Positions 1 to 64,000 of a stretch of 64,000 bases of DNA are shown one piece after another. The position numbers and the translations under genes are program-made. The notes below the pieces were generated by a model. The model saw only the letters and a list, made by a program, of their open reading frames with translations. It ran no database searches and was not told the origin of the DNA. The stretch lies in NCBI GenBank assembly GCA_035610835.1, contig CM069454.1, forward strand, positions 56,301,600 through 56,365,599. Direction: 5' to 3'. Every line of letters starts with the position of its first letter. Position 1 is the stretch's first letter. This DNA comes from Ophiura sarsii. Lineage: Eukaryota > Echinodermata > Ophiuroidea > Amphilepidida > Ophiuridae.

Positions 1-1035
1 AACGTATACATAGCGTATGACTAACGTATTGATAGCGTATCACTAACTTATAACATACTTATGACAGCGTATCATAGCGTATGCGAGCGTATGACTAACG
101 TATACTTAACGTAGCGTAGCGTATTCGTAGCGTATGATAATGGGTTGATGTGTTCAGCACGACAGACCATGAAGAAGTGAGGATGAGATACTCAAGGGAT
201 CCATTTATATACTCAAACCATTCATAAGTTCCCAAAACGCCGAATGCTCGCTAGCTGTACGGTACATACGCTAGCTGTACGGTAGCCCTGTCACACCATG
301 GCGTATCGCCTGAACGTATGACAACGTATATGAAATATAGAAAAATACGTTGGCGTACGTTGGTGTACGCTGATACAAGTTAGGGGTAAGTTGGGGATAC
401 GTCGTTTACGTTAAGAGCACGCTGTGATACGTTGTGAAAATTTGGAACACGTCGAGCCCGCGAAAAATTATTGAGCATGTTCAAAATTTCTCGACGTACT
501 CAACGTGTGCTTAACTCACGTTCTGCATAAGTTCCCGATAGGTTCGTTGTACGTTAGACATACGTTTACAAACGCTGACATACGTTAGAAATACGTTGAC
601 ATACGTTAGAGGTACGTTACTCGTCGTAAGTTATAGGTTGGACCTATAGATTTACCCTTCTAGATATTTTAATAGTTATCATCCAGGCTGCGTTTACTTG
701 AACTGGCAACACTTGTCCCGCCGTGTACGAAACTCAATTTCTGCAGCGGCATAAGTCACGTGTTCATTGTACGCCGAGGATACGCTGAGGATACGTCGAA
801 CACGGCAGACATACGCTTCGAATACGTTAAGCATACGTTGGTATACGCTCGCATACGCTATGATACGCTGTCATAAGTTTGTTATAAGTTAGTGATACGC
901 TATCAATACGTTAGTCATACGCTATGTATACGTTAAATACGTGTAGCCCGCAAAAAATATTGAGCATGCTCAAAATTTCTCGACGTACTCAACGTGTGCT
1001 TAACTTACGTTCTGCATAAGTTCCCGATATGTTCC
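1..1035. mobile_element. ACGTAT-array TIR element, truncated and rearranged copy
   Basis: The stretch is packed with ACGTATN/GCGTATN words about every 10-11 bp. Positions 1-283 correspond to the middle module of the long copies, including the segment ending in the shared ORF tail around 160-235. An internal TIR-like end, AGCCCTGTCACACCAT, starts at 284, and the following 640 bp match the short element at 2523-3335. Near 927 the sequence jumps back to an earlier part of the module (AATATTGAGCATGCTCAA), so this copy is chimeric. It is cut off by the window start on the left and by a Penelope-like fragment near 1036. No transposase is encoded. Membership of the family is certain; how the rearrangement arose is inference. 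Confidence 0.85.
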
Positions 1036-1806
1036 CGATAGACTTGAACTTCAAGTCGCACCATCCACTACATCCTAAACGGGGTGTTATACGCACACTC
1101 CTTGACCGCAAAGATAAGATAGTAACAGAAGACGTTGACAAGGAGGAAGAAGAGTCGAAAATAAAAGATGCTCTCAAAGGCTGCGGATGCCCAAAGTGGA
1201 TCATCGACAAGATCAAGAAACAAATGAGTACACCAAACCGGAAGAAAGCTCTCTAGAGTGCTAAAATCATACAACATTTCTACGGCCATGAAACCACTCT
1301 TAGGAACCTTTTTGTTCACCCGAAGGATAAGCTTGACCCTCTTTATACCACCGATGTCATCTATATATTCAATACCATGTAAAAACTGTGACACCCCGTA
1401 CATAGGAGAGACTGGTCGAAAATTCTGGAAGCGATTAGTAGAGCACAAGACAGAATACGAAAGAGCGGTGACGTCAGTTCACACCAGAGCATCCCGTAAG
1501 AGCTCTCAATCCGCCATTAACAAATCGGCTATCACTGACCACGTAATGGACACAAATCATGTCATCGACTGGGAGGAGGCAGGGATCGTAGACAGAGAGG
1601 CTAATCGATACAAACGCTGGATCAAAGAGGCAATCGTCATTAGAACGCAGGGAAAGACAATGAACAGAGACGAGGGACAATATAATCTGAGTCACGTGTT
1701 TTCCGATCTACTGATTGCTGATAAATCATCTAGCATCACTGCAACTAAGCAACCAATACCACATGTTGTAAACCGCAAATCGTCATCACTCCACATCAAG
1801 TGTTGA
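1036..1806 (+). pseudogene. 5'-truncated Penelope-like element, C-terminal RT linker and GIY-YIG endonuclease
   Basis: Two out-of-phase reading blocks (to 1256 and from 1258 to 1806) match the C-terminal third of the intact Penelope-like protein at 25831-28428. The first block carries FKSHHPLHPKRGVIRTLLDR. The second carries the endonuclease core YSIPCKNCDTPYIGETGR and the downstream WIKEAIVIR and MNRDEG segments. At least two frameshifts separate them (near 1256 and near 1365), so the gene is dead. The reverse transcriptase palm is missing, which fits the 5' truncation usual for these retroelements. It is diverged from the 26-kb copy, so it is a different, older insertion. It abuts the broken ACGTAT element directly. 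Confidence 0.85.
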
Positions 1807-1860
1807 TAAAGGAAACAGTTCTTTTCCGAAACGTCCACAAGTAAGTGGTTTTCCTTGGAC
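1802..1860 (+). ncRNA. hammerhead-ribozyme-like motif after the Penelope ORF
   Basis: Immediately after the stop codon the sequence runs TTGATAA, then GGAAA...TTTCC as a possible stem II, then GAAACG. This order and position match the candidate at the end of the intact Penelope ORF, with a different stem II sequence. The left core box is degenerate relative to CUGANGA and I do not see a convincing cleavage triplet, so this copy is probably inactive. Hammerhead motifs are known in Penelope-like elements; the assignment here is inference. Confidence 0.35.
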
Positions 1861-1966
1861 TAGATATACCGAATTTCATCAATCATCTTATTAATAACAG
1901 TCCCGATGAACTTCAAGAATCTGACAACTAGACGGTTTGACGTCATTTGCTAATATGATATCTTAA

Positions 1967-2224
1967 GACTTTCCACGCAGCAGGCGTGTGCAGACGACAT
2001 TCCAAATGTTCACAAAATGTTTAAAAAATATCACAATTATTGAATTTCTTCACCATGTTCACCATAATTGGATTCACCATGCAAAATGCATTGAAATAAG
2101 TACAAACATGCCTAGTATTGGTTCATTAATCTTTAAGACCTGAATGTTGGGAAAGGTTTCTGAAAAATCTGTTTTGTATATAGTGTTACCATGATTACTA
2201 AAACTACTAGCCGCGTGGAAAGTG
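1967..2224. mobile_element. TTAA-target MITE, CACTTTCCACG family, copy 1
   Basis: The 258-bp element is flanked by TTAA at 1963-1966 and 2225-2228. Its ends read GACTTTCCACGC and GCCGCGTGGAAAGTG, and its interior shares the words GTCTGCAGACGAC, CAAACATGCCTA and AAAGGTTTCTGAAAAATCTG with seven other copies in the window. It interrupts the roughly 100-bp tandem repeat. It has no coding capacity. The TTAA target suggests a piggyBac-like or Kolobok-like source; the superfamily is inference. Confidence 0.85.
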
Positions 2225-2264
2225 TTAAGAGCGTGTTGGTGGATAACAGTCACTAAATGTATCA

Positions 2265-3400
2265 TGAATCTTTGGAACATTGACAACTATAGACGGTTTG
2301 ACGCCATTTGCTAATATGATATCTAAAGAGCGTGTTGGTGGCCATGACATTCACAAAATGTATCATGAATCTTTGAAACATTGACAACTAAACAGTTTGA
2401 CGTCATTGATAATATGTTATCTAAAGAGCATATCGGTAGTCATAACATTCACCAAATGTATTATGAACCTTTGAAACATTGACAACTAGACGGTTTGACG
2501 TCATTGATAATATGATATCTAAAGGCCCTGTCACGCCATAACGTATCGCCTCAACGTATGCCAACGTATGCGAAATATCGAAAAATAAGTTGGTGTACGT
2601 TGGTGTACGCTGATATAAGTTAGGGGTACGTTGGGGATACGTCGCTTACGTTAAGAGCACGCTGTGATATGCTGTGACAATTTGGAACACGTCGAGCCCG
2701 CGAAAAAATATTGAGCATGCTCAAAATTTATCGACGTACTCAACATGTGCTTAACTTACGTTCTGCATAAGTTCCCGATAGGTTCGTGGTACGTTAGACA
2801 TACGTTTACAAACGCTGACATACGTTAGACATACGCTAACATACGTTAGAGGTACGTTACTCGTCGTAAGTTATAGGTTGGACCTATAGATTTACCCTTC
2901 TAGATATTTTAATAGTTATCGTAGGCTTGAACTGGCAACACTTGTCCCGCCGTGTACGAAACTCAATTTTTGCAGCGGCATAAGTCACGTGTTCGTTGTA
3001 CGCCGAGGATACGCTGAGGATACGTCAGTAGAAGCGTATCGCTTCGAATACGTTAAATATACGTTGGTATACGCTCGCCGATCGCATACGCTGTGATACG
3101 CTGTCATAAGTTTGTTATAAGTTAGTGATACGCTATCAATACGTTAGTCATGCGCTATGGATACGTTATGGATACGTCCATTCCATCACCTATGTCGACC
3201 TTTCCTACGCAATTCGTTGGGAAGTTGGACGTTCTTGGACGTTCTTGGACACTGACAATTTTCGAGCTATTTTTTTAATAAGTCGGCATATGTTCAGGCC
3301 ACGTTCAAGCCATACGCTATGGTATGACAGGGCCTTAAAGAGCATGTCGGTAGCCATAACATTCACAGAAATGTATTATGAATCTTTGTAAATTGACAAA
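2265..3400. repeat. tandem repeat of about 100 bp, interrupted by an ACGTAT element
   Basis: Units beginning GAATCTTTGRAACATTGACAA start near 2265, 2366 and 2464, about 98-101 bp apart. The third is interrupted at 2523 and resumes at 3336 with AGAGCATGTCGGTAG. Neighbouring units contain the uninterrupted word ATCTAAAGAGC, which gives the empty site for the insertion and shows the target duplication is TAA. A related partial unit lies at about 1915-1965. An inverted relative lies near 17.45-17.52 kb. Confidence 0.8.
2523..3335. mobile_element. ACGTAT-array TIR element, short complete copy (813 bp)
   Basis: The termini AGGCCCTGTCACGCCATAA and CTATGGTATGACAGGGCCT form an imperfect TIR, flanked by TAA at 2520-2522 and 3336-3338. 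The adjacent tandem repeat supplies the empty site. The interior is a run of TACGTTNN/TACGCTNN words at 10-11 bp spacing, broken only by a few landmarks: a TTGAGCATGCTCAA palindrome near 2711, a 60-bp unphased block near 2880-2940, and a CACGTG box near 2987. There is no ORF. A 3-bp TAA/TTA target is typical of PIF/Harbinger elements, so this is provisionally a Harbinger-type MITE. Confidence 0.9.
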
Positions 3401-3588
3401 ACCTCAACGTATGTTATTATAGAGTAACCTTGATAGTAATGGAACTAGTGTTATCCAAGTACATCGCTAGCTATTAGAACACAGAGGTAATACAAAAGAT
3501 ACATGACGCAATCATGACCTGAAGTCGTCAACTAAAACGTAGAGTTACAAATCAAGAGACCATTTTTGTTCATTCGATTTGTATGTAA
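3336..3588. repeat. dispersed host repeat, left part (continues at 6823-6956)
   Basis: This sequence, with 6823-6956, matches 17.13-17.52 kb in inverse orientation. Shared words include CATGACGCAATCATGACCT, GTAGAGTTAC and GAGAGCACCATG. The 17-kb copy lacks the 3.2-kb insertion and therefore gives its empty site. No coding content is seen. Confidence 0.7.
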
Positions 3589-6500
3589 AGGCCCTGTCAC
3601 ACCATAACGTATCGCCTCAACGTATGCGAAATATCGAAAAATACGTTGGTGTACGTTGGTGTACGCTGATATAAGGGTACGTTGGGGATACGTTGGGGAT
3701 AAGGGTACGTTGGGGATACGTCGTTTACGTTAAGAGCACGCTGTGATACGCTGTGACAATTTGGACCACGAAAAAATATTGAGCATGCTCAAAATTTCTC
3801 GACGTTTTCAACGTGTGCTTAATACGTTCTGCATAAGTTCCCGGTAAGTTTGTGGTACGTTAAATATACGTTGACATACGCTGACATACGTTACTCGTAC
3901 GTTACTCGTACGTTACTCGTAAGTTGGTATACGTTGATGAACGTAGGCTGACGGGGAAACGCACAGCCATCGTAGTGATAACGAGTTGATAACGTATATG
4001 TGCCGTATGTCTAACGTATGCCTGACGTATTTCCAACGAGTTTCGACGTATTCTCACGTATTCACCTCATGCCGGGCGATCGTGTAAGGCCCTGTCACGT
4101 ATCCATAGCGTATTGAACGTATACATTGCGTATGACTAACGTATTGATAGCGTATCACTAACTTATAACATACTTATGACAGCGTATCACAGCGTATGCG
4201 AGCGTATGACTAACGTATGCTTAACGTATACTTAACGTAGCGTAGCGTATTCGTAGCGTATGATGATGGGTTGATGTGTTCAGCACGACAGACCATGAAG
4301 AAGTGAGGATGAGATACTCCAGGGACCCATTTATATACTCAAACCCTCCATAAGTTCCCAAAACGCCGGATGCGCGCTAGCTGTACGGTAGCCCTATCAC
4401 ACCATGGCGTATCGCCTGAACGTATAACAACGTATGCGAAATATCGAAAAATACGTTGGCGTACGTTGGCGTACGTTGGTGTACGCTGATACAAGTTAGG
4501 GGTAAGTTTGGGATACGTCGTATACGTTAAGAGCACGCTGTGATACGTTGTGAAAATTTGGAACACGTCGAGCCCGTAAAAATTATTGAGCATGTTCACA
4601 ATTTCTCGACGTACTCAACGTGTGCTTAACTTACGTTCTGCATAAGTTCCCGATAGGTTCGTGGTACGTTAGACATACGTTTACAAACGCTGACATACGT
4701 TAGACATACGCTGACATACGTTAGAGGTACGTTAATCGTCTTAAGTTATAGGTTGGACATATGGATTTACCCTTCTAGATATTTTAATAGTTATCATCTA
4801 GGCTGCGTTTACTTGAACTGGCAACACTTGTCCCGCCGTGTACGAAACTCAATTTCTGCAACGGCATAAGTCACGTGTTTGTTGTACGCCGAGGATACGC
4901 TGAGGATACGTCGAGCACGGCAGACATACGCTACGAATACGTTGGTCATACGCTCGCCGATCGCATACGCTGTGATACGCTGTCATAAGTTTTTTATAAG
5001 TTAGTGATACGCTATCAATACGTTAGTCATACGCTATGTATGCGTTTAATACGCTATGGATACGTCCATTCCATCACCGATGTTGACGCAATTCGTTGGG
5101 AAGTTGGACGTTCTTGGACGTTCTCGTACTCTGACAATTTTCGAGCTATTATTTGAATACGTCGGCATACGTTCAGGCCACGTTCAGGCCATACGCTATG
5201 GTGTGACAGGGCCTAAAGGCGCTGTCACACCATAGCGTATGGCCTGAACGTGGCCTAAACGTATGCCGACGTATTCAAAAAATAGCTCGAAAATTGTCAG
5301 AGTCCGAGAACGTCCAAGAACGTCCAACTTCCCAACGAATTGCGTCAACATCGGTGATGGAATGGACGTATCCATAGCGTATTAAACGCATACATAGCGT
5401 ATGACTAACGTATTGATAGCGTATCACTAACTTATAACAAACTTATGGCAGCGTATCACAGCGTATGCGATCGGCGAGCGTATGACCAACGTATTCGTAG
5501 CGTATGCCTGCCGTGCTCGACGTATCCTCAGCGTATCCTCGGCGTACAACGAACACGTGACTTATGCCGTTGCAGAAATTGAGTTTCGTACACGGCGGGA
5601 CAAGTGTTGCCAGTTCAAGTAAACGCAGCCTAGATGATAACTATTAAAATATCTAGAAGGGTAAATCTATATGTCCAACCTAAAACTTAAGACGATTAAC
5701 GTACCTCTAACGTATGTCAGCGTATGTCTAACGTATGTCAACGTTTGTAAACGTATGTCTAACGTACCACGAACCTATCGGGAACTTATGCAGAACGTAA
5801 GTTGAGCACACGTTGAGTACGTCGAGAAATTTTGAACATGCTCAATAATTTTTCGCGGGCTCGACGTGTTCCAAATTTTCACAACGTATCACAGCGTGCT
5901 CTTAACGTATACGACGTATCCCAAACGTACCCCTAACTTGTATCAGCGTACACCAACGTACGCCAACGTACGCCAACGTATTTTTCGATATTTCGCATAC
6001 GTTGTTATACGTTCAGGCGATACGCCATGGTGTGACAGGGCTACCGTACAGCTAGCGCGCATTCAGCGTTTTGGGAACTTATGGAGGGTTTGAGTATATA
6101 AATGGGTCCCTTGAGTATCTCATCCTCACTTCTTCATGGTCTGTCGTGCTGAACACATATCAACCCATCATCATATGCTACGAATACGCTACGCTACGTT
6201 AAGTATACGTTAAGCATACGTTAGTCATACGCTCGCATACGCTGTGATAAGCTGTCATAAGTATGTTATAAGTTAGGGATACGCTATGAATACGTTAGTC
6301 ATACGCTATGTATACGTTCAATACGCTATGGATACGCTATGTATACGTGACAGGGCCTTACACGATCGCCCGGCATAAGGTGAATACGTGAGAATACGTC
6401 GAATCTCGTTGGAAATACGTCAGGCATACGTTAGACATACGGCACATATACGTTATCAACTCGTTATCACTACGTTGGCTGTACGTTTCCCCGTCAGCCT

Positions 6501-6822
6501 ACGTTCCTCAACGTATACCAACTTACGAGTAACGTACCACTAACGTATGTCAACGTATATTTAACGTACCACAAACTTACCGGGAACTTATGCAGAACGT
6601 ATTTAGCACACGTTGAGTACGTCGAGAAATTTTGAGCATGCTCAATAATTTTTCGTGGTCCAAATTGTCACAGCGTATCACAGCGTGCTCTTAACGTAAA
6701 CGACGTATCCCCAACGTACCCCTAACTTATTTCAGCGTACACCAACGTACACCAACGTATTTGTCGATATTTTGCATACGTTGGCATACGTTGAGGCGAT
6801 ACGTTATGGTGTGACAGGGCCT
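3589..6822. mobile_element. two ACGTAT elements head to head, 3.2-kb palindromic insertion
   Basis: The left arm 3589-5214 runs from an A-type end (CACCATAACGTATCGCC) to a B-type end (AGGCCATACGCTATGG). The right arm 5217-6822 is its reverse complement, beginning AGGCGCTGTCACACC. Only AA separates the arms. Each arm has the same module order: an end module of about 0.5 kb, a middle module starting at an internal AAGGCCCTGTCAC (4084; mirror near 6351), and a full short element starting at an internal AGCCCTATCACACCAT (4389). Flanks are TAA on the left and TTAA on the right. The 17.2-kb paralogue shows the site without the insertion, so both arms probably arrived as one unit or formed by duplication in place. 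No transposase is encoded. Confidence 0.9.
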
Positions 6823-6956
6823 TTAACCTTTGCACAAAAAGTCTCAACGTATTGTTTCATAATCATGATAATTGCATTTTTGCACCTCTGTGCATGAAGA
6901 TAATCCGAGAGAGCACCATGTAACGTTGTAGCTGTGTGAAAGTAAATGCAACATAT

Positions 6957-7402
6957 AGCCTGCTTCGATAATTGCCTAACTCATTTTTTCTAGTTCTTAG
7001 AAAACAACAAAAGTATGAAACCTGTTACTTTTGTACCTGTTACTCATTTTGCATTATTGATGGATGGATATTTATTATGTGGAATGTGACTTGTATTGTT
7101 GATGGCCTCGATTGGCGTGCATGGATGCACTAAGCCAAGTCATATAGAAATAGATGAACACAGCCATACAATAATTTGATTAATTCCATGGATTTGTCAA
7201 TGCAAATTCAATAATGCAAAATGAGTAACATGTTGGAGTGGTCTAGTGGCCCTTTTGCAACAAATCTCTTCATTTATCAACACTTTTGATTGGTCAATGA
7301 CTTAGATATTATAACAGCATGTGCATAATGTAATGAAGTCATGATTTATGCAAAAAACTCAATTTTGCTGAAAAGTGAGTTAGGCAATTATCGAAGCAGG
7401 CT
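6957..7402. mobile_element. MITE with 30-bp TIR, containing a second nested inverted repeat
   Basis: The ends AGCCTGCTTCGATAATTGCC and GGCAATTATCGAAGCAGGCT continue inward as ACTCATTTT/AAAAGTGAGT for about 30 bp. Inside is a separate 22-bp inverted repeat at 7039-7060 and 7208-7229 (core ACTCATTTTGCATTATTGA), probably a second element nested in the first. I cannot define a clean target duplication. No coding capacity. Confidence 0.75.
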
Positions 7403-8664
7403 GACGATATGTACATATTTGCCTGTATGGAACAACGACATGGTCCCTACGGTCCTTGATCAGAGTATTACAATCTCTAATTTTATTGGACAAATTTAAA
7501 GGGATGTAATGGATTTCATTGCATATACCATTGTATCAGGAGGGCATATCATTTCGGGCATGCTTCACTTTGCAAACTCTTTATAAACGATAACTTTCTT
7601 TTCGTTTAGAATTCTGCGATAACGGATGGTTCACAAAGATGGTTATAACTTTTTCAGATTATCTGTGTTTTAAATTGCCTTCACATTTCCCTCGTTATAA
7701 CATCATTGCATTTTACACACTGACATTATTCTGCATTATTTTAAACACATAGAAAATCTATATTTAACGTAATCGGACAATGACATTAATAACTCCATTT
7801 ATTTGCTAACTTTGTGATTTTATGATTGAAAAACTTGCAACACTGTTAATATTTATTTTAGGCGCCTCCTTATGTAGTGCCAGATGGTAGCGAAAAAAGG
7901 TTGATTATTTTTGTGCAGCGATTATGAATAATGAGGCGACATACTGTAAATTGTATGATACATCGTAAGCTTGTGAAAATGGTTAGTCCATAGTAAAATG
8001 GAAACTAGCTTCATCATGCACGAAAATGTACCTAAAAGCAGTTTGTCCACTTTTTTATGGCGATCAATGGTCCTATAATTACCATCGATATTTGCGAGTG
8101 GACAAACAAGTTTAGACTAGTTTTCTTACATACAATCTGTTTATACCTTCATTCTTTGATTATCCGTGAACTTAGGATAAAATGATGTGTTCACGACCAA
8201 TTTCGCGTTGTTTTCTCGCAAAATAACGAAAAGTGTTGTTATTGTTGTTGTTCTTGATTTTGTCTTCTTTTCAATTTGGATTTTTGTTTCGAAATTCAAA
8301 AAGAGAGCTGCCTGTCTCATCTGTAGCTGGCTTGACATGGTGCTTCTGCCATTGAATGGATCTTTTGTAAAATCAAATTCCAATCGAATGGAAGGGGAAG
8401 ACGCAATTTTAGACAGCGATGTTATTTGTCATATATCAATCAAAGTCAATACAACGCTTTACTATTATTACTGACTGTATACCATCTATTTTATATTGGA
8501 TTTGAATATGTGATACATTTTAAAAAAGGTTCGTGATTGAAAAAACAATATTCTATCTGAAATTAAAAATTAAAAGTTACGAAACATTGCGAGATCGCTC
8601 ACATTATTTGCCTCGTGTTTTATTTACCCGAATCACCGCGAATTATAGTTTAACTGAACAGTTG
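7403..8664. other. AT-rich sequence with no supported gene
   Basis: Two overlapping open frames around 8141-8474 lie on opposite strands and have low-complexity composition with no recognisable motif, so I treat them as chance. I see no inverted repeats or tandem structure of note. Confidence 0.5.
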
Positions 8665-9141
8665 ATTTTATTTTATTTTATTTTATTTTATTTATTGGGT
8701 ACTCAATTATCATATCAGAAATACAAACATGTAATTAATTCATGCACATAAATAAAAAGATATAGACATAATAAAATATAAGCAAAAGTACCAAGGATAG
8801 CCAAAAAAGCTTTAAACACAAAGCTTATTGCTATTGGGGTCCTTTGTTAAAACAAGCATACAAAGGCAAAAAACCCAAGAAAAACAAATGAAACGCGTGA
8901 ATGACGCACAAACGCCAAACGAAAAACAAGGACATAACAAATAAACACAGGGCACGAGCACAAAGTGACACCAGCTCAAAGATCAATTGAATCATAACTC
9001 GCCAAGTGTCTTTTAACTAATTGTTTGAATAAACTAAAATTGTTGGTGTTCTTGATCTCGCTCGGCAATGAGTTCCAGTGATGAATAGCAGTATAATAAG
9101 TCAATCTAGCTTCCCCCTTTGAAGAAGGAACAACAAAGTTG

Positions 9142-9549
9142 GGAAAAAGTGTACTTTAGGTCCCAGATTCTGGTATACCAGTATCGGTCAATACTGGAAC
9201 ATACAATTTGCCAGTATCGCTCGATACTGGTACGATTTTAATGTTACAATATCGGTCGATACTGGAACACCAAATTGTGTTCCAGTATCGAGCGATACTG
9301 GAACGTTTTTATGTTACAGTATCGGTCGATTCTGGTACACAGGTTATCAGTAGTAATTTGTCCCACTATTGAACGTTGCTGGTACATAATTTTATTCCAG
9401 TATTGCCCAATAATTGTACATTTTATATGTGCCAGTATCGGCCTATACTGGAACACTGACTTTGCACCAATATTGAACGATATTAGATGTACCAGTATCG
9501 GACGCTACTAGTACAGTCCAGAATTTGGGACCTAAAGTACACTTTTTCC
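9142..9549. mobile_element. palindrome-array MITE, copy 1 (408 bp)
   Basis: The TIRs GGAAAAAGTGTACTTTAGG and CCTAAAGTACACTTTTTCC are flanked by an 8-bp duplication CAAAGTTG (9134-9141 and 9550-9557). The insertion splits the C-terminal region of the LINE, whose coding sequence resumes on either side. Inside are ten imperfect 20-bp palindromes of the form CCAGTATCGNNCGATACTGG, centred near 9187, 9221, 9255, 9291, 9325, 9372, 9406, 9441, 9476 and 9501. An 8-bp duplication suggests a hAT-like source, but the termini do not match the common hAT CAGNG start. Six-frame ORFs here are artefacts of the repeats. Confidence 0.9.
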
Positions 9550-10350
9550 CAAAGTTGAATGGGCTACCCCTGGTACTATATTTATGCAAATATGACACTC
9601 TAGTAACATAGGATTTCAAATAAACAGGAGACAAATCATGAAAAATCTTAAAAACATGGTTAAGTTTAAGTTGCACAACCCTATCTCGGCTTGATAACAT
9701 CCATACCATGTCCAACTATTTTGACCAATGTGGGTACGCGGTCCTACACCCAAGACAATTATGTTCAACATGCTTTGAAAAGGGTTTTTTTTTAATTTTT
9801 GAGAAATAGCTGAATACCAGGAACATGTATAATCAAAGTAACACATAATCAATGCTGAACACAGTGTCTTGCGGGGTTTTAAATTTAAACAATCGGAGTG
9901 CCTGTATAAGAATTTGAGTCTCCCGCTGGCCTTTTTGATGACATTTAAGGCAATCGAATCCCCTGAAAGAGTATTGTCCAGGGTGACCCCTAAATACTTG
10001 ACAGATAAGAAGGTGTTAAAAATATCATCATTACAAATGACAGAGAAATCATCAACAGAATTTAGCTTCCTCTTGGTACCAAATGACATAGCCTCTGTCT
10101 TACCAAGCTAAAGGGAGAGCTTGTTATCAATCAGCCATTGCCTGCAACATTCTAACTCTTGACTTAGTTTATCCGCAATAATTGTGGGATCTTTGCCACA
10201 GACCAGCAAGCCACTGTCATCAGCATATAAAGCACTTTACAGTCGACACTAATGGGTATGTCATTCACATATCAGAGAAATAGGGGAGGACCGTGGATGC
10301 TGGCTTGCGGAACCCCGCAGGTGATACCCAGTGGGGCAGAATCAACCTGG
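9550..10350 (-). pseudogene. LINE reverse transcriptase, catalytic and thumb part
   Basis: Reading down from about 10350, the minus strand encodes an IVKPG...GITCGVPQASI segment, then YADDSGLLVCGKDPTIIADK at about 10225, then an open block 10089-9616 with YLGVTLDNTLSGDS and KTLCSALIMCYFDYTCSWY, and then HVFKIFHDLSPVYLKSYV. In active elements GVPQGSILGPLLF precedes YADD; here it reads GVPQASI...GPPLFL followed by a stop. Several frame changes and stops mean no functional enzyme. Confidence 0.75.
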
Positions 10351-10393
10351 TTTAACAATTTGCCTCATACCGCTCAAATACGATATAAACCAC

Positions 10394-10955
10394 TTAACTG
10401 AGGACACACCTAAGGTCTCTAATTTGTTGTTTAACAGAATGATTCTTGACCATCATAATTCCATGATTCCTCTTGTCAAATGAACCGAGAGTGCCAATCT
10501 CAACCGACACGACGTCTCCTCGCCCCCTCTGGTTACGCCACTGGATAGCCCTCAAGCTGGGTATTGACAGCCCTTCAAGAATCTTTGAAGCGACACTGAG
10601 TATACTCACAGGTCTGTAATTACCAACTTCTGACCTTTCCTTTTTCTTAAAAAGTGGCTTCACACGAGCAGTTTTAAAATCTTGTGGAACGGAACTAGAA
10701 TTAATAGATAAATTAATGATGGGAGCCAAGTGATCTTTTATAGCTATAACACCGTCTCTTAGAAATCTAGCCGGATCAATACTAGTACTTTTAGTTGGGT
10801 GTAACGCACAGAGTTTTTTGAAAACAATTTCGGAAGTGATGGGTAAGAGGCTGAAACGTATTGACTCAGTTCCCTTTTCCTTATAATAATTCTTATACAT
10901 CCTAATCGGTATAATAAAGCCCTTGCGAAGGCGGAATATTTTTTACCAAGTTGCC
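10394..10955 (-). pseudogene. LINE reverse transcriptase, N-terminal fingers
   Basis: An open block from 10900 to 10394 contains LHPTKSTSIDPARFLRDG, a fingers motif with KPLFKKKERSEVGNYRPVS, and SVASKILEG. After SKILEG the expected RT segment of roughly 100 residues, including the first catalytic aspartate, is missing. It is replaced near 10500-10550 by a piece reading CAGTGGCGTAACCAG on the minus strand, which resembles a hAT-type terminus and may be a remnant insertion or deletion scar. The element is inactive. Confidence 0.7.
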
Positions 10956-11915
10956 AGCAACATTAGAATATAAGTCATTAAAACAGTCAGCCACTCTTCT
11001 GGGATTAAAACACATCTCACCATTTACATTTAAAGGCCCTGTCACACCATAGCGTATGGCCTGAACGTGGCCTGAACGTATGCCGACGTATTCAAAAAAT
11101 AGCTCGAAAATTGTCAGAGTCCGAGAACGTCCAAGAACGTCCAAGAACGTCCAACTTCCCAACGAATTGCGTCAACATCGGTGATGGAATCGACGTATCC
11201 ATAGCGTATTAAACGCATACATAGCGTATGACTAACGTATTGATAGCGTATCACTAACTTATAACAAACTTATGACAGCGTATCACAGCGTATGCGATCG
11301 GCGAGCGTATGACCAACGTATTCGTAGCGTATGTCTGCCGTGCTCGACGTATCCTCAGCGTATCCTCGGCGTACAACGAACACGTGACTTATGCCGTTGC
11401 AGAAATTGAGTTTCGTACACGGCGGGACAAGTGTTGCCAGTTCAAGTAAACGCAGCCTAGATGATAACTATTAAAATATCTAGAAGGGTAAATCTATATG
11501 TCCAACCTATAACTTAAGACGATTAACGTACCTCTAACGTTTGTCAGCGTATGTCTAACGTATGTCAGCGTTTGTAAACGTATGTCTAACGTACCACGAA
11601 CCTATCGGGAACTTATGCAGAACGTAAGTTAATCACACGTTGAGTACGTCGAGAAATTTTGAACATGCTCAATAATTTTTCGCGGGCTCGACGTGTTCCA
11701 AATTTTCACAACGTATCACAGCGTGCTCTTAACGTATACGACGTATCCCAAACTTACCCCTAACTTGTATCAGCGTACACCAACGTACGCCAACGTACGC
11801 CAACGTACGCCAACGTATTTTTCGATATTTCGCATACGTTGTTATACGTTCAGGCGATACGCCATGGTGTGACAGGGCTACCGTACAGCTAGCGCGCATT
11901 CGGCGTTTTGGGAAC

Positions 11916-12047
11916 TTATGGGGGGTTTGAGTATATAAATGGGTCCCTTGAGTATCTCATCCTCACTTCTTCATGGTCTGTCTTGGCCTTCTTGCTTTTT
12001 CCTCCTCGGCCTCGGCCCCTGGTTGTTTGCTTCTTCTTGGGAGGCAT
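11916..12047 (-). CDS. short basic ORF inside the ACGTAT element, unknown function
   Basis: The 43-residue frame starts MPPKKKQTTRGRGRGGKSKK and continues to TDHEEVRMRYSRDP before a stop. The first 22 residues are lysine/arginine/glycine-rich, like a nuclear or DNA-binding tail; they superficially resemble histone-type tails but I cannot assign a family. A longer upstream start exists in the same frame (12128), but the start at 12047 sits about 53 bp from a TATA box and begins the basic segment. The tail from TDHEEV onward recurs in frame in the copies near 160-235, 4290-4360 and 6080-6150, preceded there by other residues (VFST). That looks like remnants of one larger ORF after different internal deletions. 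Its function is unknown. Confidence 0.35.
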   Translation of the reverse strand: MPPKKKQTTRGRGRGGKSKKAKTDHEEVRMRYSRDPFIYSNPP

Positions 12048-12099
12048 GTTAACTGCTTGATGACATCGGCGGGAATGATGTAATGTGAGATCGGCGCGG

Positions 12100-12107
12100 T
12101 ATTTATA
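12100..12107 (-). promoter_or_regulatory. TATA-box-like element upstream of the short basic ORF
   Basis: The minus strand reads GTATAAATACC about 53 bp before the candidate ATG at 12047, with CATTACATCATTCCC in between as a possible start region. A second TATATAAAT on the plus strand near 11933 faces the opposite way and is shared by all long copies. Both are sequence matches only. Confidence 0.3.
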
Positions 12108-13038
12108 CGTGCTACAGCGGCATAACAAGCCACGTGTTCGTTGTACGTCGAGTATACGCTGACGATACGTCGAACACGGCAGACATACGCTACGAATACG
12201 TTAAGCATACGTTAAGCATACGTTAGTCATACGCTCGCATACGCTGTGATACGCTGTCATAAGTATGTTATAAGTTAGTAATACGCTATCAATACGTTAG
12301 TCATACGCTATGTATACGTTCAATACGCTATGGATACGTGACAGGGCCTTACACGATCGCCCGGCATAAGGTGAATACGTGAGAATACGTCGAAACTCGT
12401 TGGAAATACGTCAGGCATACGTTAGACATACGGCACATATACGTTATCAACTCGTTATCACTACGTTGGCTGTACGTTTCCCCCAGCCTACGTTCATCAA
12501 CGTATACCAACTTACGAGTAACGTACCACTAACGTATGTCAGCGTATGTCAACGTATATTTAACGTACCACACACTTACCGGAAACTTATGCAGAACGTA
12601 TTAAGCACACGTTGAGAACGTCGAGAAATTTTGAGCATGCTCAATATTTGTTCGTGGTCCAAATTGTCACAGCGTATCACAGCGTGCTCTTAACGTAAAC
12701 GACGTATCCCCAACGTACCCCTAACTTATATCAGCGTACGCCAACGTACACCAACGTATTTTTCGATATTTCGCATACGTTGGCATACGTAGAGGCGATA
12801 CGTTATGGTGTGACAGGGCCTTAAGATTGATCTTTAGTGTTTGAGCTGTAACCAAGAGATTTATATTCCGTCGGTAATCCTGGTAATAGCATCAATCGTC
12901 TGCCGGTGTTTTCGTTACCTCGAATAACCTTCACATTGTTCATGTGTTTAGTGGCACAACACCCAATCTACAATAGCTGCGACATACTCATGGTGGGCGG
13001 TTTCCGATTCTGTTGCAATAAGTACAGTACATAAGGGA

Positions 13039-13342
13039 CGCACCATTAGATATTCAGGGGGGGGGGGGGGGGGGCATGGAAGTTTAAAAAAAACCTATCC
13101 CCACTAACCAGGACAAAAACAAAAAATCGACCCACTGATGAGTAAAAAAAAAAGAAAAACGTCTGACTCGCCCAGCTCAATGTAAAGAAAAAAAGTAGAA
13201 CCTTAAAAACAAATTGTCGCCTATGCCCAAAAAAAAGAGGCGGCAAAAAACAAATGTTGCGGACTTCGGCTGCGAAAAAAATAATCCGCCCGACCCCAAC
13301 TGCCATGCCCCCCCCCCCCCCCCCTAAAAATCAAATGCTGCT
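13039..13342. mobile_element. MITE with poly-G next to each TIR
   Basis: The left end reads GCACCATTAGATATTCA, then 18 G (13057-13074), then CATGGAAGTT. The right end is the inverse: AACTGCCATG, then 17 C (13308-13324), then TAAAAATCAAATGCTGC. So the inverted repeat includes the homopolymer. The interior is A-rich with no ORF. Target duplication is not clear. Confidence 0.6.
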
Positions 13343-13507
13343 TAACGGGGCATTAGTATGCGGCTTACACACGGCAGCTATAATGGCATACGTCTTGTTC
13401 TCATAACCAACAAGACTAAATATTCAGAAACAAATCAACCCTTGCCAGTTTCAACGATAAGGCGACGAGAAAAAACCTGCTCTACCGGCAAACGGACTTC
13501 TCAATAA

Positions 13508-13540
13508 AGGGTCGGTCGGTCGGTCGGTCGGTCGGTCGGG
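13508..13540. repeat. (GGTC)n microsatellite
   Basis: Seven tandem GGTC units are visible. The rest of 13543-14334 is AT-rich with no gene or repeat that I recognise. Confidence 0.9.
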
Positions 13541-14334
13541 AGAGTTTTTTTTGCTCATTATGTTTGCAAAATATACACAAAACCACAAGCCTAAAAAAAA
13601 AATCAAAATGCAATAGAAACAAGTTTGCTGATATAAAATTGACAACACGCATTGCATACGCTATTTCTATAGATGATATGACCGCAATGTTTATCAACAA
13701 AAGCAAAGGTTGAAGGGTCTGGACTGTCAATACATGTTTTAAAGGGACCAGCATAATGTATGACCACAACACAGGCCACTCTGACTTATTGCCGTTTATA
13801 ATGCTTTGGCGCGAATTTTAAAAGCACGGGTTCAAAACAAAACAGGATGTGCGTGCAAACCGCTGGGTAAGTAAAGAACAATGGCTTCGTAACTGCCGAC
13901 CAAATGCTGGCGTGACGTCACATGTCACATCATCCTTCGAAACGTTGTTAATTAATATCATTTCAGTATCTTCACTGATATGTTTCTGGCGATTTCCGTC
14001 AAGACGTTCATGACCGCTCATAAGGTGTCTCATCTATTATCTCTCTCATATCATATAATTTTCAAAATGTTTCAATTTTGAATGACTTATGTTATAAGCC
14101 ATCATTGGTCGTTATATCGTTATTTTTTGCTTTGGAGTTGTGTCCAATTAGCAATTCAATTTAGAAGTTACACAACTACCAACTGCGGCCGTATGTCTAC
14201 AGAAATACCGTACACGACTATGAGCATTGTTTCAAAAATCAAGCACTCTAACATATTGGTTTGGGTTTTTCCAGTATTGTGTTGTAACGATTTTGTGTGT
14301 GTATTTGCATCAAGTATAACTAAAATACAGTAGA

Positions 14335-14731
14335 ATCAGTCCTCCTTAATGGATGTGAGGCATGGACAATCACCCCAATACTTGGTAAACAACTGGATGG
14401 GTGCTACACTAGGATGCTAATATCTGTGTTCAACATCAACTGGAGTCAGTATGTGACAAATAAGGATCTGTATGGGGACATGACAAAGGTCTCGGACAAG
14501 ATCAGAGAACGCAGAGCAAGATTTGCTAAACACTGCTTCAGGGGGTCCAAGGAGCTTGAAAACAAACTCATACATTGGATTCCAAAGCATGGAGCAAGAA
14601 AGCGTGGTAGACCAGCCCTGACCTACATTGACAAACGTGATACAGGACTGCAGGTGGAAGATATCAAGACAGCTATGTTGGATAGGAAGATCTGGAGAGG
14701 CATTGTGGTTCGGAAAAATCATCCGCCATAA
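14335..14731 (+). pseudogene. RTE-like LINE, C-terminal tail of ORF2
   Basis: An open frame reads VLLNGCEAWTITPILGKQLD, then YTRMLISVFNINWSQYVTN, RERRARFAKHCFRGSKEL, and KHGARKRGRPALTYIDK, and ends at a stop at 14729-14731. The order (tryptophan-rich C-terminus, 'RxxxxxGH'-like region, KRGRPxxxY) is typical of the C-terminus of RTE-type and related LINE ORF2 proteins. It is 5'-truncated: no RT catalytic motifs precede it. A TCAAGTCAATTAAGTCAAT tail follows, as expected of a short 3' repeat. Confidence 0.7.
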
Positions 14732-15612
14732 GTCAAGTCAATTAAGTCAATAATTAAAATCGAGAGGAAAAACACACAAAGAGAATGATTTATACGTTGG
14801 AAAACATACTGTTGCGATAGGATAATATCGCTCTGCACAGAGTGTTCATTGCTATGCTGCGATTGTTCACAAAACCTAAATCTTGCCCTACCCTGCACCT
14901 CCAATATATAGTAAAGAATTAATCAAACCGAATTGTGTGTTCCTCGTCAATTTGTGGGTGTCACTTCACACGTTGCAGTGGATCATTCAGTACATCTTTA
15001 TTAACTTTTATACTCCATTATACTGCCCTCAAATATGTTTCTATATGCTTATATGTTTATGGTTACCATTACCAAGATGCCCATTACCAGGATTTTGTTT
15101 GTTTGTATTCAGCATGTTAGGTAAAAGGTATAAATATCTGTGGAAAAATCTGGATATATTTACAATGTCTGCTACCGACCACCTTGAAAATAGAAATCAT
15201 ACCTCCGACACCAAATTTGTAGATGAGTTTTAGCACAAAATAGATATCCTAGCTATATATTGGCATCCACTGTCAGTTCGAAAGATCAAAGGGATTGTAT
15301 CAAGAGAAGCAAGATTAACGCCTACATGATTAAAGAGATACTAGTTACCCGCTCATCCGCCTATGCATCGGTCAATCAGGAATATTCAATCAATTGGTAG
15401 ATTTTGTTTAATAATAAAACAGAATATACGATCTTTACACCAACTAATGTACAGAGACCTAACAGATTCAAAATGGCAGCTACAGCGAAATATAATGGCT
15501 CCGCAATACTTTGTGCTGTTTTATAGCTTCATTTCTAAATCAACATTTAAATTCTCAAAAGCAGCCGACTGTATCATGGAGTTGTACGGCTAGCTGATGT
15601 GGGCTTTGTTAA
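14732..15612. other. AT-rich sequence, no supported gene
   Basis: Short frames at 14883-15233 and 15363-15593 lack any motif or biased composition. I treat them as chance. Confidence 0.45.
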
Positions 15613-16023
15613 AGCAAGTGTCCCGCAAGCACAACATTGAGCATTATTTGTTAGAAAAATAATTATCGAGTCGAAATTGCGTAATCATATAGAACAAAAC
15701 ACCATACTAGTTACAAAAATGAATAAAAACTGCCATTACTCAACATGAAATTTTTAAAATTCGCGGCGATCGAAAGTCCCGGTGTCAATGACGTCATGGG
15801 TATCGGTGCTAAAATTTGCGCATGTGCATTGTATAACTATGACATCATCGACACTGGGACTTTCGATCGCCGCGAATTTTAAAAAGTGCATGTTGAGAGA
15901 TTGCGGTTTTTATTTGTTTTTGTCATAAGTGGGGTGTTTTGTTCTATATAATTACAAAAGTTGGGCTCGATAGTTATATTTCTAACATATAATGCACACT
16001 GTTATGCTTGCGGGACACCTCCT
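15613..16023. mobile_element. TTAA-target fold-back MITE, copy 1 (411 bp)
   Basis: Flanked by TTAA (15609-15612 and 16024-16027), with ends AGCAAGTGTCCCGCAAGC and GCTTGCGGGACACCTCCT. The two halves are complementary over most of their length, including ATTCGCGGCGATCGAAAGTC and its inverse, so single strands can fold into a long hairpin. One arm carries TGACGTCA, a CRE-like octamer, near 15788. No ORF. Copy 2 is at 20337-20746. Confidence 0.88.
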
Positions 16024-16269
16024 TTAAGTCAGTGTGCATTTCTCCACTAATGCCAACGACCGCACACTACCTCATCTCCTTACATGCCTTGTGCGCGCTA
16101 AAGGTTCAATAAAGAGAGTGATTACTAAGTGATTACTGTGAACTTGGGAAGTTATAAGAATCAATATTCACAGTTTGTACCAAAGAGTTCTTGTGTAGTC
16201 CATCATGCTTAGCACCACTACGGTGTCATCAGGGATTATCCCTAAAGCAAACAGTGCAAAACATTGTGT

Positions 16270-16640
16270 TTAAGTAATTAACAGCTGCAGACTGTCTGTT
16301 TTTCACATTCATAATACACGGTACAGATAGGCATCTTGGCCACAGGTATGGTAAGAAGTTGAATCTCAACTTAAATTTGTTAATTCAAGAAAAAACAAAT
16401 AAAGGGTCTTTAAGAAAAACAAAAAGAATTGAAGTCACATCAATTGTACTATACTTGCAGCAGGATTTTCATAAAGACCCTCGTTTAAAAAACATGAAAT
16501 ACGACTTCCATTGCAACCAGTAGAAGGTATTGACAGAAATCATTGGTCATGTGATGAAAGTGAAGCATGCTGGTGTTGCTCAAGACATCTTCTTTGAGTT
16601 TGTACCGATGTTTTATTTAAGCCCATACTATGCAATAGCT
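16270..16640. repeat. dispersed repeat with conserved hairpin, copy 1
   Basis: It shares long stretches with 53745-54020, notably GAAAGTGAAGCATGCTGGTG and a stem-forming pair AGGGTCTTTAAGAAAA ... TTTTCATAAAGACCCT (about 16393-16486). In copy 2 the pair is AGGGTCTTAAAGAAA ... TTTCTTAAAGACCCT, so pairing is kept or improved. No coding potential. Class unknown. Confidence 0.6.
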
Positions 16641-17129
16641 GCCAGCTAGTATTTATGATACGGTCTTTGAAACCACATGCAACTGTGCCATTCAGGAACA
16701 ACTGTGCTAGGCGACGAATATAAAACCCTTTGGGAACTCTCAGGTAGCGTCAGTCTCTTCGGTCAGTCGGTCGAGTGTTTACATTTTGCTACACTTCCTG
16801 GAATATTGAGGTCATGTTTTCCATAGGAGAGGGGGTGGGGGTATGGATTCAACTGGAATAGCATACTATGATGGCATTGATCTATTTTAAAAGAATGAAA
16901 CGGATTCATTTATGATTGAATAACTTGATTTGTGTAAGTGGGCTTTTCCCTTCTTGTTGTTGTCAAGGTTTTTGTTGCCTTCCATGTTAATTTTTCCACG
17001 ATAAACAGTAATTTGTGTAGCCTAGGTAATTCATGATACCCTAGGGACGTACACAAGATGTTTAAAGCAGAATAATCCCTTTAAATAAAAGAGATTTCAA
17101 TCCTCTTATCAAGGGCCGCAAGGGTTCGT

Positions 17130-17525
17130 GTTGTGATTGAAAAAAGGCATAAATATTCTAAATTATCGTTCACAGCTACAGCGTTTAACATGGTGCTCTC
17201 CCAGAGATATAAAAATGCAATTATGCGATAATACGTTCAGACTTGAGGATATTTTTACAAAAACTTAAACCCATACAAAACGAATGAACAAAATTGTCTC
17301 TAGATGTAAAACTCTACGTTTTAATTGACGACTTGAGGTCATGATTGCGTCATGTGTCTTCTGCATTAATTTACTACTAGTATGTTTTCTTAACAAGCGG
17401 TACACTTGGATACTACTTATCAATGTTATACTCTAATGATAACTTACTTTAATGTTTTGTCAATGTTTCAAAAAAATCATAATATATTTTGTGAATATTA
17501 TGGCTACCAACACGCCCTATAGATG
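17130..17525. repeat. inverse copy of the 2.3-3.6/6.8 kb host repeat, empty site for the palindromic insertion
   Basis: Reverse-complement similarity runs through GAGAGCACCATG, TGCAATTATGCG, the GTTCATTCG junction and GACTTCAGGTCATGAT-type words. Where 3589-6822 is inserted in the other copy, this one continues directly (about 17270-17285). Confidence 0.7.
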
Positions 17526-18365
17526 AGGTGACCGTTGTTTACATTTAGGACGCCCTCTGTTGATTTGAGACAAAACACACCAGGCAAGAGTTCCTACAGT
17601 TTACATAGGCCAGATCAGGTTTTCTAACTAGATTGTGGTGTCACAGCAAATTGTTATCAAAACTGTCTTTATACTTGCTTAGGAATGCTATAAGCTATCG
17701 CATTTCACAAAAAAATGTAAAAATAAATGAGTTTTACAATTCATTAGAAAGAAATTTCATGTTGTCTTCATTAACTTTACTGTATATTCTGCCTGGAGGG
17801 AATCAACAGGGGTTGTCCCATTTGTAAATACATGACGTCACCGGTCACACCATCTATAGATATATCATATTTCATACTGATAAGTAACTCACAGCAACTT
17901 TGTAAATTATGTTCATGTGCTATATACAGGGTGTATCAACACAAATATTACACTCTCTTTCAGCATGAACCATGACCAATTTAATTTTCTTGTAAAGTAC
18001 AGCAAATAACGTTAAAATCCTAAACATCTGAGATTAATCCAATAAAAAGTAAAACCGCTAGCATAATGTGCGTAAACCATGTCATTTACTATTCTGTACA
18101 CTGGGATTTACACATACAAACCAGAACCTGACATGGTTTATATTTCACAATCATTAATAGCTACATGTTCCACAAATTTGATGCATGGATATTTCTGTGC
18201 AACGTCAAATGTTGCTCAGTGTTCTCATGAGAGAGCCTCAGCATGTAGGAAAGTTGTAGTAATAGGAAAGCACCAATCATGTCAATAGTGGGTATACATT
18301 CCAATCATTGACAGAGAAACACATTTAGACTTGTAAGTCAACTTTAAATTCTGCCATAAGCATAA
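17526..18365. other. AT-rich sequence, no supported gene
   Basis: No convincing ORF, TIR or tandem structure seen. Confidence 0.4.
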
Positions 18366-18368
18366 TAA

Positions 18369-18849
18369 GGGAGCAGTTCCATTTATACGCGATAAATTTA
18401 TCGGGGCCTGATGTGTTTTGGACCCGATGTTTTTCAAGTTGATTCGCGATAAAATAGTCATCAGGCCCCGATAAAATAGACATTGGGGCCCGATACGAGG
18501 CCTCTGCCATACCCTGGGGTATGTTTAGCAAATAGAGCGGGACATTGTTTAGCAAATACACGAGGATAATACAATTTACGTTAAACATCCATAATCAATA
18601 ACATTATCTCTAAAAACATGAAATGCTGAATTTGTACCTTACAACTAGAATAAATAACCCGAAGCTCTATTTACATACCGACCACTTATCTTTCGTTATA
18701 TTTAAACAAGCGGTAATACGCTACGCGATAAATAATCCTTTGCTACTCGCAACTGTTCGCGATAAAAATCTCATCGGGGCCTGATAAAAAAATCATCGGG
18801 GCCCGGAACATTCGCGCAATTTTTATCGCGTACAAATGGAACTGTTCCC
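18369..18849. mobile_element. TAA-target MITE with ATCGGGGCC motif array
   Basis: Ends GGGAGCAGTTCCATTTATAC and GTACAAATGGAACTGTTCCC form the TIR, flanked by TAA (18366-18368 and 18850-18852). Both subterminal regions carry GCGATAAA and repeated ATCGGGGCCYGAT palindromes (five or more). The apparent ORF on the minus strand follows the repeats and is not credible. It is another TAA-type element with an internal short-motif array. Confidence 0.8.
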
Positions 18850-18852
18850 TAA

Positions 18853-19957
18853 GAATAACAATAATTTAGCACTATAAGAATACAAATTATTTCCCTTTTA
18901 GTCTTTTTAAGTGTATCTTCCACGTCATGTTACTTTACCCTTACTGTGTGCATTACCATTGTACATACTACAAAATTGGCTGACTTGTCTAATTGGACAC
19001 ACTTTCCTTAATCGATGATGGATTTTTCTCATCTTTTCAGGATTTTTACTGTATTTGATGTAATTTACAATGACATCAAATTGGTCAATTAACTTAATAA
19101 TATGGATACTAGACAGGCATTTAGTTCAATATAAAACTCAATTCCAATCAATTATCCTTGCACGTTTTATTAACTATTACTAGAGCATCACAACCTTGAT
19201 TGGCTTGATCAAATTATTTAAGTCACATTAACTTTTTCAAACGTCTTTTATTGATTCGAATAATAACAGCAATTCCTTTCAGGCATTAAATCACATGTAT
19301 TCATTTGAAACGATTTTTTTTAAACGTCGTTAAGCGCTTTACATTTTAAAAGGATCAATGTTTATACGGTCAGATTTACGCTCAAAACGCTTGTTTATTA
19401 TTGAATATCTGTCGTCTGAGGTTGTATGCGTAGGTTTTGAAATTGAAAATAAATTAAAGACCAACGAACATGAAAGAACGGCATGCTTGCTGACCAATGA
19501 AAAATTATTTGTCATTAAGTGAAATCAAGAACTATTGCAAAGTGTATAACATGAAAGATACGTCACCTGGCGCTGGAGCTGTAGTTAATATTTGGCGGGA
19601 GTTGTTACTTGCTGCTGTCGAAGTCCGAGAGTACGGGGGGGGGGGGGGGGGGGGGTGCCACTTCACTTTTCCCTCACTTATATTAATTAGCAAAAAACCG
19701 GGTAAAATTCCGATATTTGGAACTTTTTTGGCGAAAATTCAATCTTGGCCGATTTCACTGTACTAACGGATACGACGGGATTTTGAGGTCGGCCATGTTT
19801 GGCGACGTCATGCGTGGGATGCTTGTACTTGTTTTGGAATGTACGCAAAAAGAAGGCCTCTAGCTATACCATGGTACCAAAATAAGCATTCTCCGCCCCT
19901 CGGTTTGGAACAACCCCCAACGTACCATGGTTAAAAAACGTCTCAGGAGGACGAGTG
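18853..19957. other. AT-rich sequence with a 21-G tract
   Basis: A run of 21 G lies at 19635-19655. Otherwise no gene or repeat is supported. Confidence 0.4.
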
Positions 19958-19961
19958 TTAA

Positions 19962-20141
19962 CACTTTCCACGCGGCAGTCGTCTGCAGACGACGGTTCAA
20001 AAAGTTCATAAAAATGTTTCAAAAATGTCAAACTTATTGAACATAAGTACCAACATGCCTAATATTGGTTCAGTAATTCTTGCGATAATCTTTAAAAGTT
20101 GCGAAAGGTTTCTAACAAATCTGTTTCGTTTATGTAAAGTG
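19962..20141. mobile_element. TTAA MITE, CACTTTCCACG family, copy 2 (internally deleted)
   Basis: Ends CACTTTCCACGCGGC and AAAGTG with TTAA on both sides (19958-19961 and 20142-20145). At 180 bp it lacks part of the interior found in the 230-260-bp copies. Confidence 0.8.
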
Positions 20142-20254
20142 TTAACCTGACACAATGTTAAGAAATCGTAAAATATTGGGTCAACGGCAGCCCAGCATGC
20201 AGTAAAAAAACACTGTGCACCTGATTCCCATTGAAGAGAACACCTTCCATCATG

Positions 20255-20915
20255 TCCATGCGGCTATTAGTTTTACCATAATTTATACAAAGCAGATTTT
20301 TCAGAAACCTTTCCCAACTTTCAAAGTATATCTTAAAGGAGGTGTCCCGCAAGCATAAAGTGTGCATTATATGTTAGAAATATAACTATCGAGCCCAACT
20401 TTTGTAATGATATAGAAGAAAACACCACACTTATGACAAAAACAAATAAAAACCGCAATCTCTCAACATGCCCTTTTTAAAATTCGCGGCGATCAAAAGT
20501 CCCAGTGTCGACGATGTCATAGTTGTACAATACACATGCGCAAATTTGAGCACCGATACCCATGACGTCATCGACACCGGGACTTTCAATCGCCGCGAAT
20601 TTTAAAAAGTGCATGTTGAGTGATGGCAGTTTTTATTCATTTTTGTGACTAGTACGGTGTTTTGTTCTATATAATTACGTAACTTCGGCTCGATAATTAT
20701 GTTTCTAACAAATAATGCTCAATGTTGTGCTTGCGGGACCATTCCTTTAAGAATTATTGAACCAATGCTAAGCATGTTTTGTACTTCGTAGAATGCATTT
20801 CTCATGGTGATTTCAAATATGGTAACGAAGTGCAAGACTTTTTACATTTTAAACACACTTTGTGATATTTTGGAACTGTTGTCTGCAAACAACTGTATCG
20901 TGGAAAGCATTATTG
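20255..20915. mobile_element. TTAA MITE, CACTTTCCACG family, copy 3, split by a fold-back MITE
   Basis: Both halves (20255-20336 and 20747-20915) match the family: GGCTATTAGTTTTAC, TTTCCCAACTTTCAAAGT, then GAATTATTGAACCAATGCTA and CTCATGGTGATTTCAAATAT. The fold-back element at 20337-20746 sits between them at a TTAA, so it inserted later. Terminal TTAAs of this copy are decayed. Confidence 0.8.
20337..20746. mobile_element. TTAA-target fold-back MITE, copy 2 (410 bp)
   Basis: TTAA flanks at 20333-20336 and 20747-20750, ends AGGAGGTGTCCCGCAAGC and GCTTGCGGGACCATTCCT. It is in the opposite orientation to copy 1 and nearly the same length. The host family copy gives the empty site. Confidence 0.9.
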
Positions 20916-22492
20916 AAAATAAAACGCATTGAATCAAATAAAGCTAAGAAAGCAAAAAATAAAATGACAAGAGACTTTCCGGTTCTTTTGTTATTGTATG
21001 AAGAGCACAAAATTCAATCGATACCACTTTACAGCTGCATGACACTCTTGATCTATATAGGTTAAAATGCTACCAACTTGCAGTCTGAGGCTATGAGAAC
21101 ATATCAACTACTTCATTACGTAAGACGGTGACAAGATAATTTCAGCACAGGTATTTCCAAAACGACGTCAATTGAGATGTCTGAGAGTGTCTTGGATTGG
21201 CTCGAAAATCGAAATGTAAAAGTTCTTTCTGAAATTGATCAAACCTCGAGAAGCAATAACACCCTCAAGTGATATCTACAGTGTATGCCGCCTTAAGGGG
21301 GCTGTCAAGTGTCAGAAATAGCTTCCGTAAAACTGCCGTAACTACGTAATTATTCATATATTCCATATACAAGTATACATTTTTTTTAAGGAAAGGGTTC
21401 AATAAATCTAACCATGAACATAAAATTGCTCTAAAAAAAAAACCATTTTGGAGAAAATCATAAAAAACGAGAATTTTGACCAGTCTTCAATTCGGACAAG
21501 GTAACTAAAAAAATATTTTCTGAAAATCTGTCCTTTTACGATTTTTGTAATCTTAAGAAAATTACCCGGGTTCCATTTTTTTTTTTTTTTGATATCTGAG
21601 ATATTTTTTTATTTATTGACCAAATAAGGCAACAAAATGGGATTTTTAAATACAACAAACGTGAATTCCACAAAATGATCCGAAAAATCGGGAAATAGGC
21701 CTAAAACAAAATACAAAAAAAATGGAACCTGGGGACGATCATGGTTGCTGCGTTAAACTTACTTGCTGTCCATCAGATGCAGTTTGTATTGAGTTATCGT
21801 GTCTGTAAATCGTATTTTTACTCAAAAATGAACATAAAGAAATCAACCGATGAATGTGAAAAGTGACAATACCGCCGTTTGATCATGGTTTACGGGGAAA
21901 TACACGTATTTCAAATCCTGTTCTTTAGATATTGTGGAAAACATATAAATCCCCAACTTTGTGCAAAGTTTCATTACAAACCGTTCTTTTCTTGGTATCA
22001 AAATAACCTCAAATGTGTGTTAAAAAACACCTTTTTCATGATGTCGAGTTTGAAAAAGAAGCCATACCATTTTATGCGCATTCGAAGTGCGTTCACAATT
22101 TCCGGGAAGCGTAACGCATTCAAGCGCGTGCATTAATCGACAATGAGCGCAGACGCGCGCGGAATGTTTTGAGTTGGCAAAATAAATGGTGACGCGTGCT
22201 TGTTGAACCGGTTGACAAAGATTTAGACGCTCGTGTATTAATTTCTGTGCGCAACACTCTGCGGCTAATCATCAGAGTTTATCATTATAGGCCAGTGTAG
22301 TCGAGTCTTTATCAATGTGATCATTTAAAAATGCACCGTGCACTATGAAAACTCTCTCATTGCTTGCGTGGTAGATTTTGATCGCGACAGGAGCATGCGC
22401 AGATGCGATTTTTGTGTAAGTGGTCTGTGATTTTGTCAATATTATATTTTTACTGTGATTTGTCGATCTGCATTAAATGCAAAAAGTAACAA

Positions 22493-22509
22493 CGCCCCCG
22501 GCTGGACTC

Positions 22510-22549
<40 letters not shown>

Positions 22550-22566
22550 AATTGCGCCACGGAGGT
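22493..22566 (-). tRNA. tRNA-Asn (anticodon GTT), possibly decayed
   Basis: The 74-nt minus-strand sequence folds as a cloverleaf: D-arm GCGCAATTGGTTAGCGC, anticodon arm TTCGG-CTGTTAA-CCGAA with GTT anticodon, variable AGGTT, and T-loop TTCGAGT. The A box (TGGCGCAATTGG) and B box (GGTTCGAGTCC) are intact, and a TTTTT terminator follows within about 10 nt. There are no introns. Two flaws are visible: an A-C mismatch at 1-72 and a G-G mismatch in the T-stem (50-64), plus a U-G at 4-69. It may be a functional variant or a recent pseudogene carried by the surrounding TTAA element. Confidence 0.75.
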
Positions 22567-23390
22567 GATTATTACTAGGCTGTTTTGGTTGTCATGTTCA
22601 ACCGTACACTTCCCCGTACACTTTCTTGCAAAGTCGGGCATCGTTTTTTCTCAAATGTTGCTTGCATATTGCCTTTGCTGTCGCCTTTAATACATGTGCT
22701 GTTACTTGAACTTGGAACCAACGTTTAATTTGAACTGTCTATTTTCAATAAAAAAATACTCCAATACGGGAAAAAAATCAGAAAAGCTCACAGACAACAA
22801 ATAAGAACATCATTTTACTCGACCTAGAATTTCAATCAACGGATTTCAATCATCGGCAAAACCCGATGATGTGAGTGACGTCATTTAATGAGCTCATTAG
22901 CATAATTTATGTCCGTGAAATATACAATAGGGTTTTGGTAGTGCCGTGGCGGGATTAGTGAGTAGTCTGGGTGTAAAAATCAACACCTATCCTAGATAAA
23001 GGACTTAGTAAAGGAGAGAGAAAAATTGGAAACAGAGAGAAAGCAAGAATTGGGATGAAGATTTAATTTAAGACCTGTCGTTTGGTAGGCTCTAGGCCTA
23101 CATGTTTTCTCTTCTTCTACCTCAGATATTTAAAGAGACGGAATCGGGTAAGCTTCTGATTAACATGATTAATATGAGTCACGTCACGAATTGTAATTTC
23201 ATCATAAATAGTAAAAGGCCACAACATGCCACCTGAACTTGATCCTCGTTATGCCAGCGCCACCGAAAAAGAAACTGAAATATATGTCCGATAGGTCTAA
23301 TGTTTAATGAAGCAGGAAAATAAATTTAACGGTTTGTAAAATGACTATATGAATTGTCTATGGGTGGTAAACTGTCAAGCGAACGAGTAA

Positions 23391-23670
23391 CAGTAGCGTA
23401 TCAGCAGAGTGTCCCCCCTCGACGGATTTGACCGGGTAGAACAGCTCAAACTACCGGGCTAAAAGGTTTTATTTTCTGTAAATACAGTGGGTTGGGGGAG
23501 CAAGGGCCCCAATTTGAATCGGATGGGGTGGATTTTGAGAACACCCCCACCCTCCCCGTTTTCAAATGTCGGACTCGGCGGCGGCGGCAATCCTCAGCCT
23601 GTAAAGTTAAAGCCTACCGGGAAGATACCATTTCCCCCTCTGACAAGCGATCTCATCAGATACGCCACTG
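23391..23670. mobile_element. hAT-like MITE, CAGTRRCGTATC TIR, copy 1
   Basis: Ends CAGTAGCGTATC and GATACGCCACTG, flanked by ACGAGTAA and GCGGGTAA (6 of 8 match, a decayed 8-bp duplication). Interior words TCGACGGATTTGACC, AACAGCTCAAACTACCGG and GTAAATACAGTG are shared, inverted, with 42731-43077. Small frames here are not genes. Confidence 0.8.
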
Positions 23671-23749
23671 GCGGGTAATGGAGCACATTTCACAGTAGTT
23701 AAATGATGAGTATTTTCCATTAGAATGGACTTGGATCCTTTTAAAATTG

Positions 23750-24021
23750 ATTTGAATTGCTATCTACCAAAGATAATTATTAAATAGTGATTGTTCAGTG
23801 TTATAACAATAGCTCTATTAAGCATTTCGGTTGGATCTCTTATAAAAGTAGTTTGCTATCTACTGAAGATAACAATGATAACGTTGAAAACACGGTCATT
23901 ATTTAACAATTAGCTCTAGTGCTTATAGGCCTATATGCAACCGAAATGCTTAATAGAGCTATTGTTATAACACTGAACAATCACTATTTAATAATTATCT
24001 TTGGTAGATAGCAATTCAAAT
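23750..24021. repeat. 84-bp perfect inverted repeat with 104-bp spacer
   Basis: Arms 23750-23833 and 23938-24021 are perfect reverse complements by inspection, for example TTTGAATTGCTATCTACC at the outer end and GCATTTCGGTTG at the inner end. The spacer contains a diverged direct copy of the arm (TTTGCTATCTACTGAAGATA), so the structure looks like a tandem duplication with one unit inverted. Perfect identity implies recent origin or ongoing correction. Confidence 0.85.
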
Positions 24022-25728
24022 TCAGTATTCGGTATTTCCATTACTGCATGGTTTTATTATTTATTGGCTATCCCTATGAATTGCCTTGTCACCTATACCT
24101 AGATTGAATTTTTGTTATTGAGAGGACACAAAAGTACAAGGATATCAAAGGTGCAACCACACATTTAATTAATCAGGCCTATTGTTTACAACTCATAACT
24201 TCGTGATAAACCAAACCGATGTTACCCTATTTTTTTTATTGGGGTGGGTCCGAGGGGCAGAAGTATAGAGCATCCTCTCCCACCATAATCCCATCCCTTC
24301 CACCTTTGCTTTCAGTCTAGAACATTCGGACGTTTCATTGATTCAAAATATGAATGATGGGCATTTAGCGATCGAAATGGGAAGATCTCTGTTCTTTGTT
24401 CAGTCCGAATTTCATTTGGAATGTTCCAGAATTTTATATTATTCAATTTAACTATGACATTTTAGGAGGATTTTATAGAAACATGACTTGTTTGGCCGTA
24501 TAGGCCTACTTCTGGTTATCTTGGAACTTATTTTGTCTTATATGGCATGTCATCAACCAAACCGTAGGCCTAACAGCGGGGCCTTAGACCCGAACGCAAC
24601 TGAATAAATAGCTTATAATGGATAGTATATATAAAATACATGCCAGGAGAGGCTGTCCATCCCTGCTCTCCATGGCCCTATACACCCCCCCCCCCCCAAC
24701 TCCACATGTCGTGTGTTTGATTGCCGCGTGTGCAAATACATGTACTATACAAAGTTAGACTATTATGAGATAACCATGTGAACCATTTGATAGCATCGGC
24801 TCATCGGCCCGAGGATGCTTCTCCGATCATGCCCATGTAGGCCTATGTAAAACGGCACTTATAATTGATATTATGTTTGATATAACTGAATGACAAATTA
24901 GTACACCGAGTTGAACTAACTGAGAACTAGCTAACTCAACAACGATACGAAGTAATAGGCCTACCATATTCAGTAATGACAATAAATAGATAAACAGGTA
25001 GGCCTATTGGATGGACGGGCGGGTGGAACGGACTTGTACAACATCGAAAGGCCAAACAAAAACAAAACATTAACGTCTTCGGATAAAACCCGGTGTAAGT
25101 CTTTTTGATCTCCTTACAATGTTTCACTCCGATCATGGATTCAAAATCTTTCTCTGTCCTTTATTTTTTATCTTTTTTCCTTCTCTCTTTCCAAACTCCT
25201 TGACACTAACGCTTGTGCTAAAGCCTTGTTTTACTAATAGGCCTACTTGCTTTCAGGCTCAGCCACACCCCGGCAAAAATGACGGTTTGATAAGTCGGGC
25301 CTCCGATGCGTAAACAATGCGTATGAACAAGCCCTCAAACGCGGCAAAAACATAGCGGGTAACGCAGCACGCACTGGCGGCTTTCGAAATAACAGCGTCG
25401 CGTATTTTAAGCGAACTGGCGGGTGCCAATTTGCGTGAAAAACAAAACACGGGATACGCGGCGCATGGGAGTTTCGCTGATCCCCTGCGGGCAGACTTTT
25501 CCATTCTACTTTGTCAATGATCACAATAAGGGATTTAAATCCTTCTAAATAGGCTTTTGGAATTTCAAAATTGAAAATTTCTTTGCATGTACTGATAGAT
25601 AACACTCTGAAGTTTTGAAAAATGAAGAAAAGTGAAATTCCGGGAAAATACGAAATGACACTTGACAGCCCCCTTAATTGAAGACCCTTGTTGTTGTCCC
25701 CTGCCTCCATTGCTAATTCTATCTCGAA

Positions 25729-25850
25729 TATAACTTGATATAGATTCATCAGGATTGTTCATAAATATGTGATAAAAATGTTCTTTTGACGAATCCAATA
25801 AATCGTACTTACTAGTTACGTTTCGACTCCTTACTGAGCTGGAGTCTTCA
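25729..25850 (-). repeat. Penelope pLTR, 3' copy (122 bp)
   Basis: Identical by eye to 28408-28529. In sense orientation it begins TGAAGACTCCAGCTCAG, containing the stop codon of the ORF and the stem II/GAAAC part of a hammerhead-like motif, and ends ATCAAGTTATA. Confidence 0.9.
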
Positions 25851-25858
25851 TCTGACTG
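25785..25858 (-). ncRNA. candidate hammerhead ribozyme overlapping the ORF stop codon
   Basis: Minus strand reads CAGATGA, stem II GACTCC-loop-GGAGTC, GAAACG, and about 27 nt later CGTC, where GTC would be the cleavage triplet. A stem III can be drawn as ACGUAACU against GGAUUCGU with two mismatches. The left box differs from CUGANGA at the second position (A for U). The ORF stop TAA lies in the stem II loop. Hammerheads in Penelope pLTRs are established; activity of this one is unknown. Equivalent sequences occur at 28464-28535 (minus) and about 28645-28720 (plus, inverted fragment). Confidence 0.5.
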
Positions 25859-28428
25859 GCAACCTTCTGATTTGTCCTATTGGTTTTATAGGCACGATTC
25901 TCGCCGATAGAGGGCGGAGTTTCAATCAGTTGGTCGTAAATGTTATTCAACTTGTAAGCCCCCTCGTCCTTATTCATTGTGTCTTGTCCTCGCCTGCGGA
26001 TCCAGATGGCTTCTTTGAGCCATCTCGTGGTTTTATGTCCTTCTTTGTCAATGATTTTGGCCTCGTCCCAATTTATGGCATGATTAGTGGCAGCCACATG
26101 GTCCGTGATAGCCGATTTGTGTTGTTCGCCTACTGACGCCTTTCTCACTGCCCGTGTGTAAGACCTAGCCTCAAATTTATCAACCTCAGTTTTATGTTCT
26201 TTAAGTCTTGTCCCGAATAAGCGACCGCTCTCTCCTATGTAAGTTTTCTTACAACCGTTGCACGGAATTTCATACACAATTTCCGGAGTATGGTCTGGGT
26301 CCCGCTTGTCTTTTGGGTGGACTAACAGTTTCCGAAGCGTCGTGTGTGGCTTCATAGCCGTGGCGAAGCCGTGTTTCTTAAACACTCTTGATGCTTTCTC
26401 TGATAATCCCTGGACGTAGGGGATGACTACCAGGCCCTTGGATTTGTTGGCGTCGTCTTTCTTTGTGTTGGTTTTGTTCTCCTTTTTGCGGTTTCTTGCA
26501 GTCTCGACTTTTTGGATGGACCATTTGGGATAGCCGCAGTTGGTTAACGCGATTTCTAACTTTTTCTCCTCTTCCCGCTTGTCCTCGTCTTCTGTTATTA
26601 GACTGTCTTTTCTGTCGAGAAGTGTGCGAATGACGCCCAACTTTTGATGGAGGGGGTGATGGGATGTGAATTGTAGATACTGGTCTGTGTGGGTTTTCTT
26701 CCTGTAAATGCAGAGTTTTGTGCTGCCATCCGGCTTCCTGATTATTAGTGTGTCTAAGAAAGGAATGCGACCCTCTTCCTCTTCCTCGTACGTGAACTTG
26801 ATGTTCCCCGTAGGATCGATGGTGTTGAGGTGTTCTGTTAGATTATCCACTTCTCCTTTCTTCACAATCTCCAAGATATCGTCCACATATCGCTTCCATA
26901 GTCTTGGCTTACAATTTAACGGAGCAGTAGCCATGGCTTTTTGTTCAAGCCATTCCATAAACAGGTTTGCTGCAATGGGACTAAGTGGGCTGCCCATGGC
27001 GGCCCCAGCGTTTTGCACATATATGATGCCCTTGAAGCTGAAGTAAGTGGTGGTGAGGCAGAACTTGATGAGTTCCATCAAATCTCCGACAGAGAGGCGC
27101 GTTCTTTCCCCAAGATTTTTGTCCTCGTCCAGTCTCTGCTTTATGATCTCGAGAGTCAAGTTGATCGGTGTGTTGGTGAATAACGATATGACATCATGTG
27201 AATTAAGTAGTTCCTCCTCCTCGACTGTAATGTCAGTTAAATCATCCGCGAGTTGTTTGGAATTGAGGACATGATGTTGAGTCTTTCCAACTAATGGACC
27301 GAGAATGTCCGCCAATGATCGGGACACATTGTAGGTGATGGAACCGATGCAGTCAACAATGGGACGAAGTGGAGTGCCTTCCTTGTGAATTTTGGGGCTA
27401 CCGTAGATACGCGGGACATTTTCTGCTGTAGGATACAAGTATTTCTTGTCCGCTGGCGTGATCTTCTCCTCTTTCTCAAGTCTGGTTATGATGGAAACTA
27501 ACTGTCTTTTGTATGATGCAGTAGGATCCTTTTTTAACTTGGTGTAAGTTTTTTCATCACTGAGTAGAGTGGTAAGCTTCTTGTCGTACTCATCCGTATC
27601 CAAAATCACTGTGGCTTTGCCCTTGTCAGCTGGGAGGATCGTAATTGATTTTACTTTTTGTAGCTGTTTTATGGCTTTCCGTTCCTCGCTCGTGATGTTG
27701 GACTTGGGCGTTTTTGATGATTTTAACGTACCTACTATTTCCGACCTTAGTTGTGCTGCTTTTCCTGCTGGTAATTTCCAACACGCTTTTTCACAGGAGA
27801 CAATGTATTCATCGACGATTGACTGCTGCGTGACAGATTCCGGCGAGACTGCATAATTCAGCCCCTTGGCTAAAACTTTGGTTTGCGACTCGGTTGTCTT
27901 ATATTTTGATAAGTTGATAACCCACCGTTTTAGTTGAGTGCCACTGAGATCCGGATTTCCATTTTCCACGCTGTTTTGGCGTTTTGAAAGGCTAGATTCC
28001 TTTTTGTTGATCAAGCGTTGGTATTTCCGGGTTTGACGGGCGCGGACATGTTGATATTCTTGTTCGCGAGATTTCTCGAGATGTTGCGAGATCCTTTGTT
28101 GAACGTTGTCAGGGAAGCCGCGGGCTTTTAAAACATCGTCGGCTTTCGATTTCTTCAGATTTAAGTTACTAATATTGTTGTTTATAACACGCACACGTTC
28201 ACGGAGGAGCTCTTTCTCAGCTTTTTGTATGATATTGCGGGCTTTGTTAGTGTTGATAGGGCATTTGAGGCGTAGGCTTGACGGGGTGAGATTACTGTCT
28301 TTACAACGAAGGGTAAACACACGATGATTTCTGAATCTCGCGATCCTTTTTCCGATGTTATCACAATCGCGGAGCTGTTTAACGATGTTCTGTCCGTAAT
28401 CTTGTCTTATAACTTGATATAGATTCAT
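25831..28428 (-). CDS. Penelope-like reverse transcriptase with GIY-YIG endonuclease (865 aa)
   Basis: The protein copies element RNA into DNA at a nicked target. Residues 1-250 are a basic, helical N-terminal region with a coiled-coil-like stretch (about 64-150). The RT core follows: ILPADKGKATVIL (264-276), GSPKIHKEGTPLRPIVD (343-359), motif A DVISLFTNTP (412-421), motif B AAMGSPLSPIAANLF (476-490), and motif C YVDD (514-517), all with the catalytic aspartates D412, D516 and D517. A linker FTSHHPLHQKLGVIRTLL (587-604) precedes the GIY-YIG domain: IVYEIPC...TYIGESGR (717-736), with R741, E806 and N819 as likely active-site residues. Start M1 lies inside the upstream pLTR. The length is normal for the family and the frame is uninterrupted, so it could be active. 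No telomerase-type motifs are seen. Confidence 0.95.
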   Translation of the reverse strand: MNLYQVIRQDYGQNIVKQLRDCDNIGKRIARFRNHRVFTLRCKDSNLTPSSLRLKCPINTNKARNIIQKAEKELLRERVRVINNNISNLNLKKSKADDVLKARGFPDNVQQRISQHLEKSREQEYQHVRARQTRKYQRLINKKESSLSKRQNSVENGNPDLSGTQLKRWVINLSKYKTTESQTKVLAKGLNYAVSPESVTQQSIVDEYIVSCEKACWKLPAGKAAQLRSEIVGTLKSSKTPKSNITSEERKAIKQLQKVKSITILPADKGKATVILDTDEYDKKLTTLLSDEKTYTKLKKDPTASYKRQLVSIITRLEKEEKITPADKKYLYPTAENVPRIYGSPKIHKEGTPLRPIVDCIGSITYNVSRSLADILGPLVGKTQHHVLNSKQLADDLTDITVEEEELLNSHDVISLFTNTPINLTLEIIKQRLDEDKNLGERTRLSVGDLMELIKFCLTTTYFSFKGIIYVQNAGAAMGSPLSPIAANLFMEWLEQKAMATAPLNCKPRLWKRYVDDILEIVKKGEVDNLTEHLNTIDPTGNIKFTYEEEEEGRIPFLDTLIIRKPDGSTKLCIYRKKTHTDQYLQFTSHHPLHQKLGVIRTLLDRKDSLITEDEDKREEEKKLEIALTNCGYPKWSIQKVETARNRKKENKTNTKKDDANKSKGLVVIPYVQGLSEKASRVFKKHGFATAMKPHTTLRKLLVHPKDKRDPDHTPEIVYEIPCNGCKKTYIGESGRLFGTRLKEHKTEVDKFEARSYTRAVRKASVGEQHKSAITDHVAATNHAINWDEAKIIDKEGHKTTRWLKEAIWIRRRGQDTMNKDEGAYKLNNIYDQLIETPPSIGENRAYKTNRTNQKVASQMKTPAQ

Positions 28429-28529
28429 CAGGATTGTTCATAAATATGTGATAAAAATGTTCTTTTGACGAATCCAATAAATCGTACTTACTAGTTACGT
28501 TTCGACTCCTTACTGAGCTGGAGTCTTCA
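28408..28529 (-). repeat. Penelope pLTR, 5' copy (122 bp)
   Basis: Direct repeat of 25729-25850. It supplies the first codons of the ORF (MNLYQVI) and probably the promoter. In sense orientation the upstream neighbour is the inverted 3' fragment. Confidence 0.9.
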
Positions 28530-28738
28530 ATGAATAAGGACGAGGGGGCTTACAAGTTGAATAACATTTACGACCAACTGATTGAAACTCCGCCCTCTAT
28601 CGGCGAGAATCGTGCCTATAAAACCAATAGGACAAATCAGAAGGTTGCCAGTCAGATGAAGACTCCAGCTCAGTAAGGAGTCGAAACGTAACTAGTAAGT
28701 ACGATTTATTGGATTCGTCAAAAGAACATTTTTATCAC
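28530..28738 (+). repeat. inverted 3'-terminal fragment of the Penelope-like element
   Basis: This 209-bp segment is the reverse complement of 25769-25977, encoding on the plus strand the last 49 residues of the ORF (from MNKDEGAYKLNN) and the stop. It ends at the 13-bp target duplication, so it was part of the same insertion event. Confidence 0.9.
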
Positions 28739-29435
28739 CTATCTCGAATATGTTCTAACTTTGCTGCTTCAGTTTTTAAGTGAAGGTGGACTAAAAATCG
28801 AAATAATTGAAGACGCCGCTTTTAAAGGTAGATGTTCTGTTTGCTGGCCCGATTTCCAACTTGATGTTTTCTATTTTACATGAAAGGTCATCCTATGATG
28901 CCTAGTACCTTAACAACATATATAAATAGGTGGCACCTTCTAATCATTTACATCCCACGGGACCACATAGTCCCCCTGACTATCCTTAGAATTGTCGCAA
29001 AACTCCAATGTTTCTCATTTTAGAAGCAAAAAGTCACACAAAATGTGCCCATTGAGTAGTACACAAACTGGAAGGTGGGGGATCACCTTTGGCAGTAATT
29101 TACCACATTTTAGCCGATAATTTATAAATAAATCATTTCTGGCCCTAAGATTTTACAGACATAATGGGGATTCATCTGATATCAAAACATCTTGATGTGA
29201 AAAAAAAATCATAGCCAAAAAAGGTGATCAGCCTCTAATCTTTTACTCATCAATAACAATGTATATGGTGTAAAGATGTTAAAGCGTTTTACAACCGTCA
29301 AGCCGGAGAAATGAAACCCATAAGATCGAGTGTCCGGATAAGGTTTGAAGACACTTATAGAGACACGGTAGAATAAGTTTTACATCTCTAGAACATGATG
29401 TTATGTTTCTTGTCGTGTCATTGCACCTAGAAGGG

Positions 29436-29960
29436 CGTCCAACGTCTTCAAAATCGAGCAGCCAAACGTCTTCAAAATCGAGCAGCCAAACTCATTTATA
29501 ATGCTAAAAGACGTGATCATGCAACTCCTCTTCTCCACAAGTTACATTGGCTGCCTGTTAAAACGCGCATTGAGTTCAAGATCCTGACTATTGTATATAA
29601 ATGTTTCAATGATGGCGCGCCTTCTTATCTTAAGGACCTTACTAGTACATATGTACCTAAAAGAAGTGGTCTTCGTTCTGCCACTGACACTCGGACCGCC
29701 AAGAAAGCATTTTATGCCTCCGGCCCATTTTTGTGGAACAATATATCCAATTTACCGCGTCACATCAGGCATGCCTCATCACTGACTCAATTTAAGAAGA
29801 TGTTAAAAACTCACTTATTCCACCGTCATACATGTAGTGCGAGTGATGTTTAACACTGTTAATATTAAGTTTATGTTTTAATTTGTTAAGCGCTGTGGTG
29901 ACTATTGTATAATGTGTAAGAGCGCTATATAAATGCTCATTGTTATGTTATGTTATGTTA
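29436..29960 (+). mobile_element. CR1/L2-like LINE, 5'-truncated, with (TGTTA)n tail
   Basis: Absent from copy B, where AGAAGGGC runs straight into TTGTAGATTAG. The 3' end carries AAGCGCTGTG and GAGCGCTATATAAATG, which can pair, then (TGTTA)n. A 24-bp in-frame tandem duplication sits at its 5' end (29443-29490). Confidence 0.85.
29437..29853 (+). pseudogene. LINE ORF2 C-terminus, open but 5'-truncated
   Basis: The frame encodes about 138 residues: RLQNRAAK twice, then LLHKLHWLPVKTRIEFKI, VYKCFNDGAPSYLKDL, and ASGPFLWNNISNLPRHIR, ending TAA. These are the C-terminal motifs of CR1/L2-type RT proteins. RT catalytic motifs are missing, so it is non-functional despite being free of stops. Confidence 0.85.
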
Positions 29961-30048
29961 TTGTAGATTAGTTTATATTAGGGATTTTCAGAATTTCCAC
30001 CCACCAAACATTTTTTTTGCAATGTCTTTGAATCTGATTCATATTTAA

Positions 30049-30286
30049 CACTTTCCACATAGCTATTGATTTTACTATATAAAACAGATGTTTCAAAAGC
30101 CTTTCCCAATTTTCAAAGTTTATTTCAAGAATTACTGAACCAATAATAGGCATGTTTGTACTTACTTCAATGCATTTCCCATTGTGATTCCAACTATGAT
30201 GATGAGATTCAATAATTTTTAAATTTTTGAAACATTTTGAACAATCTTGGAACTGCCGTCTGCAGACGCCTGCCGCGTTGAAAGCG
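30049..30286. mobile_element. TTAA MITE, CACTTTCCACG family, copy 4
   Basis: TTAA flanks (30045-30048 and 30287-30290), ends CACTTTCCACAT and CGCGTTGAAAGCG. It is at the same place in the segmental duplication as 36032-36265, so it inserted before the duplication. A 157-residue minus-strand frame crossing it is a chance ORF. Confidence 0.85.
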
Positions 30287-30299
30287 TTAAGATTGTGGG

Positions 30300-32022
30300 C
30301 ACCTGTTACTTGTACATCAAAACCCAAAATGGCTATATGTAAACGTATCCTACATACTATGAGTGGAGAAAACAAACTTGACACCCCTCTAATTGTCCAC
30401 ATCCTTTCGCGGTCCAACGATACTATATTTTTCGATGACATCGTATATTTTACAGTAATCCATGTGTGGCGAATTAGAAGACTTTTTCAAATGGCTTCAG
30501 TGTTACTGACTTTATTGATAGAATCTAATAGTGACACAAATGTCGGACTGTAACCTTTAAGTTCACTCTTAAAGACTATCGGCTGAATGCAAATGTCAAG
30601 TAACTGTAGAATAGTGCTACCACGTTATAATGTTGATAGCACCAAACCTGAATAAGCTTACTATAGTAGATTCATAAACTCTGGCGTATCGGTTTCGATT
30701 TTGGACCTCGTCCATTGGGCGTTAGAGGAACCCATTTTGACCAATGATGAAACAGCGGTACTTTTATAGATGTTATTATTTGCTTTCCATCAAATGCTAT
30801 TCATGATTGTGTGGCTTTAGTGATTAGTGAATATAGCTGATCATGTAGCTTTACAAATCACGGCAACCAAATACTTAATCCAACAGCTTGAAATATGTTA
30901 TCCCTTTGGAAGCGGTCACCACAATAATAAAAATCGACCATCATCGACCGTCGATAGTTTTCAAAAGAAAAATGTTATGTTTGTCAACCTATTCATAATT
31001 TAGTTTAACTTTTTATTATTTTCCTTTTTTATTATGCACGTGACATAAAGGAAACATTAAACTAAAAAAGACCCGTTCTACATTTGTGAGAAAAAAACGA
31101 ATTAATTCAATCATCATCTTTTGTATAAACCAGGTACAAAACCATTTGGCCTAGATGGAGAAAAAGTTATATCAACCAAGATACGGATTATACACGTTAC
31201 TTTATATATTTTTGGCTATGAGATCACCTGAATACCTTCATCAATTTATCTGAATAACAACACATCTTCTTTATCAAAAATATGCCGGCAATTGACAACA
31301 CCTGTTTGCAGGCAAAGTCAATGCAGATCATTATGCCGCAAGTTCCCAGTCACTAGGTTTAATAATAGTTGTTCACCCTATCTTTACATAGTGGTGAATA
31401 CGTCACAATAGTACAGGCACTGATTATGACAAGGTATTATCCATGCCATATTACGATTAAAATTCGAGTGCCTCCCCCTCTTTTGCTTCTGTTACCTCTG
31501 ACTGAAATGGTGAATCGGCCAATGTCTGCGAATCAACTATAGTGGTCTCCGAATAATTTACGATAGTCTTATATCTTCTATGGGACCCAAGAGAAAATTG
31601 AATCAACTAAATCACAGATCTTTGACTAAATGCTATTGTTTTTTGATGGACGATTACGTAGCTATTTCGATGAAAATGAAAACTGTCACGTAATTTATGA
31701 GCGATCTGTATACACATGTATACTAAACAATACATTGACAATTCCGCGCGCACATCGGCAGGCAAACTTTAGTTTGCTTGACTGTTGTGACGTTATAGGT
31801 GACATCGTCTATAATGAGCTATGTTATAATTGAGATGAACAATGGAGACTAAAAGATGCTCATTCTCTGCACCGAGGGAATGAAAATCGTCTATGTATGT
31901 TAGTCTGCATTTTCATCCCTAAGGCAAACAAAACCCCTGTTTTTTCATCTCTAAGGCAATAAATTGTCTCAGAAACCCGCGCGCAATGGTATGTGAAACA
32001 GGCTTTAGTGCGTATACACTGC
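30300..32022. other. duplication copy A sequence, no supported gene
   Basis: Matches copy B in blocks (30.29-30.66 and 31.55-32.02 kb); about 30.67-31.54 kb is absent from B. Frames at 30227-30553 and 31630-31833 are not conserved in copy B and I do not call them. Confidence 0.45.
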
Positions 32023-32762
32023 AAAATCAAGTGTTAATATTTGAACACTTTTATTAACACCTTAGAGTAACACTTAATTAACACGTTCATGTGTTAATTA
32101 TGAACACGTTCACGTGTTCATCATTAACACATGAACATGTTCATGAGTATCATCAGCGTTAACATAACTGTGCTGCCAGGCAATAACGTCTATGTTAATA
32201 CTTCAACATTAATGTTCACATTTTATCCCAAACTTTCATCAAATTCGGTTAGTTACACCATGGCAACCAGGGAACGGTAGTGGTATTATAGAGGGAGGGG
32301 GCGGGCATTGACCTTTTCATGTGTACTATGTTCTTGCTCAATGTACAATGTACTGGCATTAGTGAACAATGACTTGCCTTTAGCTATACATATGAGAACT
32401 TACGTAAACAGAGCAAAATACTTTCTATGGTGTTAAAAGCTGTTAAATGTATGTATCGACTTAATTTTTTTTTTTAAATAGGTTTAAATAAATAAAAGGT
32501 GCAAATTAGCTCATAACCATAATTTAAAGGTTACAAACGAGCACCGGTGCTAATTTTTGTACCATTAAAATTATGCTAATGAGCTATTTCCACAATTTAC
32601 TCGACTCATGTAAGGCCAGGTAAAATATGCAAATTAGCGATTACAGCCCAGGTAACATAATTTGTTTTAACACTACCATAGTAATATTAACGTTTGAACA
32701 TGTTAACTAATAACACGTTTAGAACGCCATGTGCTTATTCATCATCATGTTATATATAACAC
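32023..32762. mobile_element. insertion in copy A with AACACGTTCATGTGTTAA-type inverted words
   Basis: Copy B reads straight from GCGTAGCGG to CTACGCGGCGGCG-type sequence, so about 740 bp was added here or lost there. The first 150 bp are rich in GTGTTAAT/ATTAACAC and GAACACGTTCA words in both orientations, and AACACGGGTAGC closes it. Class uncertain. Confidence 0.5.
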
Positions 32763-34167
32763 GGGTAGCTCTACGCGGCGGCGATGCATTTTTCATTTTA
32801 GTTTTTTTATCTTCCATTTTTCCATTGGTTTCATTACAACAATCATCCTGAACAGTAACATTATTACGATAACGTTTCTAGAACAATTATATCGTTAATT
32901 CCTAAGTATATTCGGTACAGACATCCTGTAGCTTACTGGTAAAAAGAAAAAAACCCGTATACTTTGCCAATTATCTAACAATTAAAAAATCAATAAAAAA
33001 AATCGCAAAGCACTTGTTTCTGAGACAAACCCTTTTTTGTCTTGGCCTTAATATCTATTTATTTATATGTAGCGATAATATTCCGGAAGGTCTTTCTGAA
33101 TTTTTATTTATATGTTCATATATATATAACTGTTATTACAATGTTGTTGCGTATGCTTTATTGAAACACCTGGCTAGTTGTCTGTCATCTCATTTGCGCT
33201 TTATTTAAAATGTCTGGAAAACATTTGGCTGTCATGTTTGCTTTTATAATTAAAATACTTACGACATTATTTCAATCATTTACATGTGTAATACCCGATT
33301 GGTATTCAATGTGACTATAGTGTTATTGCCTTTTTATTTATTAATATGTATGCCTATCCTATTTGCACTTCATGTACAATGTTTGAAAAACATTTGACAT
33401 TATTGATATTTAATGAGAAAAAAAATACCGTATTACATGTTTAACTAACCGATTGGTATTTATTGTACATGTATTAAGTACTGTACATGTACTTTTCCAC
33501 AAGTATTAATACTTTTCTAGTATTAATTCCCATTCAACCAATGCTTTGGTTTTCATTTTACATGAAGTTAGCCTTAGTTTTATAACAGCTCTTCCGTCAC
33601 CTAACCCATACTGCATGTATGTAAATATCTATTAACTATCTGTTCACACACATAAAAATGTGTAAATATATTTCGCATCTCCTTTAAATATCTATAATAA
33701 TAAAGTTCATTATCTTTGAATCTGTCTAAATTGCATTGGCCCAAGAGTAAACTTTAATATATTTTATTCAAATTCAGTTGAATAATGCAATCAGTATGAT
33801 GAAATACAACCTGTAGAACAGCGAGCGCACGCAAGCGCGGGTCGCTTACACACTAGATTACGCAGCATACGCACGCGTACAACATACGATGCGTATAATG
33901 CCAAGTTGTGCCCTATATAGAGGTAAAGCGGACTAACCCACATGTTGAAAAGTTGAATGCGAACATTTTAAGGATAAACTTTCATTTTTACAAGTTGAAA
34001 ATTGGGCCAGAAATCAGAACAGCTACCTTTAAATTGAAGCAAATAAAGCAAAGAAAGCAACACAAAATGTTTTTAATAAGAGATATTTCGGTTAACAAGC
34101 CACACAATTAAATCGATACCACTTTACCATGTTTACAACTGCATGAAACTCATAATATGTAGGCCCT

Positions 34168-35352
34168 ATGGTCAGAAGTCACAAACTGGTCCACAAAAAA
34201 GTTTCACTTCTAATAATGTTGAGAAATGCACCAATTCTGATTAAACGGGACAAAACTTAAGTTTTACATACTTAATGACCCACAAACTATATATTGTTGG
34301 AAAGCTTAAGATTCAAGGTTTTTTATTTTTGCAAAAAAGAATCAAATTATACAGGGTGTGTACAATTTTTACAGGGTGGAACATAAACAATTTGATCGTT
34401 TTTGCTCCTCACAAAATAGTTTGATAGTTTGTACAATTAGGGTTTAGCTGAAAATAGTCACCAAAATCAGAACAACCGCAGAAGGTGCTACCAAATTTGC
34501 TAAGAATCATTTGCCCAAAATGTACACAGGAAAAGTACAGGGTGTCTAAAATTATGATGAAATAATGCATAAAATGAATGTTTGTATATAATATTCTATG
34601 AAATTTAGTTAGCATGGACCATTTAATTTAAAAGAAAATTATTATCAAAATGAACTACATGAATATCGTTAAAGTTCCTTTTATTTTGAATACAGGGTGG
34701 TCCAAAATAGGTCTAAATAGCAAATTTTTCATAAATCTATGAACAATTCTGTGAAGAAACACTTCTGGCTTTTTTAGTTAAATGTTTTACTACCCAGGGT
34801 AGAAAAGGACTGAAGAGTCACACAAATGAAATAGAGAGACTGCGATTTGGCCATTGTTTAATCAATAAAATGAATAAAACTGTGTATTTTTTACATTAAA
34901 ACACTCCCTGAATTGAACATCATATTCTAGTAGAGAATGTCTAGATAACAATTTAATATTAGTATTCATAGTAGCAGGCACATGTTATTAACACATATGA
35001 GAAGTTTGAAAACTTTCCTATGTATACTTTTAAAATGGCATCAATTTCAAAAGTTCTAGTTTTCCGCTATTTTGTGTACAAACCTATGGGCTCCTCATCC
35101 ACCGGCTCCTCATCCACCGCTCCCACCCTTGACTCACTCGACGTTTAGATTGATAACTTCACTGTTGCTAAACATGTGGCTTTAATTCTTTTTTTATTCG
35201 GTAGCTAGATAAATTGTCTTTAATATGATACCAAAAATGTTATGTTTTTTTGACAACTTCTATTTAAAATAGAGACACGTATCACGATTTTAAGGATTTT
35301 TGAAACGATCCCACCTTATTTGATATACCTATTAGTGACCTGTGACTCTATA
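34168..35352. mobile_element. insertion in copy B with several CAGGGTG termini
   Basis: Copy A lacks this 1.2 kb. Ends CCTATGGTCAGAAGTCAC and GTGACTCTATAGT may be a weak TIR. Inside, ACAGGGTGTG, ACAGGGTGGA, ACAGGGTGTC and ACAGGGTGGT occur at 34353, 34371, 34537 and 34693, resembling Tc1/mariner ends in one orientation. No transposase is visible. Confidence 0.5.
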
Positions 35353-36031
35353 GTTTAAAGCGCTATCAACTTGCAACCTGAGGCTAACTGCTACATAACT
35401 ACATGTACTTCATTACGTATGAAGGTCGGGATTGTAACAAGATCATTTGCAACAGAGGTATTTTCAAAACGACGTCATTTGAGATGTCTGAGAGCGTCAT
35501 GGATTGGCTCGAAAATCGAAATGTAAAAGTACTTTCTAAAATGGATCAAACCTCGAGCAGCAATGACACCGACAAGGTGTCTACAGTATATGCCGCCTTC
35601 ATTGAGGACCCCTGTTTTCACTCGCCTCCTCTGCTAATTCTGAAATATAACCATGTTCTAACTTTGCTGCTTCAGTTTGTAAGTGAAGGTGGTCTAAAAA
35701 CCGAATTATTTTAAGACGCCGCTGCTTAATCTATTGCTCAACAAATAACGGTGCATAATGGTGCGAAGTTGTTAAAGCGTTTTATAACCTTCAAGTCAGA
35801 GAAACGAAACCAATAATATCGAGTTAAATTGAGTGTCCGGATACGGTATGAAGACACTCAACGGTAGAGCAGGTGTTACATTCTCTAGAACACGATGTTA
35901 TGTTTCTTGTCGTGTTATTGCACCTAGAAGGGCCGACATTGTAGATTAGTTTTATTGTAGGGAGTTTCGACCCCCAAACATTTTTCTTTGCAATGTCTTT
36001 GAACCTGATAGACCCCGTGATAGACCTATAA

Positions 36032-36265
36032 CACTTTCCACGTGGCTATTAGTTTTACTCTATAAAAAAACGGATGTTTCAAAAGCCTTTCCCAACTTTC
36101 AAAGTCTATCTCAAGAATGACTGAACCAATACTAGGTATGTTTGTACTTATTTCAATGCATTTATCATGGTGATTCCAAATATGGTGATGAAATTCAATA
36201 ATCTTGATATTTTTTAAACATTTTGATCAATTTTAGAACTGTCGTCTGCCGCGAGGTGGAAAGCG
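36032..36265. mobile_element. TTAA MITE, CACTTTCCACG family, copy 5
   Basis: Ends CACTTTCCACGTGGC and GAGGTGGAAAGCG, TTAA on the right and ATAA on the left. It is the duplication partner of copy 4. Confidence 0.85.
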
Positions 36266-36724
36266 TTAAGATTGTTTGCACCTGTAACTTACCCCTCAAA
36301 ACCCAAATGGCTATCTGTAACGTATACTCTCAGTGGCGGACAAACTTAATACCCCTCTAATTGTCCACATCCTTTCGCGGTCCAACGATACTATTTTTTC
36401 GGTGACATCGTAGATCCTAAAGTAATCCATGTGTGGCGAAATAGGAGACTTTTCTCAAATGGCTTCACTGACTTTATCAATAGAATCTAATACTGACACA
36501 AATGTGGGACTGTAATCTATAATGCATCAATGTCGAGTAACTGAAGAATAGTGCTACCACGCTATAATGTTGATAAGCACCAAACCGGAAAAAGCTAAGA
36601 CTCTGAACTCCGAATAATTGACTTCAAGTCTTACACCTTTGGCAAGATGTTACATTAGCTACATGTATGTCGATAAAAATAAAAATTGTCACGTAATTTA
36701 CGTGCGATCTGTATTATATATATA

Positions 36725-37190
36725 AACTGCTCACAAAAAGTATCGAAACACTTAGAAATGATCCAATATATAACGGCTCGAAAGGGTATGCATTAATCGA
36801 AGCAAATAACCAAGTGCATACTTTTGTTCTGCGTATTTTGACGCCTCGATCGATGAGATACGATGTTGCAGAACGGAGTTATTGTCATTTCAATGGTCGT
36901 GGGTCCAGTTTCAAAAGTGACAATCACCCTATAGAAAGAGGTTTGCATTACTGTTTAGAATGATCAGATTCGTGATTTTCAATAAGGATGAGTGTCACCA
37001 TGGAAACTGGACCCACGATCATTGAAATGACAATAACTCCGCTCCGCAACATCGTATCTCAACGATTGAGCTGTCAAAATACGCAGAACAAAATTATACA
37101 CTTGGTTATTGGCTTCGATTAATGCATACCTTTTCGAGCCGTTATATATTGGATCATTTCTAAGTGTTTCGATACTTTTTGTGAGCAGTT
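36725..37190. mobile_element. TA-target MITE with very long TIRs (466 bp)
   Basis: Ends AACTGCTCACAAAAAGTATC and GATACTTTTTGTGAGCAGTT, TA on both sides. The inverted arms extend to about 190 bp each with few mismatches. Copy A lacks it (31700-31730), confirming insertion after the duplication. A Tc1/mariner relative by target. Minus-strand frames here are shadows. Confidence 0.88.
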
Positions 37191-39108
37191 TATACTCAAC
37201 ATACATTGGAAATTTCGCGGGAACATCGGCAGACAACCTTTTGTTTGCTTGGCTGCTGTGACGTTATAGGTGACATCTTCTATAAGGATGTATGTTATAA
37301 TATAGAAAATGAAAATGGAGACTAATAGATGTACATTATCTGCACCAAGGGCATGACAATCGGTCATGTATGTTAGTGTGCATTTTCATCCCTAAGGCAA
37401 AACACCCACCTGTTTTTTCTACTCTGAGGAAAAAAAGAAGACGTTTTGCCTCAGAAAATTGCGCGCAATAGTATGTGAAACAGGCTTTAGTGCGTAGCGG
37501 TACGCGGCGGCGATGCATTTTATTTTGTTATCTTCCATTTTAAAAATCATCCTGAAAAAAATGTCAAACTTTCGGGTTCTCTTTTCAAAATAGTAAAACG
37601 ATTACGATAACGTTTCTAGAAAATAAATCGTAAATTCGGAAGTAAATTCGGCACCGAAATCCTAAAGCTTACGGGTAATAACAAAATCGCATACTTCATA
37701 GCCAATTATCTAAAAATTAAAAAATCAATACAATATCGCACATCACTTAGCTTTTTTGAAAAATGTTTTCGAGACAACCCCTTTTTTCTTGGCCTTAGTA
37801 TCTATTTTTTTATTTATATGTTCATATAATTACTAATTTTATTTTTGTTGCGTATGCTCTATGGAAACACCTGGCTCGTTTTTGTATGACATCTCATTTT
37901 GCATTTTATTTCAACATTTCTGGAACATTTGACAGTCATGTCAAGGAGCTATTTCAATCATTTACGTGTGTAAGTACCCGTTTGATAATCAATGTGACTA
38001 TAGTGTAATTGCCTTTTATTTATTCATGTCTGCCTATCCTATTTGCACTTTATGTACAATGTTTGGAAAACATTTGACATTATTGATATTTAATGAAAAA
38101 ATAGTATTACATGTTTAAGTACCCGATTGGCGTACTTTCGTCTGCGATTGATTTAATATGATTTCAAAAAAGAATGATTTACTCGTATTTATTTATTCAT
38201 CGATCTTGCCAAAAATTAGCATCGATAAAGTTATGCTTCAAATAAATCTTTTAGGTCCGGGAATGTGTAAGATTTCGCGTAAGACTTTTGGTGGTGAATA
38301 TAAACGCAAATTTAGTGGTTATTGGTGGTTATATCACCACCAATCACCATCATTAACCGGTTATTAGTAGTGATAGAATAGAAACACGCTGATTGTGCCA
38401 ACGTTTACAGTGATTCCGGCCACAAATAAAAATGTACACAAGTAAATACAACATAGAATATAAATGCTTTAGAATAAAATTGACACAAATAATGATGTTA
38501 AAACGATAACCAAACCAAAATTGAAAGGCGATTTCCTGTATGACTTAGTGAAGTTCTGTGATGGGTTTTTTAAACAGATATTTCACATAACCACATTCTT
38601 AATTTCCCCGGGCCAAATATCATTTTTAACACCCTCTTGTTTAAATAATTGGCCTCGTTACCCAATGTTATTGTATGGTGAGATATCTTATTACATTTAG
38701 TTTTCCCATGCTCTAGTAATCGATCTCACTTTATTTGTGTCTTGTCTGACCATACATACATGTAGGGGATTCTTAAACCACATTATATTATCTTTAACAT
38801 TTATACTATTGAGACATGATCAACGCACTGCTTGCGGATATACGATCCAATTACTTTACAGTTCATGTACGTCGGGATGAAATTACACCAATAAAAGAGA
38901 AACAGGTGTCCAGCAAGGATAGCATTTTGCATGTTGGACAAATAATTATCGAGCCTAATCGCATAGTAACATTGAAGCAAAAAAACATCATACTTTTATC
39001 ATAAAAACGAATAAAAACTGACATCTCCCAACATGCCATTTTTACATTAATTTGCGGTGATGGAAAGTCCCGGTATCAATGGCGTCATGGATATGGGTGC
39101 TCACATAA

Positions 39109-42100
39109 TGATGCGATCTGTGAAAACCCGCCACATGTCGGGATTTTTCATATTGGAGATATTCATATCATAAGAAAGCAGGATCTGTGTTGATTACAGA
39201 ACTCTTTCGATCATTTTTCTACGATCACTACAAAAAAAGTTATGAGTGAATGATGATTGTGATGTCATAAAAAGCTACAAAACAAGAAATCATGAAAACA
39301 GGACATAAAAGATACATAGTTCAATAGAATAACATTATAAGGCTACTTAGAAAAGTGACTAAAAGTAAGATTTTTGAAGGTGAAATTTCATAAAAGGTGA
39401 TGACACAAAGTCATAGAAATTAATTTTCTGAGCTCAATCTAAAAATAAAAAAATAACTTTTTACCTTGATTTTTCAAAAATCGAGGTACTCTATCTGTGC
39501 CGTTTCTTTCATCTGCTGCTTCTTCTTCTTGCAATATTTCTACAAAATGCTTCTTCTCCTACAGTTTACATGCTACAATCACCAGATGTGGTCAGTAGGA
39601 CCCCCTACCTGACCTACATATAGGGTCTTCACAGTTTGGGGTCAAAGGTCACACAGGGGTCACTAGGGGTCAAAAGGTGATTTTCACTTAAAACGCATTT
39701 CCAATTTAGTGAAATGACCTAGGATCGTCAAAATTGGTCCACATATTCCTTTTGACCGTACGCATCTACAAAAGAACGGTTTTTGAAATTAAAAAATATT
39801 TGGGGTCACTAGGGGTCAAAATGTAAATTGTCACTACTTTCATTCAAAATGCTTCTGCTATATCAGGAAATGTTTGATTACTGTCAGAATTGGTCAAAAG
39901 ATTCCTTATATCCATGTACATATAGGGTTTAAAGCCCTTAAAACTGTCATGTTAAATGTGCTCACTAGAGTTATTCATCTGAAAATGTACATGATATTCT
40001 TGAGAAAAGCCGTAAATAAGTCAAAAGTAGCCCAATATTGCGGCCTAACCGAGGTACTGGCAACATTTAATAAATCGCATTTGATATTTAAGTAATTAAT
40101 CAACTGGCAGTTTAAGAAAGAATCATTCCAAAAGAACGAAAGCGCTCCATTTGGCCACATTCTGTTTTTACAGACACATTAAAAGTTTACATGCTACAAT
40201 CACCAGACTTGGTCAGTAGGACCCCCTACCAGACCTTCATTACAGGACCTCACAGTTTGGGGTCAATGGTCACAGGGGGGTCACTAGGGGTCAAAACGTG
40301 ATTTTCACTTAAAACGCATTTCCAATTTAGTGAAATGACCTAGGATCGTCAAAATCGGTCAAAATATTCCTTATGACCGTACGCATATATATTAGTTCGG
40401 TTTTTACAATCAACAAATATTTGGGGTCACTAGGGGTCAAAATGTTGATTTTCTTACCATTTCACTTTAAATGCTTCTTGTCTCAGAGGAAATGGCTTAT
40501 GAATGTCAGAATTGGTCAAAAGATTCCTTAGGACTATGCACATACAGCGATCTCAGCGATTAAAATTGACGTGTCATGCGGGGTCACTAGAGGTCATTGA
40601 CCTATACAGTGGTAAAACGTAAGATATGCTCCGATTGGGACCGGGTTTATTGCATCTTGTTTGGATTGATGAGCCAAGAAAATAAGTTAATCATATTGAC
40701 CAGGTCAAAGGTCAAGAAGGGGTTAATACGGGTCATTGAACTTTACATAGGGAAAAGTTAAGACATGATCCGATTGGGACCAGGTTTATTGCATCTTGTT
40801 TAGATTGATGAGCCAAGAAAATAAGTTAACCATATTGACCAGGTCAAAGGTCAAAAAGGGGTCAATATGGGTCATTGAACTTTACAGGGGTAAAAGTTAA
40901 GACATGATCCGATTTGGACCGGGTTTGTTGCATCTTGTTTGGTTTGATGAGTCAAGAAAATAAGCCAATCATATTGACCAGGTCAAAGGTCAAGAAAGGG
41001 TCAATATGGGTCATTAAACTTTGCAGAGGTAAAAGTTAAGACATGATCCGATTTGGACCGGGTTTGTTGCATCTTGTTTAGTTTGATGAGTCAAGAAAAT
41101 AAGCCAATGATATTGACCAGGTCAAAGGTCAAAAAGGGGTCAATATGGGTCATTGAACTTTGCAGGGGTAAAAGTTAAGACATGCTCCGATTTGGACCGG
41201 ATTTGTTGCATCTTGTTTGGTTTGATGAGCAAAGAAAATAAGTCAATCGTAATTGACTAGGTCAAAGATCAAGAAGGGGTCAATAGGGGTCATTGAACTT
41301 TACAGGGATAAAAGTTAAGACATGATCCGATTTGGACCGGGTTTGTTGCATCTTGTTTGGTTTGATGAGTCAAGAAAATAAGTCAATCATATTAACCAGG
41401 TCAAAGGTCAAGAAGTGGTCAATAGGGGTCATCTGGGGTCATTGAACTTTACAGGGGTAAAAGTTAAGACATGATCCGATTTGGACCGAGTTTGTTGCAT
41501 CTTGTTTGGTTTGATAAGATAAGAAAATAAGTTAACCATATTGACCAGGTCAAAGGTCAAAAAGGGGTCAATAGGGGTCATTGAACTTTACAGGGGTAAC
41601 AGTTAAGACATGTTCCTATTTGGACCGGGTTTGTTGCAACTTGTTTGGATTGATGAGCCAAAAAAATAAGTCAACATATTGACCAGGTCAAAGGTCAAGA
41701 AAAGGTCACTAGGGGTCATTGAACTTTACAGGGGTAAAAGTTAAGACATGCTCTGATTTGGACCGGGTTTGTTGCATCTTGTTTGAATTGATGAGCCAAG
41801 AAAATAAGTCAATTATTTTAATCAGTTCAAAGGTCAAGAAGGGATCAATAGGGGTCAAAATGTGATTTTCATTTAAAACGCTCTTTCATTTTAATGAAAC
41901 GACACAGGAACTTAAGAATCTGTCAATATATTCACGATTACCATCCCCCTATATAATACTCGGGTCTTTAAAATCGAAATATGTTCGGGGTCACTAGGGG
42001 TCCAAATGTAAATTTTCACTCTATTCATTCAAAATGATACTTGTCCGAGAGGAAATGACTGATGATTGTCAGAATTGGTCAAAGGATTCCTCATATCAAT

Positions 42101-42431
42101 GCTGATATAGGTGGCTCCTGCACTAAAAGTGACATGTCACACGGGGTCACTAAGGGGCATTGACCTATACAGGGGTAAAATTGAAGACATTCTCTGATTT
42201 TAACCGGACTTGTTTCTTCTTGTGCGCATTGATAAGCCACGAAAAAAGTCAATCATTATAACCAGGTCAACGGTCAAGAAGGAGTCACTAGGGATCATTT
42301 TCTCATAAAATAAATCAAGGTAGCCTGGTCTTAGACCAGAACAAGATCTAGTTATTTTTTATTTCTTTATTTTACCCATAATCCCTATTTCACATTTTGC
42401 GACATCCGACGGGTTTTCACAGATCGCATCA
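39109..42431. mobile_element. 3.3-kb TIR element made mostly of GGTCA-rich tandem repeats
   Basis: TIRs begin TGATGCGATCTGTGAAAACC on the left and end GGTTTTCACAGATCGCATCA on the right (22 bp perfect, then decayed). It lies inside the third fold-back MITE. The interior holds two units of about 620 bp (starting 39564 and 40184) and a 139-bp array (40.6-41.9 kb). No transposase is encoded. Target duplication is ambiguous (CAC on both sides is possible). Confidence 0.8.
40560..41880. repeat. 139-bp tandem repeat with AGGTCA direct repeats
   Basis: Each unit contains GACCAGGTCAAAGGTCAA, then GGGTCATTGAACTTTACAG, AAGTTAAGACATGATCCGAT, and TTGTTGCATCTTGTTTGG. AGGTCAAAGGTCA or a one-base variant starts at 40702, 40841, 40980, 41119, 41259, 41398, 41547, 41685 and 41824, giving spacings of 138-140 with one of 149. 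AGGTCA-A-AGGTCA is the direct-repeat-1 format bound by HNF4/RXR-type nuclear receptors. No reading frame runs through the units. Confidence 0.9.
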
Positions 42432-42730
42432 CACGAACTTGCAATGTTTTTATTCATTTGTATGATAAGTGAGATTTTTTTCTCTATATAGATACGCAAT
42501 TTTGGCTCGAACATAATATTTAACAATGTTGTGATAGCTGTACACCTCCTTAATAATGCTAATCACAACATGGATCAGGAAACCTGTTAGTGTAAGCTCT
42601 TTATTATATTTTTTGGCGCTAGGAACTTCACAACTGTTATTTACATGAAATCAACACCAATAACCCAAAAATATATAGATTATTTTGGTGGTGATGAGAT
42701 GACAAATTGCATTTAGGTGACGAAATCAAA

Positions 42731-42754
42731 CAGTAACGTATCAGGGGTATATTT

Positions 42755-42785
<31 letters not shown>

Positions 42786-43077
42786 CAAGGGTATTTTCCT
42801 TTTTCCCCGTTAGACCTACTTTTTCGGAGGGGGGGGGGGGGGGGGAGGACGTTGGGTCCCCAAACTGGCGCTTAATCTCAAAATGAAATTGGTGCCCTCT
42901 CACCCGACCCACACACTGTATTTACAACAACAACAAAATTACTTCCATATTTTAGCCCGGTAGTAGTTTGAGCTGTTCTTCCCATTCATTGAGCTGTTAT
43001 TCCAGGTCAAATCCGTCGGGGGGGGGGGGGGGGGGGGGGACGACTATGCCCTCTGACCCCCAGGAGATACGCTACTG
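42731..43077. mobile_element. hAT-like MITE, CAGTRRCGTATC TIR, copy 2, with expanded poly-G
   Basis: Ends CAGTAACGTATC and GATACGCTACTG, 8-bp duplication AAATCAAA/AAATCAGA (7 of 8). Three G runs lie inside: 27 G at 42759-42785, 17 at 42829-42845 and 22 at 43018-43039. Inverse homology to copy 1 is clear, where the same places hold only short C runs. Confidence 0.85.
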
Positions 43078-43402
43078 AAATCAGAGAAAGAGGACAATTC
43101 CATGAGAAAAAAAAATCGCATAATATGCTCTTAACCCTAATCTTCCTGGAACCTACTGACCCCGACAGTGCAACACATTTTGTACCACGCGATCGACGGG
43201 TCAATCTCGTACGACGCGCCATCCGACGTTCAACTTGTCAAAAACTTAAGTTTTGTTTAACCTCATCCGTGTAGCTCAGTCGCTACTAGAGCCTCAGACT
43301 TGCACGCACGGTACGTCTGATTTCCTCACAAATTTGACCCATTTTTCTCTCCTTTAATTCCGTAATTAACAAAAACACACCCGGGGAGTTAATTATATCA
43401 TA

Positions 43403-43952
43403 CAGTCATCAAAAAAGTAACTATACAGGTAATAAATGGGCTTCTAACTCTTAAAATATATATCCTACCTAAAAATATTAAATTATAAAGTTGTTGAAAA
43501 ATTTGTCTTCTTTAATATGAAATATTGCACGTTAGGATCGGATGATTATTGAGGAAGTGGCACTCAAAAATATAAGGAGAAGTCCGATTTTTATTTTCTA
43601 CACGCGGACCAATCTACGGGTACCTTATCGATTACCGGTAGTACAATTGGGGGATGCATGCGCAGGTTGGACAGTCGGCCGTATTGTTCCGATGGATCAA
43701 TACGCCACACACACGCTACCTGTCATTCTCTCCCCCGTGTTGAAATGTAAAATGTGAATTTGAAATTGTGACTTTACCTTACATTTTGGATTGTCGCTTC
43801 TTAAGTATTCAACCGATCCTAGCGTGCAATATCTCATATTAAAGAAGATGAATTTTTCAACAACTTTATGATTTAATATTTCTAGGTAGGATTTATATTT
43901 TTAGAGTTAAAAGTACATTTATTACCTGTATAGTTACTTTTTTTGATGACTG
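43403..43952. mobile_element. TA-target MITE with about 150-bp TIRs (550 bp)
   Basis: Ends CAGTCATCAAAAAAGTAACT and AGTTACTTTTTTTGATGACTG-type inverse, TA at 43401-43402 and 43953-43954. Long arms include CTATACAGGTAATAAATG and GATCCTAGCGTGCAATAT-type words. The frame at 43542-43757 overlaps the arms and centre and shows no domain. Confidence 0.88.
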
Positions 43953-44483
43953 TATGTCCGCACGCAGTAGTTGATCATGTCTCATTGGCAATGTCAGAGA
44001 TAATAATGTTGTGGTGTGAGAATCCCCTAGGTATGGTCAGACAAAGTAAAATCGATTACTGGAGCATGGGAAAACAAAATGTAATAAGATATCTCACCAT
44101 ACAAAAATATTGGGTAACGATGCCAATTATTTAAACACGAGGGTTTTAAAAATGATAAAAGGCCTCGGGAAATTAAGAAACTGAAATAAAAGCACTGGTT
44201 TATTCCTTGACGGCTACAAAGAAATGGTTTGATTGGTTTGTTCGGTATATAGACACACCTTTCTATTGGCCCTGTCGCACATACCAGGCCAGCGATTGCA
44301 CTGCGCTCAGAAAAGTATCAAGAGAGGGTCCCCATAGTCGTCCTTGATCGCCAGTGCACAGCGCTTGTTTATTGCATGCACAAAAATAAGGTGGAGGTTC
44401 GGCGTTCTGTTTAGAGCGCAAACTGAATATCCCGTTGACGTAGCAAGGAAGCACACAAACTACTTGTCCTCTGCGACTGCAGT

Positions 44484-44711
44484 AAAGGCTCATTCACACT
44501 AGGCGATGTACGGTAATTCATCACAGGTCACGCCGGGTCAACGCAGGTCACCGCATGCGATGGCAGTCTGCGCCGTGTGGCAAAATATGAGAATATCAGC
44601 GTCAACGCAATGCGTCGCAGACAGCCGCAATGGTAGTTAAACATGTGTTAACTCCATTGCGATAACGTACCGCAACGCACGGTTAATAACGTCTAGTGTG
44701 AACGAACCTTT
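44484..44711. mobile_element. small TIR element with CGCA/GCGT motif interior
   Basis: Ends AAAGGCTCATTCACACTAGG and TCTAGTGTGAACGAACCTTT. Interior is dense in CACCGCA, GCGTCAACGCAATGCGTCGC and similar CpG words, and resembles the ACGTAT family in style, including the GGCYC...TCACAC type of terminus. No ORF. Target duplication unclear. Confidence 0.65.
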
Positions 44712-45970
44712 GCTATCAGGAGACAATCAAATGTTAGAAAGCCAAACATACTCTGCCACAACCATCACATTTTTGTTGCGATCCATATATTTCAATATGG
44801 TTTTCTTATTGAACCAATATGAGCAGGTACAAACACATCATGATACTATCACTATATCATTTTAATGTATTCAGATAAATCAACAATGTTATTGATACAC
44901 CTGTTAAAAAACCCCGCCAACACGCTACTATTTCCATGGCTATACAAAAGTGGCTTTATATATCGGATTATATAATGTCTCCTAAGTGCTATTCATTTGG
45001 TCAATTCTAAGAGACAAAACGTACCATTGGTCAATTAAAACATTCAGAATTACTGATATCTCTTGAACAGACTATAAACAATAAAAAGTCACTGATATCT
45101 TGTAGAAAAACCACTGACTACCTGAGTGAATATTATAAATGTTACATATAAAGAAACTAATAAAGTTGCTATCGAGGCATCAATGTGGCTTGACTTGTAA
45201 CAACAAACATATGACTGAATAGCAGTATTCCAGTTTTCTAAACAGTCACCTGTAGAACGGGGCCCCGTTTCAATTGAGGGTGCTCTATTTAGTGACGCAC
45301 TGCCGTCTTTTTTACACGGCAATTCATCAAGTGACGGAAGTCTGTCGCCCGCCGGAATACGAACACAAACCATTTTTCAATAGAGGGCGGGCTTTGGAAC
45401 GGGAGTGCATTTTCAAGGGAACGGCCTCCCGTCACAGTAATTTAAAAAAATCAAAAGAAGCCAAGTTTGCCGATTTTAAACAACGAAATAACTCTCTTAT
45501 CACAGAGATAACCGTTACAAAGGCATCACTTCTGAATACTATAGGGCTTATATTTAATGTAAAAAATTATCACATTTACCCTTAAAATTCTATAAAATGG
45601 TGTAATCTCGTCTAGAAAATGGTGGTCTCATCGCAGCAAACCGGACAAGAAAGACATTATTTTAGCTTGTTTCGTGTGATGTTTCTTTTGCAAGTATTTA
45701 CGGAGATATTTCTTGAACCTGGTCTAAAACCGCCCTTAAACTCTTCGGTCTACTCAGACCAGCCAGATCCATTGCGAATATCTCAAGGTTTTTATTTCTC
45801 CATTTTATCTCTATTTTATCTGTCACCAAATATGAACAGGTGTAAGCTAGTTTATCCAGAAGCTAGTTCACCCCGTGTTAACTAGCTAGAGAGGACCGTT
45901 ATCTTTATGTCGTTCAACGTATCCAATTTTATGGACACTGTGAATGTCAATAAACTCTTGAAAGACAATA
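44712..45970. other. no supported gene
   Basis: AT-rich, with frames at 45089-45373, 45274-45585 and 45619-45885 that lack recognised motifs. I make no call on them. Confidence 0.4.
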
Positions 45971-45972
45971 TA

Positions 45973-47384
45973 CAGCGTGTCCCAAAAAACTGGATCCAAA
46001 ACTTTCAGAGCTTTTAACTTAAAATATGGGAAACATAGATGCTTCATGTTTAGGAATATAAAAGTAAATATATCTGGCATTATTTGGTGAAATTATAAGA
46101 CCAATGGGATGTAAGGTTATAGAAATACAAAGCTTTGCACACAGCGTGGACAGGACCTGTTTTTTCCGATTTTGCCCATAAACCGTCCATGCGTTGCATT
46201 TGCGCATCGTATTGACGTCATCAACATTTTGCCTTTGACTTGATAACAATCACTTACTCAGGGAAATCTTCTTCATAAGGGGATAAAAAGTGTAAATACC
46301 TATGATTTTTGTTAGAAAAATCAATGAATAACCTTCTGAGACACTGCCATCTTTGAAGTAGTTCAAGAACCATTTCTTCGAAATTGGAAACCAGCCGTTA
46401 AGTCAGTCATCTCATCAAAGGAGTTAGAGGCAGGGCTGGAACTTCAGATTCTTTTCAACCAGCCAGTCGGGATCGGGCAGGTAACTCACAAAAATACCTG
46501 CCCGACAGAAATTCCACTAGTAACTCTCAAACTTGCACCGTGAGTTTGAAATTGTTTACCCGCCAGTCGGTTGCCGGGGTACTTTTTCCCGACACAAAAT
46601 TTACCCGCTATGGGCAGGTGGGCGGGTGCTACTTCCAGGCATGGTATCAGCCTATTAGGGTAACAGTTGCTCTGTTTTTGTATATATTCAACGACAAGGT
46701 TACTGCAATGGGTATTTATGAAGTAAAGACTCGTGCCGAGCAAAGCTCGCGCGCGGAGTGCCCATCTCTCTTTCATTAGCGTTTGGGCCAGACTCCCCAT
46801 GTAATACTTGGCTGTGGGGGGTTCGCCACTCCTCCCGCACAGCGAGTCTGTTTTACTTCCCAACATGAGTTAATGCCGGTACCCAATTATACACCTGGGT
46901 GAAGCGTGGCAAGTGCGGTAAAGTGCCTTGCCCAAGGACACAACACGTTGGCACCAACGGGGCTCGAACCCACAATCTTTGCATTGTGGAGCGAGGGTAA
47001 ATCCGCTGGACCACACGCGCCCGTATGAGTATGGGTATTTATAATGCTGAATATTGATCCAAAGTACCTATAATTTAACCCTTTTCAACCAAACATATGA
47101 TATTTCGGAGAATAAACACCATGCACATGATGTAGGGAAAACTTGCACACAAAGCAAATTCATGGCATAAGGTAGTTTATTGCTAAATTGAAAAAAACGG
47201 GTTCTAACCACGCACTGTTGAAAGCTTTGTATTTCAAAAAGTTGCCCCTCGATTGGTCTCACATTTTAACCAATTGAGGTCAGGTATATTTTCCTTAAAA
47301 TACTTAAATATGAATCAGCTGCAATTCCAACTTTTAAAGTTACAAGCTCTGCAGATTTTGGACCCAGTTTTTTGGGACACGCTG
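45973..47384. mobile_element. TA-target element, TIR CAGCGTGTCCCAAAAAAC, with nested SINE
   Basis: TIRs extend about 55 bp with few mismatches (CAGCGTGTCCCAAAAAACTG, then CCAAAA, CAGAGCTT and TAACTT on both sides), flanked by TA (45971-45972 and 47385-47386). Tc1/mariner-like by target and terminus. No transposase frame. Minus-strand frames 46486-46866 and 47068-47262 are not recognisable. A tRNA-derived SINE lies inside. Confidence 0.85.
46865..47022 (-). mobile_element. tRNA-derived SINE with conserved CCTTGGGCAAGGCACTTTAC tail
   Basis: Minus strand: tRNA-like head with A box TGGTCCAGCGG and B box GGTTCGAGCCC (46951-47022), then GTGTCCTTGGGCAAGGCAC and CACCCAGGTGTATAATTGGG. This tail resembles those of deuterostome and L2-mobilised SINEs. 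The 3' limit is uncertain and may run to about 46790. Confidence 0.7.
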
Positions 47385-47386
47385 TA

Positions 47387-48500
47387 CTGATTCATATTGA
47401 CAGGACTGGTGTATTTCAATCAGATTACAATTTGATCGGTTGTATTTGTCTGTAATACAGTATTGTCATTGCTCGTTTCAAGTCTGCTCCTGATGGATCC
47501 CAGAGGCTCAGCATATAGCTATTTTGAGAATGTGGAGTTCACTTTTAAAACGTACGTGTGGCTTGAATGTTTTTCGGGTTCTTTCTGCACTGAATGACGA
47601 ATTATTTGCTATATGTGCTGATGTTTCTTTAGACTGTCGAAAATAGCAAAAGTTGGGAACGTGTTTTTCGTTTTAGACAAGTAGTTCACTTGAGGGTGCT
47701 AAAATTGACAGGTGTGCGTCACCGTGGTAACGTGTACCCGTAAAGTTGTACAATCAATGCACTTACGCTTTTGAACGCTAAATATTTGCATACAAATTAA
47801 CATTTGAGCAAATTAAGAGCAGACTAGGTACCAGATTTCCTCGCGGCAGGTAGTCCAATAATTGTATCTAACCTTTGACCCCAACACGGAAAAATCATTT
47901 TTTTGCGATTGAAAAACAAGGCTTATCAATTATATATTGCTTTTAAAATCGATGTACCGGGTTTTTTTTAATTCCATAAATTTGCTCAAATTCGATGAGC
48001 AAGGTGTTTGAAAAACCAGGTTTATCGGCCAATAAACCTGGGTTTTTTCAAACACTTTGCTTTTCAAATCGATAAACACAGACAAACTAATTGTGATAAA
48101 ATGCTAAAATTTCTTGAATATGTCGAATTTGTGATCATCTTTGTAGTTGTAAACTTTAAAAATAACCAATGGAAGAAAACTTGCAAATAATCTTGAAAAG
48201 CGCCCTCTCTCAATTTTTAGGAAAACGCAATGTCCAATTACATGTAACATTCAAAATTAGCTAGTTTGAGTTCATTTACATTTATTTATTTGACATAGAC
48301 ACCAAAATCACAGCAACATGCCAGAAAATGAGTAATATGAATATGAAGGATTTTGGATTCATATCCACTCCTAGACAAAGATCAGTTATGGTGACACAAT
48401 TGTTTCTCGGACCCCTGACTGAAAATGTCATGCTGAGATGGGGCAAATGTAATACAAAAAAGATTGTTCCCTAAGCAAAGCAGTGATCTACGGTCGTATG
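47387..48500. other. no supported gene
   Basis: AT-rich; an inverted word pair GTTTGAAAAACCAGGTTTATC / AAACCTGG...TTTTTCAAACAC near 48005-48055 could form a small hairpin. Otherwise nothing seen. Confidence 0.4.
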
Positions 48501-48909
48501 TCACGGCTGTTTGACAGTCCGATTTATAATTAAAATTATGGAATAAAAAAGATTACATAGTGGCCCCGTTATGGTTTGACCTGATTTAGGAAGCGCTAAT
48601 GAATACGAGTATACGGTGAAATTTTCAAGAAAATTGTTCGAGCCCTTTTTAAATTATCGGCATTTTCTACTTTACACACATTTTACATGTAACTCTATGG
48701 GAAATGTGGCCGATGAGGGCGCTATTATAGTAAATAATAATATTCAAAGCTCTATTTCTCAGAAATGGCACCAACAAATGTTCTGAAATTTCTACAAAAG
48801 ATGGCCAGTATATTCCGGTACTTGAATCAGTTAAAACCAGAACTGGGCCAGCAAGTTACGGTGTTCTCAGAATAAAACGGACAAATTATGTGGGATCAAA
48901 CAGCCGTGA
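48501..48909. mobile_element. TIR element, ends TCACGGCTGTTTGA
   Basis: TCACGGCTGTTTGA at 48501 and TCAAACAGCCGTGA at 48896-48909 are a perfect 14-bp TIR, 409 bp overall. The interior is AT-rich without an ORF. Target duplication not clear. Confidence 0.6.
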
Positions 48910-49558
48910 TGTAGCTTACTCATAGTAATAAGGAGAAAAAGAAAGGATAATATATCATTCAATTGAAATCATTCCGTAGCCTAGATAAAGGGTTCAACAA
49001 ATTAAACCCCCCTAACATTAGATAAAAAAGAAACCACCGGCACTGACTGGAGACATGTTCCTGTATAGGATCTTGAATAATGGTACTTTTTCAGAAAACA
49101 TAATTTTGGGGAAATAAGACTGTTTCTGGAAAAGTAAACATGATATTGCAAACACTTTACATGGGTTTTCCCTTCATACATAAACGTATCAATTTCTCAA
49201 AACGTCTCATTGTGTTCAGAGCTATGCAAACAAACATGATCTAATCTTAGGGGGGGGGGGGGGGGGGTACTCTTTGTAACCATAATATTTATGTAAACGT
49301 TTATCGATGACTTCCTCCTTGATATGATATAATGTCTTCCTAACGATCAGAAATCCGGCTGTGAAAAAGTGTACCCATATTTTTCGAAAAAAAAACAGGA
49401 TTTCCTTAAATGTGAAGTATAATCAATTAATCAGCTCCGGCAGCAGCGAACGACACAGGAAGATATTTTTTAAATCTAAAATGACATTCTTATAAAATTA
49501 GGCGCGCTTGAATGTTCTTACCATGTGTGTTGAATGAGTGTACATTGTTTTCGTCGTC
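48910..49558. other. no supported gene; 18-G tract
   Basis: A run of 18 G lies at 49250-49267. Nothing else is recognised. Confidence 0.4.
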
Positions 49559-51215
49559 GTCGTTCTATGGATCATAATGGCTGATTCTTTGTGACCCTAT
49601 TGATGATGGAGCGCCATCGTTGTCTATTTTGTGACATGCGATGTGCAGAGATAAGAGATAGACCAGTTGCTTCTTTAATTCCATCAGTCCAACGATGCTT
49701 TGGTCTGCCACGTTTACGTCTTCCTTCGATAGCTCCTTGTATTATCACCTTTTCTAGATTGTCACCCTCTCGTCTAACAATATGTCCAAAGTATTGTAGC
49801 TTGTTGCGCATGATTTTTGTATACAAAGAAGTTTGGTTCCCAATCTGGCTTCTGACAAATTCATTTGTTTTATGCTCTTGCCATGATATTCCTAGCATCT
49901 TGCGCCAACGCCACATTTCAAAAGCTGATATTTTCTTTGAATCTGCTATTCCGACTGACCATGTTTCAGCTCCATATGTTGCGACCGGAAAGATAAGTGC
50001 CTTCATAATACGTATTTTTGTGGCCTTTGTGATTCCTCTATCCTTCCAAATGGTTGATAGGGCATTTGCTGATGTTTTAGCCATTGCCAGACGTCTTTTA
50101 ATTTCTCCAGAGCTTCCACCATCTTTAAGAATTAGTGATCCAAGAAAATTGGAAGTTATCTACACAATCTACTGTATCATTATAGACCTTCACTTGTTGG
50201 TTGCTGTTTCCTCCGCAAATCATGACTTTGGTCTTCTTAACATTTAGGAAAACTTTTCACTGGCTGCTTTCACTCTGTGTATTAGAACTTGAAGTTCAGG
50301 TCCAGTTCTAGCTATCAGGGTGGTATCGTCAGCATATCGGAGATTGGTTATGGTGCGACCTCCTACTGAAACTTGGCCTTCCACTCCATCAAAAGCTTGC
50401 CTCATGAATGATGTACTCTGCATAAATGTTGAATAGGTAAGGTGACAGGATACATCCTTGACGAACGCTTTGTCCAATAGAGAACCACTCACAATTGCCA
50501 TTATCTGTTCTTACTGTAGCCTCTTGATCTTTGTAGAGGGATTTAATCAGCTCAATGATGTGAAGAGAGAAACCCATTTCTTGCATTACCAACCATAGCT
50601 TCAAATGTTGAACGCAGTCAATGCCTTAGAGTAATCAATGAAGCATAGATATAGGGGTTGTTGAAATTCCAAGCTCTTTTCCATCAGGTTTCTTATGTTA
50701 CCTATTTGGTTTCTTGTACCTCGTCCTTTCCTGAAACCTGCCTGTTCAGGTGGTAACTCATTCTCCAGGTGTTGTCGGATCCTTTCTGCAATGATATGTA
50801 GTAGAACCTTACTGCTATGTGAAATTAAGGCTATCGTGCGGTTGTTAGCACACTCTCTGGTGTCCCCTTTCTTTGGGAGAGGGAAGAAGACTGCTTTCGT
50901 CCAGTCCGTAGGCCATTTAGTTGAACTCCAAATCTTGGTGCATAGTCTGTGGATCACTTCAATGCCTTCTTTATCACTTTCATTTAGGAGTTCTGCGGGA
51001 ATATTATCATCTCCAGGAGATTTACCAATCTTTAATTTCTTCATAGCTTGTTCCACTTCACTCTTCAGAATATCTGGTTCAGACATGTCAATGTTGAGAG
51101 TGTTATCGTCAACTTGAATCCCATCTTGTGATGCATATAACTTTTGGCAGTACTGTTTCCATCTGGCTTTGATTTTCCCTAAAGCATCCCCGCAGATATT
51201 TTTAAAGTAGAACAC
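49552..51215 (-). pseudogene. RTE-like LINE ORF2, RT and C-terminal domain, frameshifted
   Basis: The minus strand reads, in order: LGKIKARWKQYCQKLYASQD (near 51170); MKKLKIGKSPGDDNIPAEL; FFPLPKKGDTRECANNRTIA; AGFRKGRGTRNQ (block 51215-50601); LIKSLYKDQEATVR and a GQSVRQGCILSPYLFNIYAE motif (50604-50389); RYADDTTLIARTGPELQVL, the catalytic aspartates (near 50330); and after a gap ALIFPVATYGAETWSV, MWRWRKMLGISWQEHKTN, KRGRPKHRWTDG (50084-49572). At least three frame changes break it. The endonuclease domain is missing, so the insertion is 5'-truncated. A (CGA)n-type tail near 49551-49564 marks the 3' end. RTE-like features: short linker, YADD in this context and the GRPxxxW C-terminus. Confidence 0.85.
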
Positions 51216-51732
51216 TTATTTCCGGTTGTGTTTGTACCGCGGATAATAATGAAACTAAAAATAATGATTTGAGCATCCCTTGCACATAATCATAGTAATT
51301 CAAATGAGATTGAGCTTGCCGACCTTTCTTCGAAACAAATTATAAGATGCGGTGTGAAGCTTCTTTTTTTCTAGTTATAAATCAGGGACCCCTGTATTTT
51401 TTCTTCTACAGGGTAACACCATTCAGTGTAACCATTGTTTTTCGAGGTGGCCCTAATACAAATTAAAGAGAACTAACCATAACCCTAACCATAACCAGAC
51501 TGGTATCTTATATTCTATTAATAGGAATGGCAGTTAACATGTTGGGGGAAGGAGCAGAAGAGAAAAGTACTACAACAAAGTTGGTCAAAAAACATTTCAG
51601 ATTTTTGTTCTGTCACGGTTTCCAATGAAATCAGAATTTGGTTTTTTTAATGGCGTGTAATATTATTGGACAAAAAGTGTTGAATGTAGGCCACACTTGT
51701 CGCTGTGGATGATTTACTTTTGATTATGGTTC
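51216..51732. other. no supported gene
   Basis: It holds a weak telomere-like phrase at about 51475-51497 that is too short to count. No other feature. Confidence 0.4.
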
Positions 51733-51736
51733 TTAA

Positions 51737-52287
51737 GGGGGCTGTCAACCCTCTCAACATGACATTTATCAAGCGCTGTAACTTTTGAACTATTAATATG
51801 ATGTATATAAAAGTATACATTTTTTAGAAAGGAAATGAGTCGGAGAATCCATATTTGGTATCAAATGTCACCATAAATCCTGATTTTGAAAATGTTGACC
51901 AAAAAAAAAATCATTTGCTGCCTTCGTAACAAATGCAGTGATTGGTAAAAAATGCTGAAATTGCACCGAATCATCTAAAGACATTTCCCCTGGGTTCTTT
52001 TTTTGTTTTTACATACAAATGTTTTAGTTTTTAAAATGTTGACCAAAAAGTGCCAACAAATTGAATTAAGCTTATAATAAATCTTGACAAAACCTAAACT
52101 GGGTCAAAAACCGTGTTTTTATAATTGATTCCAGAATGGTCAATTTCATATTCATGGTTGGTTTCATCGAAACCTCTTATTCAAGAAAATGTATACTTTT
52201 ATATAGATTAAACGAATACTGAAGTTACAGCAGAGTTAATGAGTTACAGCAGTTTTACGGAGGCTATGCCTGAGAGTTCACACCCCC
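51737..52287. mobile_element. TTAA MITE related to the 4.4-kb element (551 bp)
   Basis: Left TTAA (51733-51736), right TTAT (52288-52291). Ends GGGGGCTGTCAACCC and GAACTCTCAGG-inverse share GGGGGYTGTSAAC with the 21297-25673 element, and both carry TATAAAAGTATACATTTT-type words in the subterminal arms. Inverted similarity runs about 100 bp. Confidence 0.75.
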
Positions 52288-52291
52288 TTAT

Positions 52292-53470
52292 TAATTTACC
52301 TTTTTCAAATATTATATATATACACAGTGACGTTTAAGGTGAAGGCCATACAGAGTTAACACAAATCGTCAGAATTATAAAATCGATCATTTTCATTTTT
52401 TCATAGAAATTTTAAATAAGAAAATGATTTTAACGAGATTATTGTATCTATAATACACCTATCAGTTGTAAGACGCACTATACGACCCCCGGGAATGGAG
52501 CGTCACTTTACCGAGGTGCGTCAACTTTTCATATACCATGACGCACCCTGATGATCCCCTATATTATATGTGACAGTACTCTCAAAATGAGAGGTTCTCA
52601 GTCTACTGTCGGTTCCTTGTTTTTTCCCGATTTCACAAAGTACAAATATGTATTGTTGCCCTACATAGTAGTTACAGAAATTGGTTTAGTTGGTCCGCGA
52701 AAGGAGTTAGACAATTAAATGTAGTGTCGTGTTTTCATCAATGACTTTGTTTTGTTATGTTTGTTTGTGTTTTTTTAAATTTAAACTTTGCTTCTCTCAT
52801 GGCCGAATGCACCAATGGCGAGTAGCTGAAGAATAGCGCTACCTCGCTAGTAACTGAGGCGTAACTAAACATGTTGAGAGCACCAATCCGGGGTAAGCTA
52901 CCTAGGCTTGTAACTTGCGAGTAATTTACGCTAAATCTTATACTCGACCGGACCCAAGAGTAAGTTGGAACATAACGTTATGCTGCTGCAATTATCGATG
53001 TTAAAAGGTTTGCAAGGTGTACGCTGACATAGTTATGTCGAGGAAATAGGTGACTTTAATCAAAAAATTTTGCTTGGATTTACTGAACTCTCAAGTCAAA
53101 TCAATTATTTAGCAAGCAATATAATACATAATTATAGAAGTTAGATAAAGCAATCAAGAGATAAATGAAAGAAAATAAATAAATATTAAAGTATAAACGC
53201 ATGAACATTTATAATGGATAGACAATTGACATAAAAATGATGTTACAATAGTCAACAATCAAGTTTAAGAAAATAAAAATTCAAAGAATAATAAGGAATA
53301 CACAGGGATCGAACAGTGTTTCTCGATTGCCAGTGACATAGGCAACATACACACGCCACAGAGATCGACGAGTGTATCTGTGATAGTTTTATTGTTTAAC
53401 CATTGATCCATTTATTTCCAACGAACGGATTTTTATGTTGCCATTTTTGTTTGTGTAACTAGGTATTATA
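52292..53470. other. no supported gene
   Basis: AT-rich, with a GTGCGTC/GACGCAC pair near 52470-52550. No ORF or repeat that I can name. Confidence 0.4.
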
Positions 53471-53474
53471 CACT

Positions 53475-53505
<31 letters not shown>

Positions 53506-53593
53506 GAAAAATGAAAGTGAACCGACAAGGACTTTAACTTGACCAGATTGCCACCGAGTCAGAAACTTGAGAGCAGGGGGGGGGGGGGGGGGG
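53475..53593. repeat. 39-G and 18-G tracts
   Basis: Runs of 39 G (53475-53513) and 18 G (53576-53593) lie 62 bp apart in a region ending in more C/G runs at 53653-53684. Such tracts form G-quadruplexes and are prone to sequencing length error. A frame reading through them is an artefact. Confidence 0.9.
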
Positions 53594-53744
53594 TGATGAT
53601 GCGCCCCCAAAACCGACTGTGCGAATTTCGACCTACACGACTCTAATATTGAGGGGGGCGGTTGCCCTCCTGCCCCCTCCCCCAATCTTAAAATAATTAG
53701 CAGCTGGAGATCGTCTGACTTCCACCTTCATAGAGCATGTGGTA

Positions 53745-54020
53745 CAGATAGCCTAATCTTATATTATACGGTATTAAAAGAAGTTGAATATCAACTAAAA
53801 TGTGTTATTCAAGAAATAAAGGGTCTTAAAGAAAAACAAGAAAGAGCTGAATTGAAGTAACATCAACTGTACTTAACTTGCAGCAGGACTTTCTTAAAGA
53901 CCCTCATTTAGCAACAATATAAGCCTTTCATTTCCATGTGTATTAATGAGAACCAGAAATCAGTGGTCATGTGATGAAAGTGAAGCATGCTGGTGTTGCT
54001 CAAAAATCTTCTTTAGAGAA
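53745..54020. repeat. dispersed repeat with conserved hairpin, copy 2
   Basis: Partner of 16270-16640, same orientation. It shares ACTTGCAGCAGGA, TCATGTGATGAAAGTGAAGC and the AGGGTCTT stem. Confidence 0.6.
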
Positions 54021-54553
54021 GTATGACATAGCTGTAGAAAATTGGAGAACCTGCAAACCTTACGTAATGAAAATACTATTAGATGAATTAAATAGTGAAA
54101 GATAAACACATGTTAGGAGTATTTTACAAGGAGTAGACAGGAGACAAAATAGAATTGGAAGTTGAAACTGTTTAAAAAGTGACTTAGAAGAACCAATTGG
54201 TGAAAATCCACTGCATTTATAAAAAACATCTAACGAATCAGGAAACGCTTTAGAAAGAGGGCATATGATTAGAAAACTGATTTATTCCATGGAAATCTAC
54301 AATTGAAATGTTACGGATACAATGGTGTGTTGGTCAAGCTTATCCTTCGGGCAGACGGGCCTTTCAAGTAGACTGAGTACTTTGATGAAAGTGGATTTAT
54401 TAGATATCAGCATGCGTGTGGTGTATGTGCGGATTATGACTATGTCAATGTTCTATATAGTTTAATAATGTAATCTGAGAATACCTGAAGTACGGCCAGA
54501 CCAGACACAAATAAAAACGAAGTAGAGTACTGGTGCAGATACGGGACTATTTC

Positions 54554-54781
54554 CACTTTCCACGAGGCTATTAGTTTTACCGTACAAAACAGATTTTTCA
54601 GAAACCTTTCCCAATCTTCAAAGTCTATCTCAAGGATTGCTGAATCAATACCAGGCATGTTTGTACTTATTTCAATGCATTTTTCAAAGTGATTCCAAAT
54701 ATGGTAATGCAATTCAACAATGTTGACATTTTTCAGACATTTTAGTACTGTTTTCTGCAGACGCCTGACGCGTGGAAAGTG
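54554..54781. mobile_element. TTAA MITE, CACTTTCCACG family, copy 6
   Basis: Ends CACTTTCCACGAGGC and GACGCGTGGAAAGTG, TTAA on the right (54782-54785) and decayed TTCC on the left. Sequence at 54021-54553 and 54786-55150 holds no supported gene. Confidence 0.85.
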
Positions 54782-55489
54782 TTAAACGTAAAAAGATGTC
54801 TCTTGATACAATAATGTAGGGCAGCATGACAACTAAAATTTAAGTGGAATATTTGAAATAAAGTAGATCTTCAGAAATTGGAAACGTGGGAGAAATTAAT
54901 TAAACTCAATAAAATAAACAGAGGAAGATATTGAAATTAACAGGAGGGAAATAATCAAGTGTGGTTTGAAGAAGAATTAATGACATACAAGGAGATGAAA
55001 TAAGAGAAATAAGACAAATGTCACAGTTTATAGTGTCGGTAAACAAAAAGCGCACAAACATTACAAACATTATAATAAAGAAATAAGGTGAAAATAAGAT
55101 GAGGTGTAGAACAAATATAGCAATAGTCGAATGGTGGACGAATCACTGGATAAACTTGCTTTTTGCGATCGAACTCTCATACACCAAAATTCTAAAATAA
55201 ACTAAAATGCCAGTACTCTGTAGATCATCTTTTTCCAAATCAACATTAGAGCTTCAACTGTAAAGGAATTTACTGTTGGTGAATCGGTAGTGGCGAATAT
55301 CCATACGTTTTGTAAAAACTTTGATTGATTAACGCTTAAGGAAACCGAACATATGATTGGAAAGATGAATGGTTTGATTGGTTGGTAAGGAATCAGGGCG
55401 TGTGAATAGAAAACTGGTTTATTTGACCTAGGCAACAAGGTTCGACTGGTTGGTAAGGATTCCGGGCATGTGATTGGAAAACTGGTTCA

Positions 55490-56666
55490 GGAAAAGAGTA
55501 GGGGTGAGCGGGGAGTGTACACCCTGTGGGAAGGTTCGCCCACCACGTGATTCTCATCATTGCGGCCACTCGTTGAAGTTGACGAACACACAATATTTTC
55601 CTCTGTATGTTGCGATCTTCCCATGGTAACATGGCTGATCTCCGTATAATGTTTGTCAAATTATCATCAAAATACCAGTTTTACACCACAAAAGTGGATT
55701 TTCTTCCATTTTTTATATTATTTTTTCTAAAGATATTCTTACAGACGAGGTGAATATAAATCATCATTAGGTAGGTACACAGAGAAGTTTTCTGGGTCGA
55801 AGATGGGTAAAGTGACTCACTTGCAGTGGGTCATCTCACATTACCCGTCTATCTGTGTCAAGTAACCGTGTCCCAGCGAAGCGACTCGGTGCAGTCTGAC
55901 CCATTTGAATTGACCCACGTAAGATGAGTCAATGCATTTTAATGGGTCGCTCGACACGTTGACTCACGTATGATGGGTCGGTGCAGTCTGACCCATTTGA
56001 ATTGACCCACGTAAGACATGAGTCAATGCATTTTAATGGGTCAGTCGACACGTTTACCCATTTGCAAGTGGGTAAAGATCGCATAAATCGTGATTGCTTT
56101 ATCATTATCACTGATTGGATAGGTTATGGATTTGATGCAGTTATAAACCCGTCATTGGGTATGGCTCATGCGTGGTTATCGGGTCAATATACTTATTGTG
56201 CTATGGGGCACATTCGCCTTTTCATGGTGGGGCATGTTCGCTTATAGGCATTTACACTCCCCCGCTCTCCCCTACTTTAGGTCCCAGTTGCTGGACTGTA
56301 ATTAGTATCTTCCGATACTGGAATACCCTGTATCGTCCGATACTGGTACACAGTTAGTGGTCCAGTATCGGTCGATAATGGGACACATAGAATGTTCCAG
56401 TATCGGGCAATACTGGTACATAATTATGTACCAGTATCGAGTAATACTGGGACAAATCACTACTGGTAGCGTGTGTACAAGTATCGCCCGATATTGGAAC
56501 ATGAAAACGTTCCAGTATTGTTCGATACTGGAACACAATTTGGTGTTTCAGTATCGGCCAGTACTGGAACACTGACATTGTACCAGTATCGGGTGATACT
56601 GGCAAATTGCATATGTCAGTATCGTGCGATAACGTATACTAGTGTCTGGGATGAAGTACACTTTCC
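55490..56666. mobile_element. palindrome-array MITE, copy 2, interrupted by a TA-target element
   Basis: It is bounded by an 8-bp duplication CTGGTTCA (55482-55489 and 56668-56675). Termini are GGAAAAGAGTA and AAGTACACTTTCC. Removing the nested insertion 55501-56272 and one TA leaves 403 bp, against 408 bp for copy 1, and the left TIR is restored in order (GGAAAAG, AGTA, CTTTAGGTCCC). Ten palindromes are centred near 56311, 56336, 56371, 56406, 56441, 56487, 56521, 56557, 56592 and 56625. Read in reverse, their spacing matches copy 1. Confidence 0.9.
55501..56272. mobile_element. TA-target element with TGGGTCA/TGACCCA motif array
   Basis: Ends GGGGTGAGCGGGGAGTGTA and TACACTCCCCCGCTCTCCCC, TA at 55499-55500 and 56273-56274. 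The middle (55795-56080) is crowded with TGGGTCA, TGACCCA, TGACTCA and ATGGGTAA words. A 75-95-bp unit beginning GGTGCAGTCTGACCCATTTG occurs twice (55890 and 55980). No transposase; short frames are shadows. Confidence 0.8.
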
Positions 56667-56865
56667 TCTGGTTCATTGATGAAGGCAACAACAGGAATGG
56701 TTTGATTAGTTGGTAAGGAATCGGGTCATATGATTGGAAAACTATATAGTTCATTTGATAAAGGCAGCAAGAGAAATGGTTATTGGTTCGTAAGGAAACA
56801 ATGCATATGATTCCAAAACTGGTTGATTTAATAAAGACTACAGGAGAACTGAACTGAACTGAACT

Positions 56866-56935
56866 GCACTGAAATGGAATGAAATGAAATGAAATGAAAT
56901 GAAATGAAATGAACTGATCTGAAATAAAATGAAAT
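56866..56935. repeat. (GAACT)n/(GAAAT)n microsatellite
   Basis: Tandem GAACT units pass into GAAAT units. Sequence from 56936 to 57610 is AT-rich with no gene. Confidence 0.85.
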
Positions 56936-57611
56936 CAAGAAATGGTAGAATAAGAATATTGAAGAACTAATAAAATATTAAAAATAAGGTTTATATTCTT
57001 AAACCTTACGTATCGAGATCAGGGAATTTCGCGTTTGCTTTTGGTCTTTTTGTATGTTTGTTTTTGTTATTTTTGGTTTCAATATTATTTGAATGTTTTT
57101 TGTGGGGGTGTATTGTGGTGGTGGTAGGGGAGAGAGGGGTGTAGGGGTTGGGGTTGTGAGGGGGTTAAATATGAATTTGAAAAATGTGAAAATGATCGAT
57201 ATTCAAACTTAACTAACCCAAATCTTACCCTATATCTCATATTCTACCAAACTGCTCAAAATCATGACCTACCATTACAATAAAAATGTTGTGGTTTAAC
57301 AAACCATGGAGAGAACATCCCTGTCTATGGTATGAGATATGACTTTAGGGTAAACATGGTAAACATGTTAAAAATCCTCCGTCTTAAAGGAAAGTAGGCT
57401 TTAAGTCCCGCCGCCATAGCGCTATTTTATTGCCTATTTAACGATTAAAGGGAACATCCGTTTCTATTAGTGAAACTATCACCGTGTCTCTGATGATCTA
57501 CTAAACTCATAAAGAGTGCATAAATATTTGTGTCAGAACAAATATATATATAGGGTATATATAAAAATGACTGACAGTATGATACCTCGTAACATGAATC
57601 ATTTGTCATGT

Positions 57612-57848
57612 TTCCTCTCACTTCCGTTCTTTGAAATCGATAGTTTTAAAATTTCACAAAATATTTCAAAAATGACAAATTTATTGAATCTCATTACCAT
57701 ATTTGGAATCACCATGAGAAATGTATTAAAATAAGTACTCACATGCCTATTATTGGTTTAGTAATTCTTGAGATAAGACTTTGAAAAGTGGGAACGGTTT
57801 ATGAAAAATCTGGTTTGTATGGTTAAACTAATAGCCTCGTAGGAAGTG
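57612..57848. mobile_element. TTAA MITE, CACTTTCCACG family, copy 7
   Basis: Right end CGTAGGAAGTG then TTAA (57849-57852); the left end is decayed (CTCACTTCCG). Interior TTTGGAATCACCATGAGAAA and CACATGCCTATTATTGG match the family. Confidence 0.75.
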
Positions 57849-57852
57849 TTAA

Positions 57853-58290
57853 CCAAACTTAGTAGTACTTGGGAAAATTTGCGGTTTTTTTAATTTCAGA
57901 AAATTAGTATTGATATTGACATATTTAAATGTATGGTTAAAATTGAAAACAAATAACAAAAGCGGATAAGATAAAGAATGACGACTTGGAAATTGTTTTT
58001 AAAACATTACATTCGTAATGGTTAGGAAAGCAACCAGTCTCGATGAAGCCGACAAGAAATGTGATGGGGGAGAATAGAGAAATATAAGAACGGAACATCT
58101 CCCGGTAACCAAACAAAGACCAACAATCGCGGTCATGAGAGTAAGGATACTGATTGGCACGATCAACGGTAACCAAGACACACAGACGCACTATGCAAAA
58201 CGGGAAGCCCAGGGGGTATCTGCCCCAGTGAATAATTTGGTTTAGGAAAGTATGCCTTTCACAAACCTGATTATTGTATCGTCATTGTAT
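57853..58290. other. no supported gene
   Basis: Overlapping minus-strand frames at 57937-58191 have no recognised domain. A single mariner-like terminus, ACAGGGTGGTCCAAAAAAAA, follows at 58292 without a partner that I can find. Confidence 0.4.
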
Positions 58291-58497
58291 ACAGGGTGGT
58301 CCAAAAAAAACTATACCCAATTTTGGAGGCTATTTTCTCCTAGATGATAAACTATTTTAGTAATTTGGTTTGCACATTATTAAAGCATATATCGTTGAGC
58401 ATTATTGGTGAAAATAGGGAAGATATTACATTAATATTTTTTGAGATATTGCTATTTTTAGCGAGTATGTGTAAAAATGGCTTTATCACCACATGGA

Positions 58498-59523
58498 AAA
58501 ATTAAACAAGGAAACATTGATCTGTTTGTGCCTCATGTCGGGCATTAAGAAGGAAACACATTTTATTTCCTACAACATACAACAGGCATTTATGAATGTA
58601 ACCTAATATAGCTCTACATTTATTTTAAACCACGGTTGTTCACAACGTCGTGCCCGATGCGGTCGCCCAGGCGACACAACCCCCCAGTAACTATACTTCG
58701 GAGTAAAAGTTCTGTTCATCCAAAATAAGAATTTAGCTAGATTACACTTATTTTAACCACGATGTTCACAGAGACTACCTAGCAGTAAAAGCTGTGTTTA
58801 ACATCAAAATAAATTGTTTAATTCATACAACATGCCTTTGTGAATGTATCCAAATTCAGCCTGATTACATTTCTTCTAAACCCGGATGTTCACAACATCT
58901 TTGTGTTTCATCCCAAATAATTAGTTTACTCTTCTTCACCGCTGGATCACCTGTGTATACACATTTCAACTCGTTCGCCTGAAGTAACTACTCAAACGGT
59001 CACCAATTTTGTATAAAATTAAACAAGGAAACATTGATCTGTTTGTGCCTCATGTCGGGCATTAAGAAGGAAACACATTTTATTTCCTACAACATACAAC
59101 AGGCATTTATGAATGTAACCTAATATAGCTCTACATTTATTTTAAACCACGGTTGTTCACAACGTCGTGCCCGATGCGGTCGCCCAGGCGACACAACCCC
59201 CCAGTAACTATACTTCGGAGTAAAAGTTCTGTTCATCCAAAATAAGAATTTAGCTAGATTACACTTATTTTAACCACGATGTTCACAGAGACTACCTAGC
59301 AGTAAAAGCTGTGTTTAACATCAAAATAAATTGTTTAATTCATACAACATGCCTTTGTGAATGTATCCAAATTCAGCCTGATTACATTTCTTCTAAACCC
59401 GGATGTTCACAACATCTTTGTGTTTCATCCCAAATAATTAGTTTACTCTTCTTCACCGCTGGATCACCTGTGTATACACATTTCAACTCGTTCGCCTGAA
59501 GTAACTACTCAAACGGTCACCAA
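58498..59523. repeat. perfect 517-bp tandem duplication with internal subrepeats
   Basis: 58498-59006 and 59015-59523 are identical by inspection, offset 517 bp, with an 8-bp linker TTTTGTAT. Inside each unit, three subrepeats of about 105-115 bp share YACAACATNC, GATTACAYTT and ACCACGRTGTTCACA words. Two identical 62-residue frames come from this and show no domain. It is either a very recent duplication, a short satellite or an assembly artefact. Confidence 0.92.
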
Positions 59524-60690
59524 CCCCCCAATATTTCAAGAATACTTGCTAAATAGATCGCCTACCTTCTTCACCAAATAAGCAATTTTATTGAAAATAT
59601 CCGAAGATTAAGATTTAAATTGTTATCTGGTCAAACTTTAACGATAGGTAGGCCTATACTGTCTTAGCTCATAACAAACCAAAATGATCATCAATTGCGA
59701 AAAATATTATTATTTTCCACACTGAACATGGCAGTCGGTTTTCAAGAAAAGGAAAGAAAAATCCAATCTACTATCAATGTGTAAATGAATTTAAATATTC
59801 AATTATGAGAGACTGGTTGATTTCACTAATTATCAGCAAAGTTATTGAGAAAGTACAATTTCACAGTATGGATTGTTATTAATTTGGTTCAATAATGTCA
59901 ATGCAAATAAGGTTTCGCGCAAAATCAAAAGTTAAAAATGGACATCATGAAATAAGTTTTGAAAGAGCAATAAGAACATCAATTATCAGTAATGATAATT
60001 CTGTGTGCTTGGCATAATAATAGAGGTTTTTGTTTCATTTCAATTTTGGAATAGCTGGCAGTATGTAGTTTTGATTGCAATTAGAACTTCTTTTGACTTG
60101 TCTTTGACCTGGCATGCCAGGGATACACTTTAATCTTAAATAGCATTGTCTCAGTTGTAGACATGAAATTAAACATCCAAAGCAGGGTCGGAATTGGATT
60201 AATCTGGAAATTAAGATAAATATAATGTAGGCCAATGCATCCTTTAGGCCTAAATTCTTTTTTTCGCACCGAGTTATGACACTGTGAAAATAAGTTATAG
60301 GTATTTGTCCTCCAACTTTGACCAACCTAAAGACATGAAAGAGCAATTTCATCTTTAAAAAATGAAATGATTAAAATCAGTGCATTCCATTTATTTTTTA
60401 TTTTTATCTTTATAAATGGAATCATCTTGGGCATGGGTAATCCCTTTTAAAGGGAATTGTTATCATAAGTAAATTTGAATATGGGAAACATTCCAATTTG
60501 ATTTGTTTAGCTTAAAATGAGTTGAATATGAAAACAGCTTTAAATAAATAAAAACTTAGATTTATCTGCTAAAAACGTAACATAATGTGTTTTGATGAAT
60601 TGACGAATACTGTTTGATATGATGTATGAATTCATGATGATGTAATGCAGACATGCACAATGATATGTATAAGGAAACAAACGTACCTAA
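59524..60690. other. no supported gene
   Basis: AT-rich. The minus-strand frame 60035-60352 has no recognised motif and AT-driven composition. Confidence 0.4.
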
Positions 60691-60691
60691 C

Positions 60692-60915
60692 ACGTTACTC
60701 GCGGCAGGCGTCTGCAGACAACAGTTTTAAAATGTCACAAAATGTTTCAAAACATTATTGAATTTCATCACCCTATTTGGAAACACCATGACAAATGCAT
60801 TAAATAAGTACAAACATACCTAGTATTGGTTCGGTAATTCTTGAGACAGACTTTAACAATTGACAAAGGTTTCTGAAAATGTTTTGTATAATGGTAACAC
60901 TATAGCCGCGTGGAA
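60692..60915. mobile_element. TTAA MITE, CACTTTCCACG family, copy 8 (ends decayed)
   Basis: Interior GGCAGGCGTCTGCAGACAAC, AAACATACCTAGTATTGGTT and AGCCGCGTGGAA match the family; terminal TTAAs are not preserved. Confidence 0.75.
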
Positions 60916-61138
60916 TATGATGTTTGATGTGTAATATAATCATTAGATTTTTTGAACTGAAGCAACTTGAAATGCTTAATATGTATAAGAGCATTATAAT
61001 ATGTTAAATGTAAGAAGAAAAAAAGTACACAGATGATTGTTTAGGTCAAAGAAAACATCTAAATTTGATCCATGTTTGAATGTTTGAAATACTTAACAAT
61101 AAGAACATTTGTTAACTTGTATGTGACCATCTGCAAAA

Positions 61139-61300
61139 GATACAGGGTGTCTCAAAAAAATTACAACGCACCATTAGCCGATCATAACTTCCTAATTAAG
61201 TATCTGAATTTTACAATTCAAATAGTAAAATGAGGCCAAATTAGTTTTCTACAATTGGAAGAAAACAGCGTTTAATTTTGTTAAGTAATTACGGAGATAT
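61139..61300. mobile_element. mariner-like terminus, solitary
   Basis: ATACAGGGTGTCTCAAAAAA resembles Tc1/mariner ends seen elsewhere in the window. No inverted partner or transposase is seen before the LINE begins. Confidence 0.4.
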
Positions 61301-61305
61301 CAACA

Positions 61306-62134
61306 TACACTGATGACACACAACTGTTTACCTCCATGAAACCATCAGAGAGAGACGTTTGTGTTTCAAAACTTGAACAGTGTCTTAATGACATAAAATC
61401 ATGCACTGTGCACAACAAGCTTCAGTTAAATGACAGCAAAACTGAAGTGATCCATGTTACATCAAAAAACTTGAAGACGACGCCTTTATCTGGAATTAGG
61501 GTTGGCGACATGACCATTGAACCAACGTCCTCTGCGCGCAATCTCGGAGTGTTCATAGATAGTCAACTAACTATGAAGAAACATGTTAATAACATCTGTC
61601 GGAATGCAACTCACGCCATCAGAAGTATCGGAAGGTTCAGACATTATCTCGACCAGGATACAACTGAAAAACTAGTTCACGCTTATGTCACCTCGTGTTT
61701 AGATCATTGCAATTCCCTTCTCTACGGTCTCCCAGACTCTGAAATCATGAAGCTGCAAAGAATCCAGAATACTGCGGCAAGACTGGTGACACGTACTAAG
61801 AAATATGACAGCATATATGAGATCATAAGCGGTCTCCACTGGCTTTCCATCCGCCAAAGAATAGCATTCAAGATCAACCTGCTCACTTACAAGTGTCTCA
61901 ATGGACTTGCGCCTTCATATTTGTCGGACCTTATCACTCGATACACTCCTAGTCGGTCACTCCGCTCTTCTTCCCAGAACTTGATCAAACCCCCTTCACT
62001 TCGACCACGTACTACCTACGGACGCCGATCCTTCATAGAGGCCACTCATACATAATGGAACAATTTACCTATGCATGTCAGGGCTGCATCTTCTATGGAC
62101 ATTTTTAAGAAAAAATTGAAAACTCATCTTTTTA
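61306..62134 (+). pseudogene. LINE RT from catalytic box to C-terminus
   Basis: It reads YTDDTQLFTSM (catalytic box with YTDD), LQLNDSKTEVIHVTSK, ARNLGVFIDSQLTM, AYVTSCLDHCNSLLYGLP, LQRIQNTAARLVTRTKKYD, LHWLSIRQRIAFKI, CLNGLAPSYLSDLI and RRSFIEATHT. An in-frame TAA at 62053-62055 precedes the expected WNNLPMHVRAASSMDIFKKK, so the stop is premature. The upstream RT is missing. Confidence 0.88.
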
Positions 62135-62202
62135 CGCAGTAGTACCTTTTTACGCAGTAGTTATTGTCTATGTAGATAATGGGAGACAATTACTCTTTTA
62201 TA

Positions 62203-63255
62203 TGGTCATGTGTTTTAAGCTCGCCTCCTTTCGCGTTACACACGGATTTTGGCTTTCACGACATGATTTTAACTTTACACATTTATATTTGCTTGTATAC
62301 CCCCCTGAGGTAGTAAAAGTATATATTTTCTGAAGGGAAATTTCATGAGGAAACCAAATATGCCATTAAAATTATAGTACGACTAAGAACTAAAATGGTA
62401 TGATCGGAAATGTTCGGAAAAATATCAGAGTTTTTAATTTTTAATTCGAGATCCATATATTTTTTATACCTACCCCTATCATTATTTACTTTACATATTT
62501 TAATTCCTCATGAAATTACCCATTAGATGATATATAATTGTTAAAGTTACTACGGTATGGTAATTATACCGGCTAGTGAATATCTCCAATATTTATTTTA
62601 TATATTTTTAGAATTTTCAAAAATATTTGTTTAAGGATGAACCCTTCCCTGATATAAACTGCATTTCTGAATTCCTCTAGTTACAAGCTTTCCAAAAATG
62701 TATACTTTTGCTATCATAGGTTGAAAACTTTTTCTGTTATTGTCATTTTTATAAATCCGGTAAATTGAGGCTGATTATTCATGTTTACTGTGTAGCGAAT
62801 AGGAAGAAAGCTGATGTTCATTGTCTTATCCATAATTAATTAGTTGTTACAAATAGTTGACAAGTCTGTTGAACCACATACTTAAAGACTACTAATTATC
62901 CTTTAAAATGGGACCAGAATGGTGTTTGTAACATTAGGAGATGACTAGTTATTGTAAAAAGAACAAAACATGGGATTATCCCCATTGAGTTTGTACAGGC
63001 GGCACCCCTTCCAGAAACACCCCTTCCAGCACCACCCCTGGTCCCCAAACATCAAACAGCTGTATCTCCCATTCTGTATTAACTATACCAATGCCATTTT
63101 GCAGGCAGATAGCTTGTTATTAGGGCTTTAAAATGATACCAAATTTGTTGAGATAGCTTTTGTGGTTTTAAAAATATTTGAGGAAAATTACAGCATGAAA
63201 CTAAAAAATGTAACGGCACCACCCTATTGGGAGGCGAGTTCATAACGCGTGACCA
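62203..63255. mobile_element. TA-target element with CTCGCCTCC TIR
   Basis: Ends TGGTCATGTGTTTTAAGCTC and GAGTTCATAACGCGTGACCA share TGGTCAYGYGTT and CTCGCCTCC; TA flanks both sides (ATAT also possible). The subterminal pair AAAAGTATATATTTTC and ATGTATACTTTTGCTATC recalls the TTAA family at 51.7 kb. No transposase. Confidence 0.7.
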
Positions 63256-63948
63256 TATACATGTTTATGCTTTTTAACCATACTTATACTGCCTTTTGTG
63301 TGCTAAATTGCTCTTTTTATTATGTATTGTGCAATAGTAATGCTGCTACTTTGGTATTTTTAACTTTGTAAAGCGCCCTGAGACCTTGGTTACGGGCGCT
63401 TAATAAGAACTGTTTATTATTATTATTATTATTATGTGATTACGTAGAACGCTTCGTAGAACGCTTCCATATATCCAAGTTTGCATATTTTGACAGATTT
63501 TCACTTGCGCGGCTGGTTACTTACTCATTAATGTTCAATTAGCCAGCACTGTTTAATACTATGATAAAAAAGTTTTTTGATCTTAGAATACTGAATAATC
63601 GATCATAACACTCATAACACCCAGAAAACCAAACACAATACAACTCATTACTCTCAGATAACGGAATTGGACAAGACAACACAATTTGATAGATAGCTGT
63701 ACGGTTATTTGCTGAGAGGATTTATTCCTTAAATACACAATATGCAAAATTGATATTGATTAATTGAAGATAATTTCACTACATGAGTTCAAAACGCATG
63801 TGGGACCAAGTCCCATGATTGAAAGATCATAATAAGACTTTATATAAATACCGACTGTTTCGGTTAATCAAATTTGAAGGCCTAGTAAAAGTACCAGAAA
63901 ACCTAAATTTCAATGGCGGATCTGATGCCGCCCAACTTGATAATATAA

Positions 63949-63978
63949 TATCTGGGACTAACATGTTAGTCCCAGATA
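63949..63978. repeat. 30-bp perfect palindrome
   Basis: TATCTGGGACTAACA is followed immediately by its exact complement. It may be the end or centre of an element running off the window. Sequence 63436-63948 shows no gene. Confidence 0.85.
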
Positions 63979-64000
63979 ATATGACCTTTGTCGGAATTTA

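Follow-up and report, generated by a model that had tools for sequence, protein, structure and literature searches.

Arrays of helically spaced ARCKTAT words in likely PIF/Harbinger non-autonomous transposons of Ophiura sarsii as predicted docking lattices for a transposon protein

For IS1535, an element of the IS607 family, it has been described that the transposase forms a filament on helically phased motifs at the element end (PMC6188088; this and the other PMC articles are cited here from extracts of their text). In Galileo, extra THAP sites are found in the long repeats (PMC3688188), and the TIRs of Harbinger elements are bound by a Myb-like protein (PMC9179366). A 10-bp periodicity has also been reported in a ciliate, where it concerns the lengths of elements and not arrays (PMC9942856). 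Here, we analysed a window of 64,000 nucleotides of the Ophiura sarsii genome (assembly GCA_035610835.1, contig CM069454.1, positions 56,301,600 to 56,365,599), for which an earlier note had proposed that MITE-like elements at 2523-12821 are arrays of a degenerate motif in helical register. Such arrays are present, although the range falls into three stretches, 2523-3335 (copy A), 3589-6822 (copies B and B') and 11034-12821 (copy C), and the 4.2 kb separating B' from C are without an array. The note did not recognise helically phased units of this kind from elsewhere, which has to be qualified in view of the filament on phased end motifs described for IS1535 (PMC6188088). Among the papers listed from the open-licence literature, none describes phased arrays in a MITE as judged by titles and the starts of abstracts, and four stretches of the TIR sequence compared with the same literature matched 14 papers, with no transposon paper by title among them. 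The copies and features in the window are the following:

1-952, plus strand: partial long-type copy, cut by the window edge, recognised by alignment with the other copies
1-284 and from 285, plus strand: outer and inner module of this partial copy, the right end of which is missing or rearranged
2523-3335, plus strand: copy A, short type, 813 bp from TIR to TIR, defined by ends, flanks and empty site
2520-2522, no strand: left TSD of copy A, TAA, from flanks and empty site
3336-3338, no strand: right TSD of copy A, TAA, from flanks and empty site
3589-5214, plus strand: copy B, long type, 1,626 bp, outer module and inner A-like module, from alignment and ends
5217-6822, minus strand: copy B', inverted neighbour 2 bp from B, from alignment with the copies
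11034-12821, minus strand: copy C, long type, 1,788 bp, TAA at each flank, from alignment and ends
3858-3937, minus strand: opposite-strand word array in the outer module, from unit chaining
4098-4262, plus strand: ARCKTAT word array with the 15 intervals of the earlier note, part of a longer plus-strand array at 3942-4262
4634-4740, minus strand: word array in the inner module (the TACG series of the earlier note), from unit chaining; its spacers are alike
4960-5068, minus strand: word array in the inner module, from unit chaining
12100-12107, minus strand: TATA-box-like TATAAATA, 60 bp ahead of the ATG in copy C
11919-12047, minus strand: 43-aa open frame in copy C, the basic start of a protein

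Together, B and B' form a palindrome of ~3.2 kb, with inverted arms (4578-5214 and 5217-5853) that are 98% complementary. The gene start is kept in copy C and lost in B and B'.

An imperfect TIR, AGGCCCTGTCACACCATARCGTAT, bounds A, B, B' and C on both sides with few mismatches; it is ~35 bp long in A, B and C, and the first ARCKTAT word sits inside it. Genome-wide, 2,249 exact TIR ends adjoining TWA were found (27-letter pattern, exact match), compared with 0 for the control, and queries for the module joint with wobble letters gave 646 and 648 exact matches, the standard joint counted. The 3-bp flanks are identical in 16 of 24 copies, where they are always TAA or TTA, and five further copies have TAA against TTA. 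For copy A, the empty site is seen in the other units of a 98-bp tandem repeat, which carry a single TAA. Among ten copies, two of which have unaligned tails, the mean pairwise difference is 5.0% (range 0.2-17.2%), corresponding to ~2.5% from a consensus. Lengths start at 260 bp (locus L007); copy A has 813 bp, and B and C reach 1.6-1.8 kb, whereas MITEs are usually shorter than ~800 bp. No transposase gene was seen in the window copies. With TIRs, TSDs and a high copy number, these elements have the features of MITEs and other non-autonomous TIR transposons, and non-autonomous DNA transposons is what they are. Their target duplication is 3 bp of TWA, the usual target of PIF/Harbinger, and they are likely of the PIF/Harbinger type.

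A degenerate word recurring at the helical repeat was confirmed for these elements. All 16 positions between 4098 and 4257 at which the earlier note had placed the C of an NCGTAT-type word do carry a C, the words at 4162 and 4173 reading CTTAT and that at 4236 CGTAG; of the ten positions given for the A of TACG-type words between 4633 and 4729, nine are correct and 4654 is a T. When 27 genome loci were pooled, neighbouring CGTA were 9 bp apart in 79 cases, 10 bp in 380 and 11 bp in 621, with a mean of 10.50 bp for these three classes, and only 3 gaps measured 8 or 12 bp. Gaps of 20-22 and 31-33 bp correspond to lost words with their place retained, in support of the note's view that such words keep the phase. 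In copy B, 60 CGTA pairs lie at multiples of ~10.6 bp, compared with 2.5 ± 1.8 in 200 dinucleotide shuffles (maximum 8), and 70 TACG pairs compared with 3.1 ± 2.2 (maximum 11). B', C and the fragment 1-1063 are periodic for both CGTA and TACG, and copy A is periodic for TACG (30 versus 1.0) but not for CGTA (1 versus 0.9; only 7 CGTA are present). Chaining of units with free steps of 8-13 in A, B, C and the fragment gave 130 intervals of 11 bp, 86 of 10, 19 of 9, 9 of 13 and 2 of 14, and none of 8 or 12, compared with only 34 intervals, scattered over 8-14, in a control over 14001-62000. The autocorrelation check against shuffles that the note had suggested yielded a 10-11 bp peak in all eight loci of our first genome search, one of which (L002) overlaps the window, with 29-70 CGTA pairs at 10/11 bp; 100 shuffles of each locus never gave more than 7.

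The periodicity does not extend to the element as a whole. In copy B, 90 units could be chained, covering ~60% of the 1,626 bp, and 157 bp (4730-4887) are without a strong word, so that the statement that nearly the whole element is built of units was too strong. The plus-strand array has a Rayleigh R of 0.91 at its best period of 10.51; R is 0.71 at a period of 10.72 in the outer minus-strand array and 0.56 at 10.09 in the inner one, and fractions of 0.105, 0.148 and 0.455 of gap permutations, respectively, reach these values. The register is one of runs with breaks, and permuted gaps score almost equally. A register spanning the whole element was for this reason rejected, and the idea that every unit lies on one face of the helix is not supported. 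Compensation between 9- and 11-bp intervals was not significant (P 0.21, 61 intervals). Orientation does switch, as had been noted, but much of this is due to the joining of modules; inside a module, the long runs have a single orientation.

With moderate confidence, we propose that the ARCKTAT arrays, with their 10.5-bp spacing and within elements that are likely PIF/Harbinger non-autonomous transposons, are docking lattices for a transposon protein. A transposon-encoded protein would occupy neighbouring words along the helix and bring both ends of the element together. This protein, which would read the word itself, could be the transposase of the element or a partner of it; the phasing would aid cooperative binding. 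The TIR word may have spread towards the interior through tandem duplications of 10-11 and 20-22 bp, and copies with readable, in-phase words might have been the ones that were moved again. In copy C, a TATA-like site and a gene start lie next to the array, which suggests that these sites could in addition regulate the autonomous parent's gene. A bolder version, which we put forward as speculation and consider improbable, is that in a eukaryotic cut-and-paste transposon the TIR word became a rail of up to ~90 phased sites, on which transposase or its partner would form a filament over hundreds of bp. Elements with the rail would outcompete others for the transposase, and a burst of copies in a brittle-star genome would be the result.

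The arrays could instead be a neutral tandem repeat in a MITE, in which slippage or unequal exchange spread a 10/11-bp unit and the helical spacing is mere unit length; we regard this as a real, if somewhat unlikely, possibility. Copies differ by whole-unit indels (10, 11 and 20-23 bp), and from this gain and loss of units it follows that tandem duplication is at work. In addition, Tandem Repeats Finder calls many arrays with periods of 10, 11, 21 and 22, and the near-equal register of permuted gaps is likewise as expected of a neutral repeat. Spacer identity at lag 1 is 0.37, compared with a background of 0.29, and at the best lag it is 0.36 in array 3940-4262, 0.40 in 4880-5070 and 0.78 in 4452-4740. 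The last of these arrays needs no selection and fits recent duplication. In the other two, near-random spacers stand beside words and a 10/11-bp spacing that have persisted, a combination seldom seen in neutral simulations: among 468,554 simulated arrays of like density, each grown from a single starting unit at an indel:substitution ratio of 1:8 and without gene conversion, the mean best-lag identity was 0.80, and fractions of 2.8e-5, 1.8e-4 and 3.5e-4 were at or below 0.36, 0.40 and 0.42, respectively, the arrays tested having been chosen after inspection. A lag-1 simulation gave weaker odds (18,962 of 686,893 at ≤0.33; 1,018 at ≤0.17). Extra constraint on the words after insertion was not upheld. 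A first count in the window copies had words varying at 31/493 and spacers at 22/169 (P 0.008), which became 18/433 and 13/158 (P 0.06) once misaligned columns were removed, and among 10 copies the trend was gone (93/464 versus 23/139, P 0.39), so that in this respect, too, the words are no more constrained than a neutral repeat would have them. Since words and spacing persist with near-random spacers in two of the three arrays, our preferred reading is cooperative protein binding, which the earlier note had listed, for a transposase, among the possible roles.

It seems quite unlikely that the arrays are primarily enhancer-like, with words that bind a host or transposon regulator of the parent gene's promoter and non-autonomous copies that simply inherit the array. 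The outer array of copy C reaches up to the TATA-like site 60 bp before the ATG, and a TATA-like site lies at most ~70 bp from the ATG in 17 of 20 further loci (L009-L028), as such a role would predict; A, B and B', however, keep their arrays though promoter and ATG are lost, and arrays occur at either end of the element as well as in each module, with a word even within the TIR. The 43-aa frame of copy C is presumably the start of the autonomous parent's protein. A first look at the genome gave 1,341 candidates for this start, of which 150 were scored (93-100% identity), and the 20 loci fetched with it, L009-L028, are element copies with frames of 45-133 aa where scored. No relatives of the 43-aa start were found in the protein collection. 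Among 110 matches to PF13359, none of the 30 loci examined had a paired TIR or an array within 1.5 kb, one of them (L037) showing a lone 11-base near match to the TIR. Three long TIR pairs, 2.9-4.6 kb apart and chosen from the first 100 ends listed, contain frames of at most 102 aa (L059), none of at least 100 aa (L060) and one of 149 aa (L061); eight L059 frames and a 56-aa frame of L018 matched no Pfam family above the cut-off (one match at E 0.061). A transposase bearing these ends was thus not found in the 30 PF13359 loci and the three long TIR pairs, which counts against the docking proposal. Viral contigs contained no exact 23-base end.

Two further roles suggested in the earlier note fare worse than docking of a transposon protein. 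A structural role of phased steps, in DNA bending or in the rotational setting of nucleosomes, is very unlikely: the period is that of B-DNA and AT, CG and TT steps are somewhat phased in the arrays, yet TA steps, the strongest nucleosome signal, are hardly phased (amplitudes of 1.4, 0.9 and 1.2 root n in the three arrays, without a shuffle control), and a conserved 7-bp word exceeds what such a signal needs. Least probable of all is that the arrays are the substrate of a de novo methyltransferase with a preference for CpGs ~10 bp apart, since CpG sites change at 1.0 to ~2 times the rate of other sites (71/2,748 or 2.58% versus 325/12,931 or 2.51% among 10 copies; 1.5-2 times in pairs with copy A, e.g. 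20/153 versus 45/642), far below the roughly tenfold excess at which methylated CpG mutates, and TGTA or CATA occur in 0 of 90 units (CTTA in 7, CCTA in 3), even though CpGs are frequently 10 or 11 bp apart, their observed/expected ratio is 1.73-1.84 in the elements versus 0.75-0.84 in the remaining window, and transitions make up 46/71 of CpG changes versus 155/325 elsewhere in the 10 copies.

Should the lattice act as a binding rail, these elements would provide a natural system to relate the number and helical phase of sites to transposase assembly and to how successful non-autonomous elements are, which the Galileo and Foldback repeats have left open in the extract cited (PMC3688188). The genome paper of Amphiura filiformis describes a burst of mostly DNA transposons that peaks at a divergence of 2% from the consensus and is dated to 10-15 million years ago (PMC11310086); given its own divergence of ~2.5%, the ARCKTAT family may be a candidate contributor to a burst of this type. 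Annotators should be aware that Tandem Repeats Finder breaks these elements into short rows. Its output for 13.5 kb consisted of 80 such rows, most of them from splitting these elements.

hAT elements have a target duplication of 8 bp, compared with 3 bp in ARCKTAT elements. They are similar in their numerous short repeats for transposase binding, which occur in both orientations and lie up to hundreds of bp away from the ends, but with variable spacing (PMC6188088) instead of 10/11 bp. PIF/Harbinger and Tourist-like MITEs share the 3-bp TSD and short TIRs; long phased arrays are not mentioned in the extract of PMC9179366, and no Harbinger transposase could be linked to the ARCKTAT family from the 30 PF13359 loci. 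Galileo and other Foldback-like elements also contain long, internally repetitive DNA, with extra transposase sites in the tandem repeats of Galileo, and their TIRs reach 1.2 kb in Galileo and 1.7 kb, with repeats of ~220 bp, in Tetris (PMC3688188, PMC4079207). ARCKTAT elements differ from both in a TIR of ~35 bp and a unit of 10-11 bp. The D. melanogaster Foldback element, reportedly with 10-, 20- and 31-bp repeats, is nearer in unit length; a Foldback-type element was nevertheless rejected in view of the ~35-bp TIR, the B/B' palindrome being two inverted neighbours. IS1535 is the closest mechanistic precedent: near its left end, a short motif is directly repeated at intervals of one helical turn, and transposase dimers bind to these repeats cooperatively and extend into a filament (PMC6188088), whereas binding is a prediction for the elements described here. 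IS1535 is bacterial and uses four 9-bp motifs over ~40 bp, a serine transposase and neither TIR nor TSD (PMC6188088), whereas in the eukaryotic ARCKTAT elements dozens of units extend across hundreds of bp, accompanied by TIR and TSD. The latter two exclude membership in the IS607 family, but the two systems may work alike.

The word arrays in this transposon family are best explained as predicted docking sites for a transposon-encoded protein. Each array repeats a degenerate word (ARCKTAT; CGTA core, TACG on the other strand) at 10/11-bp steps. Copy A is of the short type (813 bp), and copies B, B' and C are of the long type, which has an outer module and an inner, A-like module. The window contains the following features:

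2523-3335: copy A, same transposon family as B, B' and C
3589-5214: copy B
5217-6822: copy B', inverted neighbour of B
11034-12821: copy C
left window edge: partial copy of the family
2243-2524: 98-bp tandem repeat, 2.8 copies, insertion place of copy A
9182-9341: 70-bp tandem repeat, 2.3 copies, with inverted stretches
22493-22566, minus strand: tRNA gene
25831-28437, minus strand: 868-aa open frame, Penelope-like reverse transcriptase with GIY-YIG end (Pfam matches below cut-off; 485 relatives, including in Amphiura filiformis)
50604-51215: reverse-transcriptase fragment
61285-62052: reverse-transcriptase fragment

The copies terminate, with few mismatches, in AGGCCCTGTCACACCATARCGTAT and possess an imperfect terminal inverted repeat (TIR) of ~35 bp, inside which the first array word already lies. 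Because the other units of the 98-bp repeat show the empty site TATC-TAA-AGAGC, the target duplication of copy A is TAA. The genome (1,573,662,873 bases, 748 contigs) was searched for further copies, and both ends were located by set criteria for 24 copies in loci L001-L028, where five loci gave none and two, L002 and L009, correspond to B and C of the window. Of the 24, 16 have the same 3-bp flank, TAA or TTA, at either end; in five complete copies (L010, L019, L021, L022, L026) TAA stands opposite TTA, so that only the central base of the duplication differs; two adjoin another family copy, and one, a 260-bp copy, fits neither flank class. This last copy is a mini version of the family in L007 (2280-2539); it has its two TIRs and a short array, and its 3-bp flanks do not match. 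The exact pattern of TAA or TTA plus TIR occurs 2,249 times in the genome (control, 0). First-look candidates numbered 1,256 for a 200-base and 1,242 for a 171-base long-type piece, with identities of 97-100% and 98-100%, respectively, among the 40 scored for each. We place the family among the non-autonomous TIR transposons; its target duplication is of the Harbinger type. B and B' meet head to head with 2 bp between them (5204-5227), forming a near-perfect palindrome of ~3.2 kb, whose outer flanks, TAA (left) and TTA (right), are not a direct repeat.

An earlier note had placed the C of successive words at 16 positions from 4098 to 4257, all of which hold, and the A of TACG-type words at ten positions from 4633 to 4729, of which nine hold and one does not. 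In copy B, pairs at multiples of ~10.6 bp number 60 for CGTA and 70 for TACG, versus shuffle means of 2.5 and 3.1. Free chaining of units over A, B, C and the partial copy gave zero intervals of 8 or 12. The 90 units of copy B have the core CGTA (70), CTTA (7), CGTG (4), CCTA (3) or one of six others seen once or twice. The spacing is also present elsewhere in the genome, with a 10/11-bp peak in 27 loci (L001, L003-L008, L010-L028, L059; window-overlapping loci excluded) and no such peak in 30 control loci. Neighbour gaps pooled from the 27 loci, which are related copies and hence not independent events, were 8 (1), 9 (79), 10 (380), 11 (621), 12 (2) and 13 (53), with a mean of 10.50 for gaps of 9-11; clusters at 20-22 and 31-33 mark places of a lost word, and a cluster at 5-6 (109) lies within runs. 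Rayleigh values over whole segments were 0.71 (outer -), 0.91 (outer +) and 0.56 (inner -), permuting the same gaps gave means of 0.64, 0.83 and 0.56, and gap jitter of up to 3 bp abolished the phasing signal (fractions matching the observed value 0.006, 0.000 and 0.003). The phasing is therefore local, with runs of at most 13 units spaced one per turn, and the register is shifted by gaps such as 13-18, 26 and 29 bp.

Many gaps between window copies have whole-unit sizes (inner module, 10, 20, 10; outer module, 10, 23, 21, 11, 11, 11); the remainder are 1, 1, 2, 2, 3, 8, 9, 9, three large gaps and one of 11 bp that lies beyond the arrays. A comparison of ten copies gave distinct gaps of 7, 8, 9 (4), 10 (4), 11 (5), 13, 19, 20 (4), 21, 22, 23, 24, 30 and 41 within 6-45 bp, and 16 smaller ones. 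From the whole-unit gap sizes, tandem duplication of the array unit is therefore a live process. Neutral multiplication of units, however, would leave spacers roughly as alike as words. At the best of lags 1-4, spacer identity was 0.36 in array 3940-4262, 0.40 in array 4880-5070 and 0.42 and 0.36 in the related copy-C arrays, versus a mean of 0.80 in 468,554 neutrally simulated arrays of like density, of which fractions of 2.8e-5, 1.8e-4 and 3.5e-4 were at or below 0.36, 0.40 and 0.42, respectively; the contrast narrows when only lag 1 is used. Array 4452-4740, whose density is below that of the simulated arrays, has a spacer identity of 0.78 and needs no selection. Column variation in ten copies (word 93/464, spacer 23/139, other 229/1,011) gave no sign of word constraint after insertion, and an earlier hint of it among the window copies shrank once misaligned columns were removed. 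We infer that selection acts on which copies get moved, rather than on retention by the host.

It is very improbable that the arrays serve as a CpG methyltransferase substrate, a role to which the faster CpG change seen when the older copy A is one of the pair (1.5-2 times other sites) would lend some support. CpG observed/expected is 1.73-1.84 in the elements and 0.75-0.84 in the remaining window. Across ten copies, CpG sites changed at a rate like that elsewhere (71/2,748 vs 325/12,931), with transitions somewhat commoner among the CpG changes, and units of copy B lacking the CpG read CTTA or CCTA, never TGTA or CATA. Both the CpG change and this pattern of CpG loss within units speak against heavy germline methylation.

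Copy C also carries TATAAATA 60 bp upstream of the ATG of a basic 43-aa frame, which reaches 56 aa in L018. Of the 20 loci L009-L028, 17 have a TATA-like site no more than ~70 bp from this ATG. A search with the frame yielded 1,341 first-look genome candidates, of which 150 were scored. Its final stretch enters the inner module at one common joint (L001-L028), preceded in two loci by a 20-bp duplication; the remainder of the gene was not found. Within L059, a copy with a TTA target duplication contains ~3 kb free of array words (751-3750), whose frames of up to 102 aa have no Pfam match. In L021 (1660-3140), the word-free centre of the copy holds a foreign ~0.65-kb stretch that has inverted ends and contains TTTTGTTGCAAAAGGGCC, perhaps another MITE.

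The main weakness of the docking-site reading is the missing protein. There are three precedents: dimers of the IS1535 transposase TnpA assemble cooperatively on four motifs in helical phase and extend along the DNA as a filament (PMC6188088), extra THAP sites are located within the long repeats of Galileo (PMC3688188), and in Harbinger elements a Myb-like protein binds the TIRs (PMC9179366). On the best reading, the predicted binding-site arrays would follow the same logic as these three systems, at a larger scale.
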